From: Megaustenia siamemsis
Taxonomy: Eukaryota > Mollusca > Gastropoda > Stylommatophora > Ariophantidae
Length of the DNA: 64,000 nucleotides
Direction of reading: 5' to 3'
Assembly: GCA_032433765.1 (NCBI GenBank)
Contig: JAVIAB010000156.1
Coordinates: 85,419,015 to 85,483,014 of the forward strand
Part shown: one piece after another, positions 1-64,000 of the stretch
Layout: each line of letters begins with the position of its first letter
How positions within the stretch are numbered: the first letter of the stretch is position 1
Position numbers and translations under genes: made by a program
Notes under the pieces: model-generated
Seen by the model: only the letters and a program-made list of their open reading frames with translations
Database searches by the model: none
Told to the model about the DNA's origin: nothing

Positions 1-3000
1 CTAGCAATAGGAACTTGGAACATTAGATCAGCATTCCAGGTTGGAAAATTAGAAAACATCAGCCAAGAAATGAAGAGAATGAAATTGAACATCTTGGGAC
101 TATGTGAAATGAGATGGACAGAAGCAGGATTATTACAACGCGACAGTGGAAATGTAATTTACTCTGGGGGAACCACACATGAAAGAGGAGTAGGCATTAT
201 TTTAGATAGAGAAAGAAGCAAAACAGTGAAAGGATTTTGACCAGTATCGGACAGAATTCTGCTAGTAAAACTGAGAGGCAGACCAATGGATATCAACATA
301 ATTCAAGTTTATGCACCAACAAGTAACAGCGAAGAAGAAGACATTAACACTTTTTACGAGGAGCTAGAGATGACCATGGAACAGTGTAAATCCCAAGAAA
401 TAACTGTTGTATTAGGGGATTTCAATGCAAAGGTAGGAACAGCTAAAGTGCAAAATGTGACTGGGGGACATGGCCTTGGAGAGACGAAAGACAGAGGAGA
501 TAGATTGATAGATTTGGCAAAGACACATGAAATGATTATAGGTAACACCTGGTTCAAACAACACCCTAGGCGACTATGGACATAGCAAAGCCCAGACAAA
601 AAAGTACACAATCAAATTGATTTTATACTAGTACAGAGAAGATTCAGGAATGGGCTAACATCGGTTAAAATAAGGCCAGGAGCAGATTGCAAAAGTGACC
701 ATGTACCAGCAGTTGGAAAGATAAGAATAAAACTGCGGAAGGCACAGAAATCACCAAGAAATATAAAATTAGAACTAGATATGCTAAGAGTAGATAAACA
801 GATGAGTGATAAGTACAGCACGATAGTACAAAATAGATATAATCTTCTTCTACCTTTTAGCTCCCAGTGGAGCATAGGTCTTCAACAAACACTTTCCAAG
901 TCGTTCTATTTTTTGCCGTTCTTTTAAGATCATTCCATGTCTTCCCCATCATCTTCATCTCTGCTTCAATATGTCTTCTCCAAGAATTCCTTGGTCTTCC
1001 TCTTTGTCTTTTCCCCTGGGGATTCCAAAAAAGGGCCTGTTGTGTAATACTCTCAGTTGGCTTCCGCAGTGTGTGTCCTATCCATCGCCATCGTCTTCGC
1101 TGTATCTCTTTATCCATTGGTATTTGACCGGTACATTTCCATAATTCCACGTTAGTGACTTTGTCCTGCCATTATAGATATAATGCTATTGAGAAAATAC
1201 AGGACATCCAGGAGCAGTGGGAAATGCTCAAACAATCGATTCAACAAACATCAAAAGAAGTAATACCAGTGACTAAAAGAATCAACAAAAAGAAATGGAT
1301 GACAGAAAAAATATTACAACTAATGGTCGAAAGAAGAAGACATAAGAAAGAAGAACGGACATACATAATATTGCACAAAGAGATCCAAAACAAGTGCAGT
1401 GAAGCAAAGGAAGGTTGGTTAAAACAGAAATGTGAAGAAATGGAAAAACAACAAAAGAAAGATTCAAAATTTATGCACAATCAGTTAAATGAATTAACAG
1501 GAAGAAAAGAAGTCAAAGTTTCAGGATGTGTGAAATCAAAGGAAGGAAATATAATAATGGGACAGGAGAAGACAATGGAAAGATGGACAGAATATATCAG
1601 TCAACTCTATGATGATGAAAGACCAGAATTAAACAATTCAAATGAAGACACAGGACCACCAATAATGCAGAGTGAAGTGGAGGACGCAATTCAACACATG
1701 AAAAGAGGCAAAGCTCCAGGTCCCGACAATATAACAATCGAAGAGATAAATGCATTAGGAGAGCTGGGAGTACAAGTCATAACAAAATTACTCAATGACA
1801 TATATAACACTGGACACATACCCGAAGATCTACTAAAATCTATCTTTGTAGCCATACCAAAGAAGTCAGGAGCCACTGATTGTAAAGACCATCGCACTAT
1901 TAGTCTCATGAGCCATATGACTAAAATATTACTAAGAATAATCATGAGACGTGTAAGGAACAAAATAAAACCAGAAATAAGTGAGGAACAATGTGGATTT
2001 GTGGAAGGAAAGGGCACCAATAATGCAATATACATCTGAAGAACATTGATAGAAAGATCTATAGAGGTAAAGAAAGATCTATATATGTGCTTTATAGACA
2101 ACACGAAAGCATTTGACAAAGTAAAGCATGTAGAAATAATCAATATGCTGGAGAAATTAAACATTGATGGCAAGGATCTGCGAAACATAAAAAACATGTA
2201 CTGGCAACAAACAGCAGCTATACGAATTAACAACCAAACAGGACAATTCCAATATATAAAGCAAGGAGTCAGACAAGGCTGTGTTCTGTCGCTGGATTTG
2301 TTTTCACTTTACAGCGAATATATTATGAGATCAATAGTAGACAAAAAAGGAATTGAAGTCAACGGTCATAACATAAATAATTTGCAATATGTGGATGACA
2401 CAGTCTTAATAGCAGAGACAGAGAATGAACTACAAGAAATGATAGACATAATAGTAAAAGAAAGCAACAAGAAAGGTCTCAGTCTGAATAGTAAGAAAAC
2501 AGAAGAAATGGTTATATCGAAGAAACAATCACCGCCATCATGCAGCATAAAAATAAATCAGACAAATCTGAAACAAGTGCAACGTTTCAAATGCTTGGGC
2601 ACAATAATAACATCAGATGGGAGATGCACTACAGAAATAAAAAGCAGAATAGCTTAGGCCAAAATAGCATTTCAGAAAATGAAAAATATCTTATGCAATA
2701 AATCTATGTCAATAAAAATGAGAAAGAGAGTTCATCGGTGCTATATAGAACCAATTCCGACCTATGGAAGCGAATCATGGACAGTAGACAAACAAATGAA
2801 AAGACGATTAGAGGCCACAGAGATGGGATTTCTCAGAAGAATGTTGAAAGTTCACTGGACAGCTAAAAAGACCAATGAGGAATGTCTCAAAGAGGCCAAC
2901 ACAAAAAGGGAGCTCTTAAAAAACATCAGAAAGAAGCAATCAACATTTTTTGGGCACATCATGAGAAGAGGAAAGTTGGAATACTTGGTTACAACTGGCA

Positions 3001-3161
3001 AAATAAAAGGAAAGAGAGATCGCGGACGACAAAGAGAGAAAATACTGGATAGCTTGGTGTCATGGCTTGGAAAACAGTCAACAACAGAACTCATACGATG
3101 CACTGTAGATAGAAGATTGTGGAGGGACATGATCACCTACGCCAACTGGTATGGCACATGA
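1..3161 (+). pseudogene. Near-complete non-LTR retrotransposon (family A): endonuclease-reverse transcriptase
   Basis: The reading frame starts outside the window at the left edge. It holds an APE-type endonuclease (GTWNIRS near residue 5, LCEMRW, VVLGDFNAKVG, DFILV, SDHVP), then a reverse transcriptase with GKAPGPDNI, CGFVEGKGTNNAI, FIDNTKAFDKV, GVRQGCVLS and the catalytic box as YVDD. The C-terminal region has FGHIMRR and ends in a TGA followed by ATG repeats. EN and RT in one ORF with a short-repeat tail fits the RTE group. Once the family C insertion at 844-1173 is discounted, the frame is continuous, broken only by stops at 238-240, 583-585, 2037-2039 and 2655-2657. Two to four of these are explained by single transitions at Trp, Gln or Arg codons. 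It is recently dead and lies upstream of the first visible exon. Confidence 0.9.
844..1173 (-). mobile_element. 5'-truncated family C LINE inserted in the family A element
   Basis: On the minus strand this reads as the C-terminal tail of a different endonuclease-RT ([40 protein letters not shown]), then a stop and a short AAG-type tail. It is flanked by the 11-bp target-site duplication ATAGATATAAT at 833-843 and 1174-1184. Removing the insert and one duplicate brings the host LINE back into frame across ...VQNRYN/AIEKIQD. This is a textbook 5'-truncated target-primed insertion. Confidence 0.92.
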
Positions 3162-3169
3162 TGATGATG

Positions 3170-4068
3170 GTAAAGAGTTAATGACATTTTTTGGCAAGTA
3201 TGTGGGTGATTGGTAAAGAATTAATGACATTATTGGTCAAGTATGTGGTTGATTGGTAAAGAGTTAATGCAAGTGTACGGGTCATTGGTAAAGAGTTAAT
3301 GACATTATTGGACTAGTATGTGGTTGATTGGTAAAGAGTTAATGCAAGTGTATGGGTGATTGGTAAAGAGTTAATGACATTATTGGGCAAGTATTTGGGT
3401 GATTGTAAAGAGTTAATGACATTATTGGGCAAGTATTTGGGTGATTGTAAAGATTTAATGACATTATTGGGCAAGTATTTGGGTGATTGGTAAAGAGTTA
3501 ATTACATTATTGGGCAAGTATGTGGGTGATTGTTATAGAGTTAATGACATTATTGGGCAAGTATTTGGGTGATTGTAAAGAATGACATTATTGGGCAAGT
3601 ATTTGGATGATTGGTAAAGAGTTAATGACATTATTGGGCAAGTATGTATGTGATTGGTAAAGATTTAATGACATTATTGGGCAAGTATGTGGGTGATTGT
3701 TATAGAGTTAATGACATTATTGGGCAAGTATGTGGGTGATTGTTATAGAGTTAATGACATTATTGGGCAAGTGTGTGGGTGATTGTTATAGAGTTAATGA
3801 CATTATTGGGCAAGTATGTATGTGATTGGTAAAGAGTTAATTACATTATTGGGCAAGTATGTGGGTGATTGTTATAGAGTTAATGACATTATTGGGCAAG
3901 TATGTGGGTGATTGTTATAGAGTTAATGACATTTTTGGACAAGTATGTGGGTGATTGTTATAGAGTTAATGACATTTTTGGACAAGTATGTGGGTGATTG
4001 TTATAGAGTTAATGACATTTTTGGACAAGTGTGTGGGTGATTGTTATAGAGTTAATGACATTGGTTTA
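3170..4068. repeat. 43-bp minisatellite
   Basis: About 20 copies of a 43-bp unit containing GAGTTAATGACATTATTGGG and GCAAGTATGTGGGTGATTG. Spacing between unit starts is 43 bp where measured (3698 to 3741). It begins right after the ATG-repeat tail of the family A LINE and ends about 25 bp before the acceptor of the first vWA exon. Shortened units around 3410-3600 show copy-level deletions. Confidence 0.93.
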
Positions 4069-4093
4069 AATAACAAAAACATCCATTTTTCAG

Positions 4094-4406
4094 CATGTGG
4101 TCCCCCAGCAGATGTTGTATTCATACTTGATTCATCAGTTTCTGTTGGAGCTACAAACTTTGATGTTATCAAAACTTATGCACAGACATTAGTTACTCAG
4201 ATGAATGTACTGTCCTGTAGTGTCAACATTGGAGCAGTCAAATACAGTTCCACTGCAATGATTCAGTTTCATCTGGATACTCATCGTTCAGAGGATGATA
4301 TTGTAAGAGCCATCCAGGATATTAGATTCACTCCAGGGAGATCAAACATGGCAGCAGCTCTCAGAGTCGTTCGTAATCAGATGTTTACAGGCAGAAATGG
4401 AGACAG
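4094..4406 (+). CDS. Exon: vWA domain 1, first part
   Basis: The exon opens in phase 1 after TTTTTCAG and closes in phase 2 before GTACCT. It encodes the N-terminal two thirds of a von Willebrand factor A domain: a leading Cys (CGPPADVVFILD), the MIDAS motif DSSVS, the helix TNFDVIKTYAQTLV, the strand NIGAVKYSS, and GRSNMAAALRVV, which holds the second MIDAS position as Ser where most vWA domains have Thr. vWA domains bind ligands through a divalent metal held by these loops. A Cys also occurs mid-domain (VLSCSVN). The previous exon is outside the window; only the LINE and minisatellite lie to the left. Confidence 0.9.
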
Positions 4407-4445
4407 GTACCTTTTTTTTATTTTTGCTTCCTTTCTTCTTTAGTA

Positions 4446-4777
4446 ACATTTTGCACATATCTTTCTAGTAAAGTTATACATAGATTCATCTCTCTAATAA
4501 AATTACACATAGTTTCATCTCTAGTAAAATTTTACATATTTTTATCTCTCTGTTTAATTGTAGATAGTTTCATCTCTCTAGTAAAATTACACATAGTTTC
4601 ATCTCTCTAATAAATTGACACATAGTTTCATCTCTCTAGTAAAATTATGCCTAGTTTCATCACTCTAGTAAAATTGTACATAGTTTCATCACTCTAGTAA
4701 AATTGTACATAGTTTCATCTCTCTGGTAAAAGTGTAGATAGTTTCATCTCTAGTAAAATTGTACATAGTTTCATCAC
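4446..4777. repeat. 29-bp minisatellite, left fragment of the giant array
   Basis: About 11 diverged copies of the unit CATAGTTTCATCTCTCTAGT plus AAAATTGTA. This is the same unit as the array at 6892-18042. The composite element at 4778-6875 separates the two, so they were one array before that insertion. Confidence 0.9.
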
Positions 4778-5495
4778 AAAGCCCAACGGCCAAGATCTGA
4801 ATTTGCAGAATGGTACGTTGTGTGCATAACAGCAGAGATTTACACCACAATATGTCATCCAACAAGCTTTGTGGTTATGTGCACAAAGCAACGTGCCTGT
4901 ATCTTGGTCATGTGCATTCTAGTCTTGTCGTCGTCGCTGTATATGGCCACTGCTGTTGCTGCTGAGGTAACGCCAAACGAGATAGGTCTTGAGAAATGCT
5001 TGCCAAGTCCAAGGCTGATGTTCTTGCACATAATAACCTACATTGACTCGGTAGTAACGTTGCTACTACCGCTGATCGCCACTTCTGTCATGCTCTTCAT
5101 GATCGTTCTGTCCATCATACACAAGTCCCGGTGGAAGAAGCTCAGTGGCCTGCCGATGCTGGAAGTTTCCGAGATGAAACGGATCAATGATCCTAGTTTG
5201 GAGCTCAGTGCGAGCTAGCGCCCAGGTTCATGTGTCTAGAATGCTCTTTGCCTTGTCACTATCTTACATCATCATGAACGCACCAAGCCACGTGGCCAGA
5301 CTGTACTATCTGATGTGGGCTCAAAACTCAGGGGACATGAAATTGACATTCTCTGAAGGTCTTATCCGGCTAATCTTCCAGCACGTCAGCCACGCCCACC
5401 ATGCCTGCAAGTTGTGGATCTTCGTGGTCGTCAGTAGAAACTTTACCAAGAACCTCAGACAAACTTTGGTGGACGTTACCAAGTGTATATGTTAG
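4778..5495 (+). pseudogene. Captured rhodopsin-type GPCR fragment (TM3 to TM7)
   Basis: The frame reads through EFAEWYVVCITAEIYTTICH, which is the end of TM3 with the DRY/ERY motif present as EIY. Then come a TM4-like ILVMCILVLSSSLYMA, a TM5-like segment (VTLLLPLIATSVMLFMIVLS) and a basic third loop. A one-base frameshift near 5215 moves into a second frame with TM6-like MLFALSLSYIIMNAPSHVA and a TM7/helix-8 stretch ending KLWIFVVVSRNFTKNLRQ. The fragment begins at TM3, lacks TM1-2, and its frame stops at 5493-5495 inside the first VNTR unit, so it has no 3' UTR of its own. The relatives are peptide or chemosensory class A receptors; the ligand is unknown. Confidence 0.75.
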
Positions 5496-6530
5496 TCGTG
5501 GCTTATATCTTGGTGGTTGTCTGTGCTAACCATGACTCATATCTTTGTGTGTGTATGTGATAGCCATGGCTCCTGTCTTGGTGGGTGTCTGTAACAGCCA
5601 TGGCTCAGTTCTCGGTGTATATCTGTGCTAGTCATAGCTTATATCTTAGTGGGAGTCTGTGATAGCCATGGCTGATATCTTGGTGGGTGTATGTGCTAGC
5701 CATGGCTCATATCTTGGTGTATTTCCGTGCTAGCCATAGCTCATATCTTAATGTGTTTCAGTGCTAGTTATGATTCATATCTCTTTGTGTTGCCATAAAT
5801 CCATGGCTCATATCTTAATGTGTTTCTGTGCTAGCCATGGCTCATATCTTAACTTGTGTGTGTGTGTGTTCTAGCCATTGCTCATATCTTTGTGTGTGTC
5901 TATGTTTAGTCATATCTCATATCTTATTGTGTACCTGTGTTAGTCATGTGTCATATCTTTGTGCATGCATGTCTGTGTTAGTCATATCTCATGTCTATGT
6001 TAATCACATCTCATACATTTGTGTGTGCATGTCTATGTTAGTCATGTCTCATATATTTGTGTTTATGTTTATGCTAGTCACTACTCATATCTTGATGTGT
6101 GTCTGTCTATATTAGTCATGTCTCATATCTTTGTGTGTTTGTGTTTAGTCATATCTCATATCTTTGTGTGTGTGTGTGTGTTAATGTTAGTCATGCCTCA
6201 TATCTTTGTGTGATTGTGTTTAGTCACATCTCCTATCTTTGTGAGTGCATTTTTATGTTAGTCATGTCTCATATCTTTGTGTGTGCATGACTGTGTTTAG
6301 TCATATCTCATATCTTAGTGTATGTATTTGTGTTAATCATATCTCATATTTTAGAGTCTGTCTGTGTTAGTCACATCTCATATCTTAGTTTGTGTGTGTC
6401 TGTGAGTGTGTCTGTGATAGTCATATCTCATATCTTGGTGTGTGTCAGTGTTAGTCATGCCTCATACCGTTGTGTGCATGTCAGTGTTAGTCACATCTCA
6501 TATCTTTGTGTGTGCATGTCTGTGTTAGTC
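5496..6530 (+). repeat. VNTR of composite element copy 1
   Basis: About 30 units of roughly 30-38 bp built on CATGGCTCATATCTTGGTGT plus a CTGTGCTAG-type end. The array changes from left to right: early units read GCTAGCCATGGCTCATATC, later units read GTTAGTCACATCTCATATC followed by TTTGTGTGTGCATGTCTGT. The same gradient in the same order is seen at 49575-50270, so the array was polarised before the copies separated. Runs of open frame through it are repeat artefacts. Confidence 0.9.
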
Positions 6531-6875
6531 ACCTCTAGTGACTCGGGCAGATGGTGCTCGTAAACCTGGGAGGGCCGACCATCTAAGGGCAGAATCCCCC
6601 TACAGAAAAGATCATCTGCTGCCTTGCAGGAAGATTGGGGACAATCAAAGGCTAAGGAAAGCAAACCTGAATAAAATGCTGGCTGAAATCGGATGCACTG
6701 GGCCACTGGCACAGAACACAGTGCAACATTATAATAGGTATTCAATCAGAGTGGATTCAACAAACTCTACTTGTGATGTTCTGTCTGTAGGGTCGATCAA
6801 TTCACTTAAACAGACAGATGCCTTCATGTGAGAATCTGGAATCCTCCTCTGATTGAGTCTTGATCGCAGAGAGAG
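6531..6875 (+). mobile_element. Conserved 3' module of composite element, copy 1
   Basis: The unique sequence starts at CCTCTAGTGACTCGGGCAGA and ends near TTGATCGCAGAGAGA. It aligns without large gaps to 50271-50616; I count about 27 differences in ~340 bp (around 8%). Both copies have an open frame of 97 codons, but replacements are about as common as silent changes, so coding is unlikely. It is probably the element's functional 3' end, recognised by a helper reverse transcriptase; that is inference. Confidence 0.8.
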
Positions 6876-6891
6876 AGTGAGAGATAGTATA

Positions 6892-9800
6892 GTAAAGTTG
6901 TACATATTTTCATCGCTCAAATAAAATTGTAGATAGGTTCATATCTCTAGTAAAATTTTTTTTAATTTCATCTCTCTAGTAAAATTGTACATAGTTTTAT
7001 CTCTCTAGTAAAATGTTACATAGTTTTATCTCTCTAGTAAAATTATACATAGTTTTATCTCTCTAGTAAAATGTTACATAGTTTTATCTCTCTAGTAAAA
7101 TGTTACATAGTTTTATCTCTCTAGTAAAATTATACATAGTTTTATCTCTCTAGTAAAATGTTACATAGTTTTATCTCTCTAGTAAAATTATACATAGTTT
7201 TATCTCTCTAGTAAAATTGTACATAGTTTTATCTCTCTAGTAAAATTGTACATAGTTTTATCTCTCTAGTAAAATTGTACATAGTTTTATCTCTCTAGTA
7301 AAATTGTACATAGTTTTATCTCTCTAGTAAAATTGTACATAGTTTTATCTCTCTAGTAAAATTGTACATAGTTTTATCTCTCTAGTAAAATTGTACATAG
7401 TTTTATCTCTCTAGTAAAATGTTACATAGTTTCATCTCTCTAGTAAAATGTTACATAGTTTCATCTCTCTAATAAAATTGTACATAGTTTTATCTCTCTA
7501 GTAAAATGTTACATAGTTTCATCTCTCTAATAAAATTGTACATAGTTTCATCTCTCTAATAAAATTGTACATAGTTTCATCTCTCTAATAAAATTGTACA
7601 TAGTTTCATCTCTCTAATAAAATTGTACATAGTTTTATCTCTCTAGTAAAATGTTACATAGTTTCATCTCTCTAGTAAAATGTTACATAGTTTCATCTCT
7701 CTAATAAAATGTTACATAGTTTCATCTCTCTAGTAAAATGTTACATAGTTTCATCTCTCTAGTAAAATGTTACATAGTTTCATCTCTCTAGTAAAATGTT
7801 ACATAGTTTCATCTCTCCAGTAAAATTGTACATAGTTTCATCTCTCTAGTAAAATTGTACATAGTTTCATCTCTCTAGTAAAATTGTACATAGTTTCATC
7901 TCTCTAGTAAAATTGTACATAGTTTCATCTCTCTAGTAAAATGTTACATAGTTTCATCTCTCTAATAAAATTGTACATAGTTTCATCTCTCTAGTAAAAT
8001 TGTACATAGTTTCATCTTTCTAGTAAAATTGTACATAGTTTCATCTCTCTAATAAAATTGTACAAAGTTTCATCTCTCTAATAAACTTGTAGATAGTTTC
8101 ATCTCTCTAGTAAAATTGTACAAAGTTTCATCTCTCTAATAAACTTGTAGATAGTTTCATCTCTCTAGTAAAATTGTACATAGTTTCATCTCTCTAGTAA
8201 AATTGTACATAGTTTTATCTCTCTAGTAAAATTTTTTTTAGTTTCATCTCTCTAGTAAAATTGTACATAGTTTCATCTCTCTAATAAAATTGTACATAGT
8301 TTCATCTCTCTAATAAACTTGTAGATAGTTTCATCTCTCTAGTAAAATTGTACATAGTTTCATCTCTCTAGTAAAATTGTACATAGTTTTATCTCTCTAG
8401 TAAAGTTTTTTTTAGTTTCATCTCTCTAGTAAAATTGTACATAGTTTCATCTCTCTAATAAACTTGTACATAGTTTCATCTCTCTAGTAAACTTGTAGAT
8501 AGTTTCATCTCTCTAATAAACTTGTACATAGTTTCATCTCTCTAATAAAATTGTACATAGTTTTATCTCTCTAGTAAATTTGTAGATAGTTTCATCTCTC
8601 AAAGAAAATTGTACATAGTTTCATCTCTCTAGTAAACTTGTAGATAGTTTCATCTCTCTAATAAACTTGTAGATAGTTTCATCTCTCTAATAAACTTGTA
8701 GATAGTTTCATCTCTCTAATAAACTTGTAGATAGTTTCATCTCTCTAGTAAAGTTGTACATAGTTTCATCTTTCTAGTAAAATTGTACATAGTTTCATCT
8801 CTCTAATAAAATTGTACAAAGTTTCATCTCTCTAATAAACTTGTAGATAGTTTCATCTCTCTAGTAAAATTGTACATAGTTTCATCTCTCTAGTAAAATT
8901 GTACATAGTTTTATCTCTCTAGTAAAATTTTGTTTAGTTTCATCTCTCTAGTAAAATTGTACATAGTTTTATCTCTCTAGTAAAATGTTACATAGTTTCA
9001 TCTCTCTAGTAAACTTGTAGATAGTTTCATCTCTCTAATAAACTTGTACATAGTTTCATCTCTCTAATAAACTTGTAGATAGTTTCATCTCTCAAATAAA
9101 ATTGTACATTGTTTTATCTCTCTAGTAAATTTTTTTTTTAGTTTCATCTCTCTAGTAAAATTGTACATAGTTTCATCTCTCTAATAAAATTGTACATAGT
9201 TTCATCTCTCTAATAAACTTGTAGATAGTTTCATCTCTCTAGTAAAATTGTACATAGTTTCATCTCTCTAATAAACTTGTAGATAGTTTCATCTCTCTAG
9301 TAAAATTGTACATAGTTTCATCTCTCTAGTAAAATTGTACATAGTTTTATCTGTCTAGTAAAATTTTTTTTTAGTTTCATCTCTCTAGTAAAATTGTACA
9401 TAGTTTTATCTCTCTAGTAAAATGTTACATAGTTTTATCTCTCTAGTAAACTTGTAGATAGTTTCATCTCTCTAATAAACTTGTACATAGTTTCATCTCT
9501 CTAATAAACTTGTAGATAGTTTCATCTCTCTAATAAACTTGTACATAGTTTCATCTCTCTAATAAACTTGTAGATAGTTTCATCGCTCAAATAAAATTGT
9601 AGATAGGTTCATATCTCTAGTAAAATTTTTTTTAGTTTCATCTCTCTAGTAAAATTGTACATAGTTTCATCTCTCAAGTAAAATTGTACATAGTTTCATC
9701 TCTCTAGTAAAATTGTACATAGTTTCATCTCTCTAGTAAAATTATACATAGTTTTATCTCTCTAGTAAAATGTTACATAGTTTTATCTCTCTAGTAAAAT

Positions 9801-12800
9801 TATACATAGTTTTATCTCTCTAGTAAAATGTTACATAGTTTTATCTCTCTAGTAAAATTATACATAGTTTTATCTCTCTAGTAAAATTGTACATAGTTTT
9901 ATCTCTCTAGTAAAATGTTACATAGTTTTATCTCTCTAGTAAAATTGTACATAGTTTTATCTCTCTAGTAAAATTGTACATAGTTTTATCTCTCTAGTAA
10001 AATTGTACATAGTTTTATCTCTCTAGTAAAATTGTACATAGTTCTATCTCTCTAGTAAAATTGTACATAGTTGTATCTCTCTAGTAAAATGTTACATAGT
10101 TTCATCTCTCTAGTAAAATTGTACATAGTTTTATCTCTCTAGTAAAATTGTACATAGTTTTATCTCTCTAGTAAAATTGTACATAGTTTTATCTCTCTAG
10201 TAAAATTGTACATAGTTTTATCTCTCTAGTAAAATTGTACATAGTTTCATCTCTCTAGTAAAATTGTACATAGTTTCATCTCTCTAGTAAAATGTTACAT
10301 AGTTTCATCTCTCTAGTAAAATGTTACATAGTTTCATCTCTCTAATAAAATTGTACATAGTTTCATCTCTCTAGTAAAATGTTACATAGTTTCATCTCTC
10401 TAATAAAATTGTACATAGTTTCATCTCTCTAGTAAAATGTTACATAGTTTCATCTCTCTAGTAAAATGTTACATAGTTTCATCTCTCTAGTAAAATTGTA
10501 CATAGTTTCATCTCTCTAGTAAAATTGTACATAGTTTCATCTCTCTAGTAAAATGTTACATAGTTTCATCTCTCTAGTAAAATGTTACATAGTTTCATCT
10601 CTCTAATAAAATTGTACATAGTTTCATCTCTCTAGTAAAATGTTACATAGTTTCATCTCTCTAGTAAAATGTTACATAGTTTCATCTCTCTAATAAAATG
10701 TTACATAGTTTCATCTCTCTAGTGAAATGTTACATAGTTTCATCTCTCTAGTAAAATGTTACATAGTTTCATCTCTCTAGTAAAATGTTACATAGTTTCA
10801 TCTCTCTAGTAAAATTGTACATAGTTTCATCTCTCTAGTAAAATTGTACATAGTTTCATCTCTCTAGTAAAATTGTACATAGTTTCATCTCTCTAGTAAA
10901 ATTGTACATAGTTTCATCTCTCTAGTAAAATGTTACATAGTTTCATCTCTCTAGTAAAATTGTACATAGTTTTATCTCTCTAGTAAAATGTTACATAGTT
11001 TCATCTCTCTAATAAAATTGTACATAGTTTCATCTCTCTAGTAAAATTGTACATAGTTTTATCTCTCTAGTAAAATGTTACATAGTTTCATCTCTCTAGT
11101 AAAATGTTACATAGTTTCATCTCTCTAATAAAATGTTACATAGTTTCATCTCTCTAGTAAAATGTTACATAGTTTCATCTCTCTAGTAAAATGTTACATA
11201 GTTTCATCTCTCTAGTAAAATGTTACATAGTTTCATCTCTCTAGTAAAATGTTACATAGTTTCATCTCTCTAGTAAAATGTTACATAGTTTCATCTCTCT
11301 AATAAAATGTTACATAGTTTCATCTCTCTAGTAAAATGTTACATAGTTTCATCTCTCTAGTAAAATGTTACATAGTTTTATCTCTCTAGTAAAATGTTAC
11401 ATAGTTTCATCTCTCTAGTAAAATGTTACATAGTTTCATCTCTCTAGTAGAATGTTACATAGTTTCATCTCTCTAGTAAAATGTTACATAGTTTCATCTT
11501 TCTAATAAAATGTTACATAGTTTCATCTCTCTAGTAAAATGTTACATAGTTTCATCTCTCTAGTAAAATGTTACATAGTTTCATCTCTCTAATAAAATTG
11601 TACATAGTTTCATCTCTCTAGTAAAATGTTACATAGTTTCATCTCTCTAATAAAATGTTACATAGTTTCATCTCTCTAGTAAAATGTTACATAGTTTCAT
11701 CTCTCTAGTAAAATGTTACATAGTTTCATCTCTGTAATAAAATTGTACATAGTTTCATCTCTCTAGTAAAATGTTACATAGTTTCATCTCTCTAGTAAAA
11801 TGTTACATAGTTTCATCTCTCTAGTAAACTTGTAGATAGTTTCATCTCTCTAATAAACTTGTACATAGTTTCATCTCTCTAATAAACTTGTAGATAGTTT
11901 CATCTCTCTAATAAACTTGTACATAGTTTCATCTCTCTAATAAACTTGTAGATAGTTTCATCGCTCAAATAAAATTGTAGATAGGTTCATATCTCTAGTA
12001 AAATTTTTTTAGTTTCATCTCTCTAGTAAAATTGTACATAGTTTCATCTCTCAAGTAAAATTGTACATAGTTTCATCTCTCTAGTAAAATTGTACATAGT
12101 TTCATCTCTCTAGTAAAATTATACATAGTTTTATCTCTCTAGTAAAATGTTACATAGTTTTATTTCTCTAGTAAAATTATACATAGTTTTATCTCTCTAG
12201 TAAAATGTTACATAGTTTTATCTCTCTAGTAAAATTATACATAGTTTTATCTTTCTAGTAAAATTGTACATAGTTTTATCTCTCTAGTAAAATGTTACAT
12301 AGTTTTATCTCTCTAGTAAAATTGTACATAGTTTTATCTCTCTAGTAAAATTGTACATAGTTTTATCTCTCTAGTAAAATTGTACATAGTTTTATCTCTC
12401 TAGTAAAATTGTACATAGTTCTATCTCTCTAGTAAAATTGTACATAGTTGTATCTCTCTAGTAAAATGTTACATAGTTTCATCTCTCTAGTAAAATTGTA
12501 CATAGTTTTATCTCTCTAGTAAAATTGTACATAGTTTTATCTCTCTAGTAAAATTGTACATAGTTTTATCTCTCTAGTAAAATTGTACATAGTTTTATCT
12601 CTCTAGTAAAATTGTACATAGTTTCATCTCTCTAGTAAAATTGTACATAGTTTCATCTCTCTAGTAAAATGTTACATAGTTTCATCTCTCTAGTAAAATG
12701 TTACATAGTTTCATCTCTCTAATAAAATTGTACATAGTTTCATCTCTCTAGTAAAATGTTACATAGTTTCATCTCTCTAATAAAATTGTACATAGTTTCA

Positions 12801-15800
12801 TCTCTCTAGTAAAATGTTACATAGTTTCATCTCTCTAGTAAAATGTTACATAGTTTCATCTCTCTAGTAAAATTGTACATAGTTTCATCTCTCTAGTAAA
12901 ATTGTACATAGTTTCATCTCTCTAGTAAAATGTTACATAGTTTCATCTCTCTAGTAAAATGTTACATAGTTTCATCTCTCTAGTAAAATGTTACATAGTT
13001 TCATCTCTCTAGTAAAATGTTACATAGTTTCATCTCTCTAGTAAAATTGTACATAGTTTTATCTCTCTAGTAAAATGTTACATAGTTTCATCTCTCTAAT
13101 AAAATTGTACATAGTTTCATCTCTCTAGTAAAATGTTACATAGTTTCATCTCTCTAATAAAATTGTACATAGTTTCATCTCTCTAGTAAAATGTTACATA
13201 GTTTCATCTCTCTAGTAAAATGTTACATAGTTTCATCTCTCTAATAAAATGTTACATAGTTTCATCTCTCTAGTGAAATGTTACATAGTTTCATCTCTCT
13301 AGTAAAATGTTACATAGTTTCATCTCTCTAGTAAAATGTTACAAAGTTTCATCTCTCTAGTAAAATTGTACATAGTTTCATCTCTCTAGTAAAATTGTAC
13401 ATAGTTTCATCTCTCTAGTAAAATTGTACATAGTTTCATCTCTCTAGTAAAATTGTACATAGTTTCATCTCTCTAGTAAAATTGTACATAGTTTCATCTC
13501 TCTAGTAAAATGTTACATAGTTTCATCTCTCTAGTAAAATTGTACATAGTTTTATCTCTCTAGTAAAATGTTACATAGTTTCATCTCTCTAATAAAATTG
13601 TACATAGTTTCATCTCTCTAGTAAAATTGTACATAGTTTTATCTCTCTAGTAAAATGTTACATAGTTTCATCTCTCTAGTAAAATGTTACATAGTTTCAT
13701 CTCTCTAATAAAATTGTACATAGTTTCATCTCTCTAGTAAAATGTTACATAGTTTCATCTCTCTAGTAAAATGTTACATAGTTTCATCTCTCTAGTAAAA
13801 TGTTACATAGTTTCATCTCTCTAGTAAAATGTTACATAGTTTCATCTCTCTAGTAAAATGTTACATAGTTTCATCTCTCTAATAAAATGTTACATAGTTT
13901 CATCTCTCTAGTAAAATTGTACATAGTTTCATCTCTCTAGTAAAATGTTACATAGTTTCATCTCTCTAGTAAAATGTTACATAGTTTCATCTCTCTAGTA
14001 AAATGTTACATAGTTTTATCTCTCTAGTAAAATGTTACATAGTTTCATCTCTCTAGTAAAATGTTACATAGTTTCATCTCTCTAGTAGAATGTTACATAG
14101 TTTCATCTCTCTAGTAAAATGTTACATAGTTTCATCTTTCTAATAAAATGTTACATAGTTTCATCTCTCTAGTAAAATGTTACATAGTTTCATCTCTCTA
14201 GTAAAATGTTACATAGTTTCATCTCTCTAATAAAATTGTACATAGTTTCATCTCTCTAGTAAAATGTTACATAGTTTCATCTCTCTAATAAAATGTTACA
14301 TAGTTTCATCTCTCTAGTAAAATGTTACATAGTTTCATCTCTCTAGTAAAATGTTACATAGTTTCATCTCTCTAATAAAATTGTACATAGTTTCATCTCT
14401 CTAGTAAAATGTTACATAGTTTCATCTTTCTAGTAAAATGTTACATAGTTTCATCTCTCTAGTAAAATGTTACATAGTTTCATCTCTCTAGTAAAATGTT
14501 ACATAGTTTCATCTCTCTAATAAAATTGTACATAGTTTTATCTCTCTAGTAAAATGTTACATAGTTTCATCTCTCTAATAAAATTGTACATAGTTTCATC
14601 TCTCTAGTAAAATGTTACATAGTTTCATCTCTCTAGTAAAATTGTACATAGTTTCATCTCTCTAATAAACTTGTAGATAGTTTCATCTCTCTAATAAACT
14701 TGTACATAGTTTCATCTCTCTAATAAACTTGTAGATAGTTTCATCTCTCGAATAAACTTGTACATAGTTTCATCTCTCTAATAAACTTGTAGATAGTTTC
14801 ATCGCTCAAATAAAATTGTAGATAGGTTCATATCTCTAGTAAAATTTTTTTAGTTTCATCTCTCTAGTAAAATTGTACATAGTTTCATCTCTCAAGTAAA
14901 ATTGTACATAGTTTCATCTCTCTAGTAAAATGTTACATAGTTTCATCTCTCTAATAAAATTGTACATAGTTTCATCTCTCTAGTAAAATGTTACATAGTT
15001 TCATCTCTCTAGTAAAATTGTACATAGTTTCATCTCTCTAATAAACTTGTAGATAGTTTCATCTCTCTAATAAACTTGTAGATAGTTTCATCTCTCTAAT
15101 AAACTTGTAGATAGTTTCATCTCTCTAGTAAAATTGTACATAGTTTCATCTCTCTAATAAACTTGTACATAGTTTCATCTCTCTAGTAAAATTGTACATA
15201 GTTTCATCTTTCTAGTAAAATTGTACATAGTTTCATCTCTCTAATAAAATTGTACAAAGTTTCATCTCTCTAATAAACTTGTAGATAGTTTCATCTCTCT
15301 AGTAAAATTGTACAAAGTTTCATCTCTCTAATAAACTTGTAGATAGTTTCATCTCTCTAGTAAAATTGTACATAGTTTCATCTCTCTAGTAAAATTGTAC
15401 ATAGTTTTATCTCTCTAGTAAAATTTTTTTTTAGTTTCATCTCTCTAGTAAAATTGTACATAGTTTCATCTCTCTAATAAAATTGTACATAGTTTCATCT
15501 CTCTAATAAACTTGTAGATAGTTTCATCTCTCTAGTAAAATTGTACATAGTTTCATCTCTCTAATAAACTTGTAGATAGTTTCATCTCTCTAGTAAAATT
15601 GTACATAGTTTCATCTCTCTAGTAAAATTGTACATAGTTTTATCTCTCTAGTAAAGTTTTTTTTAGTTTCATCTCTCTAGTAAAATTGTACATAGTTTTA
15701 TCTCTCTAGTAAAGTTTTTTTTAGTTTCATCTCTCTAGTAAAATTGTACATAGTTTCATCTCTCTAGTAAACTTGTAGATAGTTTCATCTCTCTAATAAA

Positions 15801-18042
15801 CTTGTAGATAGTTTCATCTCTCTAGTAAAGTTGTACATAGTTTCATCTTTCTAGTAAAATTGTACATAGTTTCATCTCTCTAATAAAATTGTACAAAGTT
15901 TCATCTCTCTAATAAACTTGTAGATAGTTTCATCTCTCTAGTAAAATTGTACATAGTTTCATCTCTCTAGTAAAATTGTACATAGTTTTATCTCTCTAGT
16001 AAAATTTTTTTTAGTTTCATCTCTCTAGTAAAATTGTACATAGTTTTATCTCTCTAGTAAAATGTTACATAGTTTCATCTCTCTAGTAAACTTGTAGATA
16101 GTTTTATCTCTCTAATAAACTTGTACATAGTTTCATATCTCTAATAAACTTGTAGATAGTTTCATCTCTCAAATAAAATTGTACATTGTTTTATCTCTCT
16201 AGTAAAATTTTTTTTAGTTTCATCTCTCTAGTAAAATTGTACATAGTTTCATCTCTCTAATAAACTTGTAGATAGTTTCATCTCTCTAGTAAAATTGTAC
16301 ATAGTTTCATCTCTCTAATAAACTTGTAGATAGTTTCATCTCTCTAGTAAAATTGTACATAGTTTCATCTCTCTAGTAAAATTGTACATAGTTTTATCTC
16401 TCTAGTAAAATTTTTTTTTAGTTTCATCTCTCTAGTAAAATTGTACATAGTTTCATCTCTCTAATAAACTTGTAGATAGTTTCATCTCTCTAATAAACTT
16501 GTACATAGTTTCATCTCTCTAATAAACTTGTAGATAGTTTCATCTCTCGAATAAACTTGTACATAGTTTCATCTCTCTAATAAACTTGTAGATAGTTTCA
16601 TCGCTCAAATAAAATTGTAGATAGGTTCATATCTCTAGTAAAATTTTTTTAGTTTCATCTCTCTAGTAAAATTGTACATAGTTTCATCTCTCAAGTAAAA
16701 TTGTACATAGTTTCATCTCTCTAGTAAAATTGTACATAGTTTCATCTCTCTAGTAAAATTGTACATATTTTCATCTCTCTAGTAAAATTGTACATAGTTT
16801 CATTTCTATAATAAACTTGTAGATAGTTTCATCTCTCAAATAAAATTGCACATAGTTTCATCTCTCTAGTAAACTTGTAGATAGTTTCATCGCTCAAATA
16901 AAATTGTAGATAGGTTCATATCTCTAGTAAAATTTTTTTTAGTTTCATCTCTCTAGTAAACTTGTAGATAGTTTCATCTCTCAAGTAAAATTGTACATAG
17001 TTTCATCTCTCTAGTAAAATTGTACATAGTTTCATCTCTCTAATAAACTTGTAGATAGTTTCATCTCTCTAATAAACTTGTAGATAGTTTCATCTCTCAA
17101 ATAAAATTATACATAGTTTCATCTCTTTAGTAAACTTGTAGATAGTTTCATCTCTCTAATAAACTTGTAGATAATTTCATCTCTCTAATAAACTTGTACA
17201 TAGTTTCATCTCTCTAATAAACTTGTACATAGTTTCATCTCTCTAGTAAACTTGTACATAGTTTCATCTCTCTAATAAACTTATAGATAGTTTCATCTCT
17301 CTAATAAACGTGTAGATAGTTTCATCTCTCTAGTAAAATTGTACATAGTTTCATCATTCTAGTAAAATTGTACATAGTTTCATCTCTCTAATAAACATGT
17401 AGATAGTTTCATCTCTCTAATAAAATTGTACATAGTTTCATCTCTCTAGTAAACTTATAGATAGTTTCATCTCTCTAGTAAAATTGTACATAGTTTCATC
17501 TCTCTATTAAACTTGTAGATAGTTTCATCTCTCTAGTAAAATTGTACATAGTTTCATCTCTCTAGTAAACTTATAGATAGTTTCATCTCTCTAATAAAAT
17601 TGTACATAGTTTCATCTCTCTAGTATAAACTTATAGATAGTTTCATCTCTCTAGTAAAATTGTACATAGTTTCATCTCTCTAGTATAAACTATCTAGTAT
17701 AAACTTATAGATAGTTTCATCTCTCTAGTAAAATTGTACATAGTTTCATCTCTCTAGTATAAACTATCTAGTATAAACTTATAGATAGTTTCATCTCTCT
17801 AGTAAAATTGTACATAGTTTCATCTCTCTAGTAAACTTGTAGATAGTTTCATCTCTCTAGTAAAATTGTACATAGTTTCATCTCTCTAGTAAACTTGTAG
17901 ATAGTTTCATCTCTCTAGTAAAATTGTACATAGTTTCATCTCTCTAGTAAACTTATAGATAGTTTCATCTCTCTAGTAAAATTGTAGATAGTTTCATCTC
18001 TCTAGTAAAGTTGTAGATAGTTTCATCTCTCAAATAAAATTG
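6892..18042. repeat. 11.1-kb 29-bp minisatellite with higher-order repeats
   Basis: About 380 copies of a 29-bp unit. Main variants are TAGTAAAATTGTACATAG, TAGTAAAATGTTACATAG, AATAAACTTGTAGATAG and a T-run form AGTAAAATTTTTTTTAG. A rare marker unit with CATCGCTCAAATAAAATTGT recurs near 6911, 9582, 11961, 14801, 16601 and 16887. The segments starting at 9582 and 11961 share private variants in the same order (GTTCTATC, GTTGTATC, AGTGAAATG, AGTAGAATG), so a block of about 2.4-2.8 kb was duplicated in tandem. It fills most of the first visible intron. There are no unique spacers, so it is not a CRISPR array. Confidence 0.95.
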
Positions 18043-18336
18043 TAATGAAATTCTCATAAAGAGGCCAACACAAAAAGGGAGCTCCTAAGAAATATCAAAA
18101 AGAAATAATCAACATTTTTCGGGCACATCATGAGAAGAGGAAAGTTGGAATACTTGATTACAACTGGCAAAATATAGGGAAAGAGAGATCACGGACGACA
18201 AAGAGAGAAAATACTATATAGCTTGGTGTCATGGCATGGAAAACAGTCAACAACAGAATTGATATGATGCACTATAGATAGAAGATTGTGTAAGGACATG
18301 ATCACCTATGCCAGCCGATATGGCAGATGATGACTA
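18043..18336 (+). mobile_element. Family A LINE, 3'-end fragment
   Basis: It matches the last ~290 bp of the element at 1-3161 (AAGAGGCCAACACAAAAAGG onward, through GGGCACATCATGAGAAGAGG, to GGCAGATGATGAC). Several substitutions and stops are present. It abuts the right edge of the giant minisatellite. Confidence 0.85.
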
Positions 18337-19038
18337 TGTATGCAAGGCATCCCTGGGGGAAATCTCCTTCTAGAAAACTCTGGCAGAAATGATAGCACAT
18401 AGAGACTGCAACTATGTAGCAACTACAACATCATCATTCCAAAATGAGATGAAGTCACTGTTAGAAAACATTGGATATAAAAGTTAAAAGTGCTGAGATA
18501 TCAATATTATGTGCTCCTTCTGCAGCCAGAGTTGTCTTATAGTTATTGATAGAATCAACTGCTTGATAAGACATCAGCCTGCAGAAACTACTAAAAGTTG
18601 ACAACAGCCTCTAGCAAATCAAGTGAGAATGCTAAAAGGCTATATTTATAACCGTGTGTGTGGATGACTTTTTGTGTATTTATCAACAGCTGGAAACAGG
18701 CAGATGCTGGTCTACAACAGCAACAACTTGGTGCTGGTTTGTCCAGCAGCTTCTCTCATGGCTGATCTTACTATTATTGGAATGGCCAGATCAGCTGCTG
18801 GACAAAGCCATTTTTATGTTGTAGGGTCTCTCCTCTTTTCTTCCAATTGTGACCTCACTTCATTTTCAAATGGTATCATGCTCATTTGTATAAACCTTCT
18901 CCAAATGATGTGATCATGTGCAAACTTGTTCCAATTAATATTACTGCAGAATTGTCAGTGTCTTTATATCTCAATTTGTGTCTGTCCACAAGCCACTTGT
19001 CTCTTCTATGAGAAACATCAGGATATGGAAAATGAGGA
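18337..19038. other. Intron sequence without recognised features
   Basis: Unique-looking AT-rich sequence. An open stretch of 79 codons at 18674-18913 has no recognisable domain, and I see no splice sites that would make it an exon. Confidence 0.5.
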
Positions 19039-19145
19039 ACACCTAAAGAGAAACTGAAAAGAACAATTATAAGAGAAGCAAAGTTGGCAGGCATAGATTC
19101 ATTAGATAAGATCAAACATCTTGCCAAGAATAGAGATGGGTTGTG
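19039..19145 (+). mobile_element. LINE C-terminal fragment (family D-like)
   Basis: Reading AACACCTAAAGAGAAACTGA onward gives a diverged match to the C-terminal pattern RGRPRETLRRT...REA...LAQNRD, seen more clearly at 20377-20665. It is short and decayed. Confidence 0.55.
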
Positions 19146-19149
19146 AAAA

Positions 19150-19350
19150 ACACAACAAGCCCTGTGTGGCATATAATGGTGCTGGAAGGATCATGAACAT
19201 GCCACTTCCCATCTATAATCTCCACATACAATATTTGCTTGGGGATGTGATTGTTGTCCATTCTTCTTACATATCTCAGACACCGTAATCTTTGATACCT
19301 GAGTGTTGTCATTATGGATGAAAGCCTAGAAAGTTCAAGAAAACTGCGTT
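19150..19350 (-). mobile_element. LINE C-terminal fragment (family F)
   Basis: The minus strand encodes LRCLRYVRRMDNNHIPKQIL and YVEIIDGKWH, the usual RRMDD-IPK-ILYGEL-GKR pattern near the end of non-LTR retrotransposon ORFs. A second diverged copy is at 40385-40530 in the same orientation. Confidence 0.7.
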
Positions 19351-19649
19351 GGATATATATATGTATATCCAACTATATATATTCTGTAGTAAAATTATGC
19401 ACATTTTCATTCATTTCATACATTTGTGTATGTTTGTACCCCTGTAATGAGACTGTGACCATATTTTAAAGCTACATTTGCTAATCTCGGTGCCTACAAC
19501 ATAGGTCTGTTTTCTGTCACATTTTAAAAGAAAGTGTTTTCCCAAAAACTGGTAAAACTGCATTATCTCCCCATCATGTCAGTGTTAACTGCTGTGGACA
19601 AAATAAATAATAAAGTTTGAATCTATTAAGTTTTACTGTAATTTTGCAG

Positions 19650-19897
19650 AGAAAATGTTCGCAATATTGCATTCCTTTTGACTGATGGTTCAGTGGACAT
19701 TAACGAAGACATCACAACATCTGAAATTGAACAGACAGTTGATGCTGGTGTGCATGTGATACCCCTGGCAGTAGGTCTAAGGGAGCGCACAGAAATTGAG
19801 TACATAGCAGAGAGTCAGGGCATTCCTCTAGTAGAGATTGAGAATGAGGACAGCTTTATTGCCATGAGTGACCAAGTTCTGGAAGCAGTACATGACA
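19650..19897 (+). CDS. Exon: vWA domain 1, second part
   Basis: The acceptor TTTTGCAG and phase 2 match the end of the exon at 4094-4406; the exon closes in phase 1 at GTAAGT. It carries the last MIDAS aspartate in AFLLTDGSVD, then a helix with DAGVHVIPLAVG, the standard vWA strand, and a C-terminal helix (MSDQVLEAVHD). Joined with the previous exon the module is 187 codons, a normal vWA size. Unlike vWA2 and vWA3, it ends without a Cys to pair with the leading Cys. Confidence 0.9.
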
Positions 19898-20112
19898 GTA
19901 AGTCCTTGCTGGCCATATAAAAGTGTTCATGAACAAAGACCATTACTGCTCACACATCAGTAATGTGATATTTGTCTCTTGATCAATCATTGCTTGCAAA
20001 TAATTCTATAGATGCCTTCATTTTCAACAGTTTCTAAAAGTCATTCTATTATTACTAGTACATTGTGAAGAAATACACAGATGACATGACAGCATGTAAG
20101 TATAACCTGCAG

Positions 20113-20253
20113 CAGTTTACTTTAACAAAGTTTGCAGAAAAAATCTGGCATCCATTTAACGATTGGTGAACCTGAAGCCGTCGATCAGGAATGAATCTGA
20201 CCTCTTGTCTTTAGTACTCCAGTTCACTACCCAGTGAACTATCATGGCACCAA
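20113..20253 (-). mobile_element. tRNA-derived SINE (type 1), truncated copy
   Basis: The reverse complement begins GGTGCCATGATAGTTCACTG and continues through GACAAGAGGTCAGATTCAT, a decayed tRNA-like head (A box near GATAGTT, B box near CAGATTCATTCC). It then reaches the ATCCGGTACCC-type body found in the copies at 21903-22158 and 52584-52850. Confidence 0.65.
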
Positions 20254-20376
20254 AATATTTAGTATGTACTATTCTTATATCTCTTGGTGTCTATTTTATG
20301 AGTCAAATAACAAAACAAATATTCATACTTTACCAATGTCACCTTATAAATGTTAATATTTGGCTATATTCATGAT

Positions 20377-20770
20377 CAAACGAGGAAATTAGAGAAATCG
20401 CCAATCAACCACTAATATCTTCAGTAATAAAGAAAAGACGATGGTCATATGTTGGACATGTGATGAGAAGAGATAATAGCCAAATAGTAAAGCAAGCCCT
20501 CATATGGGAAACAACAGGTAAGAGAAAAAGAGGAAGACCCAGGGAGACACTGAGAAGAACATTGATGAGAGAGGCAAGAGCAGCAGGATTCAGCTACCTC
20601 AATGAGATAGAGCTGCTTGCACAGAACAGAGATAAATGGCCAGATTTGATAAAATATCTTTAAAAGAATTGAAAACTGCTAGAACAAAATTCAGATAAGA
20701 GAAGGAGTATCTTGGTCTATGCCCTATGGGCCAGCTATGGCTCGAAAGGTCAATAGATAGATAGATAGTC
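20377..20770 (+). mobile_element. Family D LINE, 3' fragment with ATAG tail
   Basis: The ORF end reads NEEIREIANQPLISS, RRWSYVGHVMRRD, then GKRKRGRPRETLRRT and LAQNRDKWPDLIKYL before a stop. About 90 bp of 3' UTR and a short (ATAG)n tail follow at 20752-20770. Its 5' edge, AACGAGGAAATTAGAGAAAT, also occurs inside the family D fragment at 57950-58110. Confidence 0.85.
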
Positions 20771-21103
20771 TGCTTTAACAAAGTTTCAAAGAGACTACTT
20801 TACATTGTTTTGTTGTGTTCTTACTGCTTTCTAATCTTCAACTGTCATCATCAGCTTTACCCTTGAGGTGATTTATCTTTTATTGTGTTCTTGATCACAC
20901 ATTCTACAGTAGTCTACAGTCTGCCCACTCGTATATTCCATACTAGTTCAATGCTTGTCTATTTCTCATCTTTCCTTAAAGTGCTTAGAGTACTTGCAAA
21001 CAAGTCAGTTGTGATTGTTCTGTGGGTTGTTGAACAGTAACATTTGCCTGTAATAATTCAACTCAAAGCAAAGAAGTTTTACTATTTCATCCTTTTATGA
21101 GGT

Positions 21104-21474
21104 CATCATCATGTGCCGTACCGGTTGGCGTTGGCGATCATGTCCCTCCACAATCTTCTATCTACAGTGCATCGTATGAGTTCTGTTGTTGACTGTTTTC
21201 CATGCCATGACACCAAGCTATCCAGTATTTTCTCTCTTTGTCATCCGTGATCTCTCTTTCCTTTTATTTTGCCAGTTGTAACCAAGTATTCCAACTTTCC
21301 TCTTCTCATGATTTGCCCAAAAAATGTTAATTGTTTCTTTCTGATGTTTTTTAAGAGCTCCCTTTTTGTGTTGGGATTTTTTAGAACTTTCTCATTGGTC
21401 TTTTTAGCTGTCCGGGGAACTTTCAACATTCTTCTGAGAAATCCCATCTCTGTGGCCTCTAATCATCTTTTCAT
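21104..21474 (-). mobile_element. Family A LINE, 5'-truncated insertion with TSD
   Basis: The minus strand matches the last 370 bp of family A, ending in GGCACATGATGATGA. It is flanked by the 11-bp direct repeat TTTTATGAGGT at 21093-21103 and 21475-21485. The frame carries stops and small changes. Confidence 0.88.
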
Positions 21475-21485
21475 TTTTATGAGGT

Positions 21486-21902
21486 AGGCTGAGGATAACT
21501 TGGACATTAGAAGGCGTTATCTAACTGTGGAAGTCCAAATTGGCTTGGGTTGTCTGTTTATGTGCACCTAACAATAGCTTCCTGCTACCATCCATGCACC
21601 ATTGAGTCCAAGGTATCCACTATCTGTGTGTAATTAGTTTTAGCGATGAATGCATGTAGATCACAAGCTCAAGCCAAATGCCTAGAATGGTGGTTCTAAG
21701 GCAAATTTGTTAAAGTATTTGACCCAGTCAGTAAAATGGTAGGTCATAACAAATGAGGCTTATTTAACATAGAATTGCAATGTTTACTAGAACAGAATGG
21801 TCATTGTTCCTCAGAGCTGCAATCTTGGCATATACTGATTCCAGTGCTGATAGAATATTACTTTACTGTTTTATATACAATTGCTATATTATAAAAGTTT
21901 AA
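21486..21902. other. Intron sequence without recognised features
   Basis: I see no repeat, RNA gene or exon signal here. It is moderately AT-rich and unique within the window. Confidence 0.5.
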
Positions 21903-22158
21903 AAAAAGTAAAGTGCCCCATCATGCCAAGTGGTGTATAGGGAATATGGTGTTAGTGACCATAATGTTTACAGACCTTCGGCACCTGATTTTTTGGGTAA
22001 TGTGGTAGGTTTTACGCCTGTGCCACTTTACTTTCCCAGAAAAAATCTGATACCCATTAAGGCTACATGAACCTGGAAGTCGTCAGTTAGGATCAAACCC
22101 AACCTCTTTGTCTTTAGTAGTCCAGTTAACTAACCTCTGAGCTATCGCGGCTCCCATT
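21903..22158 (-). mobile_element. tRNA-derived SINE (type 1), near full length
   Basis: The reverse complement starts GGGAGCCGCGATAGCTCAGA, a tRNA-like head with an A box (TAGCTCAGAGGTTAG) and a weakened B box (GGTTTGATCC). A body with TCTGGGAAAGTAAAGTGGCA and a TGGTCACTAACACCATATTC segment follows, with a T-rich end. The copy at 52584-52850 aligns over its whole length, which defines the family. Confidence 0.85.
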
Positions 22159-22260
22159 TCTACATTATGGTTGAAACTAAACAAGAAGATTAGCTTTCAA
22201 ACAAACAAATCTGTGTCAGTTTGTTAAGTTGAGAATATGCAAAAAAACATACTCTTTTAA

Positions 22261-22557
22261 TCATCATCAAGTACCGGGCTTGCTGACGTAGGTGATCATG
22301 TCTCTCCACAACTTTCGATCTCGACAGTTATTTATCTTTTCTGATGTTGACTTTCTGCCAAGCCATTCTTTTAAGCTGTCTGGTATCTTTTCTCTTTATT
22401 TCCCTCTATCTCTTCATCCCTTAATTTTCCCAGTTGTTATAATATATTCCAGATGTTCTCTTCTCATTACATGGCCAAAAAAATGATGATTGTTTCTTCC
22501 TAATATTGGAAATTAGCTCTTTTTTAGGCATTTGCCCCTTTCAGAACATTTTTATTA
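22261..22557 (-). mobile_element. Family A' LINE, 3' fragment
   Basis: The minus strand gives the A' C-terminal region (FGHVMRR-like, IIT-GKIKG, RRS-TEMI) and a TACTTGATGATGA end. It includes the uninterrupted sequence ATGTTCTGAAAGGGGCAAAT (read on minus). That is the site occupied by the composite element in the A' copy at 46285-50893, so this copy shows the empty target. Confidence 0.8.
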
Positions 22558-23663
22558 CTCTTGTAATACTTTAAATAATTCTTATGTCACTATCTCTTAT
22601 CTGGGGAGAGGTGTCAGAAATGGTATTTCCCTGTAAAGGGATCAAGTAGCAAATAGTTTTGAGTCTCCAGTTTTAGAGATGAGGACAAAAACTGCATTAA
22701 AGCACATTCTGTTGAGAACTGTTTCCAACAAAATTGTTTACACAAAGCTAGTTATATCTATTTTTCTGTGTTCAGTCATGTATCCAGGGATGACTGCTTA
22801 TAATAGTATAAGATGTATGTATATAGAAAGGGACACACAACATGTGCTGGCAATGAGGAAATAAAAGAAAACAAAATAAGAGAAAAAAAGAAAAAGCCAT
22901 ATTTTCTTTCTTGTCTCTTGAGGGCTAATCCATAAATGAATATACATCACTACACTCAAAGATGGCTTCCTTTGTATAGCAGATTCATGTTATACAATTC
23001 AGTTAAATTTCATCAACCATCAATGCACAAATAAAATGTGTGTGATCTTTGAAAGAGGTGGTCATTTCTGGTGTCATTCTAATGTACCAATAGCAAGAAT
23101 AAATTAATTTTTTTAAATCATATTTTTAGCATATAATTATTTCAAGATAGCTGCTTTCTAGCCTCATAATTGAGAAGAGCTTTAGAAAAGACCTCCTGTT
23201 TAAATGTAATTATTTTAAGGGTTAGAAAAATAGTTTGTATATGTTTATATGGCATTTTTAATTTTCGCAAATGGTCTGTAGCAAACAATCAGTAAATGTT
23301 AGCAGATCTAGACATGTTTTTTTTTATCAACCGTTTGTCCACTGAGTTGACATTTACATTTGTTTTTGCTGTCTGGGTAGAAGATATGGTGCTAGCATTG
23401 TGCTCATATCATTCCACTCTTGACTCTACTCAGAACTGCTTCAAAGGAAGGCTGGAGCCTTAATTTTAAATCAGATTTGAGTTGCTGCGGATGCCAGAAG
23501 ATGGAGAGTCACATCCACTCACCACCAAATGTCTCTCCCTCTGGATTTCTATGTAGGAGTTTACTCTTGTAGCCTTTGACCCTCGCAGGTCATTCACAAG
23601 ATACTTGACAGTTAGTGTAGAAAAAATCAGGGATCGCTTACTGGTCAATATAACAGTTTTGTT
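22558..23663. other. Intron sequence without recognised features
   Basis: AT-rich sequence with no clear repeat unit, RNA gene or exon. Open stretches at 22679-22864 and 23466-23648 are short and show no domain. Confidence 0.5.
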
Positions 23664-23890
23664 AAGGCAGCAGTGGTCAAGTGGTAAAATACTTGCCTGT
23701 CATGTGGGTGACCTGAGTTTGATTATTTGTTGATACAAGAGAAAAGTAATTATGAATGTTATTTGTAATGGACATATCGTTGGCCACCTAGCTGTCTTGT
23801 CACTCACATTTAGGTGACTACCATATCCATCCTTCAACCACGTACTCCCCCTTCTAATGTTGGTTACAGAAAATCTCTGAAGAAACTTCA
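23664..23890 (+). mobile_element. tRNA-Asp-like SINE (type 2)
   Basis: The head AGTGGTCAAGTGGTAAAATA, the anticodon-arm-like GCCTGTCATGTGGGTGAC and the B-box-like GACCTGAGTTTGATT together look like a decayed tRNA-Asp(GTC). A ~150-bp non-tRNA body follows (GGACATATCGTTGGCCACC to CTGAAGAAACTTCAGATC). The acceptor stem does not pair, so it is not a functional tRNA gene. It is the only copy seen in the window. Confidence 0.6.
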
Positions 23891-24074
23891 GATCAACATG
23901 ACTTTTTGCAAAAGAAGTCTATTATTTATTTTAGGGTTGTAGTTAGAAATGGTTTTCTTCCTTCTTCATGTATTTTAAAAATGTAGATGTATTGTTTTTT
24001 TGTTTTTAGTTTAGAATATTGAAATACTCCAGGTTTTGTAATATGAATAATCCAATTTAATGTGACTGTTTCAG

Positions 24075-24188
24075 CCAACGACCATTGCTCATCCAGGCCA
24101 TGCTACAATGGTGCAGAGTGTGTCAGCACCCGGCAAGGATTCACTTGTCTGTGTACCAATGGCTTTACTGGTGATACATGCAACAAAG
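24075..24188 (+). CDS. Exon: EGF-like domain 1
   Basis: A single symmetrical phase 1-1 exon of 114 nt (acceptor TGTTTCAG, donor GTAATT). It encodes 38 residues with six cysteines spaced as in EGF: C in NDHCSSRPC, C in YNGAEC, then FTCLCTNGFTGDTC. It lacks the D-x-D/N-E start of the calcium-binding class (it begins NDH). It separates vWA1 from vWA2, as in matrilin-like proteins. Confidence 0.93.
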
Positions 24189-24849
24189 GTAATTATGTTT
24201 AGCATACCTTTGACTTGATCACCTGTGTCAGCAGGCATGGTGACTTGTGCAGTTGTGAAATGTTACCAGGAATTATTATTAGGAGAACCGCATACCAGCG
24301 GTCTGAACTGGTTCAGACACTATGGCTGGCCTGCCTGAGTGTCCTCCTTCTGGTTGTACTTCGCGCTGTTACTAATGAACTTTCATTGAGATTTCTAACA
24401 TGTAGTCTGTTCGGCAACCCTCCGTTCATTCGCCACATCGATTAATAGTACCTCCCTAACTCAAATGACTCAACAAAACAATGTGTTCATAAAACAAGTT
24501 TCAACTTTATTCCGCTGACAACCTCTTCAATCTGCTGCTCGAATGGACAAAGTAACGATCACTTTTTACATCCATGACTTGCACAGTGTTCAATTCCACA
24601 CACAATTTCAACATATGTGAGCCTTGTGCTCACTCATAATGAACAGGTAGACTACCCTATTCATCATAGTGCATCTAAAATCGACTGCTGGCTTACTCAT
24701 AAATAATGATACAAAGGTTCAATTCCACTCCCTATACTGCATCGTTAGCAAACCTCTCGTGCTCACATGAACAACCGGATCAATTGACAATTCTAGAAAA
24801 TATTCTACCACGCTGGCAATCTCCGCGGCTCACACACAATGAAAACACA

Positions 24850-27800
24850 ATTGTCTAAGTAATTAGCTCTTCACAAAAAAATTGCACAAGTAATTAGCTC
24901 TTCACAAAAAAATTGCACAAGTAATTAGCTCTTCACAAAAAAATTGCACAAGTAATTAGCTCTTCACAAAAAAATTGCACAAGTAATTAGCTCTTCACAA
25001 AAGCTGTACAAGTAATTAGCTCTTCACAAAAGCTGTACAAGTAATTAGCTCTTCACAAAAGCTGTACAAGGAATTAGCTCTTCACAAAAGCTTCTCCAGT
25101 AATTAGTTCTTCACAAAAGCTTATCCAATAATTAGTTCTTCACAAAAGGTGTACCAGTAATTAGTTCTTCACAAAAGCTGCACCAGTAATTAGCTCTTCA
25201 TAAAAGCTGTACAAGTAATTAGCTCTTCACAAAAGCTGCACCAGTAATTAGCTCTTCATAAAAGCTGCTCCATTAATTGGCTCTTCATAAAAGCTGCTCC
25301 ATTAATTGGCTCTTCACAAAAGCTGCACCAGTAATTGGCTCTTCACAAAAGCTGCACCAAAAATTGGCTCTTCACAAAAGCTGCACCAGTAATTAGCTCT
25401 TCACAAAAGCTGCACCAGTAATTAGTTCTTCACAAAAGCTGCACCAGCAATTGGCTCTTCACAAAAGCTGCACCAGTAATTGGCTCTTCACAAAAGCTGC
25501 ACCAGTAATTGGCTCTTCACAAAAGCTGCACCAGCAATTGGCCGTTCACAAAAGCTGCACCAGCAATTGGCCATTCACAAAAGCTACACCAGCAATTGGC
25601 CATTCACCAAAGCTGCACCAGCAATTGGCCATTCACAAAAGCTGCACCAGCAATTGGCCATTCACAAAAGCTGCACAAGTAATTAGTTCTTCATAAAAGC
25701 TGCACAAGTAATTAGTTCTTCATAAAAGCTGCACAAGTAATTAGCTCTTCACAAAAGCTGCACAAGTAATTAGTTCCTCACAAAAGCTGCTCCAGTAATT
25801 AGCTCTTCACAAAAGCTGCACCAGCAATTGGCTCTTCACAAAAGCTGCACCAGTAATTGGCTCTTCACAAAAGCTGCACCAGTAATTGGCTCTTCACAAA
25901 AGCTGCACCAGCAATTGGCCCTTCACAAAAGCTGCACCAGCAATTGGCCATTCACAAAAGCTGCACCAGCAATTGGCCCTTCACAAAAGCTGCACCAGCA
26001 ATTGGCCATTCACAAAAGCTGCACCAGCAATTGGCCATTCACAAAAGCTGCACCAGCTATTGGCCATTCACAAAAGCTGCACCAGCAATTGGCCATTCAC
26101 AAAAGCTGCACCAGCAATTGGCCATTCACAAAAGCTGCACAAGTAATTAGTTCTTCATAAACGCTGCACAAGTAATTAGTTCTTCATAAAAGCTGCACAA
26201 GTAATTAGTTCTTCACAAAAGCTGCACCAGTAATTGGTTCTTCATAAAAGCTGCACAAGTAATTAGCTCTTCACAAAAGCTGCACAAGTAATTAGCTCTT
26301 CACAAAAGCTGCACCAGTAATTGGCCATACACAAAAGCTGCACCAGCAATTGGCCATTCACAAAAGCTGCACCAGCAATTGGCCATTCACAAAATCTGCA
26401 CCAGTAATTGGCCCTTCACAAAAGCTGCACCAGTAATTGGCCATTCACAAAAGCTGCACCAGTAATTGGCTCTTCACAAAAGCTGCTCCAGTAATTAATT
26501 CCTCACAAAAGCTGCACAAGTAATTAGTTCCTCACAAAAGCTGCACAAGTAATTAGTTCTTCACAAAAGCTGCCCCAGTAATTAGTTCTTCACAAAAGCT
26601 GCACACGTAATTAGTTCTTCACAAAAGCTGCCCCAGTAATTAGATCTTCACAAAAGCTGCACAAGTAATTAGAACCTTACAAAAGCTGCCCCAGTAATTA
26701 GCTCTTCATAAAAGCTGCACCAGTAATTGGCTCTTCACAAAAGCTGCACCAGTAATTAGTTCTTCACAAAAGCTGCCCCAGCAATTGGTCCTTCACAAAA
26801 GCTGCACCAGGAATTGGCACTTCACAAAAACTGCACCAGCAATTGGCACTTCACAAAAGCTGCACCAGCAATTGGCCATTCACAAAAGCTGCACCAGCAA
26901 TTGGCCATTCACAAAAGCTGCACCAGCAATTGACCATTCACAAAAGCTGAACCAGCAATTGGCCATTCACAAAAGCTGCACCAGCAATTGACCATTCACA
27001 AAAGCTGCACCAGCAATTGGCCATTCACAAAAGCTGCACAAGTAATTAGTTCTTCATAAAAGCTGCACAAGTAATTAGTTCTTCACAAAATCTGCACAAG
27101 TAATTAGTTCTTCACAAAAGCTGTTCCAGTAATTGGTTCTTCATAAAAGCTGCACAAGTAATTAGCTCTTTACAAAAGCTGCACCAGCAATTGGCCATTC
27201 ACAAAAGCTGCTCCAGTAATTGGCACTTCACAAAAGCTGCACCAGTAATTGGCCCTTCACAAAAGCTGCTCCAGTAATTAGTTCCTCACAAAAGCTGCAC
27301 AAGTAATTAGTTCTTCATAAAAGCTGCTCCAGTAATTAGTTCCTCACAAAAGCTGCACAAGTAATTAGTTCCTCACAAAAGCTGCACAAATAAGTAGTTC
27401 TACACAAAAGCTGCACAAGTAATTTGTTCTTCACAAAAGCTGCACAAGTCATTAGTTCCTCACAAAAGCTGCCCCAGTAATTAGCTCTTCACAAAAGCTG
27501 CACCAGTAATTGGCTCTTCACAAAAGCTGCACCAGTAATTGTCTCTTCACAAAAGCTGCACAAGTAATTAGTTCTTCACAAAAGCTGCCCCAGTAATTAG
27601 CTCTTCACAAAAGCTGCACAAGTAATTAGATCCTCACAAAAGCTGCACAAGTAATTAGCTCTTCACAAAAGCTGCACAAGTAATTAGTTCTTCACAAAAG
27701 CTGCACAAGTAATTAGCTCTTCACAAAAGCTGCACAAGTAATTAGTTCTTCACAAATGCTGCACAAGTAATTAGTTCCTCACAAAAGCTGCACAAGTAAT

Positions 27801-29690
27801 TGGCTCTTCACAAAAGCTGCACAAGTAATTGGCTCTTCACAAAAGCTGCACAAGTAATTAGTTCTTCACAAAAGCTGCCCCAGTAATTAGCTCTTCACAA
27901 AAGCTGCACCAGTAATTAGTTCTTCATAAAAGCTGCACCAGTAATTGGCTCTTCACAAAAGCTGCACAAGAAATTAGTTCTTCACAAAAGCTGCCCCAGT
28001 AATTTGCTCTTCACCAAAAGCTGCACAAGTAATTAGTTCTTCACAAAAGCTGCCCCAGTAATTATCTCTTCACAAAAGCTGCACAAGTAATTAGATCCTC
28101 ACAAACGCTGCCCCAGTAATTAGCTCTTCACAAAAGCTGCGCAAGTAATTAGTTCTTCACAAAAGCTGCACAAGTAATTAGTTCTTCATAATAGCTGCAC
28201 CAGTAATTGTCTCTTCACAAAAGCTGCACCAGTAATTAGTTCTTCACAAAAGCTGCCCCAGTAATTGGCTCTTCACAAAAGCTGTACCAGTAATTAGTTC
28301 TTCACAAAAGTTGCACCAGTAATTAGTTCTTCACAAAAGCTGCACAAGTAATTAATTCTTCACAAAAGTTGCCCCAGTAATTAGCTCTACACAAAAGCTG
28401 CACCGGTAATTAGTTCTACACAAAAACTGCACCAGTAATTGTCTCTTCACAAAAGCTGCACAAGTAATTAGTTCTTCACAAAAGTTGTCCCAGTAATTAG
28501 TTCTTCACAAAAGCTGCACCGGTAATTAGTTCTTCACAAAAGCTGCACTGGTAATTAGTTCTTCACAAAAGCTGCACCGGTAATTAGTTCTTCACAAAAG
28601 CTGCACCGGTAATTAGTTCTTCACAAAAGCTGCACCGGTAATTAGTTCTTCACAAAAGCTGCCCCATTAATTCATCATCATTGAGTGCCGTCTCCGCAAC
28701 GAAGGTTGGCTACCATGGAGCGCCATTTTGCTCTATCTCTTGCTTTGATGGTGCAGGTTGTCATCGGTTGGTTTGTCCATCTTTTGATGTTACTCGTCCA
28801 TGTTAATCTTGGTCTGCCTCTGCCTCTTTTACCTTGTATTTTCCCCTCCAGGATCACTTTCAGTAGGCTGTTGTGTCTTTTAACATGGCCTAAGAATCGC
28901 ATTTGTCTTGTTCTAATTGTGTTCAGAAGTTCTCTTTTCATTTTTAGTTGTTTTAAGACTTTGTCGTTTGTTTTCTTTTCCTTCCATCCAATTCTACCTA
29001 TTCTTCTATATATCCACATTTCAAAGGCTTCAATTCTCTGTTCTGTTTTCTTGTCTAATGTCCATGTTTCAGCACCATATAGGAATATTGAGAAGATGTA
29101 ACATTTTGCTATTCTTAGTTTTAGCTCTGGTGTTATTTGTTTTGATGTTAGTATGTCCTTCATGACATTAAAATTACTTTTTGCCATTCCTATTCTTTTG
29201 TTTATTTCAGTTGTACATTTTCCATCACTGGTTATAGTATGTCCAAGGTAGTTATAGTTCTGAACTGTCTCAAGGTCTATTCCTTCAATTTTGATATCCA
29301 CTTGTGGGTTTTGAGTATTTTCTTTGTTTATGATCATAGTTTTAGTCTTTTTGATATTCATATCTAGTCCATATTTTTTGCTTGTCGTGTTTATTTCATT
29401 AAGTAATTGTTGTAGGTCTTTAGGATTTTCTGCTCCCGTAAATAGCTCTTCACAAAAGCTGCACCGGTAATTAGTTCTTCACAAAAGCTGCCCCAGTAAT
29501 TAGCTCTTCACAAAAGCTGCCCCAGTAATTAGCTCTTCACAAAAGCTGCACCAGTAATTAGTTCTTCACAAAAAGCTGCACCAGTAATTAGTTCTTCATA
29601 AAAGCTGCACCAGTAATTAGTTCTTCACAAAAGCTGCCCCAGTAATTAGCTCTTCACAAAAGCTGCACAATCACGAAAAACTTGACAAGA
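24850..29690. repeat. 29-bp VNTR interrupted by a LINE
   Basis: About 140 copies of AATTAGCTCTTCACAAAAGC plus TGCACCAGT. The left end carries a different unit form with AAAAAATTGCACAAGT, so copies evolve in blocks. A family B LINE at 28672-29443 splits it. Open frames through it (for example 25828-26160 in three frames) arise only because the 29-bp unit has few stops. Confidence 0.95.
28672..29443 (-). mobile_element. Family B LINE, 5'-truncated, open C-terminal ORF
   Basis: The minus strand has an intact frame of at least 227 codons. It holds the region after the RT catalytic box (LDMNIKKTKTMIINKENT, YNYLGHTITSDGKCTTEI), the segment LYGAETWTLDKKTEQRIEA, RRIGRIGWKEKKTN, FLGHVKRH, GKRGRGRPRLTW and a stop after GDGTQ, then ATGATGATG. 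The absence of stops points to a young copy. It landed inside the 29-bp VNTR. Confidence 0.9.
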
Positions 29691-30104
29691 GTTACTAGAC
29701 AATGATAGTCTAACTGCCACATAACACAGCACTGATGAGTTCTCTGTCCTTCACCCAATCTCCTTCTGAAAAAACCCAACCAAAATTTCATTGACAACCA
29801 TCATCATTTCATAACCGGTTCACACCACTTTGCACTAATCTAGAAGCTAATCAGTTTGATGTGCAATTGCCCTCTAGTTGGCGGCTTCTTGCTCCTTGGT
29901 TACAACTAAAAACACTAAAACTTACACACACCAACACCCTCCTCAGAGGTTGTCAGTCAAGTGGCTATCGCCACTAAGAACTCCCCCTTCTATACAGTTA
30001 TGTTATCTTAATGATATGCCATTTATGAAATCTTATTGACAATTTGAATACTGGTTTAATATATACATCTTTAATCATGATGGGGAAAGAGAGCAAATTG
30101 TCTC

Positions 30105-30240
30105 AGCCACTGAGGCAGTGAAGAATGGTCTGCCAAGCAGGCTAACCTCTTATTTGTCAATCACATGTTTGAATTCTAGCAGGATACATTGTTTAATCAC
30201 ACAATAGTTACCTCCATATAGCTCCAATAGTTAACTTGTA
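30105..30240 (+). mobile_element. Possible decayed SINE
   Basis: The stretch has a tRNA-like order of boxes, with GTCTGCCAAGCAGGCTAACC and a B-box-like CATGTTTGAATTCTAG. There is no second copy in the window and the stems pair poorly. Confidence 0.3.
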
Positions 30241-30425
30241 CAAATGATACAAACCTTTAGCTCTTCTCTTTTACCTTCTCTATATATACCTTCAGTTGAC
30301 AATCGTATTATTGTAAATATATTTTTGTTGCTTTGAAATTGACGATAAATTGAGCTTATAATTAATCAATATGGATGTTAACAGTTACAGTTGCTAAGAA
30401 GCCATTTTGTCATTTTTGTTTATAG

Positions 30426-30657
30426 CATGCAACAAGAATGCAGACATTGTATTAGCTGTGGATGCTTCACGCTATAACAGTGTTCTTGAATTGAGAGCCA
30501 TCAAAAGGTTTCTCAGAAGTATCATTAAAAGACTGGCCTTTAGAGGAAGCAGCCTGAGAGTTGGACTGGTAGAGTATGCTAATTCACCCAAGTCAAGGCT
30601 GTCTTTGCTGGATGGTGATAACCAACAAATTGTCAATTTTGCTATTGGACGTCTCAA
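30426..30657 (+). CDS. Exon: vWA domain 2, first part
   Basis: The acceptor TTTATAG is in phase 1 and the donor GTGAGT in phase 2. It encodes CNKNADIVLAVDAS, which lines up with the C-x-x-ADVVFLIDSS start of the other two vWA modules. The MIDAS motif is degenerate (DASRY in place of D-x-S-x-S). It continues with helix RAIKRFLRSII and strand LRVGLVEYANS, both normal for a vWA fold. With the next two exons the module is 189 codons. Loss of the metal site suggests a structural or metal-independent role; that is inference. Confidence 0.88.
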
Positions 30658-30767
30658 GTGAGTCATCTAAAAGAAGCAATATAAAGCATACAGTGGAAGT
30701 CATGAAGAATTAACTTTTGAATCTTTCATGTAAAATTATACCAAAATTAATAAAGAAAGATTTTGTA

Positions 30768-31135
30768 ATCTTCTTCTTCTTCTACCTTTTAGCTCCCAGT
30801 GGAGCATAAGTCTTCAACAAACACTTTCAAGTCATTCTGTTTATTGCAATTCTTTTAAGATCATTCCATGCCTTCCCCATCATCTTCATCTCTGCTTCGA
30901 TCTGTCTTCTCCATGAATTCCTTGGTCTTCCTCTTTGTCTTTTCCCCTGGGGATCCCAAAAAAGGGCCTGTTGTGTAATACTCCCAGTTGGCTTCCGTAG
31001 TGTGTGTCCTATCCATCGCCATCGTCTTCGCTGTATCTCTTTATCCACTGGTATTTGACCGGTACATTTCCATAATTCTACGTTAGTGACTTTGTCCTGC
31101 CATTTCCATCCCTTTATTCTGCGTAAGCATCCATT
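30768..31135 (-). mobile_element. Family C LINE, 3' fragment
   Basis: The minus strand matches the family C tail ([46 protein letters not shown]), then a stop and (AGA)n. It resembles the copy at 844-1173 closely, so both came from similar source elements. Confidence 0.9.
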
Positions 31136-32559
31136 AATAAAAGATTTTGTAATAATTGTTAATAATTATGTTATGTCAGATTTCTAGGTAAATGAAATTG
31201 CTGTAGCACTTACCCTAGATTATGATGCCATTGTTAAAAATATTGCTTCAAAATACATTTTTTTTTTATTTGACAGTTTCCATTGGGCAAACATCCCCCT
31301 CCCCACCATACCTTCCTAGATGTTTCATATTTTATTTATCAAATACATAATCAAAATTACTATGGTATTGTAAAAGTTTTTATTTCAAATTCTGCCAATT
31401 TTAAAAAATTTGCTATTTTCCATTTTTTTTTTACCTCATAACGTGGCATGTCGCCTTTTCCATCAGCGTTGACATCAAAGAAATCGTTTAACATGGAAAT
31501 GTCAGCGAACAATGGCAAAAGGGTGCCAAACATACAGGCTAAACTGATGGTTTACTGTTACATGAATAGACAATAGAAAGGGTGAGGGGGGGGGGCAGGA
31601 AAGATGACCGCATCAGATAACCATGTCGCATCTTGGGTAAACACACTGCCATGTTGCAAAATGTTCAAAGAAAATTAAGATTTTCCAAATCGAAATGTTA
31701 CATTTAACTCATTCCATATAGAAGCTTGTTATTAATGCATCAGAAGAGATTTCAGAGAGAACATTTTTCTTGGTTTTAATAATCAATCTGCATATTTATA
31801 TTTATTTAACATATAAAGTATTATATATGAATTGTTAGGTAATTGAACAAGATATTTGTTTTCATAAATACCAAGATGATACAAGACTTGTAAAATGAAT
31901 ATGGTTTGATGACCGTTCACGCAAATGAAATTGAGAGTGGCACACTATGCAGCAAATCGTATGTGGCCAAAATTGGCATAATGTACAGTGAGGTGAAACG
32001 TATGGAAAGAGTTAAGTGGTAGTTATTTTTACTACAGTATTGTAAACAAATGGGTCACACATAGGTATTGTAATTAAGGGTTAAAAAAAAAAGAATATGT
32101 GTAGATGAGTGACATGAACATTGCAGTATCAGTAGTGTTATATGTGGGTAGTGCCTAGCTTGGTATCTTGTTCTGCTTCTCTTGTCTTCCACCATCATGG
32201 TTCATCTCTTCAGTTCTTGATCTTTTCTCATGACTTGTTATGTGTAGTTGAAAGAGAAATGTTCTCAAATTTTTGCTGAAGTCAGTTCATGTACAAGAAA
32301 ATAGAACATGGACAATTGAATAGCAATTAGAAAGGTCTCTGAGGCCTTTTAAACATGCAAGCATGTTTAAAATGATATTGACAGCAAAAGCAATGATAAA
32401 GGATAAAAAAGGAATTAGTTAGTTCTGATAGCAGTTTATGATTAGACAGTTAATATTGCAGCAGTTTACAATTAAACACTTAATTAAACACTTAATAACA
32501 TTATAGTAGCTTATAATGAAAAAATTGTCACTCTACAATTATGTATAAAAATACATAGT
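31136..32559. other. Intron sequence without recognised features
   Basis: AT-rich sequence with a run of ten G near 31586-31596. No exon, RNA gene or repeat family is recognised. Confidence 0.5.
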
Positions 32560-32790
32560 AATGGAGGAGTAGCTGTGTCTCTAAAATAGACTACTAAAGA
32601 CAAGAGGTCAGGTTCACATTTACAGCTCACCCAGCCTTTTATAGGTACTGGATGTATATGATAAAGAAAAGTGGCATGGGCACAATAATGGCTGTATCAG
32701 CCAAAAAATAATGTGCCAAAGGTATATGAAAAATGTGGGTACTAAATGCTGTATTCTCTAAATGCCAGATGGCATTATGGGCTTCTCTTC
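32560..32790 (+). mobile_element. tRNA-derived SINE (type 1), diverged copy
   Basis: It matches type 1 from the tRNA-like head (GGAGTAGCTGTGTCTCTAA, then GACAAGAGGTCAGGTTC) through ACCCAGCCTTTTATAGGTAC to the AATGCCAGATGGCATTATGG end. Many changes mark it as old. Confidence 0.7.
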
Positions 32791-32814
32791 TTTTCTCATG
32801 GAGGAGGTATTTCC

Positions 32815-33690
32815 ATCTTCTTCTTCCTTTCAACTCCCTGTGAGGTATAGGTCTTCAACAAACACCTTCAGCTCTCTGTGGAGCATAGGTCTTCAACAAA
32901 CACCTTCAGCTCTCTGTGGAGCATAGGTCTTCAACAAACACCTTCAGCTCTCTGTGGAGCATAGGTCTTCAACAAACACCTTCCAAGCTGTTCTGTTCCT
33001 TATCATTCTATATCTTCCCCATCATCTTCATCTCTGTACCCACCTGTCTTCTTCAAGAATATTTTGGTCTTTCTCTTTGCCTTTTTCCCTGAGGATTCCA
33101 AAACAGGGCCTGTCGTGTAATACTCTCACTTGGCTTCTGTGGTGTGTCTCCTATCCAGCGTCATCTTCTTCATTATATCTCATTGTCCACTGGTATTTAA
33201 CTAATACTTTTCTATAATTCTGCATTAGTGATTTTGTACTGCTATTTCAATCCTTTTATTTTGCTCAAGCATCCATTAATGAAGATCTGTATATTCGTGA
33301 TTGTCATATTGTTGTTCTCCATGTTTCACAGCCATATAATAGGACTGACTTAACATTGGAGTTGAAAAATTGTATTTTTTTATTTAACCTAATTTCTTTG
33401 GATTTCCATATGTTTCCTTAGTGCAACGAATACTCCTTTTGGTTTTGCTATCCTTATTTTGTTATAATTCTCTGTTCCTCCCTCTTTGTCTATATTACTG
33501 CCAAGATATATGTAAGATTGCACATCTAGTAGAGTTATTCCTCCTATTTGTATTTGGTTATTGCCAACTGCATTCATTCTCATAATTGTGGTCTTATCTC
33601 TATTTATTTTCAGTCCCAGCTGTTGTGATCTCTCATCAAGTATGCTTATTTTATCTTTCATCTGTTGTATTTTACATGTTCTCTGCAGCT
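32815..33690 (-). mobile_element. Family C LINE fragment with amplified 3' end
   Basis: The minus strand holds the region after the RT box (MKDKISILDERSQQLGLKIN, YIYLGSNIDKEGGTEN) and then a decayed C-terminus. Near its 3' end (32845-32990) a 37-38 bp segment covering the last codons (FVEDLCSTES) and the stop is repeated about four times in tandem. The same unit is amplified to ~20 copies at 60488-61250. Confidence 0.85.
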
Positions 33691-33749
33691 ATACTTGCGG
33701 CCCTATATAGTATTTAATATTTTAAATACTTTATATTCGTGCTTATTTT

Positions 33750-33785
33750 GATATTTATATATATATATATAAATATATATATATA
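33750..33785. repeat. AT-rich microsatellite
   Basis: A (TA)n-type stretch directly preceding the 42-bp minisatellite. Confidence 0.85.
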
Positions 33786-33940
33786 GCAAGGGAGAGATGA
33801 GATCCCATATTGCAGTGATGACATAATGCAAGGGAGAGATGAGATCCCATATTGCAGTGATGACATAATGCAAGGGAGAGATGAGATCCCATATTGCAGT
33901 GATGACATAATGCAAGGGAGAGATGAGATCCTATATTGAT
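33786..33940. repeat. 42-bp minisatellite, four copies
   Basis: The unit GCAAGGGAGAGATGAGATCC continues with CATATTGCAGTGATGACATAAT. It is present three and a half times with almost no divergence, so it is young. On the minus strand it keeps open frames, which are not genes. Confidence 0.93.
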
Positions 33941-34224
33941 GTTAAGTGCTTACACATTTGGCAGTTGAAAATATAAAACAAGCCAGATGTAAAGCAATAC
34001 CCAATGAAAGGATAGACTGTAGTTTCTATCACAATCTTGCCAAATTAAATTGCTACTATAGTAGGATGAGAAAATAGATGAGGGTGTTGAGAAAGTTCTT
34101 GGACTTGGCATACACTGGGTCACAGTAGCACAGCCTGCTGTAGCAAAATAATATAGAAGCAATGTTTAGATTTGTTTATAACACACTAACATGTGTCAAT
34201 TATAATATTTGAATATTGGCACAG

Positions 34225-34412
34225 GAGGCAGAGTGGTGACCCCAATCTGGAATATGCTGTCAAAATGGTGAGCAATAGGATCTTTCATAGTACTGATGAC
34301 AGAAGTGAAGTGCCCAACTATTTGGTCATTGTAACCAGAAGAGTTGGCGATGTCAATGCCGTTGAAGCTATCAATGACCTCAAATCAAAAGGCACAAAAG
34401 TCATTGCAGTTG
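34225..34412 (+). CDS. Exon: vWA domain 2, middle part
   Basis: The acceptor GGCACAG is in phase 2, matching the exon at 30426-30657; the donor GTATGT is in phase 1. It encodes RQSGDPNLEYAVKMV at the place where active vWA domains have G-G-T-x-T-x-x-A-L, so the MIDAS Thr is missing. NYLVIVTRRVGD stands where T-D-G should be. Both changes agree with the broken DxSxS in the previous exon. The later helix and KVIAVG strand are normal. Confidence 0.88.
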
Positions 34413-35225
34413 GTATGTAATATTTCCTTTTAATTTATATGAGGCAGACTAGCTGGGGCATTTCTGAAGTCCTCTAGTGATGTAGTTTTGTGACTTGAAG
34501 AAAAAACACAAAAGTGATGCTTCCTTACAATCATGAAAGACATGTGAAAGTCTGTATCTTATCAATTATAGAAGTAACTCCATGTTATTGGTTATTGGTT
34601 ATGGAAGGCCTCGGTATCACTGCAAACGAATTAAAATCCATAATTGCTCAACCGCCCGTGCCAGTGGAATCATCCGAATTACTAACACATCTCCCAAACA
34701 AAGAAAGGTAACTGTAGTCCCCATCGTAGCAGTCTCAGCACACGCCAAAAGACATAAGGCGAAACCGCGCAGAAAGTGACCACAGCCAACTGTTCCCTGT
34801 CATACGATATCATCATTCATCGTAAACAAGCGGGATATCGAAACAGGATCAAAACGGATGAGACACACAGCTCACGGTGTGCACAGAACACTTAACTCAG
34901 TAGCTCCTGCAACTCCCTGTGTGGTTTCCTAAAGAAACACAGAAGTGATGAGCTAAAGAACATGGAATAGGTTTCTTGAGGATTTATGCTGCACAAGGTT
35001 GACGATAAACAGCCTACTTTACTTTCTATTTTCTTCTGTCTCAGAGAAAATAGAGTTTACTGTGTGTCTCGTACTTGCTACTCATTTTGATGTTTGCTTT
35101 TCCATTGACCCATTATCTTCTAAGTCTGCATGGATTCTGTTTTCTCTGTTTGGAATTTACTTTACAATTGGATGATATAATGTTTCCGAAGCATAAGTCT
35201 GCTTTCTTGCTTTATTTTTTATTCA
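34413..35225. other. Intron sequence; short unassigned open frame
   Basis: 34582-34779 encodes a basic peptide ending SAHAKRHKAKPRRK before a stop. The stretch 34580-34930 is more GC-rich than its surroundings, which suggests a foreign fragment, perhaps from a transposon. I do not recognise it and see no splice sites. Confidence 0.4.
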
Positions 35226-35496
35226 TTATAAAGATTTATGTTTCTATCACTTTATTATACTTTCTTATCTTGCTACGCCATGATTTCTGTTTTGTATGTC
35301 TCTATCACTTTATTATACTTTCTTATCTTGCTACGCCATGATTTCTGTTTTGTATGTCTCTATCACTTGATTATACTTTCTTATCTTGCTACGCCATGAT
35401 TTCTGTTTTGTATGTCTCTATCACTTGATTATACTTTCTTATCTTGCTACGCCATGATTTCTGTTTTGTATGTCTCTATCACTTGATTATACTTTC
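35226..35496. repeat. 58-bp minisatellite, ~4.5 copies
   Basis: The unit contains CTTGCTACGCCATGATTTCT and GTATGTCTCTATCACTTGAT. The period of 58 bp was measured from CTTG at 35269 and 35327. Copies are nearly identical. Confidence 0.93.
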
Positions 35497-35616
35497 ACAT
35501 TAGTTTCATATCTCAGATAGCTATTTGGCCATTTCATTTCAGTGTAAAGAAAAAGCAAAACACAAAGAAACAAAGGAAGATGTCTGACAAGATTTTCTAA
35601 TGTTGTTTGTCAACAG

Positions 35617-35763
35617 GTTTGAATCTCTCTCAGACAGACAAACACTACCTGCAGGTTGCAGTTTCTTCTTCATCGAATCACACTCTGTTCTTAGCTGATT
35701 CTGTAGAAGAACTTGACAAAATATCTGCACAATTTGTTTATTTTGATGAATTTGTTTGTAAAG
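35617..35763 (+). CDS. Exon: vWA domain 2, last part
   Basis: A phase 1-1 exon (acceptor GTCAACAG, donor GTAAGT). It completes vWA2 with GLNLSQTDKHYLQVAVSS, VEELDKISAQFVYFD and a closing Cys in EFVCK that can pair with the Cys at the start of the module. The extra intron before this exon has no equivalent in vWA1. Confidence 0.88.
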
Positions 35764-35824
35764 GTAAGTGTTGTTATATTTTAATATTAAATAAGAAAAG
35801 CATTCAGAAAATTAAAATCATTGA

Positions 35825-36161
35825 ATCTCTACTTCTATCTGTCTTCTCTAAGAATTCTTTGGTCTTCCTCTTTGTCTTTTCCCCAGGGAATTCCAAAAAA
35901 GGGCCTGTTGTGTAATACTCTCAATTGACTTCCGTAGTGTGTGTGTCCTATCCAGCACTATCATCTTCGCTGTATCTCTTTATCCACTGGTATTTGACTG
36001 GTATATTTCTATAATTCTTTGTTAGTGATTTTGTCCTGCCATTTCCATCCTTTTATTCTGCATAAGAATCTATTAATGAAAGTCTGTATCTTCGTGATTG
36101 TCAGTTTTATTGTTCTCCATGTTTCACAGCCATATAATAGGACTGACTTAACATTGGGGTT
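35825..36161 (-). mobile_element. Family C LINE, outer layer of a triple nest (left part)
   Basis: The minus strand matches family C upstream of its tail (RRW-WIGHTL-like region, then codons for the RITKIQ/FNSNVKSVLLYG-type region). It is cut at 36161 by a family B element and resumes at 37766. The duplicated target is AACATTGGGGTT (36150-36161) and AACATTGGAGTT (37766-37777). Confidence 0.82.
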
Positions 36162-36345
36162 AAATATGGACCAGATATGAATATCAAAAAGACTAAAACT
36201 ATTATCATAAACAAAGAAAATACTTAAAACCCTTAAGTGGATATCAAAATTGAAGGAATAGACCTGCAGACAGTTCAGAACTACAACTACCTTGGACATG
36301 CTATAACCAGTGATGGAAAATGTACAACTGAAATAAACAAAAGAA
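36162..36345 (+). mobile_element. Family B LINE, middle layer (left part)
   Basis: It encodes DMNIKKTKTIIINKENT, then NYNYLGHAITSDGKCTTEIN and KR, as at 28672-29443 but on the plus strand. It breaks off at 36345 where a family A element has inserted, and resumes at 37235. Confidence 0.88.
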
Positions 36346-37234
36346 GCATCATCATCATGTGCCATACCGGTTGGCATTGTTGATCATGTCCTTCCACAGT
36401 GCATCATATGAGTTCTATTGTTGACTGTTTTCCATGCCATGACACCAAGCTATCCAGTATTTTCTCTCTTTGTCGTCCGTGATCTCTCTTTCCTTTTATT
36501 TTGCCAGTTGTAACCAAGTATTCCAACTTTCCTCTTCTCATGATGTGCCCAAAAATGTTGATTGCTTCTCTCTGATGTTTTTTAAGAGCTCCCTTTTTGT
36601 GTTGGCCTCTTTGAGAACTTCCTCATTGGTCTTTTTAGCTGTCCAGGGAACTTTCAACATTCTTCTGAGAAATCCCATCTCTGTGGCCTCTAATCGTCTT
36701 TTCATTTCCACGTCCATAGGTCAGAATTGGTTCTATATAGCATCGATGAACTCTCTTTCTCACTTCTATTGACATAGATTTGTTGCATAAGATATTTTTC
36801 ATTTTCTGAAATGCTATTTTGGCCTGAGCTATTCTGCTTTTTATTTCTGTGTTGCATCTTCCATCTGACGTTATCACTGTGCCCAAGTATTTCAAATGTT
36901 GCACTTGTTTCAGATTTGTCTTGTTTATTTTTATGCTGCATGATGGTGATGATTGTTTCTTCGATATAACCATTACTTATGTTTTCTTACTATTCAGACT
37001 GAGACCTTTCTTGTTGTTTTCTTTTACTATTATATCTATCATTTCTTGTAGCTCATTCTCTGTCTCTGTCTCTGCTATTAAGACTGTGTCCGCATATCGT
37101 AAATTATTTATGTTGTGACCGTTGACTTCAATTCCTTTTTTGTCTACTATTGATCTCATAATATGTTCGCTGTAAAGTGAAAACAAATCTGGCGACAGAA
37201 CACAGCCTTGTCTGACTCCTTGCTTTATAAATTG
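36346..37234 (-). mobile_element. Family A LINE, inner layer
   Basis: The minus strand runs from QFIKQGVRQGCVLSPDLF through a catalytic box that has lost a residue (RYADTV), to the C-terminus and an ATGATGATGATGA tail. It is flanked by the exact 11-bp duplication AAACAAAAGAA at 36335-36345 and 37235-37245. It is the youngest insertion of the nest. Confidence 0.93.
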
Positions 37235-37765
37235 AAACAAAAGAATAGGAATGGCTAAAAGTAATTTTAATGTCATGAAGATCATACTAACATCAAAACA
37301 AATAACACCAGGGCTAAAACTAAGAATAGCAAAATGATATGTCTTCTCAATATTCCTACATGGTGCAGAAACATGGACATTAGACAAGAAAACAGAACAG
37401 AGAATTGAAGCCTGTGAAATGTGGATACATAGAAGAATAGGTAGAATTGAATGGAAAGAAAAGAAAACAAATGATGAAGTCTTAAAACAACTAAAACTGA
37501 AAAGAGAACTACTAAACACAATTCAAACAAGACAAATGCGATTTTTGGGCCATGTTAAAAAACACAACAGCATACTAAAAGTAATCCTGGAGGGGAAAAT
37601 ACAAGGTAAAAGAGGCAGAGGCAGACCAAGACTAACATGGACGTGTAACATCAAAAGACGGACAAACCAGCCTATGACAACCTGCACCATCAACGCAAGA
37701 GACAGAGCAGAATTGCGTTCCATGGTAGCCAACCTCCGTTGCAGAGATGGCACTCAATGATGATG
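37235..37765 (+). mobile_element. Family B LINE, middle layer (right part)
   Basis: Continues RIGMAKSNFNVMK, GAETWTLDKKTEQRIEA, RRIGRIEWKEKKTN, GKRGRGRPRLTW, to a stop after RDGTQ and TGATGATG. There is one stop near 37337. The frame is in step with the left part at 36162-36345 once the inner element is discounted. Confidence 0.92.
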
Positions 37766-38020
37766 AACATTGGAGTTGAGAAAACACCTTTTTTTCTTTT
37801 TTTTTAACACAATCTGAACAAGACAAATGAAATCTCAGACACATAAAGTGAGAAATAACCTTACTCAAAGTGATCTTGGAGGATGAATAGCAAGGTGAGT
37901 GAGGTAGAGACAGACTGACAACATCTCGAGGAGACTATGATAGAGTTACTAACAAGGCAAGAGAAAGATTCATTTTGGGCTCACCTTCAATGCATAGATG
38001 GCACAATATGATGATAAATA
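37766..38020. mobile_element. End of family C layer, then a decayed family B tail
   Basis: About 25 bp of family C follow the second AACATTGGAGTT. From about 37803 a worn plus-strand match to the family B C-terminus appears (ACACAATCTGAACAAGACAA, GTGATCTTGGAGGATGAA), ending in GGCACAATATGATGATAAA. Confidence 0.6.
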
Positions 38021-38079
38021 ATTGAAATTTAAAGCAAAAAAGCTAGGCAAGTAGTAAGTGGAATCAGTCATGATTACAA

Positions 38080-38400
38080 ATGAATGAACATTTGGTGCAA
38101 TAATGCCAGCCAGGTATTGGGACAGCTAGCCCTGCTCCTACAATAGAAGATGATGTCAATGAACATTTGGTGCAATAATGCCAGCCAGGTATTGGGACAG
38201 CTAGCCCTGCTCCTACAATAGAAGATGATGTCAATGAACATTTGGTGCAATAATGCCAGCCAGGTATTGGGACAGCTAGCCCTGCTCCTACAATAGAAGA
38301 TGATGTCAATGAACATTTGGTGCAATAATGCCAGCCAGGTATTGGGACAGCTAGCCCTGCTCCTACAATAGAAGACGATGTCAATGAGCAGAAAGAAACA
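38080..38400. repeat. 75-bp minisatellite, ~4.2 copies
   Basis: The unit starts GAACATTTGGTGCAATAATG and includes GACAGCTAGCCCTGCTCCTA. Starts are at 38086, 38161, 38236 and 38311. Because 75 is divisible by 3, all frames stay in phase and long open frames appear on the minus strand. Those are artefacts of the period. Confidence 0.95.
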
Positions 38401-39150
38401 TGTGATATAAAGCACATTTATCCTCACTCTATGTTACCTGTGTTAAATATGATCACTCACAACAAGTGAGAATAGAGACACCACAAAGATGATATGTTTG
38501 AGAAAAGGAGTGACCTGAAAAGACAAAATCTGGAACAAAATTATAAGAAAAACAGTTGACAGTGAACTAGTATTTAGTGACATAAAAAAACAAGGAATAA
38601 ATTGGTTCAGTCGTACCATACAAGGTTTATAAAAAATGAGGAGATGGACACAAAGCTAGAGACAACCCAGACTATATTGAAGTGAGAACATAAAAAAAAC
38701 TCTACAACATCATCAAGTGTCAATGGCTGGGGCTGATAGAAGAGATTGATCCAAAGATTTGTATCTCCCTTGACATCCTAAGTGGTAAAAGAGGAAGAAA
38801 GAATAAAAAGCCGAGATATTTAGTTTTCATGAATTCTTTCTTATAAGTCCATCATTAAGTATTTCTTTGTGGAGGTGCATCAACCATCATTCCTGTTAGT
38901 AAAGTTTGGTCTTTGTCTTGACAAACAATTTGTAGCAATAGTATTTGAGTGTTTGGGACTAAGGACTGTTTTGTGAGCTGCTTCTCTTATGGCTGATTCT
39001 TGGCAATATTCCATTAAAGATCCAGCCACAGAACAAACAAGTGCATATATGTTGCCTGTGCTCATCTCATTAAGTTTGTGCTAACTACCAGTAGTCTGAC
39101 CTAGGAGATCATGGCAGTAACAAGAAACAACGCTTTACCCATCTATGCTT
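38401..39150. other. Intron sequence without recognised features
   Basis: AT-rich and unique in the window. No exon, RNA gene or repeat family is seen. Confidence 0.5.
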
Positions 39151-39620
39151 TCTGAGTGACTGGATGGGCCTGCTCAGGGAATTCATCAAAGAGGGCTGGG
39201 CTCAAAGACACTGGTTGGTCTCACTAAAGAACTGGCTCAGATCTATCTGATATTTGTCCCTGAGCACTCGGGTGTGGAAGGAAATGAACAAGCTCACAGT
39301 CTGGCTGGAATGGATGGTGACAGTGCAATAGAGCAGGCTGACAATGTGAATGCATTCAGGGAGAGCTAATGATTCACTCAGTGAATCTACAACCATGTCC
39401 ACATTCCACAAACATCCGGTCAAACCTGGAGATGCCAGAAAAGAGCACTGTGTGAGGAAAATCAGAAGAAGAAGAAATCAAAACAGAAATGAAGTTGTCA
39501 ATCTCCACTCTCTGAGGGACATACTGGGGAGGAGATCCCAGCACTTATGGACAAGTACAATGTGCAATGAGAATGGTCCATCAACTAAACTATCTCATTT
39601 GTCTTGTGATCATAATCCTT
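39150..39620 (+). mobile_element. Remnant of an RNase H-bearing retrotransposon
   Basis: One frame reads LIFVPEHSGVEGNEQAHSLA, the conserved C-terminal motif of RNase H (P-G-H-x-G-v-x-G-N-E-x-A-D-x-L-A). A nearby frame reads LRDILGRRSQH and CNENGPSTKLSHL, like the Cys/His tail after RNase H in some LINEs. The two are out of frame with stops between them, so it is a relic. None of the other LINE families in this window shows RNase H. Confidence 0.6.
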
Positions 39621-40384
39621 TCACTATCTGACTTTATTTTTAAAAAGTACCACCCGGTACATGACAAAAAAATAAGGCATAGTTTAGGAGAGGCATATCT
39701 CTGGACCTATTGCACTAACATGCTTAATTTATGTAATTTTTGTAAGCAAAAGGTACGAGGAATGGGAACATATAAACATTATGTGTATGATGATTTAGAA
39801 ATAAGTAAACAAAGTATATACTATTTTTCATGACATACATTTTTTTTATATTTTGATGTTTTTGTAAAAAAGATAAGTCACAGAGGCAGATGAAAATACA
39901 ACAAAGACAAAATATATTTAATAATTTATGAACTTTATTGACTGTCTTTCTTCATAATGACATTGTTATTCAAGTAATTCAGTTGTGTATGGTACAGTTC
40001 AAAGCAGAAAACAACTTTTCACCTGCCACGATTGTTATGAAAATGTAGGTCAAGCCTCCAAATCACTATTTACTACATTTCCACCAAAAAAGCTGAAAAA
40101 TTTTCAAAGAATGAAACGAAAAGAAGGGAAAAAATCGAGAAATTTCTTGACAATAATGTGTGGTTACTTCCCTTGCTTACAAAAATGAAGAGTATTGTTT
40201 TAAAGTGAATGAATCTACGATACCCCGTGCCGTTTTATGATGGACGATAATATATGTCAATGGGAGAGAAGACTGCTGTACCATTTCTTATTTTTGGCTC
40301 CACGCATGTCTCAGATTCTCCGAATCTATTCAACTGATAGGGAATTCTCTCAAGGAGGTTCTGCAAACAATCTTTCACCTCAGC
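39621..40384. other. Intron sequence without recognised features
   Basis: Very AT-rich. No domain, RNA or clear repeat is seen. The open stretch at 39985-40188 shows no recognisable motif. Confidence 0.5.
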
Positions 40385-40530
40385 ACTGGTCTACCTGTGG
40401 TTCTTTTCCCATTCCTAATTTCCTCATATAATATCTGTTTGGGAATATGATTGTTGGCCTTACTTCTCATGTGACTTAGTCTCCGATTTCTGATTTTTTG
40501 TCAGGATGGATGGTAGTTTAGAGTTTGTTT
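40385..40530 (-). mobile_element. LINE C-terminal fragment (family F)
   Basis: TTCCTCATATAATATCTGTT and GAATATGATTGTTGGCCTTA align with 19200-19300. On the minus strand this is a decayed IPNRYYM-KLG segment. Confidence 0.55.
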
Positions 40531-40604
40531 CCTTGTCCTTGCCAATTGATGTTCATTATTTTGCTAATGATGACTTTCAGAAACCTTGATAAAATATCTC
40601 AATC

Positions 40605-41100
40605 AAACTAAGCATAAAAACGAACAAAGCTTAGCATTTTTCAATCAAATGTGTTATACACCCTTACTTATGGATGCCAGAGCTGGAAAACAACTACAGA
40701 AATAGAAAATAAATTAGATGCTTTTGAAAACAAACGCCTGAGGAAAATACTTGGTATACCATGGAATGAATTTAAGACTGGTGCAGAAATAAGAGAAATG
40801 ACAAAGCATCCAACAATGTCATCAATAATCAAGAGAAGAAGGTGGTCATATGTTGGCCTTGTGATGAGAAGAGACAACAAGCGAATCTCAAAGCAGGCCC
40901 TCAAATGGGAACTAGAGGGTAAAAGAGAGGCCAACCTAGAGAAACAGTAAAAAGAACGCTGAGGTGAGAAGCAACAAGCGAATTTCAAAGCAGGCCCTCA
41001 AATGGGAACTAAAGGGTAAAAGAAAGAGAGGCCAACCTAGAGAAACGGTAATAAGAACACTGAGTTGAGAAATAACAACAGCAGGCATCAGTTCCCTCAT
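40605..41100 (+). mobile_element. Family D LINE, 3' fragment
   Basis: It encodes YTLTYGCQSWKTTTEIENKL, RLRKILGIPWNEFKTGAEIR, RRRWSYVGLVMRRDN and RISKQALKWELEGK. A ~60-100 bp segment around AGCGAATCTCAAAGCAGGCC is duplicated in tandem (about 40877 and 40977). It lacks the upstream RT domain. A (ATAG)n-like stretch at 41230-41255 may be its tail. Confidence 0.85.
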
Positions 41101-41260
41101 TGAGAGATTGGGTAACTCACCTAGAATTGATCCATGTGGTGAGCTACAATGCAGGTCATGTGCAAGGTCTGATGTTTGATCAGCGGACACTGTGGATCTT
41201 GAATTTCTGCCCAATGTGTCATCTTTGGATAGATAGAACAATAGATAGATAGATTTTGCC

Positions 41261-41984
41261 AATGAAAGCTGTTGAACCTATTTTTTGTTGACCTGCAAGG
41301 TAGTCCTAAACACATTGCTCTCATACATTAGGATATTTTATTACTGAGCACATTACTAACTGTGATAATAATTTACATATTTCTCTTTGTTGTTAAACCA
41401 TGTTATCATTTAAACCTTAAATCTTATTTTGTCAAAGCCTGCTGCCTCTGTTCTTCAATCTTATTTGATAAAACCATGCTATCTTTGTACTTTGGTCTAA
41501 TATTGACAAATCATTCTGTAACAGATCTCAACTGCAATTGATTTAGAAGTCCGTGGAAATAAGAGATAGATAGAGAAAAAACACCACATAAGGAAAGAGA
41601 AAGGGATTTTAGTGCTGAAGTGGAAAAGGGATAGTTGTAGTCTGCAGCTGCAGATGTGACAATAAATGCTTTTATCAAGGTCAAACACTTGGCAGCTATT
41701 TGCTGAGGAAAGTAGTATTGTTGGGATAACCTAATTAGAGCAAGGTTGAATGTTTAATGCAGAAAATCTGTCAATTCTAGGGCATTTGTGAGGAGAGAGC
41801 AAGGATTCAAGGCCAGCAGCTGACCAAAATAATTACACTCGATTGAGCTCCTGGTGGTCAAGTAGCCAGTTTTGGAAATGATATGTATTTGTATCTAAAC
41901 AGAGTGCAAGGAGTGAACTGAAACTTTCCAACTGACAGGGGCACCTATATACAAAGACATCAATACAAGTCTGCCAATCACGAT
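41261..41984. other. Intron sequence without recognised features
   Basis: No repeat family, exon or RNA gene is recognised. Confidence 0.5.
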
Positions 41985-42480
41985 CTCGACACAAGATTGC
42001 CAATGATGACCTCGACACAAGATTGGCAATGATGACCTTGACACAAGACTGCCAATGATGACCTCGACACAAGATTGGCAATGATGACCTCAACACAAGA
42101 CTGCCAGTGATGACCTTGACACAAGACTTCCAGTGATGACCTTGACACAAGACTGCCAGTGATGACCTTGACACAAGACTGCCAATGATGACCTGGACAC
42201 AAGACTGCCATTGATGACCTTGACACAAGACTGCCAGTGATGACCTCAACACAAGACTGCCAGTGATGACCTTGACACAAGACTGCCATTGATGACCTTG
42301 ACACAAGACTGCCAGTGATGGCCTTGACACAAGACTGCCAGTGATGACCTTGACACAAGACTGCCAGTGATGACCTTGACACAAGACTGCCAGTGATGAC
42401 CTTGACACAAGACTGCCAGTGATGACCTTGACACAAGACTGCTAATGATGACCTGGACACAAGACTGCCAGTGATGACCT
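41985..42480. repeat. 26-bp minisatellite
   Basis: About 19 copies of CCAGTGATGACCTTGACACA followed by AGACTG. Units at the left edge are more diverged (GATTGGCAATGATGACC). The three long overlapping minus-strand open frames here are products of the repeat. Confidence 0.95.
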
Positions 42481-42800
42481 TGATATGAATGTAGATTGAT
42501 AGGGTTAGTAATCAATAAGTTTTAGTTTAGCTGTGTGTCCTTAGGACACTATGCTTAGATTGATAGAAATGATGATATTGGAGCTGTTAAACTGGATTGC
42601 CTCATCTGTCCAGGAAGACAGTTCCCATTTGGCAGAAACCTTATAGATTGAGTGAAGAAAGTCAACAGTGCACTACTGTATTGTGTAGTAAATGTTAAGA
42701 AAGTTTAGAGTTTGTTTTAGCTCTGCTTGTTTTTCCTAGCAAGACATGAACACACTTCTTTACACTCATATTCACTCAAATGTTGCTTCTTCATTTGTAG

Positions 42801-42914
42801 AATCAGATGTGTGTGCTAGTAATCCTTGCCAGAATGGAGGCACTTGCGAAAGTGAGGAAGAGTCATTTGTCTGCTCCTGTGTACCAGGCTATGCTGGCAA
42901 TGACTGCAGTAAAC
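42801..42914 (+). CDS. Exon: EGF-like domain 2
   Basis: A symmetrical phase 1-1 exon of 114 nt (acceptor TTTGTAG, donor GTGAGT), the same length as the first EGF exon. It encodes ESDVCASNPCQNGGTC and SFVCSCVPGYAGNDC with the six EGF cysteines. The residues NPCQNGGTC and PGYAGNDC are close to the textbook consensus. It links vWA2 to vWA3. Confidence 0.94.
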
Positions 42915-43916
42915 GTGAGTAACTGACACTCAGATTATCCATTCTGAGTATGGCAAATTATATAAAAAGAAATCGAAACATTTAACAAATAATTGTTTAG
43001 CTCCACATTTATTGATCTTGCCCTTGAGACTTCTTGTGACTCACACCATTTCTGAGCTGTATTAACTGAGTAAAGAATCAAACTTGATGGCCTTAATTCA
43101 TTCAGTCCTCATTTATTTTGTTAGTTTGGATGGAAATATTTGTCCTTAATTTGTGAACTGCCCAAAGTCAGCAAACTTCTGTATAACTCTTGTTTGTAAA
43201 TAAAACATATCTCAAATTAAAGATGAATATTGCACACCACAGCAATAATGTCTGTATCTCATACAATCAATAGATTTAAATTTGTTAAGTGAAGAAAGAG
43301 TCAATATAAGTTCAGAATTGAAAATGTCACTCACCAAATTATAGTTCCAGATCAATTAGCAATAAGATCAGGTACAAACCTGATTTCACATGCAATTTGT
43401 TTCCAAGTCTATCGGTTTATATCTTAGCTTGTTGAGATTCCCACTCCAATGTTCACAACAATAGTTGAATTCATATTTGATTTAGACACCATACGAACTA
43501 AAACAATACAGACAAATTTCATATCCTATCCTTATTATTCAACAGACTGTACACTCTCAATCATTAAAATATAAAAATTATATTTTTTATATACTTACAC
43601 AAAGTTGAAGTATTTGAAACAGTCAATATGTATATGTGGGTTTCCCTCAGAAGCAATTTTCTATATATAGGAAGTATCATACAAATGTATGTCCATTTGG
43701 AAAACAAATACACTTAACACACACACGTGGTTGTTTATTTAAAAGAAGCTGATATCTGGAGATGGAAATAATTCTCAAATACTTGGTATGTACAGTCTCA
43801 ACTTGTAAACAAATGAAACAAAAATAACAGACATTTGTGGTCATTGTGTCGCTACATTGGTCATGGGTAGAAAATACTGCAAAGCTGGGAGAATTGCTCT
43901 GGTGTTAGATCATTAA
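42915..43916. other. Intron sequence without recognised features
   Basis: Unique AT-rich intron with a short CA run near 43719. Nothing else is recognised. Confidence 0.5.
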
Positions 43917-44478
43917 CTCTTTCCAGACCATTAACTGATGTATCAATTTGCTAACAAAACCTACTGGTCCATTAACTGATGTATCAATTTACTAACAAAA
44001 CCTACTGAACCATTAACTGATGTATCAATTTACTAACAAAACCTACTGAACCATTAACTGATGTATCAATTTACTAACAAAACCTGCTGGTCCATTAACT
44101 GATGTATCAATTTACTAACAAAACCTACTGAACCATTAACTGATGTATCAATTTACTAACAAAACCTACTGAACCATTAACTGATGTATCAATTTACTAA
44201 CAAAACCTACTGGTCCATTAACTGATGTATCAATTTACTAACAAAACCTACTGAACCATTAACTGATGTATCAATTTACTAACAAAACCTACTGAACCAT
44301 CAACTGATGTATCAATTTACTAACAAAACCTACTGAACCATTAACTGATGTATCAATTTACTAACAAAACCTACTGAACCATTAACTGATGTATCAATTT
44401 GCTAACAAAACCTACTGAACCATTAACTGATGTATCAATTTACTAACAAAACCTACTGAACCATTAACTGATGTATCA
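43917..44478. repeat. 41-bp minisatellite, ~14 copies
   Basis: The unit CCATTAACTGATGTATCAAT continues TTACTAACAAAACCTACTGAA. Copies are highly alike, with a few GGT-for-GAA variants spaced every third or fourth unit early in the array, a hint of higher-order order. Confidence 0.95.
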
Positions 44479-45055
44479 CGTCTGACAGGTACTATTGAAT
44501 TTGTCTTTTATGGATCGGAAATTTGAGTTGTTTACATTAATGAATGCTATGATGCTCAAACTAGAATAGATTTTATTCATTCTATTCACCTAAAAAACTT
44601 TTCTTTAAAAAGTGATTGATTTTTTTAAAACATAGACTAATGAATTTGTGATTTGATGTAATCTTATCATCTTTGCGTTAATTCTGAAATCATTGACATG
44701 AATTTACATCAATGTAATTTTGTAAACATAAGGCATCAAATAAATTGAAATTTGGCATGACTTGGGATACTTTTAAGTCATGATGAATCATATATTAATA
44801 GCAACCACTTCTACCCATGTCATAAATTAAAGTTGTTAACAATATTTATTCTTTCAAATAAGAAAATATCAGCAATTTATTATTATTGCATTTATGTGGC
44901 TATTTTCCTCTCTGGTGATATGAAACATGTACCGAATTTATCTATTTGTACAGAAATATTATGATAAAAGCATGTGATGACATTTTTTGAAAACTAAATT
45001 AATTTGGCCTAAATCTAAAACAACAAAAATTAAATTCTGAAACAAATAAATGAAA
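44479..45055. other. Intron sequence without recognised features
   Basis: Very AT-rich. No features seen. Confidence 0.5.
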
Positions 45056-45415
45056 CTTCTTCTTTCCTTCCTCATTTATCTTTCAACATTGAGGGAAGAT
45101 ATAATTTGCGGTCTTTTGCTCTTCTGTTTGCCTCTGCTGCTGTTGTTTCCTAGGTTTTCTAATATTCGTTAATCCATCTTTTTCATGGTCTGGTGTTCTC
45201 ACAACGTTTATTGAAGGCTCATTGTGTTGTGTTTTAATCTTTCTGCTTTACCACATGGTCAAACCAATTTATCTGTTGTTTCTTTATATATTCTATGGCG
45301 GGAATTATTCCTAGCTTTGTTCTCAGTTCTTCATTTCTGATCTTGTTTCTTAAGCTGTTTCCTGTCATTTGTCTTAACACATGTTTATTTGTTTAACACT
45401 GCTCTTGACAGTGTT
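45056..45415 (-). mobile_element. Family E LINE fragment, minus orientation
   Basis: Its reverse complement (AATGAGGAAGGAAAGAAGAAG end, AAAGACCGCAAATTATATC, GACCATGAAAAAGATGGATT) matches the plus-strand fragment at 45640-46160. The two form an inverted pair with about 330-bp arms. Confidence 0.75.
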
Positions 45416-45639
45416 TATTTTTCTTATAATTCTGACATCTAGGGTCTAGATCTGGCATTGATAGCACAACGTAGTGATAAAGACTGTAAATGGAATTGTT
45501 GTGATGAAAGGTTTTCTGAGATAAACAAAGAGGATGGAGCTTGTCATTCTAATAATAAATGTTTTCAATTTTTGTTTCCTGATTATAATAAGAGCAATTT
45601 TTTGTGTAATCGTATTTTATCAGCAGAAATAGACTCAAG

Positions 45640-46160
45640 ATGCAACAAAACTTGTCAAATCATTGGACAGTTATCACCACTATTGTCCAAAAAAAGGAAA
45701 TAACTCTGGAGGCAAAACAGACACTATACAATACAATCTTCATCCCAACGTTGTGCTACCAATGCCAGATTTGGACCCTAGATGCAAGAACAATAAAAAC
45801 AATAACCTCTACTGAGATGAAATGTGTTAGATGAATGACAAGAAACAGCCTGAGATTTAAGATCAGAAATGAAGAACCGAGAATAAAGCTAGGAATAATC
45901 CTGCCGTAGATTACATAAAGAAACAACAGATAAAATGATTTAGCCACGTGACAAGGCAGAAAGATCAAAATACAACACAACGAGCCTTCAATAAAAGTTG
46001 CAAGAACACCAGATCCAAAGGCCAATCACGAAAAAGATGGATCGACGAAATACTGGAAACACAGCAGAAGAGGCGAACAAAAGAGCAAAAGACCGCAAAC
46101 TATATCTCTTCTTGTCGCTGAAAGGCAAATGAGGAAGGAAAGAAGAAGAAGAAGTGAATG
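45640..46160 (+). mobile_element. Family E LINE, 3' fragment
   Basis: It encodes EITLEAKQTLYNTIFIPTLC, YQCQIWTLDARTIKTITS, SRKRWIDEIL and a lysine-rich end. The layout is the usual LINE C-terminus: after RT, a Y-C-x-Q-x-W-T motif and a short basic tail, ending in (AAG)n. There are several stops. Confidence 0.75.
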
Positions 46161-46284
46161 CACACAGCCACAAATCATGAACATATAGGCACATAATGAC
46201 TACTTTGTAATACTTACAGATTAATGATGATGTATAATTATTTCGTTATGATAATTAGAAAGAAATTATTTAATCACTAAGAGT

Positions 46285-46422
46285 AAGAATGAGTTACAAG
46301 AAATGCTAGACATTATAGTGAAAGAAAGCAAAAATAGAGGACTCTTAAATAATAAAAAGTAAAATAATGGTAGAAACAAAGAAAAAGACATGTACGCAAT
46401 ATCACCATTATTATTATTATTA
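46285..46422 (+). mobile_element. Family A' LINE, part 1
   Basis: The frame reads NELQEMLDIIVKES, as in family A just after the catalytic box. It is interrupted at the TA dinucleotide by the mariner element and continues at 47832. Confidence 0.8.
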
Positions 46423-46424
46423 TA

Positions 46425-47829
46425 CAGGGTGTTTATAAAGTCTCACTACACTTGGTATCTAGGTCAATTTGAAAAAAATGTTTATGACGTCATCACAATA
46501 TGTGCTCCCACTGTCAATTGTGCAGTGAATGGCTGTCGTCTGCTGGAGTAATTCTTTGCACTCAAAGCAGAATGGTGTTATCAAGAGAAGAACGAATTTT
46601 TCTGGTTGAACAAGTGTTTAGAAATGGTGGTCGATACACACGGGTAGTTGTTCAAAGATTTATAGCAAGATTTCCTGATAAACAACCTCCTCATCGCATT
46701 ACGGTTAGAAATTTGTTGAATAAGTTTATTGCTACTGGAAATGTGGAAGATGCTCCACGATCTGGTAGGCCTGCTGTGAATGATGAAATATGTTTAGATA
46801 TCCAAGACAGAATCCTTAAAAGTCCAGACAAGTCATTAAGAAAACTGTCGCAACAAGTGAACTTACCATTGAGCACATTGCACAAAGTTGTAAAACAGCG
46901 GTTACATTTCCATCCATACAGGATTTCTGTTGTGCATGAACTAAAAGAGCGTGACAATCAATCCAGAGTCAAAGCACGTGGTTTCAAGCATTTTTAGCTG
47001 AAGAAGACGAGTCAATTCTCGATGTAACATTCTTCTCAGATGAAGCATGGTTTCATCTATCTGGATACGTTAATAGCCAAAATAATCGTATTTGGAGCAG
47101 TTTCAATCCCAATGCATCTCATGCAGCGCCTATACACGATGCGAAAATTGGGGTATGGTGTGCCGTCAGTAGAAGGCGTATAATTGGACCCATTTTCTTC
47201 AGCAACACTATAAATGCCCATCGGTATGTTACTGAAATTCTGGAACCTTTTTTAGAACAGCTGAATGAACGTGAAATTGAAGAAGCTTGGTTCCAACAAG
47301 ATGGTGCAACTGCACACACAGCTAGAGCATCACTTCGTTTTTTGGAAGAAATTTTCTCCAATCGCATAATATCTAAAGGAATTGGCCTGCTCGGTCTCCA
47401 GAACTTACTCCATTAGATTATTATCTATGGGGGTTCTTGAAAGGCAAAGTTTACAAAACTAATGTGCACACAATTGAGGAGCTGAAAGAAGCAATCAGAA
47501 ATGCCATTCAAGAAATAACAACAGACACCTTGCGCAAGGTATTGACAATATGAAGAGGCGTGTACAGACATGTCTTGAAGCCCGTGGTGGACATTTCCAA
47601 CACCTGTTATAATGTATATGTCATTGTTACTTTCCAGCTTCCTCAAAACATCGATATACACTGTACCGTAGCAGTTACTATTGCTACTGAAAAGAAGCAC
47701 TTTGTTGAGCACATAATGTGATGACGTCATAAACATTTTTTTTCAAATTGACCTAGATACCAAGTGTAGTGAGACTTTATTTCAAATTGACCTAGATACC
47801 AAGTGTAGTGAGACTTTATAAACACCCTG
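46425..47829 (+). mobile_element. Mariner/Tc1-superfamily transposon with TIRs
   Basis: The ends CAGGGTGTTTATAAAGTCTC (left) and its inverted match ending ACACCCTG (right) are flanked by TA on both sides (46423-46424, 47830-47831). The inverted repeats extend about 80 bp, through GACGTCATCACA. The right repeat contains an extra tandem copy of 39 bp (starts at 47744 and 47783) that the left one lacks. The element sits inside the family A' LINE, in a short ATT repeat. Length is 1,405 bp. Confidence 0.93.
46573..47610 (+). pseudogene. Mariner-type transposase, frameshifted
   Basis: The start MVLSREERIFLVEQVFRNGG opens a helix-turn-helix DNA-binding half (RFPDKQPPHRITVRNLLNKF, then the linker GRPAVND and a second HTH with LRKLSQQVNLPLSTLHKV). 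After a frameshift near 46980 the catalytic half follows: FFSDEAWFHLSGYVN (first Asp), WFQQDGATAHTARASL (second Asp). After another shift near 47385 comes LTPLDYYLWGFLKGK (third Asp). Spacing between the second and third Asp is roughly 39, longer than classical DD34D mariner, though the frameshift makes this approximate. Non-functional. Confidence 0.85.
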
Positions 47830-47831
47830 TA

Positions 47832-48173
47832 TAAACAATATTAAAACAGGTAAATGAATTTAAATATCTGGGAACAATGTTAACCTCAGATGGTAGATGT
47901 ACAACAGAGGTGAGATGCAGAATGGTTCAAATGGGCAAAGGAAGCTTTCCAAAAAATGAGGAGGATACTGTACAATTTATTTTTGACAATGGAAACAAGA
48001 AAAAGAATTCTTAAAGGTTATATAGAGCTAGTCTTAACATCTGGATGTGAATCATAGACCATAGGACAACAGACAAGAAAATCACTGGAGGCTGTAGAAA
48101 TGTGGTTTTACAGAAGAATGTTGAGAATACCATGGACAGCTAAGAAGAGTAATGAAAACGTTCTGAAAGGGCT
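47832..48173 (+). mobile_element. Family A' LINE, part 2
   Basis: It reads KQVNEFKYLGTMLTSDGRCT, RKRILKGYIELVLTSGCES and RRMLRIPWTAKKSNENVLKG in shifting frames, all matching family A after the RT domain. It is cut by the composite element at 48174 and resumes at 50617. Confidence 0.85.
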
Positions 48174-48283
48174 TGTTCATGTCCAAGCCATGGTGTAAAC
48201 AATGTTGACTTTGAACATCACGCTATCTGTTATCACAGCGAGTTGGCGGATTTTTATAAATGTAACCACGGGTTTGATAATAA

Positions 48284-49573
48284 ATGTTTGTACTCAGTTT
48301 GTTAACCACCACTGAAGATCAAGTCTTTATTCTGCTGGCTTCGTTCATGACCTTGGAAGCTAATGACCTAACTTGTGCAGACGGTTGGTTTGGGGCAAAC
48401 TTTACGTTACAATGTCACTGCTATAATGACTCAGTTTGTGACAAAACTACAGGGACATGCCCAAACAATGACAGTTGTCAGCACGAATATTTCGGACCCC
48501 AGTGTCAGTACTTGGATCTCATTTACAAATATGCCCAAAAATCTGAACCTACTTTCCTGTTTGATAACAACGACACCACATGTAATCCGGATGCACATTA
48601 TACATCAGTTGAGGCAACTCTCAATCAATCTTTGCTGTTCTCCTGGTTTAGGATTTATATGAATGACTTAACATATCTGGACAGTTTCACGGTAAAACTA
48701 AATGGTTCTGCCTCATGTAACAATGAATCAAGGTTTGTAGTTAGTCAGCACGAGATTGATGTCTTTTGCTCTGGGGCTGGTCTGATCAACAAGTTATGGA
48801 ATGAAGGGGTGATAGTTGCAAATATCTGCTCCATCTACATTGGCGGTGGTTGGAATGTGGCTCTCAGATCATACCCAAATATTTCTGTGAACACTATTGT
48901 AGTCACCACACAAGCGACAATGGCACACATTAAGATTGAGTTCTCCCCGACCATTTCGCATGCCGACAGAGCACTGATGGTGAGTGAGGTGCAAACATTT
49001 ACAGACACCTATTGTCTGGACGGGCATTCTTGGTCGTTTTGTGCAGTGTGTAGTGGGTGCTGCAAAGGCTACAACGTCATGATTGGTACGTGTCACGGCA
49101 ACTGTTCACATGGGATCTATGGACACGGCTGCTCCAGGATTGGTCTCAGTGTCTGTCCTTTATGTGAGGAAAAATCCGGAAAATGCCTACAATGTAAACA
49201 TCCTGGCTACACCTGAAATGACACTTATCCCGATGGTAATTTTGGGCTACAGTGCAAACAGACGTGTTCTGATGGCTGTGACATCATATGTGACCCGGAA
49301 AGTACAGACTGTATGTGCAAGGAAACGTACTATGGGTCAGACTGCACTCTCAAATGTCCGGACAACTGTTGCAACGACACATGTAAACAGTCAACCGGGA
49401 ACTGTACATGCAAGGGAACGTTCTACGGGTCAGACTGCACTCTCAAATCTCCAGACAACTGTTTGAACAAAACCTGTGAACAGTTAATCGGGGCCTGCAT
49501 CTCGTATGTCGATGATTCCCGCGTTAAGAAGAGTCTGCCGACTACAACAAACCCAAGCATATGGATACCTTAA
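48284..49573 (+). pseudogene. Captured EGF-rich protein fragment, intronless
   Basis: One frame runs 430 codons with a single TGA at 49214-49216, in the place of an expected Trp (PGYT-stop-NDTYPDG). The N-terminal part is Cys-rich (CADGWFGANFTLQCHC, GTCPNNDSCQHEYFGPQC). A ~190-residue middle section (IYIGGGWNVALR and neighbours) looks like a galactose-binding-type beta domain. The C-terminal part has short EGF-like repeats (CMCKETYYGSDCTLKCPDNC, repeated once). This resembles molluscan scavenger-receptor or MEGF-type proteins. Such genes normally have many introns, so an uninterrupted copy points to an RNA intermediate. The frame ends inside the first VNTR unit, without any 3' UTR. Confidence 0.75.
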
Positions 49574-49574
49574 T

Positions 49575-50270
49575 GTGTTTCTGTGCTGGACATGGTTCAT
49601 TACTTGGTGTTTTACCGTGAAGCCATGGCTCATATCTTGATGTGTCTCTGTGCTAGTCATGGCTCATATCTTGATGTGTTTCTGTGCTAGTCATGGCTCA
49701 TATCTTGATGTGTTTCTGTGCTAGCCATGGCTAATATCTTAGCTTGTGTTTGTGTGTGTGTGTGCTGGTCATGACTCATATCTTGGTGTGTGTCATGTTA
49801 GTCATATCTCATATCTTGGTGTGTCCGTGTTAATCATGTCTCATATCTTTATGTGTCTATGTGTTTAATCATATCTTAGTGTGTATCTGTGTTAGTCATG
49901 TGTCGCATCTTTGTGTGTGCATGTTTGGGTTAGTGATACCTCATATCTTTGTGTGCATGATTATGTTAGTCACATCTCGTATCTTTGTGTGTGCATGTCT
50001 GTGTATGTCACATCTCATATCTTTGTGTGTGCATGTCTATGTTGGTCATATCTCATATCTTTGTGTGCATGTCTATGTTAGGCATGTGTCATATCTTTGT
50101 GTGTGCATGTCCATGTCAGACAAATCTCATATCTTTATGTGCATGTCTATGTTAGTCATGTGTCATATATATTGATGTGTGTCAGTGTTAGTCATGCCTC
50201 ATATTGCTGCGTGCATGTCTGTGTTAGTCACATCTCATATCTTTGTGTGTGCATGTCTGTGTTAGTCACC
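49575..50270 (+). repeat. VNTR of composite element copy 2
   Basis: About 20 units of the same kind as 5496-6530, with the same left-to-right change from GCCATGGCTCATATCTTGAT to GTCACATCTCATATCTTTG. It is shorter than copy 1 by a third. Confidence 0.9.
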
Positions 50271-50616
50271 TCTAGTGACTCAGGCAGATGGTGCTCGTAA
50301 ACCTGGGAGGGCCGACCATCTAAGGGCAGAATCCCCCTACAGAAAAGATCATCTGCTGCCTTGCAAGAAGATTGGGGACAATCAAAGGCTAAAGAAAGCT
50401 AACCTGAATAAAATGCTGGCTGAAATCAGATGCACTGGGCCACTTGTGCAGAAGACAGTGCAACGTTTTAATGGGTGTTCAATCAGAGAGGATCTGGCAT
50501 ACTCTAATTGTGATGTTCTGTCTGTGGGGTCGATCAATTCGCTTAAACAGACAGCTGTCTTCATGTGAGAGTCTGGAATCCTACTCTGATTGAATCCTGA
50601 TCGCAGAGAGAGGGGG
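50271..50616 (+). mobile_element. Conserved 3' module of composite element, copy 2
   Basis: Matches 6531-6875 from CACCTCTAGTGACTCAGGCA to CTGATCGCAGAGAGAGG at about 92% identity by my own count. It is directly followed by the resumed LINE A'. Confidence 0.85.
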
Positions 50617-50893
50617 GGGGCAAAGCAAAAAGAGAGCTAATTTCCATTTTAAGTAGAAACTATCATCATTTTCTTTACCATATAATGAGAAGGGAACAGA
50701 CGGAATATATTGTAACAACTGTGAAAATTGAGGGACGAAGAGATGGAAGCAAAGAGAAAAGATACCAGACAGATTAAGAGAATGGCTTGGCAGAAGGTCA
50801 ACAACAGAAATGATAAATAGCTGTTGAAATTGAAAGTTGTGGAGAGACATGATCAGCTACACCAGCTGGCATGGTACTTGATGATAATGATAA
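50617..50893 (+). mobile_element. Family A' LINE, part 3 (3' end)
   Basis: It continues the A' ORF (ANFHFK, a YNEKGTDG-like stretch, GRRSTTEMI, LWRDMISYTSWHGT in shifting frames) and ends GGTACTTGATGATAATGATA. Confidence 0.85.
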
Positions 50894-51003
50894 TTATTCC
50901 ATCAATAAAGTTTCCCAGGTGCCTACTTTTGCCTTCACATTGTCTTATTAATGAAGCAGATAAATTGTGGCTTCATGAATCTAATCTTCTTTTGTTGCTG
51001 TAG

Positions 51004-51197
51004 CTTGTCAAGACAAGGCAGATGTTGTGTTCCTCATTGACTCCAGTGGTAGTGTTGGCTTTGATAACTTCCATGAGGTGAAGGCATTTGTCCACAACAT
51101 TATTGGCAGTTTGAACATTGGTCCTGAGGCAACTCAAGTTGGTGTTGCTACATTCAGCTGGACCAGTAGAGTAGAAATATATCTGAACTCATTTCAG
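51004..51197 (+). CDS. Exon: vWA domain 3, first part
   Basis: The acceptor TTGCTGTAG is in phase 1; the donor GTAATG is in phase 0. It encodes CQDKADVVFLIDSSGSVG with an intact MIDAS DSSGS, helix DNFHEVKAFVHNIIG, and strand TQVGVATFSW. It is the most canonical of the three vWA starts in this gene. The phase-0 intron that follows occurs only in this module. Confidence 0.93.
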
Positions 51198-51918
51198 GTA
51201 ATGTCTCTGGCATTGATCTGTTGAACTAACTGTTGCCAATCAACTTAAGTAGCTGAAATACTAAACACAGCAACTTCTAGCAACAAACATGATTATACCA
51301 CAATAATGGTTATGTATTCAGCAGCAGACATTATTCCTATCTTGTTTTCCTAGTTCTTTACTCCTCACTCTCACAAGCTGCTTCCTGTCTTGCAAGTAAA
51401 ACAATTCACTTCAGCTGTGGTTACTTTTCTGATTGTTCTAGCACCCATTGTTAGCACAACATTGTAATGAAAACTGTGTTGTCAAATGCTTGTTTTGTCT
51501 CTAAGATTTATTCCTTGTTGAACAGTAGTGGTTATATTTATCTGATGATTTAGCATGTTTTGTTACATCTTGAGTCCACTTCTGCTGCTTATGTATTAAC
51601 AAATATTAAACATGTGTCCCAACACAAATTATAGGAAATGAAGTGGAAATTTTTATGATTGATGTGTGCAATGTATATTGCATAGAATTTTTTTGTGAAA
51701 TAACATGCATAAGAAATGCTGCAAATGAAAGAAGGAGGAACAGTAACAAAATGAAACTGAAGAAAAACCATAGGGGCAATTCTAGTCAATGATTAAACAT
51801 CGAATATTTTGTACATCGAACCAGAATGAAACCTACAGCATGATGAGTATACACGGCTACAAGATAAAACAATGACCAAGAAATATGTGTGAAAACATCT
51901 ACAGATAAACATTATGTG
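51198..51918. other. Intron sequence without recognised features
   Basis: No repeat or RNA gene seen. The minus-strand open stretch at 51589-51789 lacks any domain. Confidence 0.5.
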
Positions 51919-52003
51919 AAATGGCAAGAATCAGAATGGCTTGGAAGGTATTTGTTTAAGACCTATGCTCCACAGGGAGCTGAAAGGTAGAAGAAGAAGA
52001 AGA
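51919..52003 (+). mobile_element. Family C LINE, last 85 bp
   Basis: GCAAGAATCAGAATGGCTTG, AGACCTATGCTCCACAGGGA and GCTGAAAGGTAGAAGAAGAA match the family C terminus and tail. It is a severely 5'-truncated copy. Confidence 0.85.
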
Positions 52004-52061
52004 TGTCATATAGAATTTATTTTCACAAGAGTTGATTTTACTGCAACAGACTATGAGCAAA

Positions 52062-52495
52062 GAGAGACTTTGTTAACAGTGCAAAGAGAGACTTTGTTAA
52101 CAGGACAAAGAGAGACTTTGTTAACAGTACAAAGATAGACTTTGTTAACAGTACAAAGATAGACTTTGTTAACAGTACAAAGATAGACTTTGTTAACAGT
52201 ACAAAGATAGACTTTGTTAACAGGACAAAGATAGACTTTGTTAACAGTACAAAGATAGACTTTGTTAACAGGACAAAGAGAGACTTTGTTAACAGTACAA
52301 AGATAGACTTTGTTAACAGTACAAAGAGAGACTTTGTTAACAGTACAAAGATAGACTTTGTTAACAGTACAAAGAGAGACTTTGTTAACAGTACAAAGAG
52401 AGACTTTGTTAACAGTACAAAGAGAGACTTTGTTAACAGTACAAAGAGAGACTTTGTTAACAGTACAAAGAGAGACTTTGTTAACAGTACAAATG
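52062..52495. repeat. 24-bp minisatellite, ~18 copies
   Basis: The unit is GAGAGACTTTGTTAACAGTA plus CAAA, with GATAGAC and AGGAC variants arranged in blocks. As 24 is divisible by 3, a 158-codon minus-strand open frame results; it is not a gene. Confidence 0.95.
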
Positions 52496-52583
52496 CATCT
52501 GTGCTGACTTTTTCTTTTAAACAACAATTAATTTAAAGCAGCCAAAACAACAGGAAAATTGTGTGGATATAGGACAAAGAAGG

Positions 52584-52850
52584 GAGCCACGATAGCTCAA
52601 TGGTTAGTGTACTGGACTACAAAGGACAAGAGGTAGGGTTCGATTTCAACCGACTGCTTCCGGGTTCACCCAGCCTTAAATGGGTACCGGATTTTTTTCT
52701 GGGAAAGTAAAGCGGCACAGGCGTAATACCGACCATATTACCCCAAAAATCATGTGCTGAAGGTCTGTAAATTTATGGTCACTAACACCATATTCCCTAT
52801 ACGCCACTTGGTGTGACAGGGGTACTTTACTTTTTTTTATAGGACAAAGA
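52584..52850 (+). mobile_element. tRNA-derived SINE (type 1), best-preserved copy
   Basis: The head GGGAGCCACGATAGCTCAAT has an A box (TAGCTCAATGGTTAG) and a good B box (GGGTTCGATTTC). A body with GGGTTCACCCAGCCTTAAAT, TTCTGGGAAAGTAAAGCGGC and TCACTAACACCATATTCCCT follows, and a T-rich end. It is the reference copy for the three others in the window. Confidence 0.88.
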
Positions 52851-52949
52851 AATGTTCTAGTTTTGAGCAAACACTAGCACAATGGGCATAATGATCAGTG
52901 CCACCAGAGAGATCTTTGAATGCACTTTTGTAAATATGAAGCTGTGTTT

Positions 52950-54058
52950 TAGAACAGCAATTTGGATTTAGAAAGAACGATGGAACTAGAGAATGCATCT
53001 CCTGCATGAGAGTGTTAATGGAAAAATAAACAGACCAATATATGCATTCTTTATAGACTACTCTAAGCTTCTGACAGATACACCATAAACAACTTATAGA
53101 ATACCTGAAACTGGGAACAAACTATGATAAAATACAACAATGAGAACTCTGCACCTATTAATATAAAAAGAGGAGTAAGACAGGGCTGGATACTATCACT
53201 GTGTCTATTTAACTTATACACTGAGCAGATCTTCAAAGACGTCATGGGGATGCCAGGACTAAACATCCATGTATCAATCAATAATCTAAGATATGCTGAT
53301 GATACCGTACTAATGACAAAGAATCCATATGAACTACAACTAGTTAACAAAATAAACAAGACAAACAAAGAATATGCTTAGGATATAAATATTAAAAAGA
53401 ATAAAATCATAATTTATAAGCGAGAAAGTACATAAAATATACAAGTGATATCAAAGTAGATGAAAAGAACCTATAATGAGCTCAAGAATATAGCTATCTT
53501 GGACATACTATAACAAATTATGGGAAAATGAAAGACAGAAATAAAGAAAAGAATAGGAATGGCAAAAAAGCAATTTTAACAACATGAAAAATATAACCAC
53601 ATCAGGGCGGATAACATCAGAACCAAAACTACGAATTGCAAAATGTTATATTTATTTAATGTTTCTGTATGGTGCAGAAACATAGACATTAAATAAGAAA
53701 TTAGAGCAGAAAATTTGAGTCTTTGAAATGTGGATCTATAGGAAAATGGAGAGAACTGGGGAGACAAATAAGGAAGTTCTAAACTGGCTGAAAATGGGGA
53801 AAGAACTACTTAACGCAGTTTGGACAAGGCAAATGAAATTTGTGGAGCTTGTAAAGAGACACAATACCCTATTAAAAGTCATCTTAGAAGGGAATGTACA
53901 AGGTAGACGAGGCAGAAGCAGACCAAGACTAAAGTGGATTGATAACATCAAAAATTGGACAGGAAACCCTTTGATAGAATGCATCACCAAGACAAGAGAC
54001 AGAGTAAAATGGCATTCCATGATAGCCAACCTTCGATGTGGAGATGGCACCCAATGAA
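52950..54058 (+). mobile_element. Family B LINE with RT catalytic box
   Basis: It includes YAFFIDYSK, INIKRGVRQGWILSLCLFNL, the catalytic box in NLRYADDTVLM, then GHTIT, the MWIYRKMER segment, MKFVELVKRHNTLLKVILEG, GRRGRSRPRLKW and GDGTQ. Frameshifts and stops are scattered. This copy supplies the part of family B that the other copies lack. Confidence 0.88.
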
Positions 54059-54150
54059 TGAATGGCATTCCATGGTAGCCAATTTTCGATGTGGAGTCAG
54101 CAGCCAATGATTGAATGGCGCTCCATGGTAGCCAACCTTAGATGTGGAGT
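54059..54150 (+). repeat. Tandem duplication of the family B 3' end
   Basis: The last ~50 bp of the element (GGCATTCCATGATAGCCAAC to GCACCCAATGA) are repeated twice more with changes, starting near 54060 and 54113. It is a short array seeded by the LINE end. Confidence 0.85.
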
Positions 54151-54590
54151 CACAGTGTGGACAATCCTAATATAAAGTAGGCAGCAATTAAAAATAGATA
54201 AGCAAGAAGGGCAGCATTCCCCTCTTTGACAAAGAGAGTTAGCCAAACCAAAATTTGTTGACAAACGCAACCGCAGCTGGACAAACAGTGAGAAAGGAAA
54301 CTGAGAGTTTAAAGTAACCCTTACCCTAGATAGGAAAAGCCATAATTATGAGCTAGACTGTCATCTGTAGGGACAGAACTGAGTGTTTTCAGGGAAGAAG
54401 TCTTTTTTTGTTTATGTCAAGCAATAGTGGATGGGATCACAAGACACTGCAAGAGGCCCTGTGTATTTCAGGGGAGATCAAAAGTAGCTTCATTTGGGAG
54501 GAGCCAAGTACAGAAGTAGTGATTGATAGGTGATTGACAATTCATCATTAAGTGAGAGTAGAGTTATAAAATTGTGAGGTGGAGTTACAT
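54151..54590. other. Intron sequence without recognised features
   Basis: No repeat or gene is recognised apart from the target-site duplicate at 54581-54590. Confidence 0.5.
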
Positions 54591-54831
54591 CATCATCATC
54601 ATCATGTGCCTTACCGGTTGGCGTAGGTGATCATGTCCCTCCACAATCTTCTATCTCCAGTGCATCGTATCAGTTCTGTTGTTGACTGTTTTCCATGCCA
54701 TGACACCAAGCTATCCAGTATTTTCTCTCTTTGTTGTCCGCAATCTCTCTTTCCTTTTATTTTGCCAGTTGTTTTCCCTTTTTGTGTTGGCCTCTTTGAG
54801 AACTTTCTCATTGGTCTTTTTAGCTGTCCAG
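54591..54831 (-). mobile_element. Family A LINE, short insertion with TSD and internal deletion
   Basis: The minus strand ends in the usual GGCACATGATGATGATGATGA. It is flanked by the exact 10-bp duplicate GGAGTTACAT (54581-54590, 54832-54841). About 85 bp are missing inside the ORF, between GGCAAAATAAAAGG (minus) and AACACAAAAAGGG, so the deletion happened before or at insertion. Confidence 0.9.
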
Positions 54832-54841
54832 GGAGTTACAT

Positions 54842-55320
54842 AGGTTTTTGAAAAGCATAGACTCCTACAAAGTATGGTGACAGTTTTACAAAAGAGAACA
54901 GTACAAAATATTTGACATTTCAGCCTACATACGGCTTTCTTCAGAAAACAGTGACAATACAGACAACCAAGTGAAGACATAAACTAACTAAAACAAAAAA
55001 GAACATGGATCACACTAGACAAACATGAAGTAGCAGCAGTATAAGGTTAAAGCGAATAGTAGAGTGACCATAGCCAAGATTTCCATAGATTTCAGCCAAA
55101 TGGGCAGGGCTTACCTAAGAACAAAAAAGTCATGCACAGACTTTTAAGACAGTTACCTGAATCCAGAAAGAGGTGCCATTGACGATGTAAAGTAGATGAG
55201 TTTAGTTGACCGATACGGTTTTTGAACTTATGTCCTAAGCAGTTATGCTGTGACAGAGCAGTCTTGGAAATCATTGAGAAGTTTTTAAACATTTTCACAA
55301 CTTTGGAGTAATGACAGAGC
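54842..55320 (-). mobile_element. Possible Penelope-like fragment with hammerhead-like motif
   Basis: On the minus strand, 54944-54914 reads CTGAAGAAAGCCGTATGTAG then GCTGAAATGTC. This has the shape of a hammerhead core (CUGAnGA, a GCC...GGC stem, GAAA) with one core base changed. Such motifs are known in Penelope-like elements. No GIY-YIG or RT domain is visible here, so the assignment rests on this motif alone. Confidence 0.35.
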
Positions 55321-55329
55321 AGTTTATTA

Positions 55330-55431
55330 TGAGAGATTACCTACAGAATTACTACAGATATGAGAGATTACCTACAGAATTACTACAGATATGAGAGATT
55401 ACCTACAGAATTACTACAGATATGAGAGATT
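55330..55431. repeat. 31-bp minisatellite, ~3.3 copies
   Basis: The unit TGAGAGATTACCTACAGAAT continues TACTACAGATA. Starts are at 55330, 55361 and 55392. Confidence 0.93.
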
Positions 55432-55516
55432 GAGTTGTACAAGTTGTGTGTTTGATAGGGAACAATCAGTCTGAAGTTGGATATGATAAAATGAACATGA
55501 TGTTGGCCACTTTAGC

Positions 55517-55736
55517 ATCATAGATAGTCTATGTGGACCAACATCATCCATATGCAGATATATTATTCCATTGCAATTGATTTGTTATATCATAGATAGT
55601 CTATGTGGACCAACATCATCCATATGCAGATATATTATTCTGTAGCCATTGATTTGTTATATCATAGATAGTCTATGTGGACCAACATCATCCATATGCA
55701 GATATATTATTCTGTTGCCATTGATTTGTTATATCA
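55517..55736. repeat. 72-bp minisatellite, 3 copies
   Basis: The unit has ATCATAGATAGTCTATGTGG and ACCAACATCATCCATATGCA. Starts are at 55517, 55589 and 55661. It directly abuts the family A LINE that follows. Confidence 0.93.
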
Positions 55737-56498
55737 AGGCTGAAACAATTGCAGAGAGTCAAATACTTGAGCACTATAATAACATCAAATACTTGAGCAC
55801 TATAATAACATCAAATACTTGAGCACTATAATAACATCAAATACTTGAGCACTATAATAACATCAAATACTTGAGCACTATAATAACATCAAATACTTGA
55901 GCACTATAATAACATCAAATACTTGAGCACTATAATAACATCAAATACTTTGAGCACTATAATAACATCAAATACTTGAGCACTATAATAACATCAGACA
56001 GAAGAAGCACCACAGAAATAAAAAAGCAGCATAGCTCAGGCCAAAGTAGCATTTCTGAAAATTAAAAACATCTTGTGCAACAAGTCTATGTCAATAGAAG
56101 TGAGAAAGGAATGTCATCAGTGTTATACAGAGCCAATTCTGACCTATGGAAGTGAATCATGGACAAAAGACAATCAAATTGAAAGTTGATTAGAGGCCAC
56201 AGAAATGGGATTTCTCAGAAGAATGTTGAAAGTTTCCTGAACAACTGAAAAGACCAATGAGGAGATTCTCAATGAGGCCAACAGAAAAAAGGGAGCTCCT
56301 AAAAAACATCAGAAAGCAATAATCAACATTTTTCAGGTACATCATGAGAGGAGGAAAGTGCTGGCACAATGTAGTGGAAAGGTAGCCTGGTGTCATGGCA
56401 TGGAAAACAGTCAACAACAGAATTGATACAATGGACTGTGCATAGATATTTTTGGAATGACTTGATAGCCTACATCAACCGGTATGGTACATGATGAT
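55737..56498 (+). mobile_element. Family A LINE fragment with an internal 26-bp array
   Basis: It begins in the LKQVQRFKCLGTIITSDGR region and runs to the C-terminus (CYTEPILTYGSES-like, RRMLKV, then GGTACATGATGATGATAA). Within it, 55761-55995, a 26-bp piece of the LINE (AAATACTTGAGCACTATAAT plus AACATC) is repeated nine times. The period is not a multiple of three, so it arose after the copy had lost coding constraint. Confidence 0.9.
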
Positions 56499-56586
56499 GA
56501 TAATGCAAAATTAAAATACAAAGTTGTATTGCAGCTAGGGATTGTGTTTTGTGGATGAAATTATTTTTTGTTGGTTCATGTTGCAG

Positions 56587-56725
56587 GACAAGGGCAGGCT
56601 GCAGGCAGCTGTCAGTGGTATATCATATGAGTATGGCCCCACCAACACAGCTGCTGGCCTCAGGCTTGTCTGGTCACTTCTATTTTCTGAAGCTAGAGGG
56701 AATAGACCTGATGTGCCTGACTATT
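56587..56725 (+). CDS. Exon: vWA domain 3, middle part
   Basis: The acceptor ATGTTGCAG is in phase 0; the donor GTACGT is in phase 1. It encodes DKGRLQAAVSGISYEYGPTN and TAAGLRLVWSLLFSEARG. The PTNTAAGL motif keeps the MIDAS Thr. It ends PDVPDY, just before the T-D-G strand of the next exon. Confidence 0.92.
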
Positions 56726-56814
56726 GTACGTTGATTTTTATGAGCATTTTTTTTTCTTATTTAATTAAATATTGACAATTAACAGTTGATACAAAAATAT
56801 ACAATTTGTGTCTT

Positions 56815-57945
56815 TCTATTTAATGTCACTACACTCCATGTCTCTATTTAATGTCACTACACTCCATGCCTCTCTTTAATGTCACTACACTCCATGCCTC
56901 TCTTTAATGTCACTACACTCCATGCCTCTCTTTAATGTCACTACACTCCATGCCTCTCTTTAATGTCACTACACTCCATGTCTCTCTTTAATGTCACTAC
57001 ACTCCATGTCTCTCTTTAATGTCACTACACTCCATGCCTCTCTTTAATGTCACTACACTCCATGTCTCTCTTTAATGTCACTACACTCCATGTCTCTCTT
57101 TAATGTCACTACACTCCATGTCTCTCTTTAATGTCACTACACTCCATGCCTCTCTTTAATGTCACTACACTCCATGTCTCTCTTTAATGTCACTACACTC
57201 CATGTCTCTCTTTAATGTCACTATACTCCATGTCTCTCTTTAATGTCACTACACTCCATTCCTCTCTTTAATACAGCTACACTCCATGCCTCTCTTTAAT
57301 GTCACTACACTCCATGTCTCTCTTTAATGTCACTACACTCCATGCCTCTCTTTAATGTCACTACACTCCATTCCTCTCTTTAATACAGCTACACTCCATG
57401 CCTCTCTTTAATGTCACTACACTCCATGCCTCTCTTTAATGTCACTACACTCCATGCCTCTCTTTAATGTCACTACACTCCATGCCTCTCTTTAATGTCA
57501 CTACACTCCATGTCTCTCTTTAATGTCACTACACTCCATGCCTCTCTTTAATGTCACTACACTCCATGCCTCTCTTTAATGTCACTACACTCCATGCCTC
57601 TCTTTAATGTCACTACACTCCATGTCTCTCTTTAATGTCACTACACTCCATGCTTCTCTTTAATGTCACTACACTTCATGCCTCTCTTTAATGTCACTAC
57701 ACTCCATGTCTCTCTTTAATGTCACTACACTCCATGTCTCTCTTTAATGTCACTACACTTCATGCCTCTCTTTAATGTCACTACACTCCATGTCTCTCTT
57801 TAATGTCACTACACTCCATGCTTCTCTTTAATGTCACTACACTCCATGTCTCTCTTTAATGTCACTACACTCCATGCCTCTCTTTAATGTCACTACACTC
57901 CATGCCTCTCTTTAATGTCACTACACTTCATGCCTCTCTTTAATC
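56815..57945. repeat. 28-bp minisatellite, ~40 copies
   Basis: The unit is CTCTCTTTAATGTCACTACA plus CTCCATGC or CTCCATGT. Two rare TTAATACAGCTACACTCC units near 57271 and 57385, about 112 bp (four units) apart, mark a block duplication. Confidence 0.96.
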
Positions 57946-57949
57946 TATG

Positions 57950-58110
57950 CATATGTGTGAAAGCTGGACAACAACAAGAGATATAGAAACAAAGTTGAAC
58001 GCATTCGAAAATAAATGTCTAAGGAAAATACTTGGTATAGAATGGAACGAATTCAAAACAAACGAGGAAATTAGAGAAATTGCCAATCAACCACTAATAT
58101 CTTCAATTTA
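57950..58110 (+). mobile_element. Family D LINE fragment
   Basis: It encodes CESWTTTRDIETKLNAFENK, RKILGIEWNEFKTNEEIREI and ANQPLISS, the part of family D just upstream of the fragment at 20377. It is truncated at both ends. Confidence 0.8.
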
Positions 58111-58497
58111 ATTGTTTCAGTCTTGATATTCTTTAATACCACTACACTATATGCCTCTTTAAGCTTCACCAAAATGTTAATCTTGCCATCACTGATGATA
58201 AATCTCTCTCTCTCTCCCTCCCTCTTTCTCTCGCTTTCTTCCCTTGCACTCTTACTCTTCCTCAACTTTATTATCTCATCATTGGTCAGGGCTAAATAAA
58301 ACAGCCTGTTAGTGGCAGTGTTGTCTTTAAACAAGAGTTCATTAGTTGAAATCCCACTGTTGAAGAATAACAGACCATCATTGATTTGATTAACAACTTC
58401 TTTGTCCAATCTGATCTGATGAGACTCTTTGGAAGTATCATGTATTTCATATATTTCACTTGTTGTGTACAATTATTATTGTATTTTCTTCTTGCAG

Positions 58498-58728
58498 TAA
58501 TCCTAATAACTGATGGGTTATCAAACATCAACCATGAGGCAACTATTGCTGAAGCCAAGTATGCCAGGCGGAGAGGTATTCACATCTTTGCAGTGGGTGT
58601 AGGTATTGGTGATCCCTGGGAGCTGCATGGCATCGCTAGTGAACCCTCTGACAAGAATGTCTTCCAGATACATGGATGGGATGACTTGTGGAGCATCTCA
58701 CATGAGATCATTGACAGCACTTGTCATG
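58498..58728 (+). CDS. Exon: vWA domain 3, last part
   Basis: The acceptor CTTCTTGCAG is in phase 1, matching the previous exon; the donor GTAATG is in phase 1. It encodes ILITDGLSN with the third MIDAS Asp, then EAKYARRRGIHIFAVGVG and a C-terminal helix ending IIDSTCHG, where the Cys can pair with the one opening the module. With all three MIDAS loops present, this domain should bind metal and ligand. The next exon lies beyond the window. Confidence 0.93.
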
Positions 58729-59057
58729 GTAATGCTCTACTATTTCTCAAAAATATGATGTGTCCCATTTGGAGCTATGGTTAATATATATTTTCAATGG
58801 TAGTAGTAGTTGTAGGTCTCAAGTAACAATGGATTTAGTGCCCTTTCTTGTATGAGCTTCTGTTATGCACATATAGAGTTGACATCTTCTCTCTAGTTAA
58901 GTTAGCCTGTTTCCAGATTAGTACCTATTGTCTGCCTCTGTGTGCCCCTGACCACCTAAGTCCATTAAATGGTCTCTCATCATTTATCATGTTCTATAGA
59001 CATTTCTCTTTCTTTATATTTCATTCTCTTCATTGATGGTGTTGACTACAGTCCCCA
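58729..59057. other. Intron sequence without recognised features
   Basis: Unique sequence up to the 5' edge of the family C LINE. I see no further vWA or EGF exon here. Confidence 0.5.
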
Positions 59058-59875
59058 CTTTATATCGGATTCATAGATTACGAAAAGGCATTTGATAGTT
59101 TAGACAGAAGAATGCTTTGGAAGTTGCTGAGTCATTACGGAATCCCACAAAGTTTATTAAACTGATTAAGAACAATGTATGAAGGAATGAAATGTAGTGT
59201 GGTGCATGAAGGACAGCTTACAGAAGCATTTGAAATAAGAACAGGAGTAAGGCAGGGATGCCTTCTGTCTCCATTTCTCTTTCTACTGGCCATAGATTGG
59301 ATTATGAAAATAACTCAAAACAACAGAAATGAAATCCAGTGGTCACGGACCAAGCAACTTGATGATTTAAACTTTGCTGATGATATAGCTCTCCTATCAC
59401 ATAACCATCAACAGATGCAAGACATAATGAGCATACTTGATGAGAGATCACAACAGATGGGACCGAAAATAAATGGAGATAAGACCAAAATTATGACAAC
59501 TAATGCAGTTAGCAATAACCAAATAAAAATAGGAGAAATACCTCTACTGGGTGCACAATCTTGCATATATCTGGGCAGTAATATAGATAAAGAGGGAGGA
59601 ACAGAAAATGATACAAAAATAAGGATATCAAAAGCAAGAGGAGCTTTTATTGCACTGGGAAACATATGGAAGTCCCAAGAAATTAGGTTAATTACTAAAA
59701 TACAAATTTTCAACTCCAATGTTAAGTCAGTCTTATTATGTGACTGAGGAACATGGAGAACAACCAAAATAACAATCATGAAGATACAGACTTTCATTAA
59801 TGGATGCTTAGGCAGAATAAAAGGATGGAAATAGCAGGACAAAATCACTAACATAGAATTATTGAAATGTACCAG

Positions 59876-60257
59876 GAGTAATACGTCTCCTTTCCTCCGC
59901 TAGTCTTCGGGACACCCCTAGGCAAGGTGGAGCTCCCCGTTTAGCCCCCCTATCAGGGTTATGTGAAGCCATTGGAGCAGGTGGTGGATGGTGTTGTGGG
60001 AGCAGCCGACAAGTAGTGCCGGTTATGGTCCCCACACCGCGATGGCAGGCAGAGGATCTCATGTATAGAGACAATGGCTGCGATCACCGACTAGTACAGT
60101 CACTGCCAAGAAGGAAAGGAATGGCAAACTACCTTCTTAAATTGCCTTGAATAATCATGACACATCACAACCTTCTAACGATGCACTGTGGATAGAAGAT
60201 TGTGGAGGGACATGATCGCCTACACCAACCGGCAGGGTACATGATGATGATGATGAC
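59876..60257 (+). mobile_element. RTE-derived SINE-like element inside the family C LINE
   Basis: It splits family C at GAAATGTACCAG / CCAGTCAAATACC, with a possible 4-5 bp duplicate (ACCAG). The first ~300 bp are GC-rich and unlike the rest of the window (CCCCCCTATCAGGGTTATGT; GGAAAGGAATGGCAAACTAC). The last ~80 bp match the family A 3' end (TGTGGATAGAAGATTGTGGA to ACATGATGATGATGATGA). So it joins a foreign or 5'-UTR-type head to a LINE A tail, as non-autonomous partners of RTE elements do. Confidence 0.75.
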
Positions 60258-60487
60258 CAGTCAAATACCAGTGGATAAAGAGATACAGTGAAGACGATGG
60301 CGCTCGATAAGAACACACTGCGGAAGCCAACTGAGAGTATTACACAACAGACACTTTTTTGGAATTCCCAGGGAAAAAAACAAAGAGGAAGACCAAGGAA
60401 TTCTTAGAGAAGACAGATAGAAGCAGAAATGAATATGATGGGGAAGACATGGAATGATCTTAAAAGAACGGCAAGAAACAGAACGGC

Positions 60488-61250
60488 TTGGAAAGTGTTT
60501 GTTGAAGACCTATGCTCCATAGGGAGCTGAAAGTGTTTGTTGAAGACCTATGCTCCACAGGGAGCTGAAAGTGTTTGTTGAAGACCTATGCTTCACAGGC
60601 AGCTGAAAGTGTTTGTTGAAGACCTATGCTCCACATGGAGCTGAAAGTGTTTGTTGAAGACCTATGCTCCACAGGGAGCTGAAAGTGCTTGTTGAAGACC
60701 TATGCTCCACAGGGAGCTGAAAGTGTTTGTTGAAGACCTATTCTCCACAGGGAGCTGAAAGTGTTTGTTGAAGACCTATGCTCCACAGGGAGCTGAAAGT
60801 GCTTGTTGAAGACCTATGCTCCACAGGGAGCTGAAAGTGTCTATTGAAGACCTATGCTCCACAGGGAGCTGAAAGTGTCTCTTGAAGACCTATGCTCCAC
60901 AGGGAGCTGAAAGTGTCTATTGAAGACCTATGCTCCACAGGGAGCTGAAAGTGTCTATTGAAGACCTATGCTCCACAGGGAGCTGAAGGTGTTTGTTGAA
61001 GACCTATGCTCCACAGAGAGCTGAAGGTGTCTATTGAAGACCTATGCTCCACAGGGAGCTGAAAGTGTCTATTGAAGACCTATGCTCCACAGGGAGCTGA
61101 AGGTGTTTGTTGAAGACCTATGCTCCACAGGGAGCTGAAAGTGTCTATTGAAGACCTATGCTCCACAGGGAGCTGAAAGTGTCTATTGAAGACCTATGCT
61201 CCACAGGGAGCTGAAAGTGTCTATTGAAGACCTATGCTCCACAGGGAGCT
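60488..61250 (+). repeat. 38-bp minisatellite made from the LINE C 3' end
   Basis: About 20 copies of GCTGAAAGTGTTTGTTGAAG plus ACCTATGCTCCACAGGGA. Each unit is the last codons (VFVEDLCSTGS) and stop of family C. A TGTCTATTGAAG variant takes over in the right half. The LINE tail follows the last unit, so the array expanded inside the element. Confidence 0.95.
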
Positions 61251-61504
61251 GAAAGGTAGAAGAAGAAGAAGATTAATGGTTTTTACATATTAGTACCTTT
61301 TACTTTACTCACAACCTCTTTGAATAATTTTATTTAAAGTATCCAAATTGTTCACTTCATGAACTTTTACATTCAAATTTTTTGTTCATTCAGAGATTCC
61401 TAAATGATTGATTTCCTGTTCTTATAACAGTTGCTGTTATGTTTATTAATTTACACCTACAACCCACATCAGTGCTGTTTTGGTTAATATATTGGCTTGA
61501 TGAA

Positions 61505-62750
61505 GTGTGCATTGACTAGGAGCAATCCCAACCTCTCTCATAAACCCACAAAAATTAATCCCAACCTCTCTCACCAACCCACAAAAAAATTAATCCCAAC
61601 CTCTCTCATAAACCCACAAAAAATTAATCCCAACCTCTCTCACCAACCCACAAAAAATTAATCCCAACCTCTCTCATCAACCCACAGAAAATTAATCCCA
61701 ACCTCTCTCACCAACCCACAGAAAATTAAGTCAAACCTCTCTCACCAACCCACAGAAAATTAATCCCAACCTCTCTCATAAACCCACAGAAAATTAATCC
61801 CAACCTTTCTCACCAACCCACAAAAAATTAATCCCAACCTCTCTCATAAACCCACAAAAAAATTAATCCCAACCTTTCTCACCAACCCACAAAAATTAAT
61901 CCCAACCTCTCTCATAAACCCGCAAAAAATTAATCCCAACCTCTCTCATAAACCCACAAAAAATTAATCCAAACCTCTCTCATAAACCCACAAAAAATTA
62001 ATCCAAACCTCTCTCATAAACCCACAAAAAATTAATCCCAACCTCTCTCACCAACCCACAAAAAATTAATCCCAACCTCTCTCATCAACCCACAAAAAAT
62101 TAATCCCAACCTCTTTCACCAACCCACAAAAAATTAATCCCAACCTCTCTCACCAACCCACAAAAAATTAATCCCAACCTCTCTCATCAACCCACAAAAA
62201 ATGAATCCCAACCTCTCTTACCAACCCACAAAAAATTAATCCCAACCTCTCTCACCAACCCACAAAAAATTAATCCCAACCTCTCTCACCAATCCACAAA
62301 AAATTAATCCCAACCTCTCTCATCAACCCACAAAAAATTAATCCCAACCTCTCTCACCAACCCACATAAAATTAATCCCAACCTCTCTCATCAAACCACA
62401 AAAAATTAATCCCAACCTCTCTCACCAACCCACAAAAAATTAATCCCAACCTTTCTCACCAACCCACAAAAAATAAATCCCAACCTCTCTCATCAATCCA
62501 CAAAAAATTAATCCCAACCTCTCTCACCAACCCACAAAAAATTAATCCCAACCTCTCTTACCAACCCACAGAAAATTAATCCCAACCTCTCTCATAAACC
62601 CACAAAAAATAATCCCAACCTCTCTCACCAACCTACAAAAAATTAATCCCAACCTCTCTTACCAACCCACAGAAAATTAATCCCAACCTCTCTCATAAAC
62701 CACAAAAATTAATCCCAACCTTTCTCACCAACCCACAAAAAAATCAACCG
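61505..62750. repeat. 34-bp minisatellite
   Basis: About 36 copies of CCCACAAAAAATTAATCCCA plus ACCTCTCTCATCAA. The CATAAA, CACCAA and CATCAA endings alternate in patches. Confidence 0.95.
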
Positions 62751-63703
62751 CAACTTTTGCTGTTCAACTCAAGAAGCAAAAGTTCCTAAATGTAATAGGG
62801 TTGCACACGAAGTCTCTCTTGTTACACAATTATATTCAGTTTATTGATCATCAAACATTATTCATCAACATTCTCATCAACTTACGAACTTGTAAGTCTA
62901 CTTACACTTGTGAGAATTTATGAACACACACAACTTGAATTAATCTTTCACTGTCTTTCAAGCTACTTCACACCTATAATTATAACTTGTTGATTCTAAA
63001 CTGACTTGGCTAACTCAAGGCTCCTACTCTTAACTTTCTCACTCTGTCCTAACTCCTTGTTCTTTCTTGTTAAACTGTTGTGCATGACTTTAAGTACTCC
63101 AGCTCTCGCTCTACGTCTGAACGTCCGTAACCAATCAGATCGTCGCACCTGACCACTAGCGACTCTCTCTCTGGTCACCCTGCAGTACCCGTGTCCGATG
63201 ACTTGCTTATTCGGTGACTAACACCTGAACTTTCCCAAATTTGGACAAAACATCCTGTTTCCCCGAAATCTCTACGCCCTATTTGGAATAACATTACCTC
63301 ATGACACTGACCTCTCCTGGTAGCTAATTACCTGGCAGAGTAACACCATGAGTTTAGTGCATGGTATCATGTGATGGTCATTTACAATAACAACTAACTT
63401 GCATGGACAATCGTGGAGATTTGACAATACGTCACGAGGTCGATGCGTGATGGTCACTTACAATAACAACTGGGCGAGTGGAGATTCATGGAAAATCCCC
63501 CAACTATTATGTCTAGGTCAAGTCATGACCCTCTCTACTTCGGTGGGTGTCCACTACCCACTCTCTACAACTTGTTATCCTAATTTGTATTCTGGAAAAT
63601 CTATACTTAAATTCTGCTGGTCGCCACTATATGATACTGCTATCTGTCTCTTGAGAAGCGGTAACAAGCTCTCACTAGCTTAACTGTTACATTATCTCCC
63701 TTC
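62751..63703 (-). mobile_element. Possible LTR (minus strand) next to a polypurine tract
   Basis: On the minus strand a purine run GAAGGGAGATAA (63703-63692) is followed at once by TGTAACAG (63691-63684), as a polypurine tract meets the start of a 3' LTR. An AATAAA lies about 850 bp further on (62845-62840). The sequence is more GC-rich than the intron average. No matching LTR end, TSD or pol gene is visible. Confidence 0.35.
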
Positions 63704-64000
63704 ACAATCTTGAGGTTTAATTACACCGTAATTAAATCTTATCCATCAAAAAAATTGTAACAGTAGTATGTATGTAACATCATTAAGATATGACTATTAA
63801 TCATAATAGTAAATCAAAAATTCTAAGTTACCTAAAAAAAATTCAGTACAATGTTCCTCTAAATAATTGTCACCATACAACATTCATTCTTTAATAATAC
63901 ATAAGCATCAATACAATCTAGGAGACAATAAGGTACTGAGCAATAAAAATTATTTGTAACAAAAAAATGTAACATTTCCATGGGACTTAATTTTTTCAAA
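63704..64000. other. AT-rich sequence, no recognised feature
   Basis: If the LTR reading of the neighbour is right, this would be the 3' end of the internal region on the minus strand. Nothing codes here. Confidence 0.4.

Follow-up and report, generated by a model that had tools for sequence, protein, structure and literature searches.

A probable non-autonomous retrotransposon family combining exchangeable 5' parts, a central VNTR and a LINE-derived 3' end in the genome of Megaustenia siamemsis

In the 64-kb stretch of contig JAVIAB010000156.1 of Megaustenia siamemsis analysed here (64,000 nucleotides; hereafter, the window), two blocks carry the same VNTR and the same 345-bp 3' module behind fragments of two different genes. 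This raises the question of whether such blocks are copies of a mobile element whose 5' part can be exchanged and, if so, how host-gene fragments came to stand in front of it.

The first block (copy 1) spanned about 4776-6885. The initial annotation had described a GPCR fragment, a VNTR and a 3' module as one block within a minisatellite continuing on both sides, and this was confirmed by the coordinates and by a match to Pfam 7tm_1: a 29-bp minisatellite flanked copy 1 at 4459-4775 and at 6890-18044. The latter array was 11 kb long, with 384 copies of the 29-bp unit, and copy 1 lay near its left edge. The GPCR fragment was a pseudogene, with a frameshift near 5210. Its first frame matched 7tm_1 with E = 6.2e-7, just under the cut-off (29.6 bits versus 30.5), and had no match in PDB; its second frame had none in Pfam. 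A longer copy found elsewhere in the genome (L050) contained a piece that matched 7tm_1 above the cut-off (E = 1.3e-7); in PDB, its matches were opioid/adrenergic receptors, with a best E of 1.2e-4.

The second block (copy 2) was the only other place in the window where a module copy was found. That it carried the same VNTR and 3' module behind a different gene was borne out by the module alignment (Table 1) and by a SCARF-like reading frame. Two of its reading frames (48284-49216 and 49217-49573) lay in the same frame with a single stop between them; the second matched scavenger receptor class F in PDB (E = 2.5e-8), while the longer first frame (310 aa) matched nothing in Pfam or PDB. Copy 2 interrupted another LINE, with a different 3' end, and an uninterrupted related copy of that LINE in the window (22562-22260, minus strand) set its edges at 48171/48172 and near 50616. 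Consequently, the end first annotated at about 50616 was retained, whereas the start was moved from 48174 to about 48172, the edge of the interrupted LINE. Copies or pieces of this other LINE were observed at 1-3170, 21105-22562, 36347-37237, 47840-50890 and 53498-56504.

Table 1. Features of the two composite copies, their flanks and a solitary T3 repeat in the window.
Feature	Position	Strand	Basis
GPCR 5' leader of copy 1, truncated; a deletion joins leader to TM3 region	4776-4811	+	copy comparison
Captured gene fragment of copy 1, rhodopsin-type GPCR, TM3-TM7	4812-5483	+	Pfam 7tm_1, first frame
VNTR of copy 1, ~34-38 bp units	5484-6530	+	repeat scan
3' module of copy 1, part 1: start of LINE reading frame (leading to APE endonuclease in the LINE)	6531-6792	+	L055/L056
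3' module of copy 1, part 2: LINE 3' terminus with last codons; internal deletion joins it to part 1	6788-6875	+	L043
(GA)n tail of copy 1	6868-6885	+	tail comparison
Solitary T3 repeat (elsewhere the third 5' part of the composite)	34597-34913	-	
Left flank of copy 2: other LINE with a different 3' end, interrupted by copy 2	47840-48171	+	
EGF-repeat/SCARF-like gene fragment of copy 2 with 5' leader, intronless	48172-49557	+	PDB match, genome copies
VNTR of copy 2	49558-50267	+	repeat scan
3' module of copy 2, 345 bp, 91.9% to copy 1, gap-free	50268-50612	+	alignment
Short GA tail of copy 2, then G run	50606-50616	+	tail comparison
Right flank of copy 2: remainder of the interrupted LINE	50617-50890	+	

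A search of the source genome (2.59 Gb, 155 contigs) with the module, as the initial annotation had proposed, identified a dispersed repeat with 4299 first-look candidates (tool estimates); all 40 scored places were full length, with 94-100% identity, self included. We read 31 copies (30 of the 40 scored places and copy 2), a sample chosen by similarity to copy 1 and therefore favouring near copies. These diverged by 0.5-6.6% from the majority module. A GA tract terminated all 31, its length ranging from only 7 purines, in L028, to more than 50. The 3' end was common to these copies and the 5' extent varied, from the module's first bases up to ~2.6 kb upstream of the module. One module copy with an identical 1.5 kb upstream was met twice, at 47.63 and 47.31 Mb of C151 on opposite strands (L044 and L045), and may be an inverted segmental duplication or an assembly duplicate.

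TSDs, the hallmark that the initial annotation had suggested looking for, were present in the family but not clear at either window copy. Of the 22 copies tried, 13 had repeats of at least 7 bp, against 9.7% in a mismatched-pair control; in 8 they reached 9 bp or more, against 0.4% in the same control. Twenty-three copies had been prepared, of which L022 was lost, its tail motif being mutated; the count leaves out the duplicate L045 as well as L023, L025, L026, L028, L030, L041 and L046, the last with N on its 5' side. For L027, L035, L038 and L049, the 5' windows were moved after a first look, and L037 showed an 8-bp repeat by eye with a TSD score of 5. Copies with the GPCR fragment, the VNTR and the module were bracketed by TSDs of 13 bp (L033), 12 bp (L040, truncated) and 11 bp (L050). 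Moreover, 7-bp repeats, individually weak since about 10% of copies would show a 7-bp flank match by chance, bracketed L034, of GPCR type, and L042, with T3, VNTR and module. As the TSDs bracket whole units, both the GPCR-VNTR-module and the T3-VNTR-module arrangements have moved as units. Copies 1 and 2, both decayed, had no TSD above 5 bp, and none above 3-4 bp was seen at the insertion edges of copy 2.

The claim that the 5' parts are exchangeable was upheld. Among the 31 copies, the sequence directly before the VNTR was the GPCR fragment in seven, a further repeat, T3, in four and the EGF fragment in two, so that no fewer than three 5' parts are exchangeable, every one of them present at more than one place; the remaining 18 copies were uninformative on 5' exchange (17 truncated or unassignable, and L030, ambiguous). 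The module was thus not always behind one upstream sequence, and in the family the VNTR lay between the 5' parts and the module. A candidate fourth type, a 47-bp stretch in L032 and L036, was set aside as ambiguous because the apparent TSD of L036 falls inside it.

Each type had its own junction with the VNTR. The GPCR junction, between GTTACCAAG and TGTATATG, was at an identical position in all seven GPCR-type copies; the EGF junction, with AACCCAAG at the end of the EGF side, fell at the same base in both copies read and in four out of four further copies fetched; and the T3 junction was alike in three of four copies, the fourth having a small deletion. Since the junction is identical within a type, a single acquisition of each 5' part, with later amplification, is probable. 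Amplification was extensive: the 26 bases spanning the EGF-VNTR junction occurred at 4586 genome places with at most 2 mismatches, and the reversed control at none. The finding of only two window copies, both decayed and with no clear TSD, might have suggested that unrelated repeats and pseudogenes had come together by chance in a repeat-rich intron; the junction count and the alike junctions (7/7 for GPCR, 6/6 for EGF) make this so improbable that we do not consider it further.

Genome searches with the 5' parts gave 1305 first-look candidates for the GPCR fragment (40/40 scored at 93-100%, self included), 5680 for the EGF fragment (40/40 at 91-100%) and 10113 for T3 (40/40 at 92-100%), all candidate numbers being tool estimates. 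The EGF part was a single uninterrupted match of 1.2-1.4 kb in all 40 scored copies, and its 5' end was discrete: 27 of the 40 started at query base 4 or 14, with copy 2 starting at or beside the 5' end of six and the other 21 beginning ~10 bases later. Similarly, the GPCR-type copies L033 and L050 started ~30 bp upstream of the leader start of copy 1, at nearly the same leader base and directly after the TSD. Between the leader and TM3, there was no gap in copy 1, one of 58 bp in L033 and one of about 734 bp in L050. Because no GT-AG borders were seen, splicing was dismissed as the source of these gaps in favour of the likelier deletions at short repeats. A promoter-like 5' motif common to the GPCR and EGF leaders was rejected as not significant (543 of 2000 shuffles scored as high).

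The third 5' part, T3, forms a repeat of its own, whose 3' end and (TAACCA)n-like tail look like those of a retroelement; in T3-type copies, this 3' end, tail included, was fused to the VNTR. The idea that T3 is a LINE 5' UTR was dropped because of its own 3' end, its own tail and its unrelated downstream flanks. In L030, a tRNA-like SINE stretch with a B-box-like GGTTCAAATC (by eye) adjoined a T3 fragment within at most 370 bp before the VNTR, and this copy was excluded from the T3-type count.

The 3' module had been taken for unique sequence, which was contradicted both by its repetition genome-wide and by its derivation from a LINE (L043, L055, L056). By sequence comparison, it is best read as an internally deleted LINE, with the start of the reading frame fused to the 3' terminus and followed by the (GA)n tail, because L055 and L056 extend part 1 and the 3' end of L043 corresponds to part 2 plus the tail. 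Module bases up to 262 continued into LINE sequence in L055 and L056, and in L056 one open frame ran from the module-like 5' part to an APE endonuclease (Pfam Exo_endo_phos, 1.1e-6; PDB LINE-1 endonuclease, 4e-8). Module bases 258-345 (~88 bp) and the GA tail formed the 3' end of L043, a LINE that encodes RNase H (Pfam RNase_H, 1.3e-7); over this 3' end plus tail, L043 was identical to the module of L029 at 97 of 104 bases. A Pfam search gave no match for either of two putative RT stretches of L043. The joint of the two parts fell at module bases 258-262, a few bases common to both, and kept the reading frame for a stretch. The conceptual ORF of the module was accordingly rejected as a new gene, being the LINE reading frame.

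The APE and RNase H domains were read in different LINE copies (L056 and L043, respectively), and the two pieces are assigned to one LINE because the module carries both ends and relatives with a longer 3' piece exist. Indeed, of 40 places scored in a genome search, 22 spanned both pieces, sharing both LINE ends and having this longer 3' piece; in the other 18, the main match was to the 5' piece only, with a same-strand 3' piece nearby in five. The query's VNTR-less upstream sequence was carried by 32 of the 40. The partner is therefore probably an APE/RNase-H LINE, as judged from these domains. Searches for 25- and 22-mers from the module gave no exact match in viral or prokaryote contigs. 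In L022 (1928-2224), the module's last 68 bp, with the GA tail, recurred four more times in tandem downstream, an apparent transition from a LINE 3' end to a satellite-like array.

Overall, the family has an exchangeable 5' part, a VNTR and a module with LINE sequence at both of its ends, and, in the copies read, one junction per 5' type; its copies show TSDs and 5' truncation and were dispersed as units. It is very probably a non-autonomous, non-LTR composite family that ends in an internally deleted LINE and (GA)n, is mobilised in trans by a LINE, and acquired each of its 5' parts once. Features of TPRT products were present, namely 3'-anchored copies, TSDs (not at the window copies) and a (GA)n tail, and TPRT is an established mechanism. 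On this basis, the composite RNA would be reverse transcribed in trans, via TPRT, by the LINE whose 3' end the composite retains, as the 3' anchoring, the TSDs, the truncation and the LINE's own 3' terminus suggest. A transcript starting upstream, at a host-gene promoter in the case of GPCR and EGF, would have continued, by read-through or splicing, into a VNTR-module copy. Ending in the LINE 3' end, this fused RNA would then have been copied and have founded a large subfamily. Capture from a host transcript is suggested by the protein similarity, the uninterrupted copies and the discrete 5' end, and the uninterrupted gene pieces with such an end likewise suggest that the GPCR and EGF RNAs began at the host-gene promoter. 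No intron-bearing parental gene was found for the GPCR or the EGF part among the copies examined.

The 5' parts might also have been added to the same element by template switching, the reverse transcriptase having copied the module and the VNTR and then jumped to GPCR or EGF mRNA or to T3 RNA, the rare products being transcribed and amplified afterwards. An RNA-RNA jump would give what is seen in T3, a tailed repeat fused by its 3' end and tail to the VNTR, and the junctions sit at differing phases of the VNTR unit in the GPCR, EGF and T3 types. However, the GPCR part ends in ACCAAG and the EGF part in CCCAAG, the usual shape of an exon end, and an acceptor-like motif, CATATCTTAG followed by TGTG, occurred within some VNTR units in five of the seven copies examined (absent in C1 and L034); these suggestive features slightly favour splicing, and a jumped copy would, moreover, need a new promoter for its amplification. 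The T3 joint looks equally like template switching or an insertion beside the core. We consider template switching a possible route for the 5' parts, although an unlikely one.

A slightly more doubtful explanation is that two or three real host genes have the VNTR and the module in their 3' part, the copies being processed pseudogenes of these fusion genes. A single source locus for each type would account for the uniform junctions and the discrete 5' end, and the main difference from a mobile composite lies in the location of the active source. Nevertheless, the VNTR and module also occur behind T3, which is not a gene, and the VNTR-less LINE relatives show that the module is a transposon derivative. 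Helitrons can contain captured gene pieces and tandem repeats, as this family does; a Helitron or Helentron origin was rejected as very improbable given the TSDs, the variable 5' extent, the microsatellite tail, the LINE-derived 3' end, the uninterrupted gene pieces, 5' types without a common 5' terminus, and window copies whose insertion sites (GGGG; ATC/TAG) fit neither A/T nor T/T.

Set beside known systems, the composite retrotransposon that we favour shares features with several. HAL1 is an internally deleted LINE that keeps the 3' end needed for mobilisation and has no VNTR or gene-derived 5' parts; the module is likewise a LINE remnant with its 3' end kept, but here it is combined with a VNTR and exchangeable, gene-derived 5' parts. 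Some SINEs share the 3' tail of their partner LINE and a simple-repeat tail, as the composite does, but the composite is about 2-2.8 kb long and its 5' end is not a small-RNA gene. A SINE identity was rejected, the 5' ends being gene fragments or T3 with no small-RNA head; in the window, ARAGORN found no tRNA and Rfam no family at gathering score, three low-score Rfam matches in the two element stretches being read as chance. The hominoid VNTR composites have a poly(A) tail and use LINE-1.

The SVA-like arrangement first proposed fits the family: it is a VNTR composite with exchangeable 5' parts, and the features of the SVA/LAVA class, a central VNTR between heterologous ends and exchangeable 5' modules, were present, the latter in 13 of the 31 copies. 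Among hominine subfamilies, SVA_F1 carries the first exon of MAST2 and pt_SVA_D6 that of STK40 (PMC6139936). These are also non-autonomous VNTR composites mobilised by a LINE in trans (as we infer here), in which the 5' exon of a gene has replaced the 5' end and founded a subfamily. They differ in ending in an endogenous-retrovirus SINE-R and poly(A), where the present family has a deleted-LINE 3' end and a GA tail; here, moreover, no Alu-like part was seen and the genes are different. By inspection, the family is not SVA proper, having no hexamer repeats, Alu-like part, SINE-R 3' end or poly(A). The hominoid VNTR composites likewise have a VNTR core and differing end modules, one being named after a gene, and are called specific to hominoid primates (PMC4432496, PMC7353768). 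Titles and the beginnings of abstracts under open licence named no such element outside hominoid primates, which is weak evidence of absence. We therefore propose that the family is new, as it appears to work like SVA and yet fails SVA's defining parts.

On balance, we lean towards a second origin of VNTR composites, outside primates and on the stump of a partner LINE, in which host exons and a transposable element repeatedly replaced the 5' end, each replacement founding a large subfamily. Should the family prove analogous to SVA, LINE systems would be able to arrive repeatedly at gene capture through a VNTR composite, and the phenomenon would not be peculiar to apes. Thousands of places share one junction, 5' ends are discrete, the 5' part was replaced at least three times and the same genome contains a likely partner LINE, so a census of the family can test old questions: what a LINE requires of a 3' end for use in trans, why the joint repeatedly contains a VNTR, and whether a promoter comes with the captured exons. 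For annotation, many of the gene models for GPCRs and EGF-like proteins in this genome may be retrocopies.

Adjoining copy 2, the window contained transposase-like protein pieces (46488-47600) with weak matches to HTH_32 and DUF4817, below cut-offs. VWA-domain exons were observed at 3973-4440, 19642-19917, 51018-51198 and 58371-58781; the first and last matched Pfam VWA above the cut-off, 19642-19917 was under it, and 51018-51198 was recognised by eye only. Because VWA-domain matches flank both sides, copies 1 and 2 probably lie in repeat-filled introns of a VWA gene or array.
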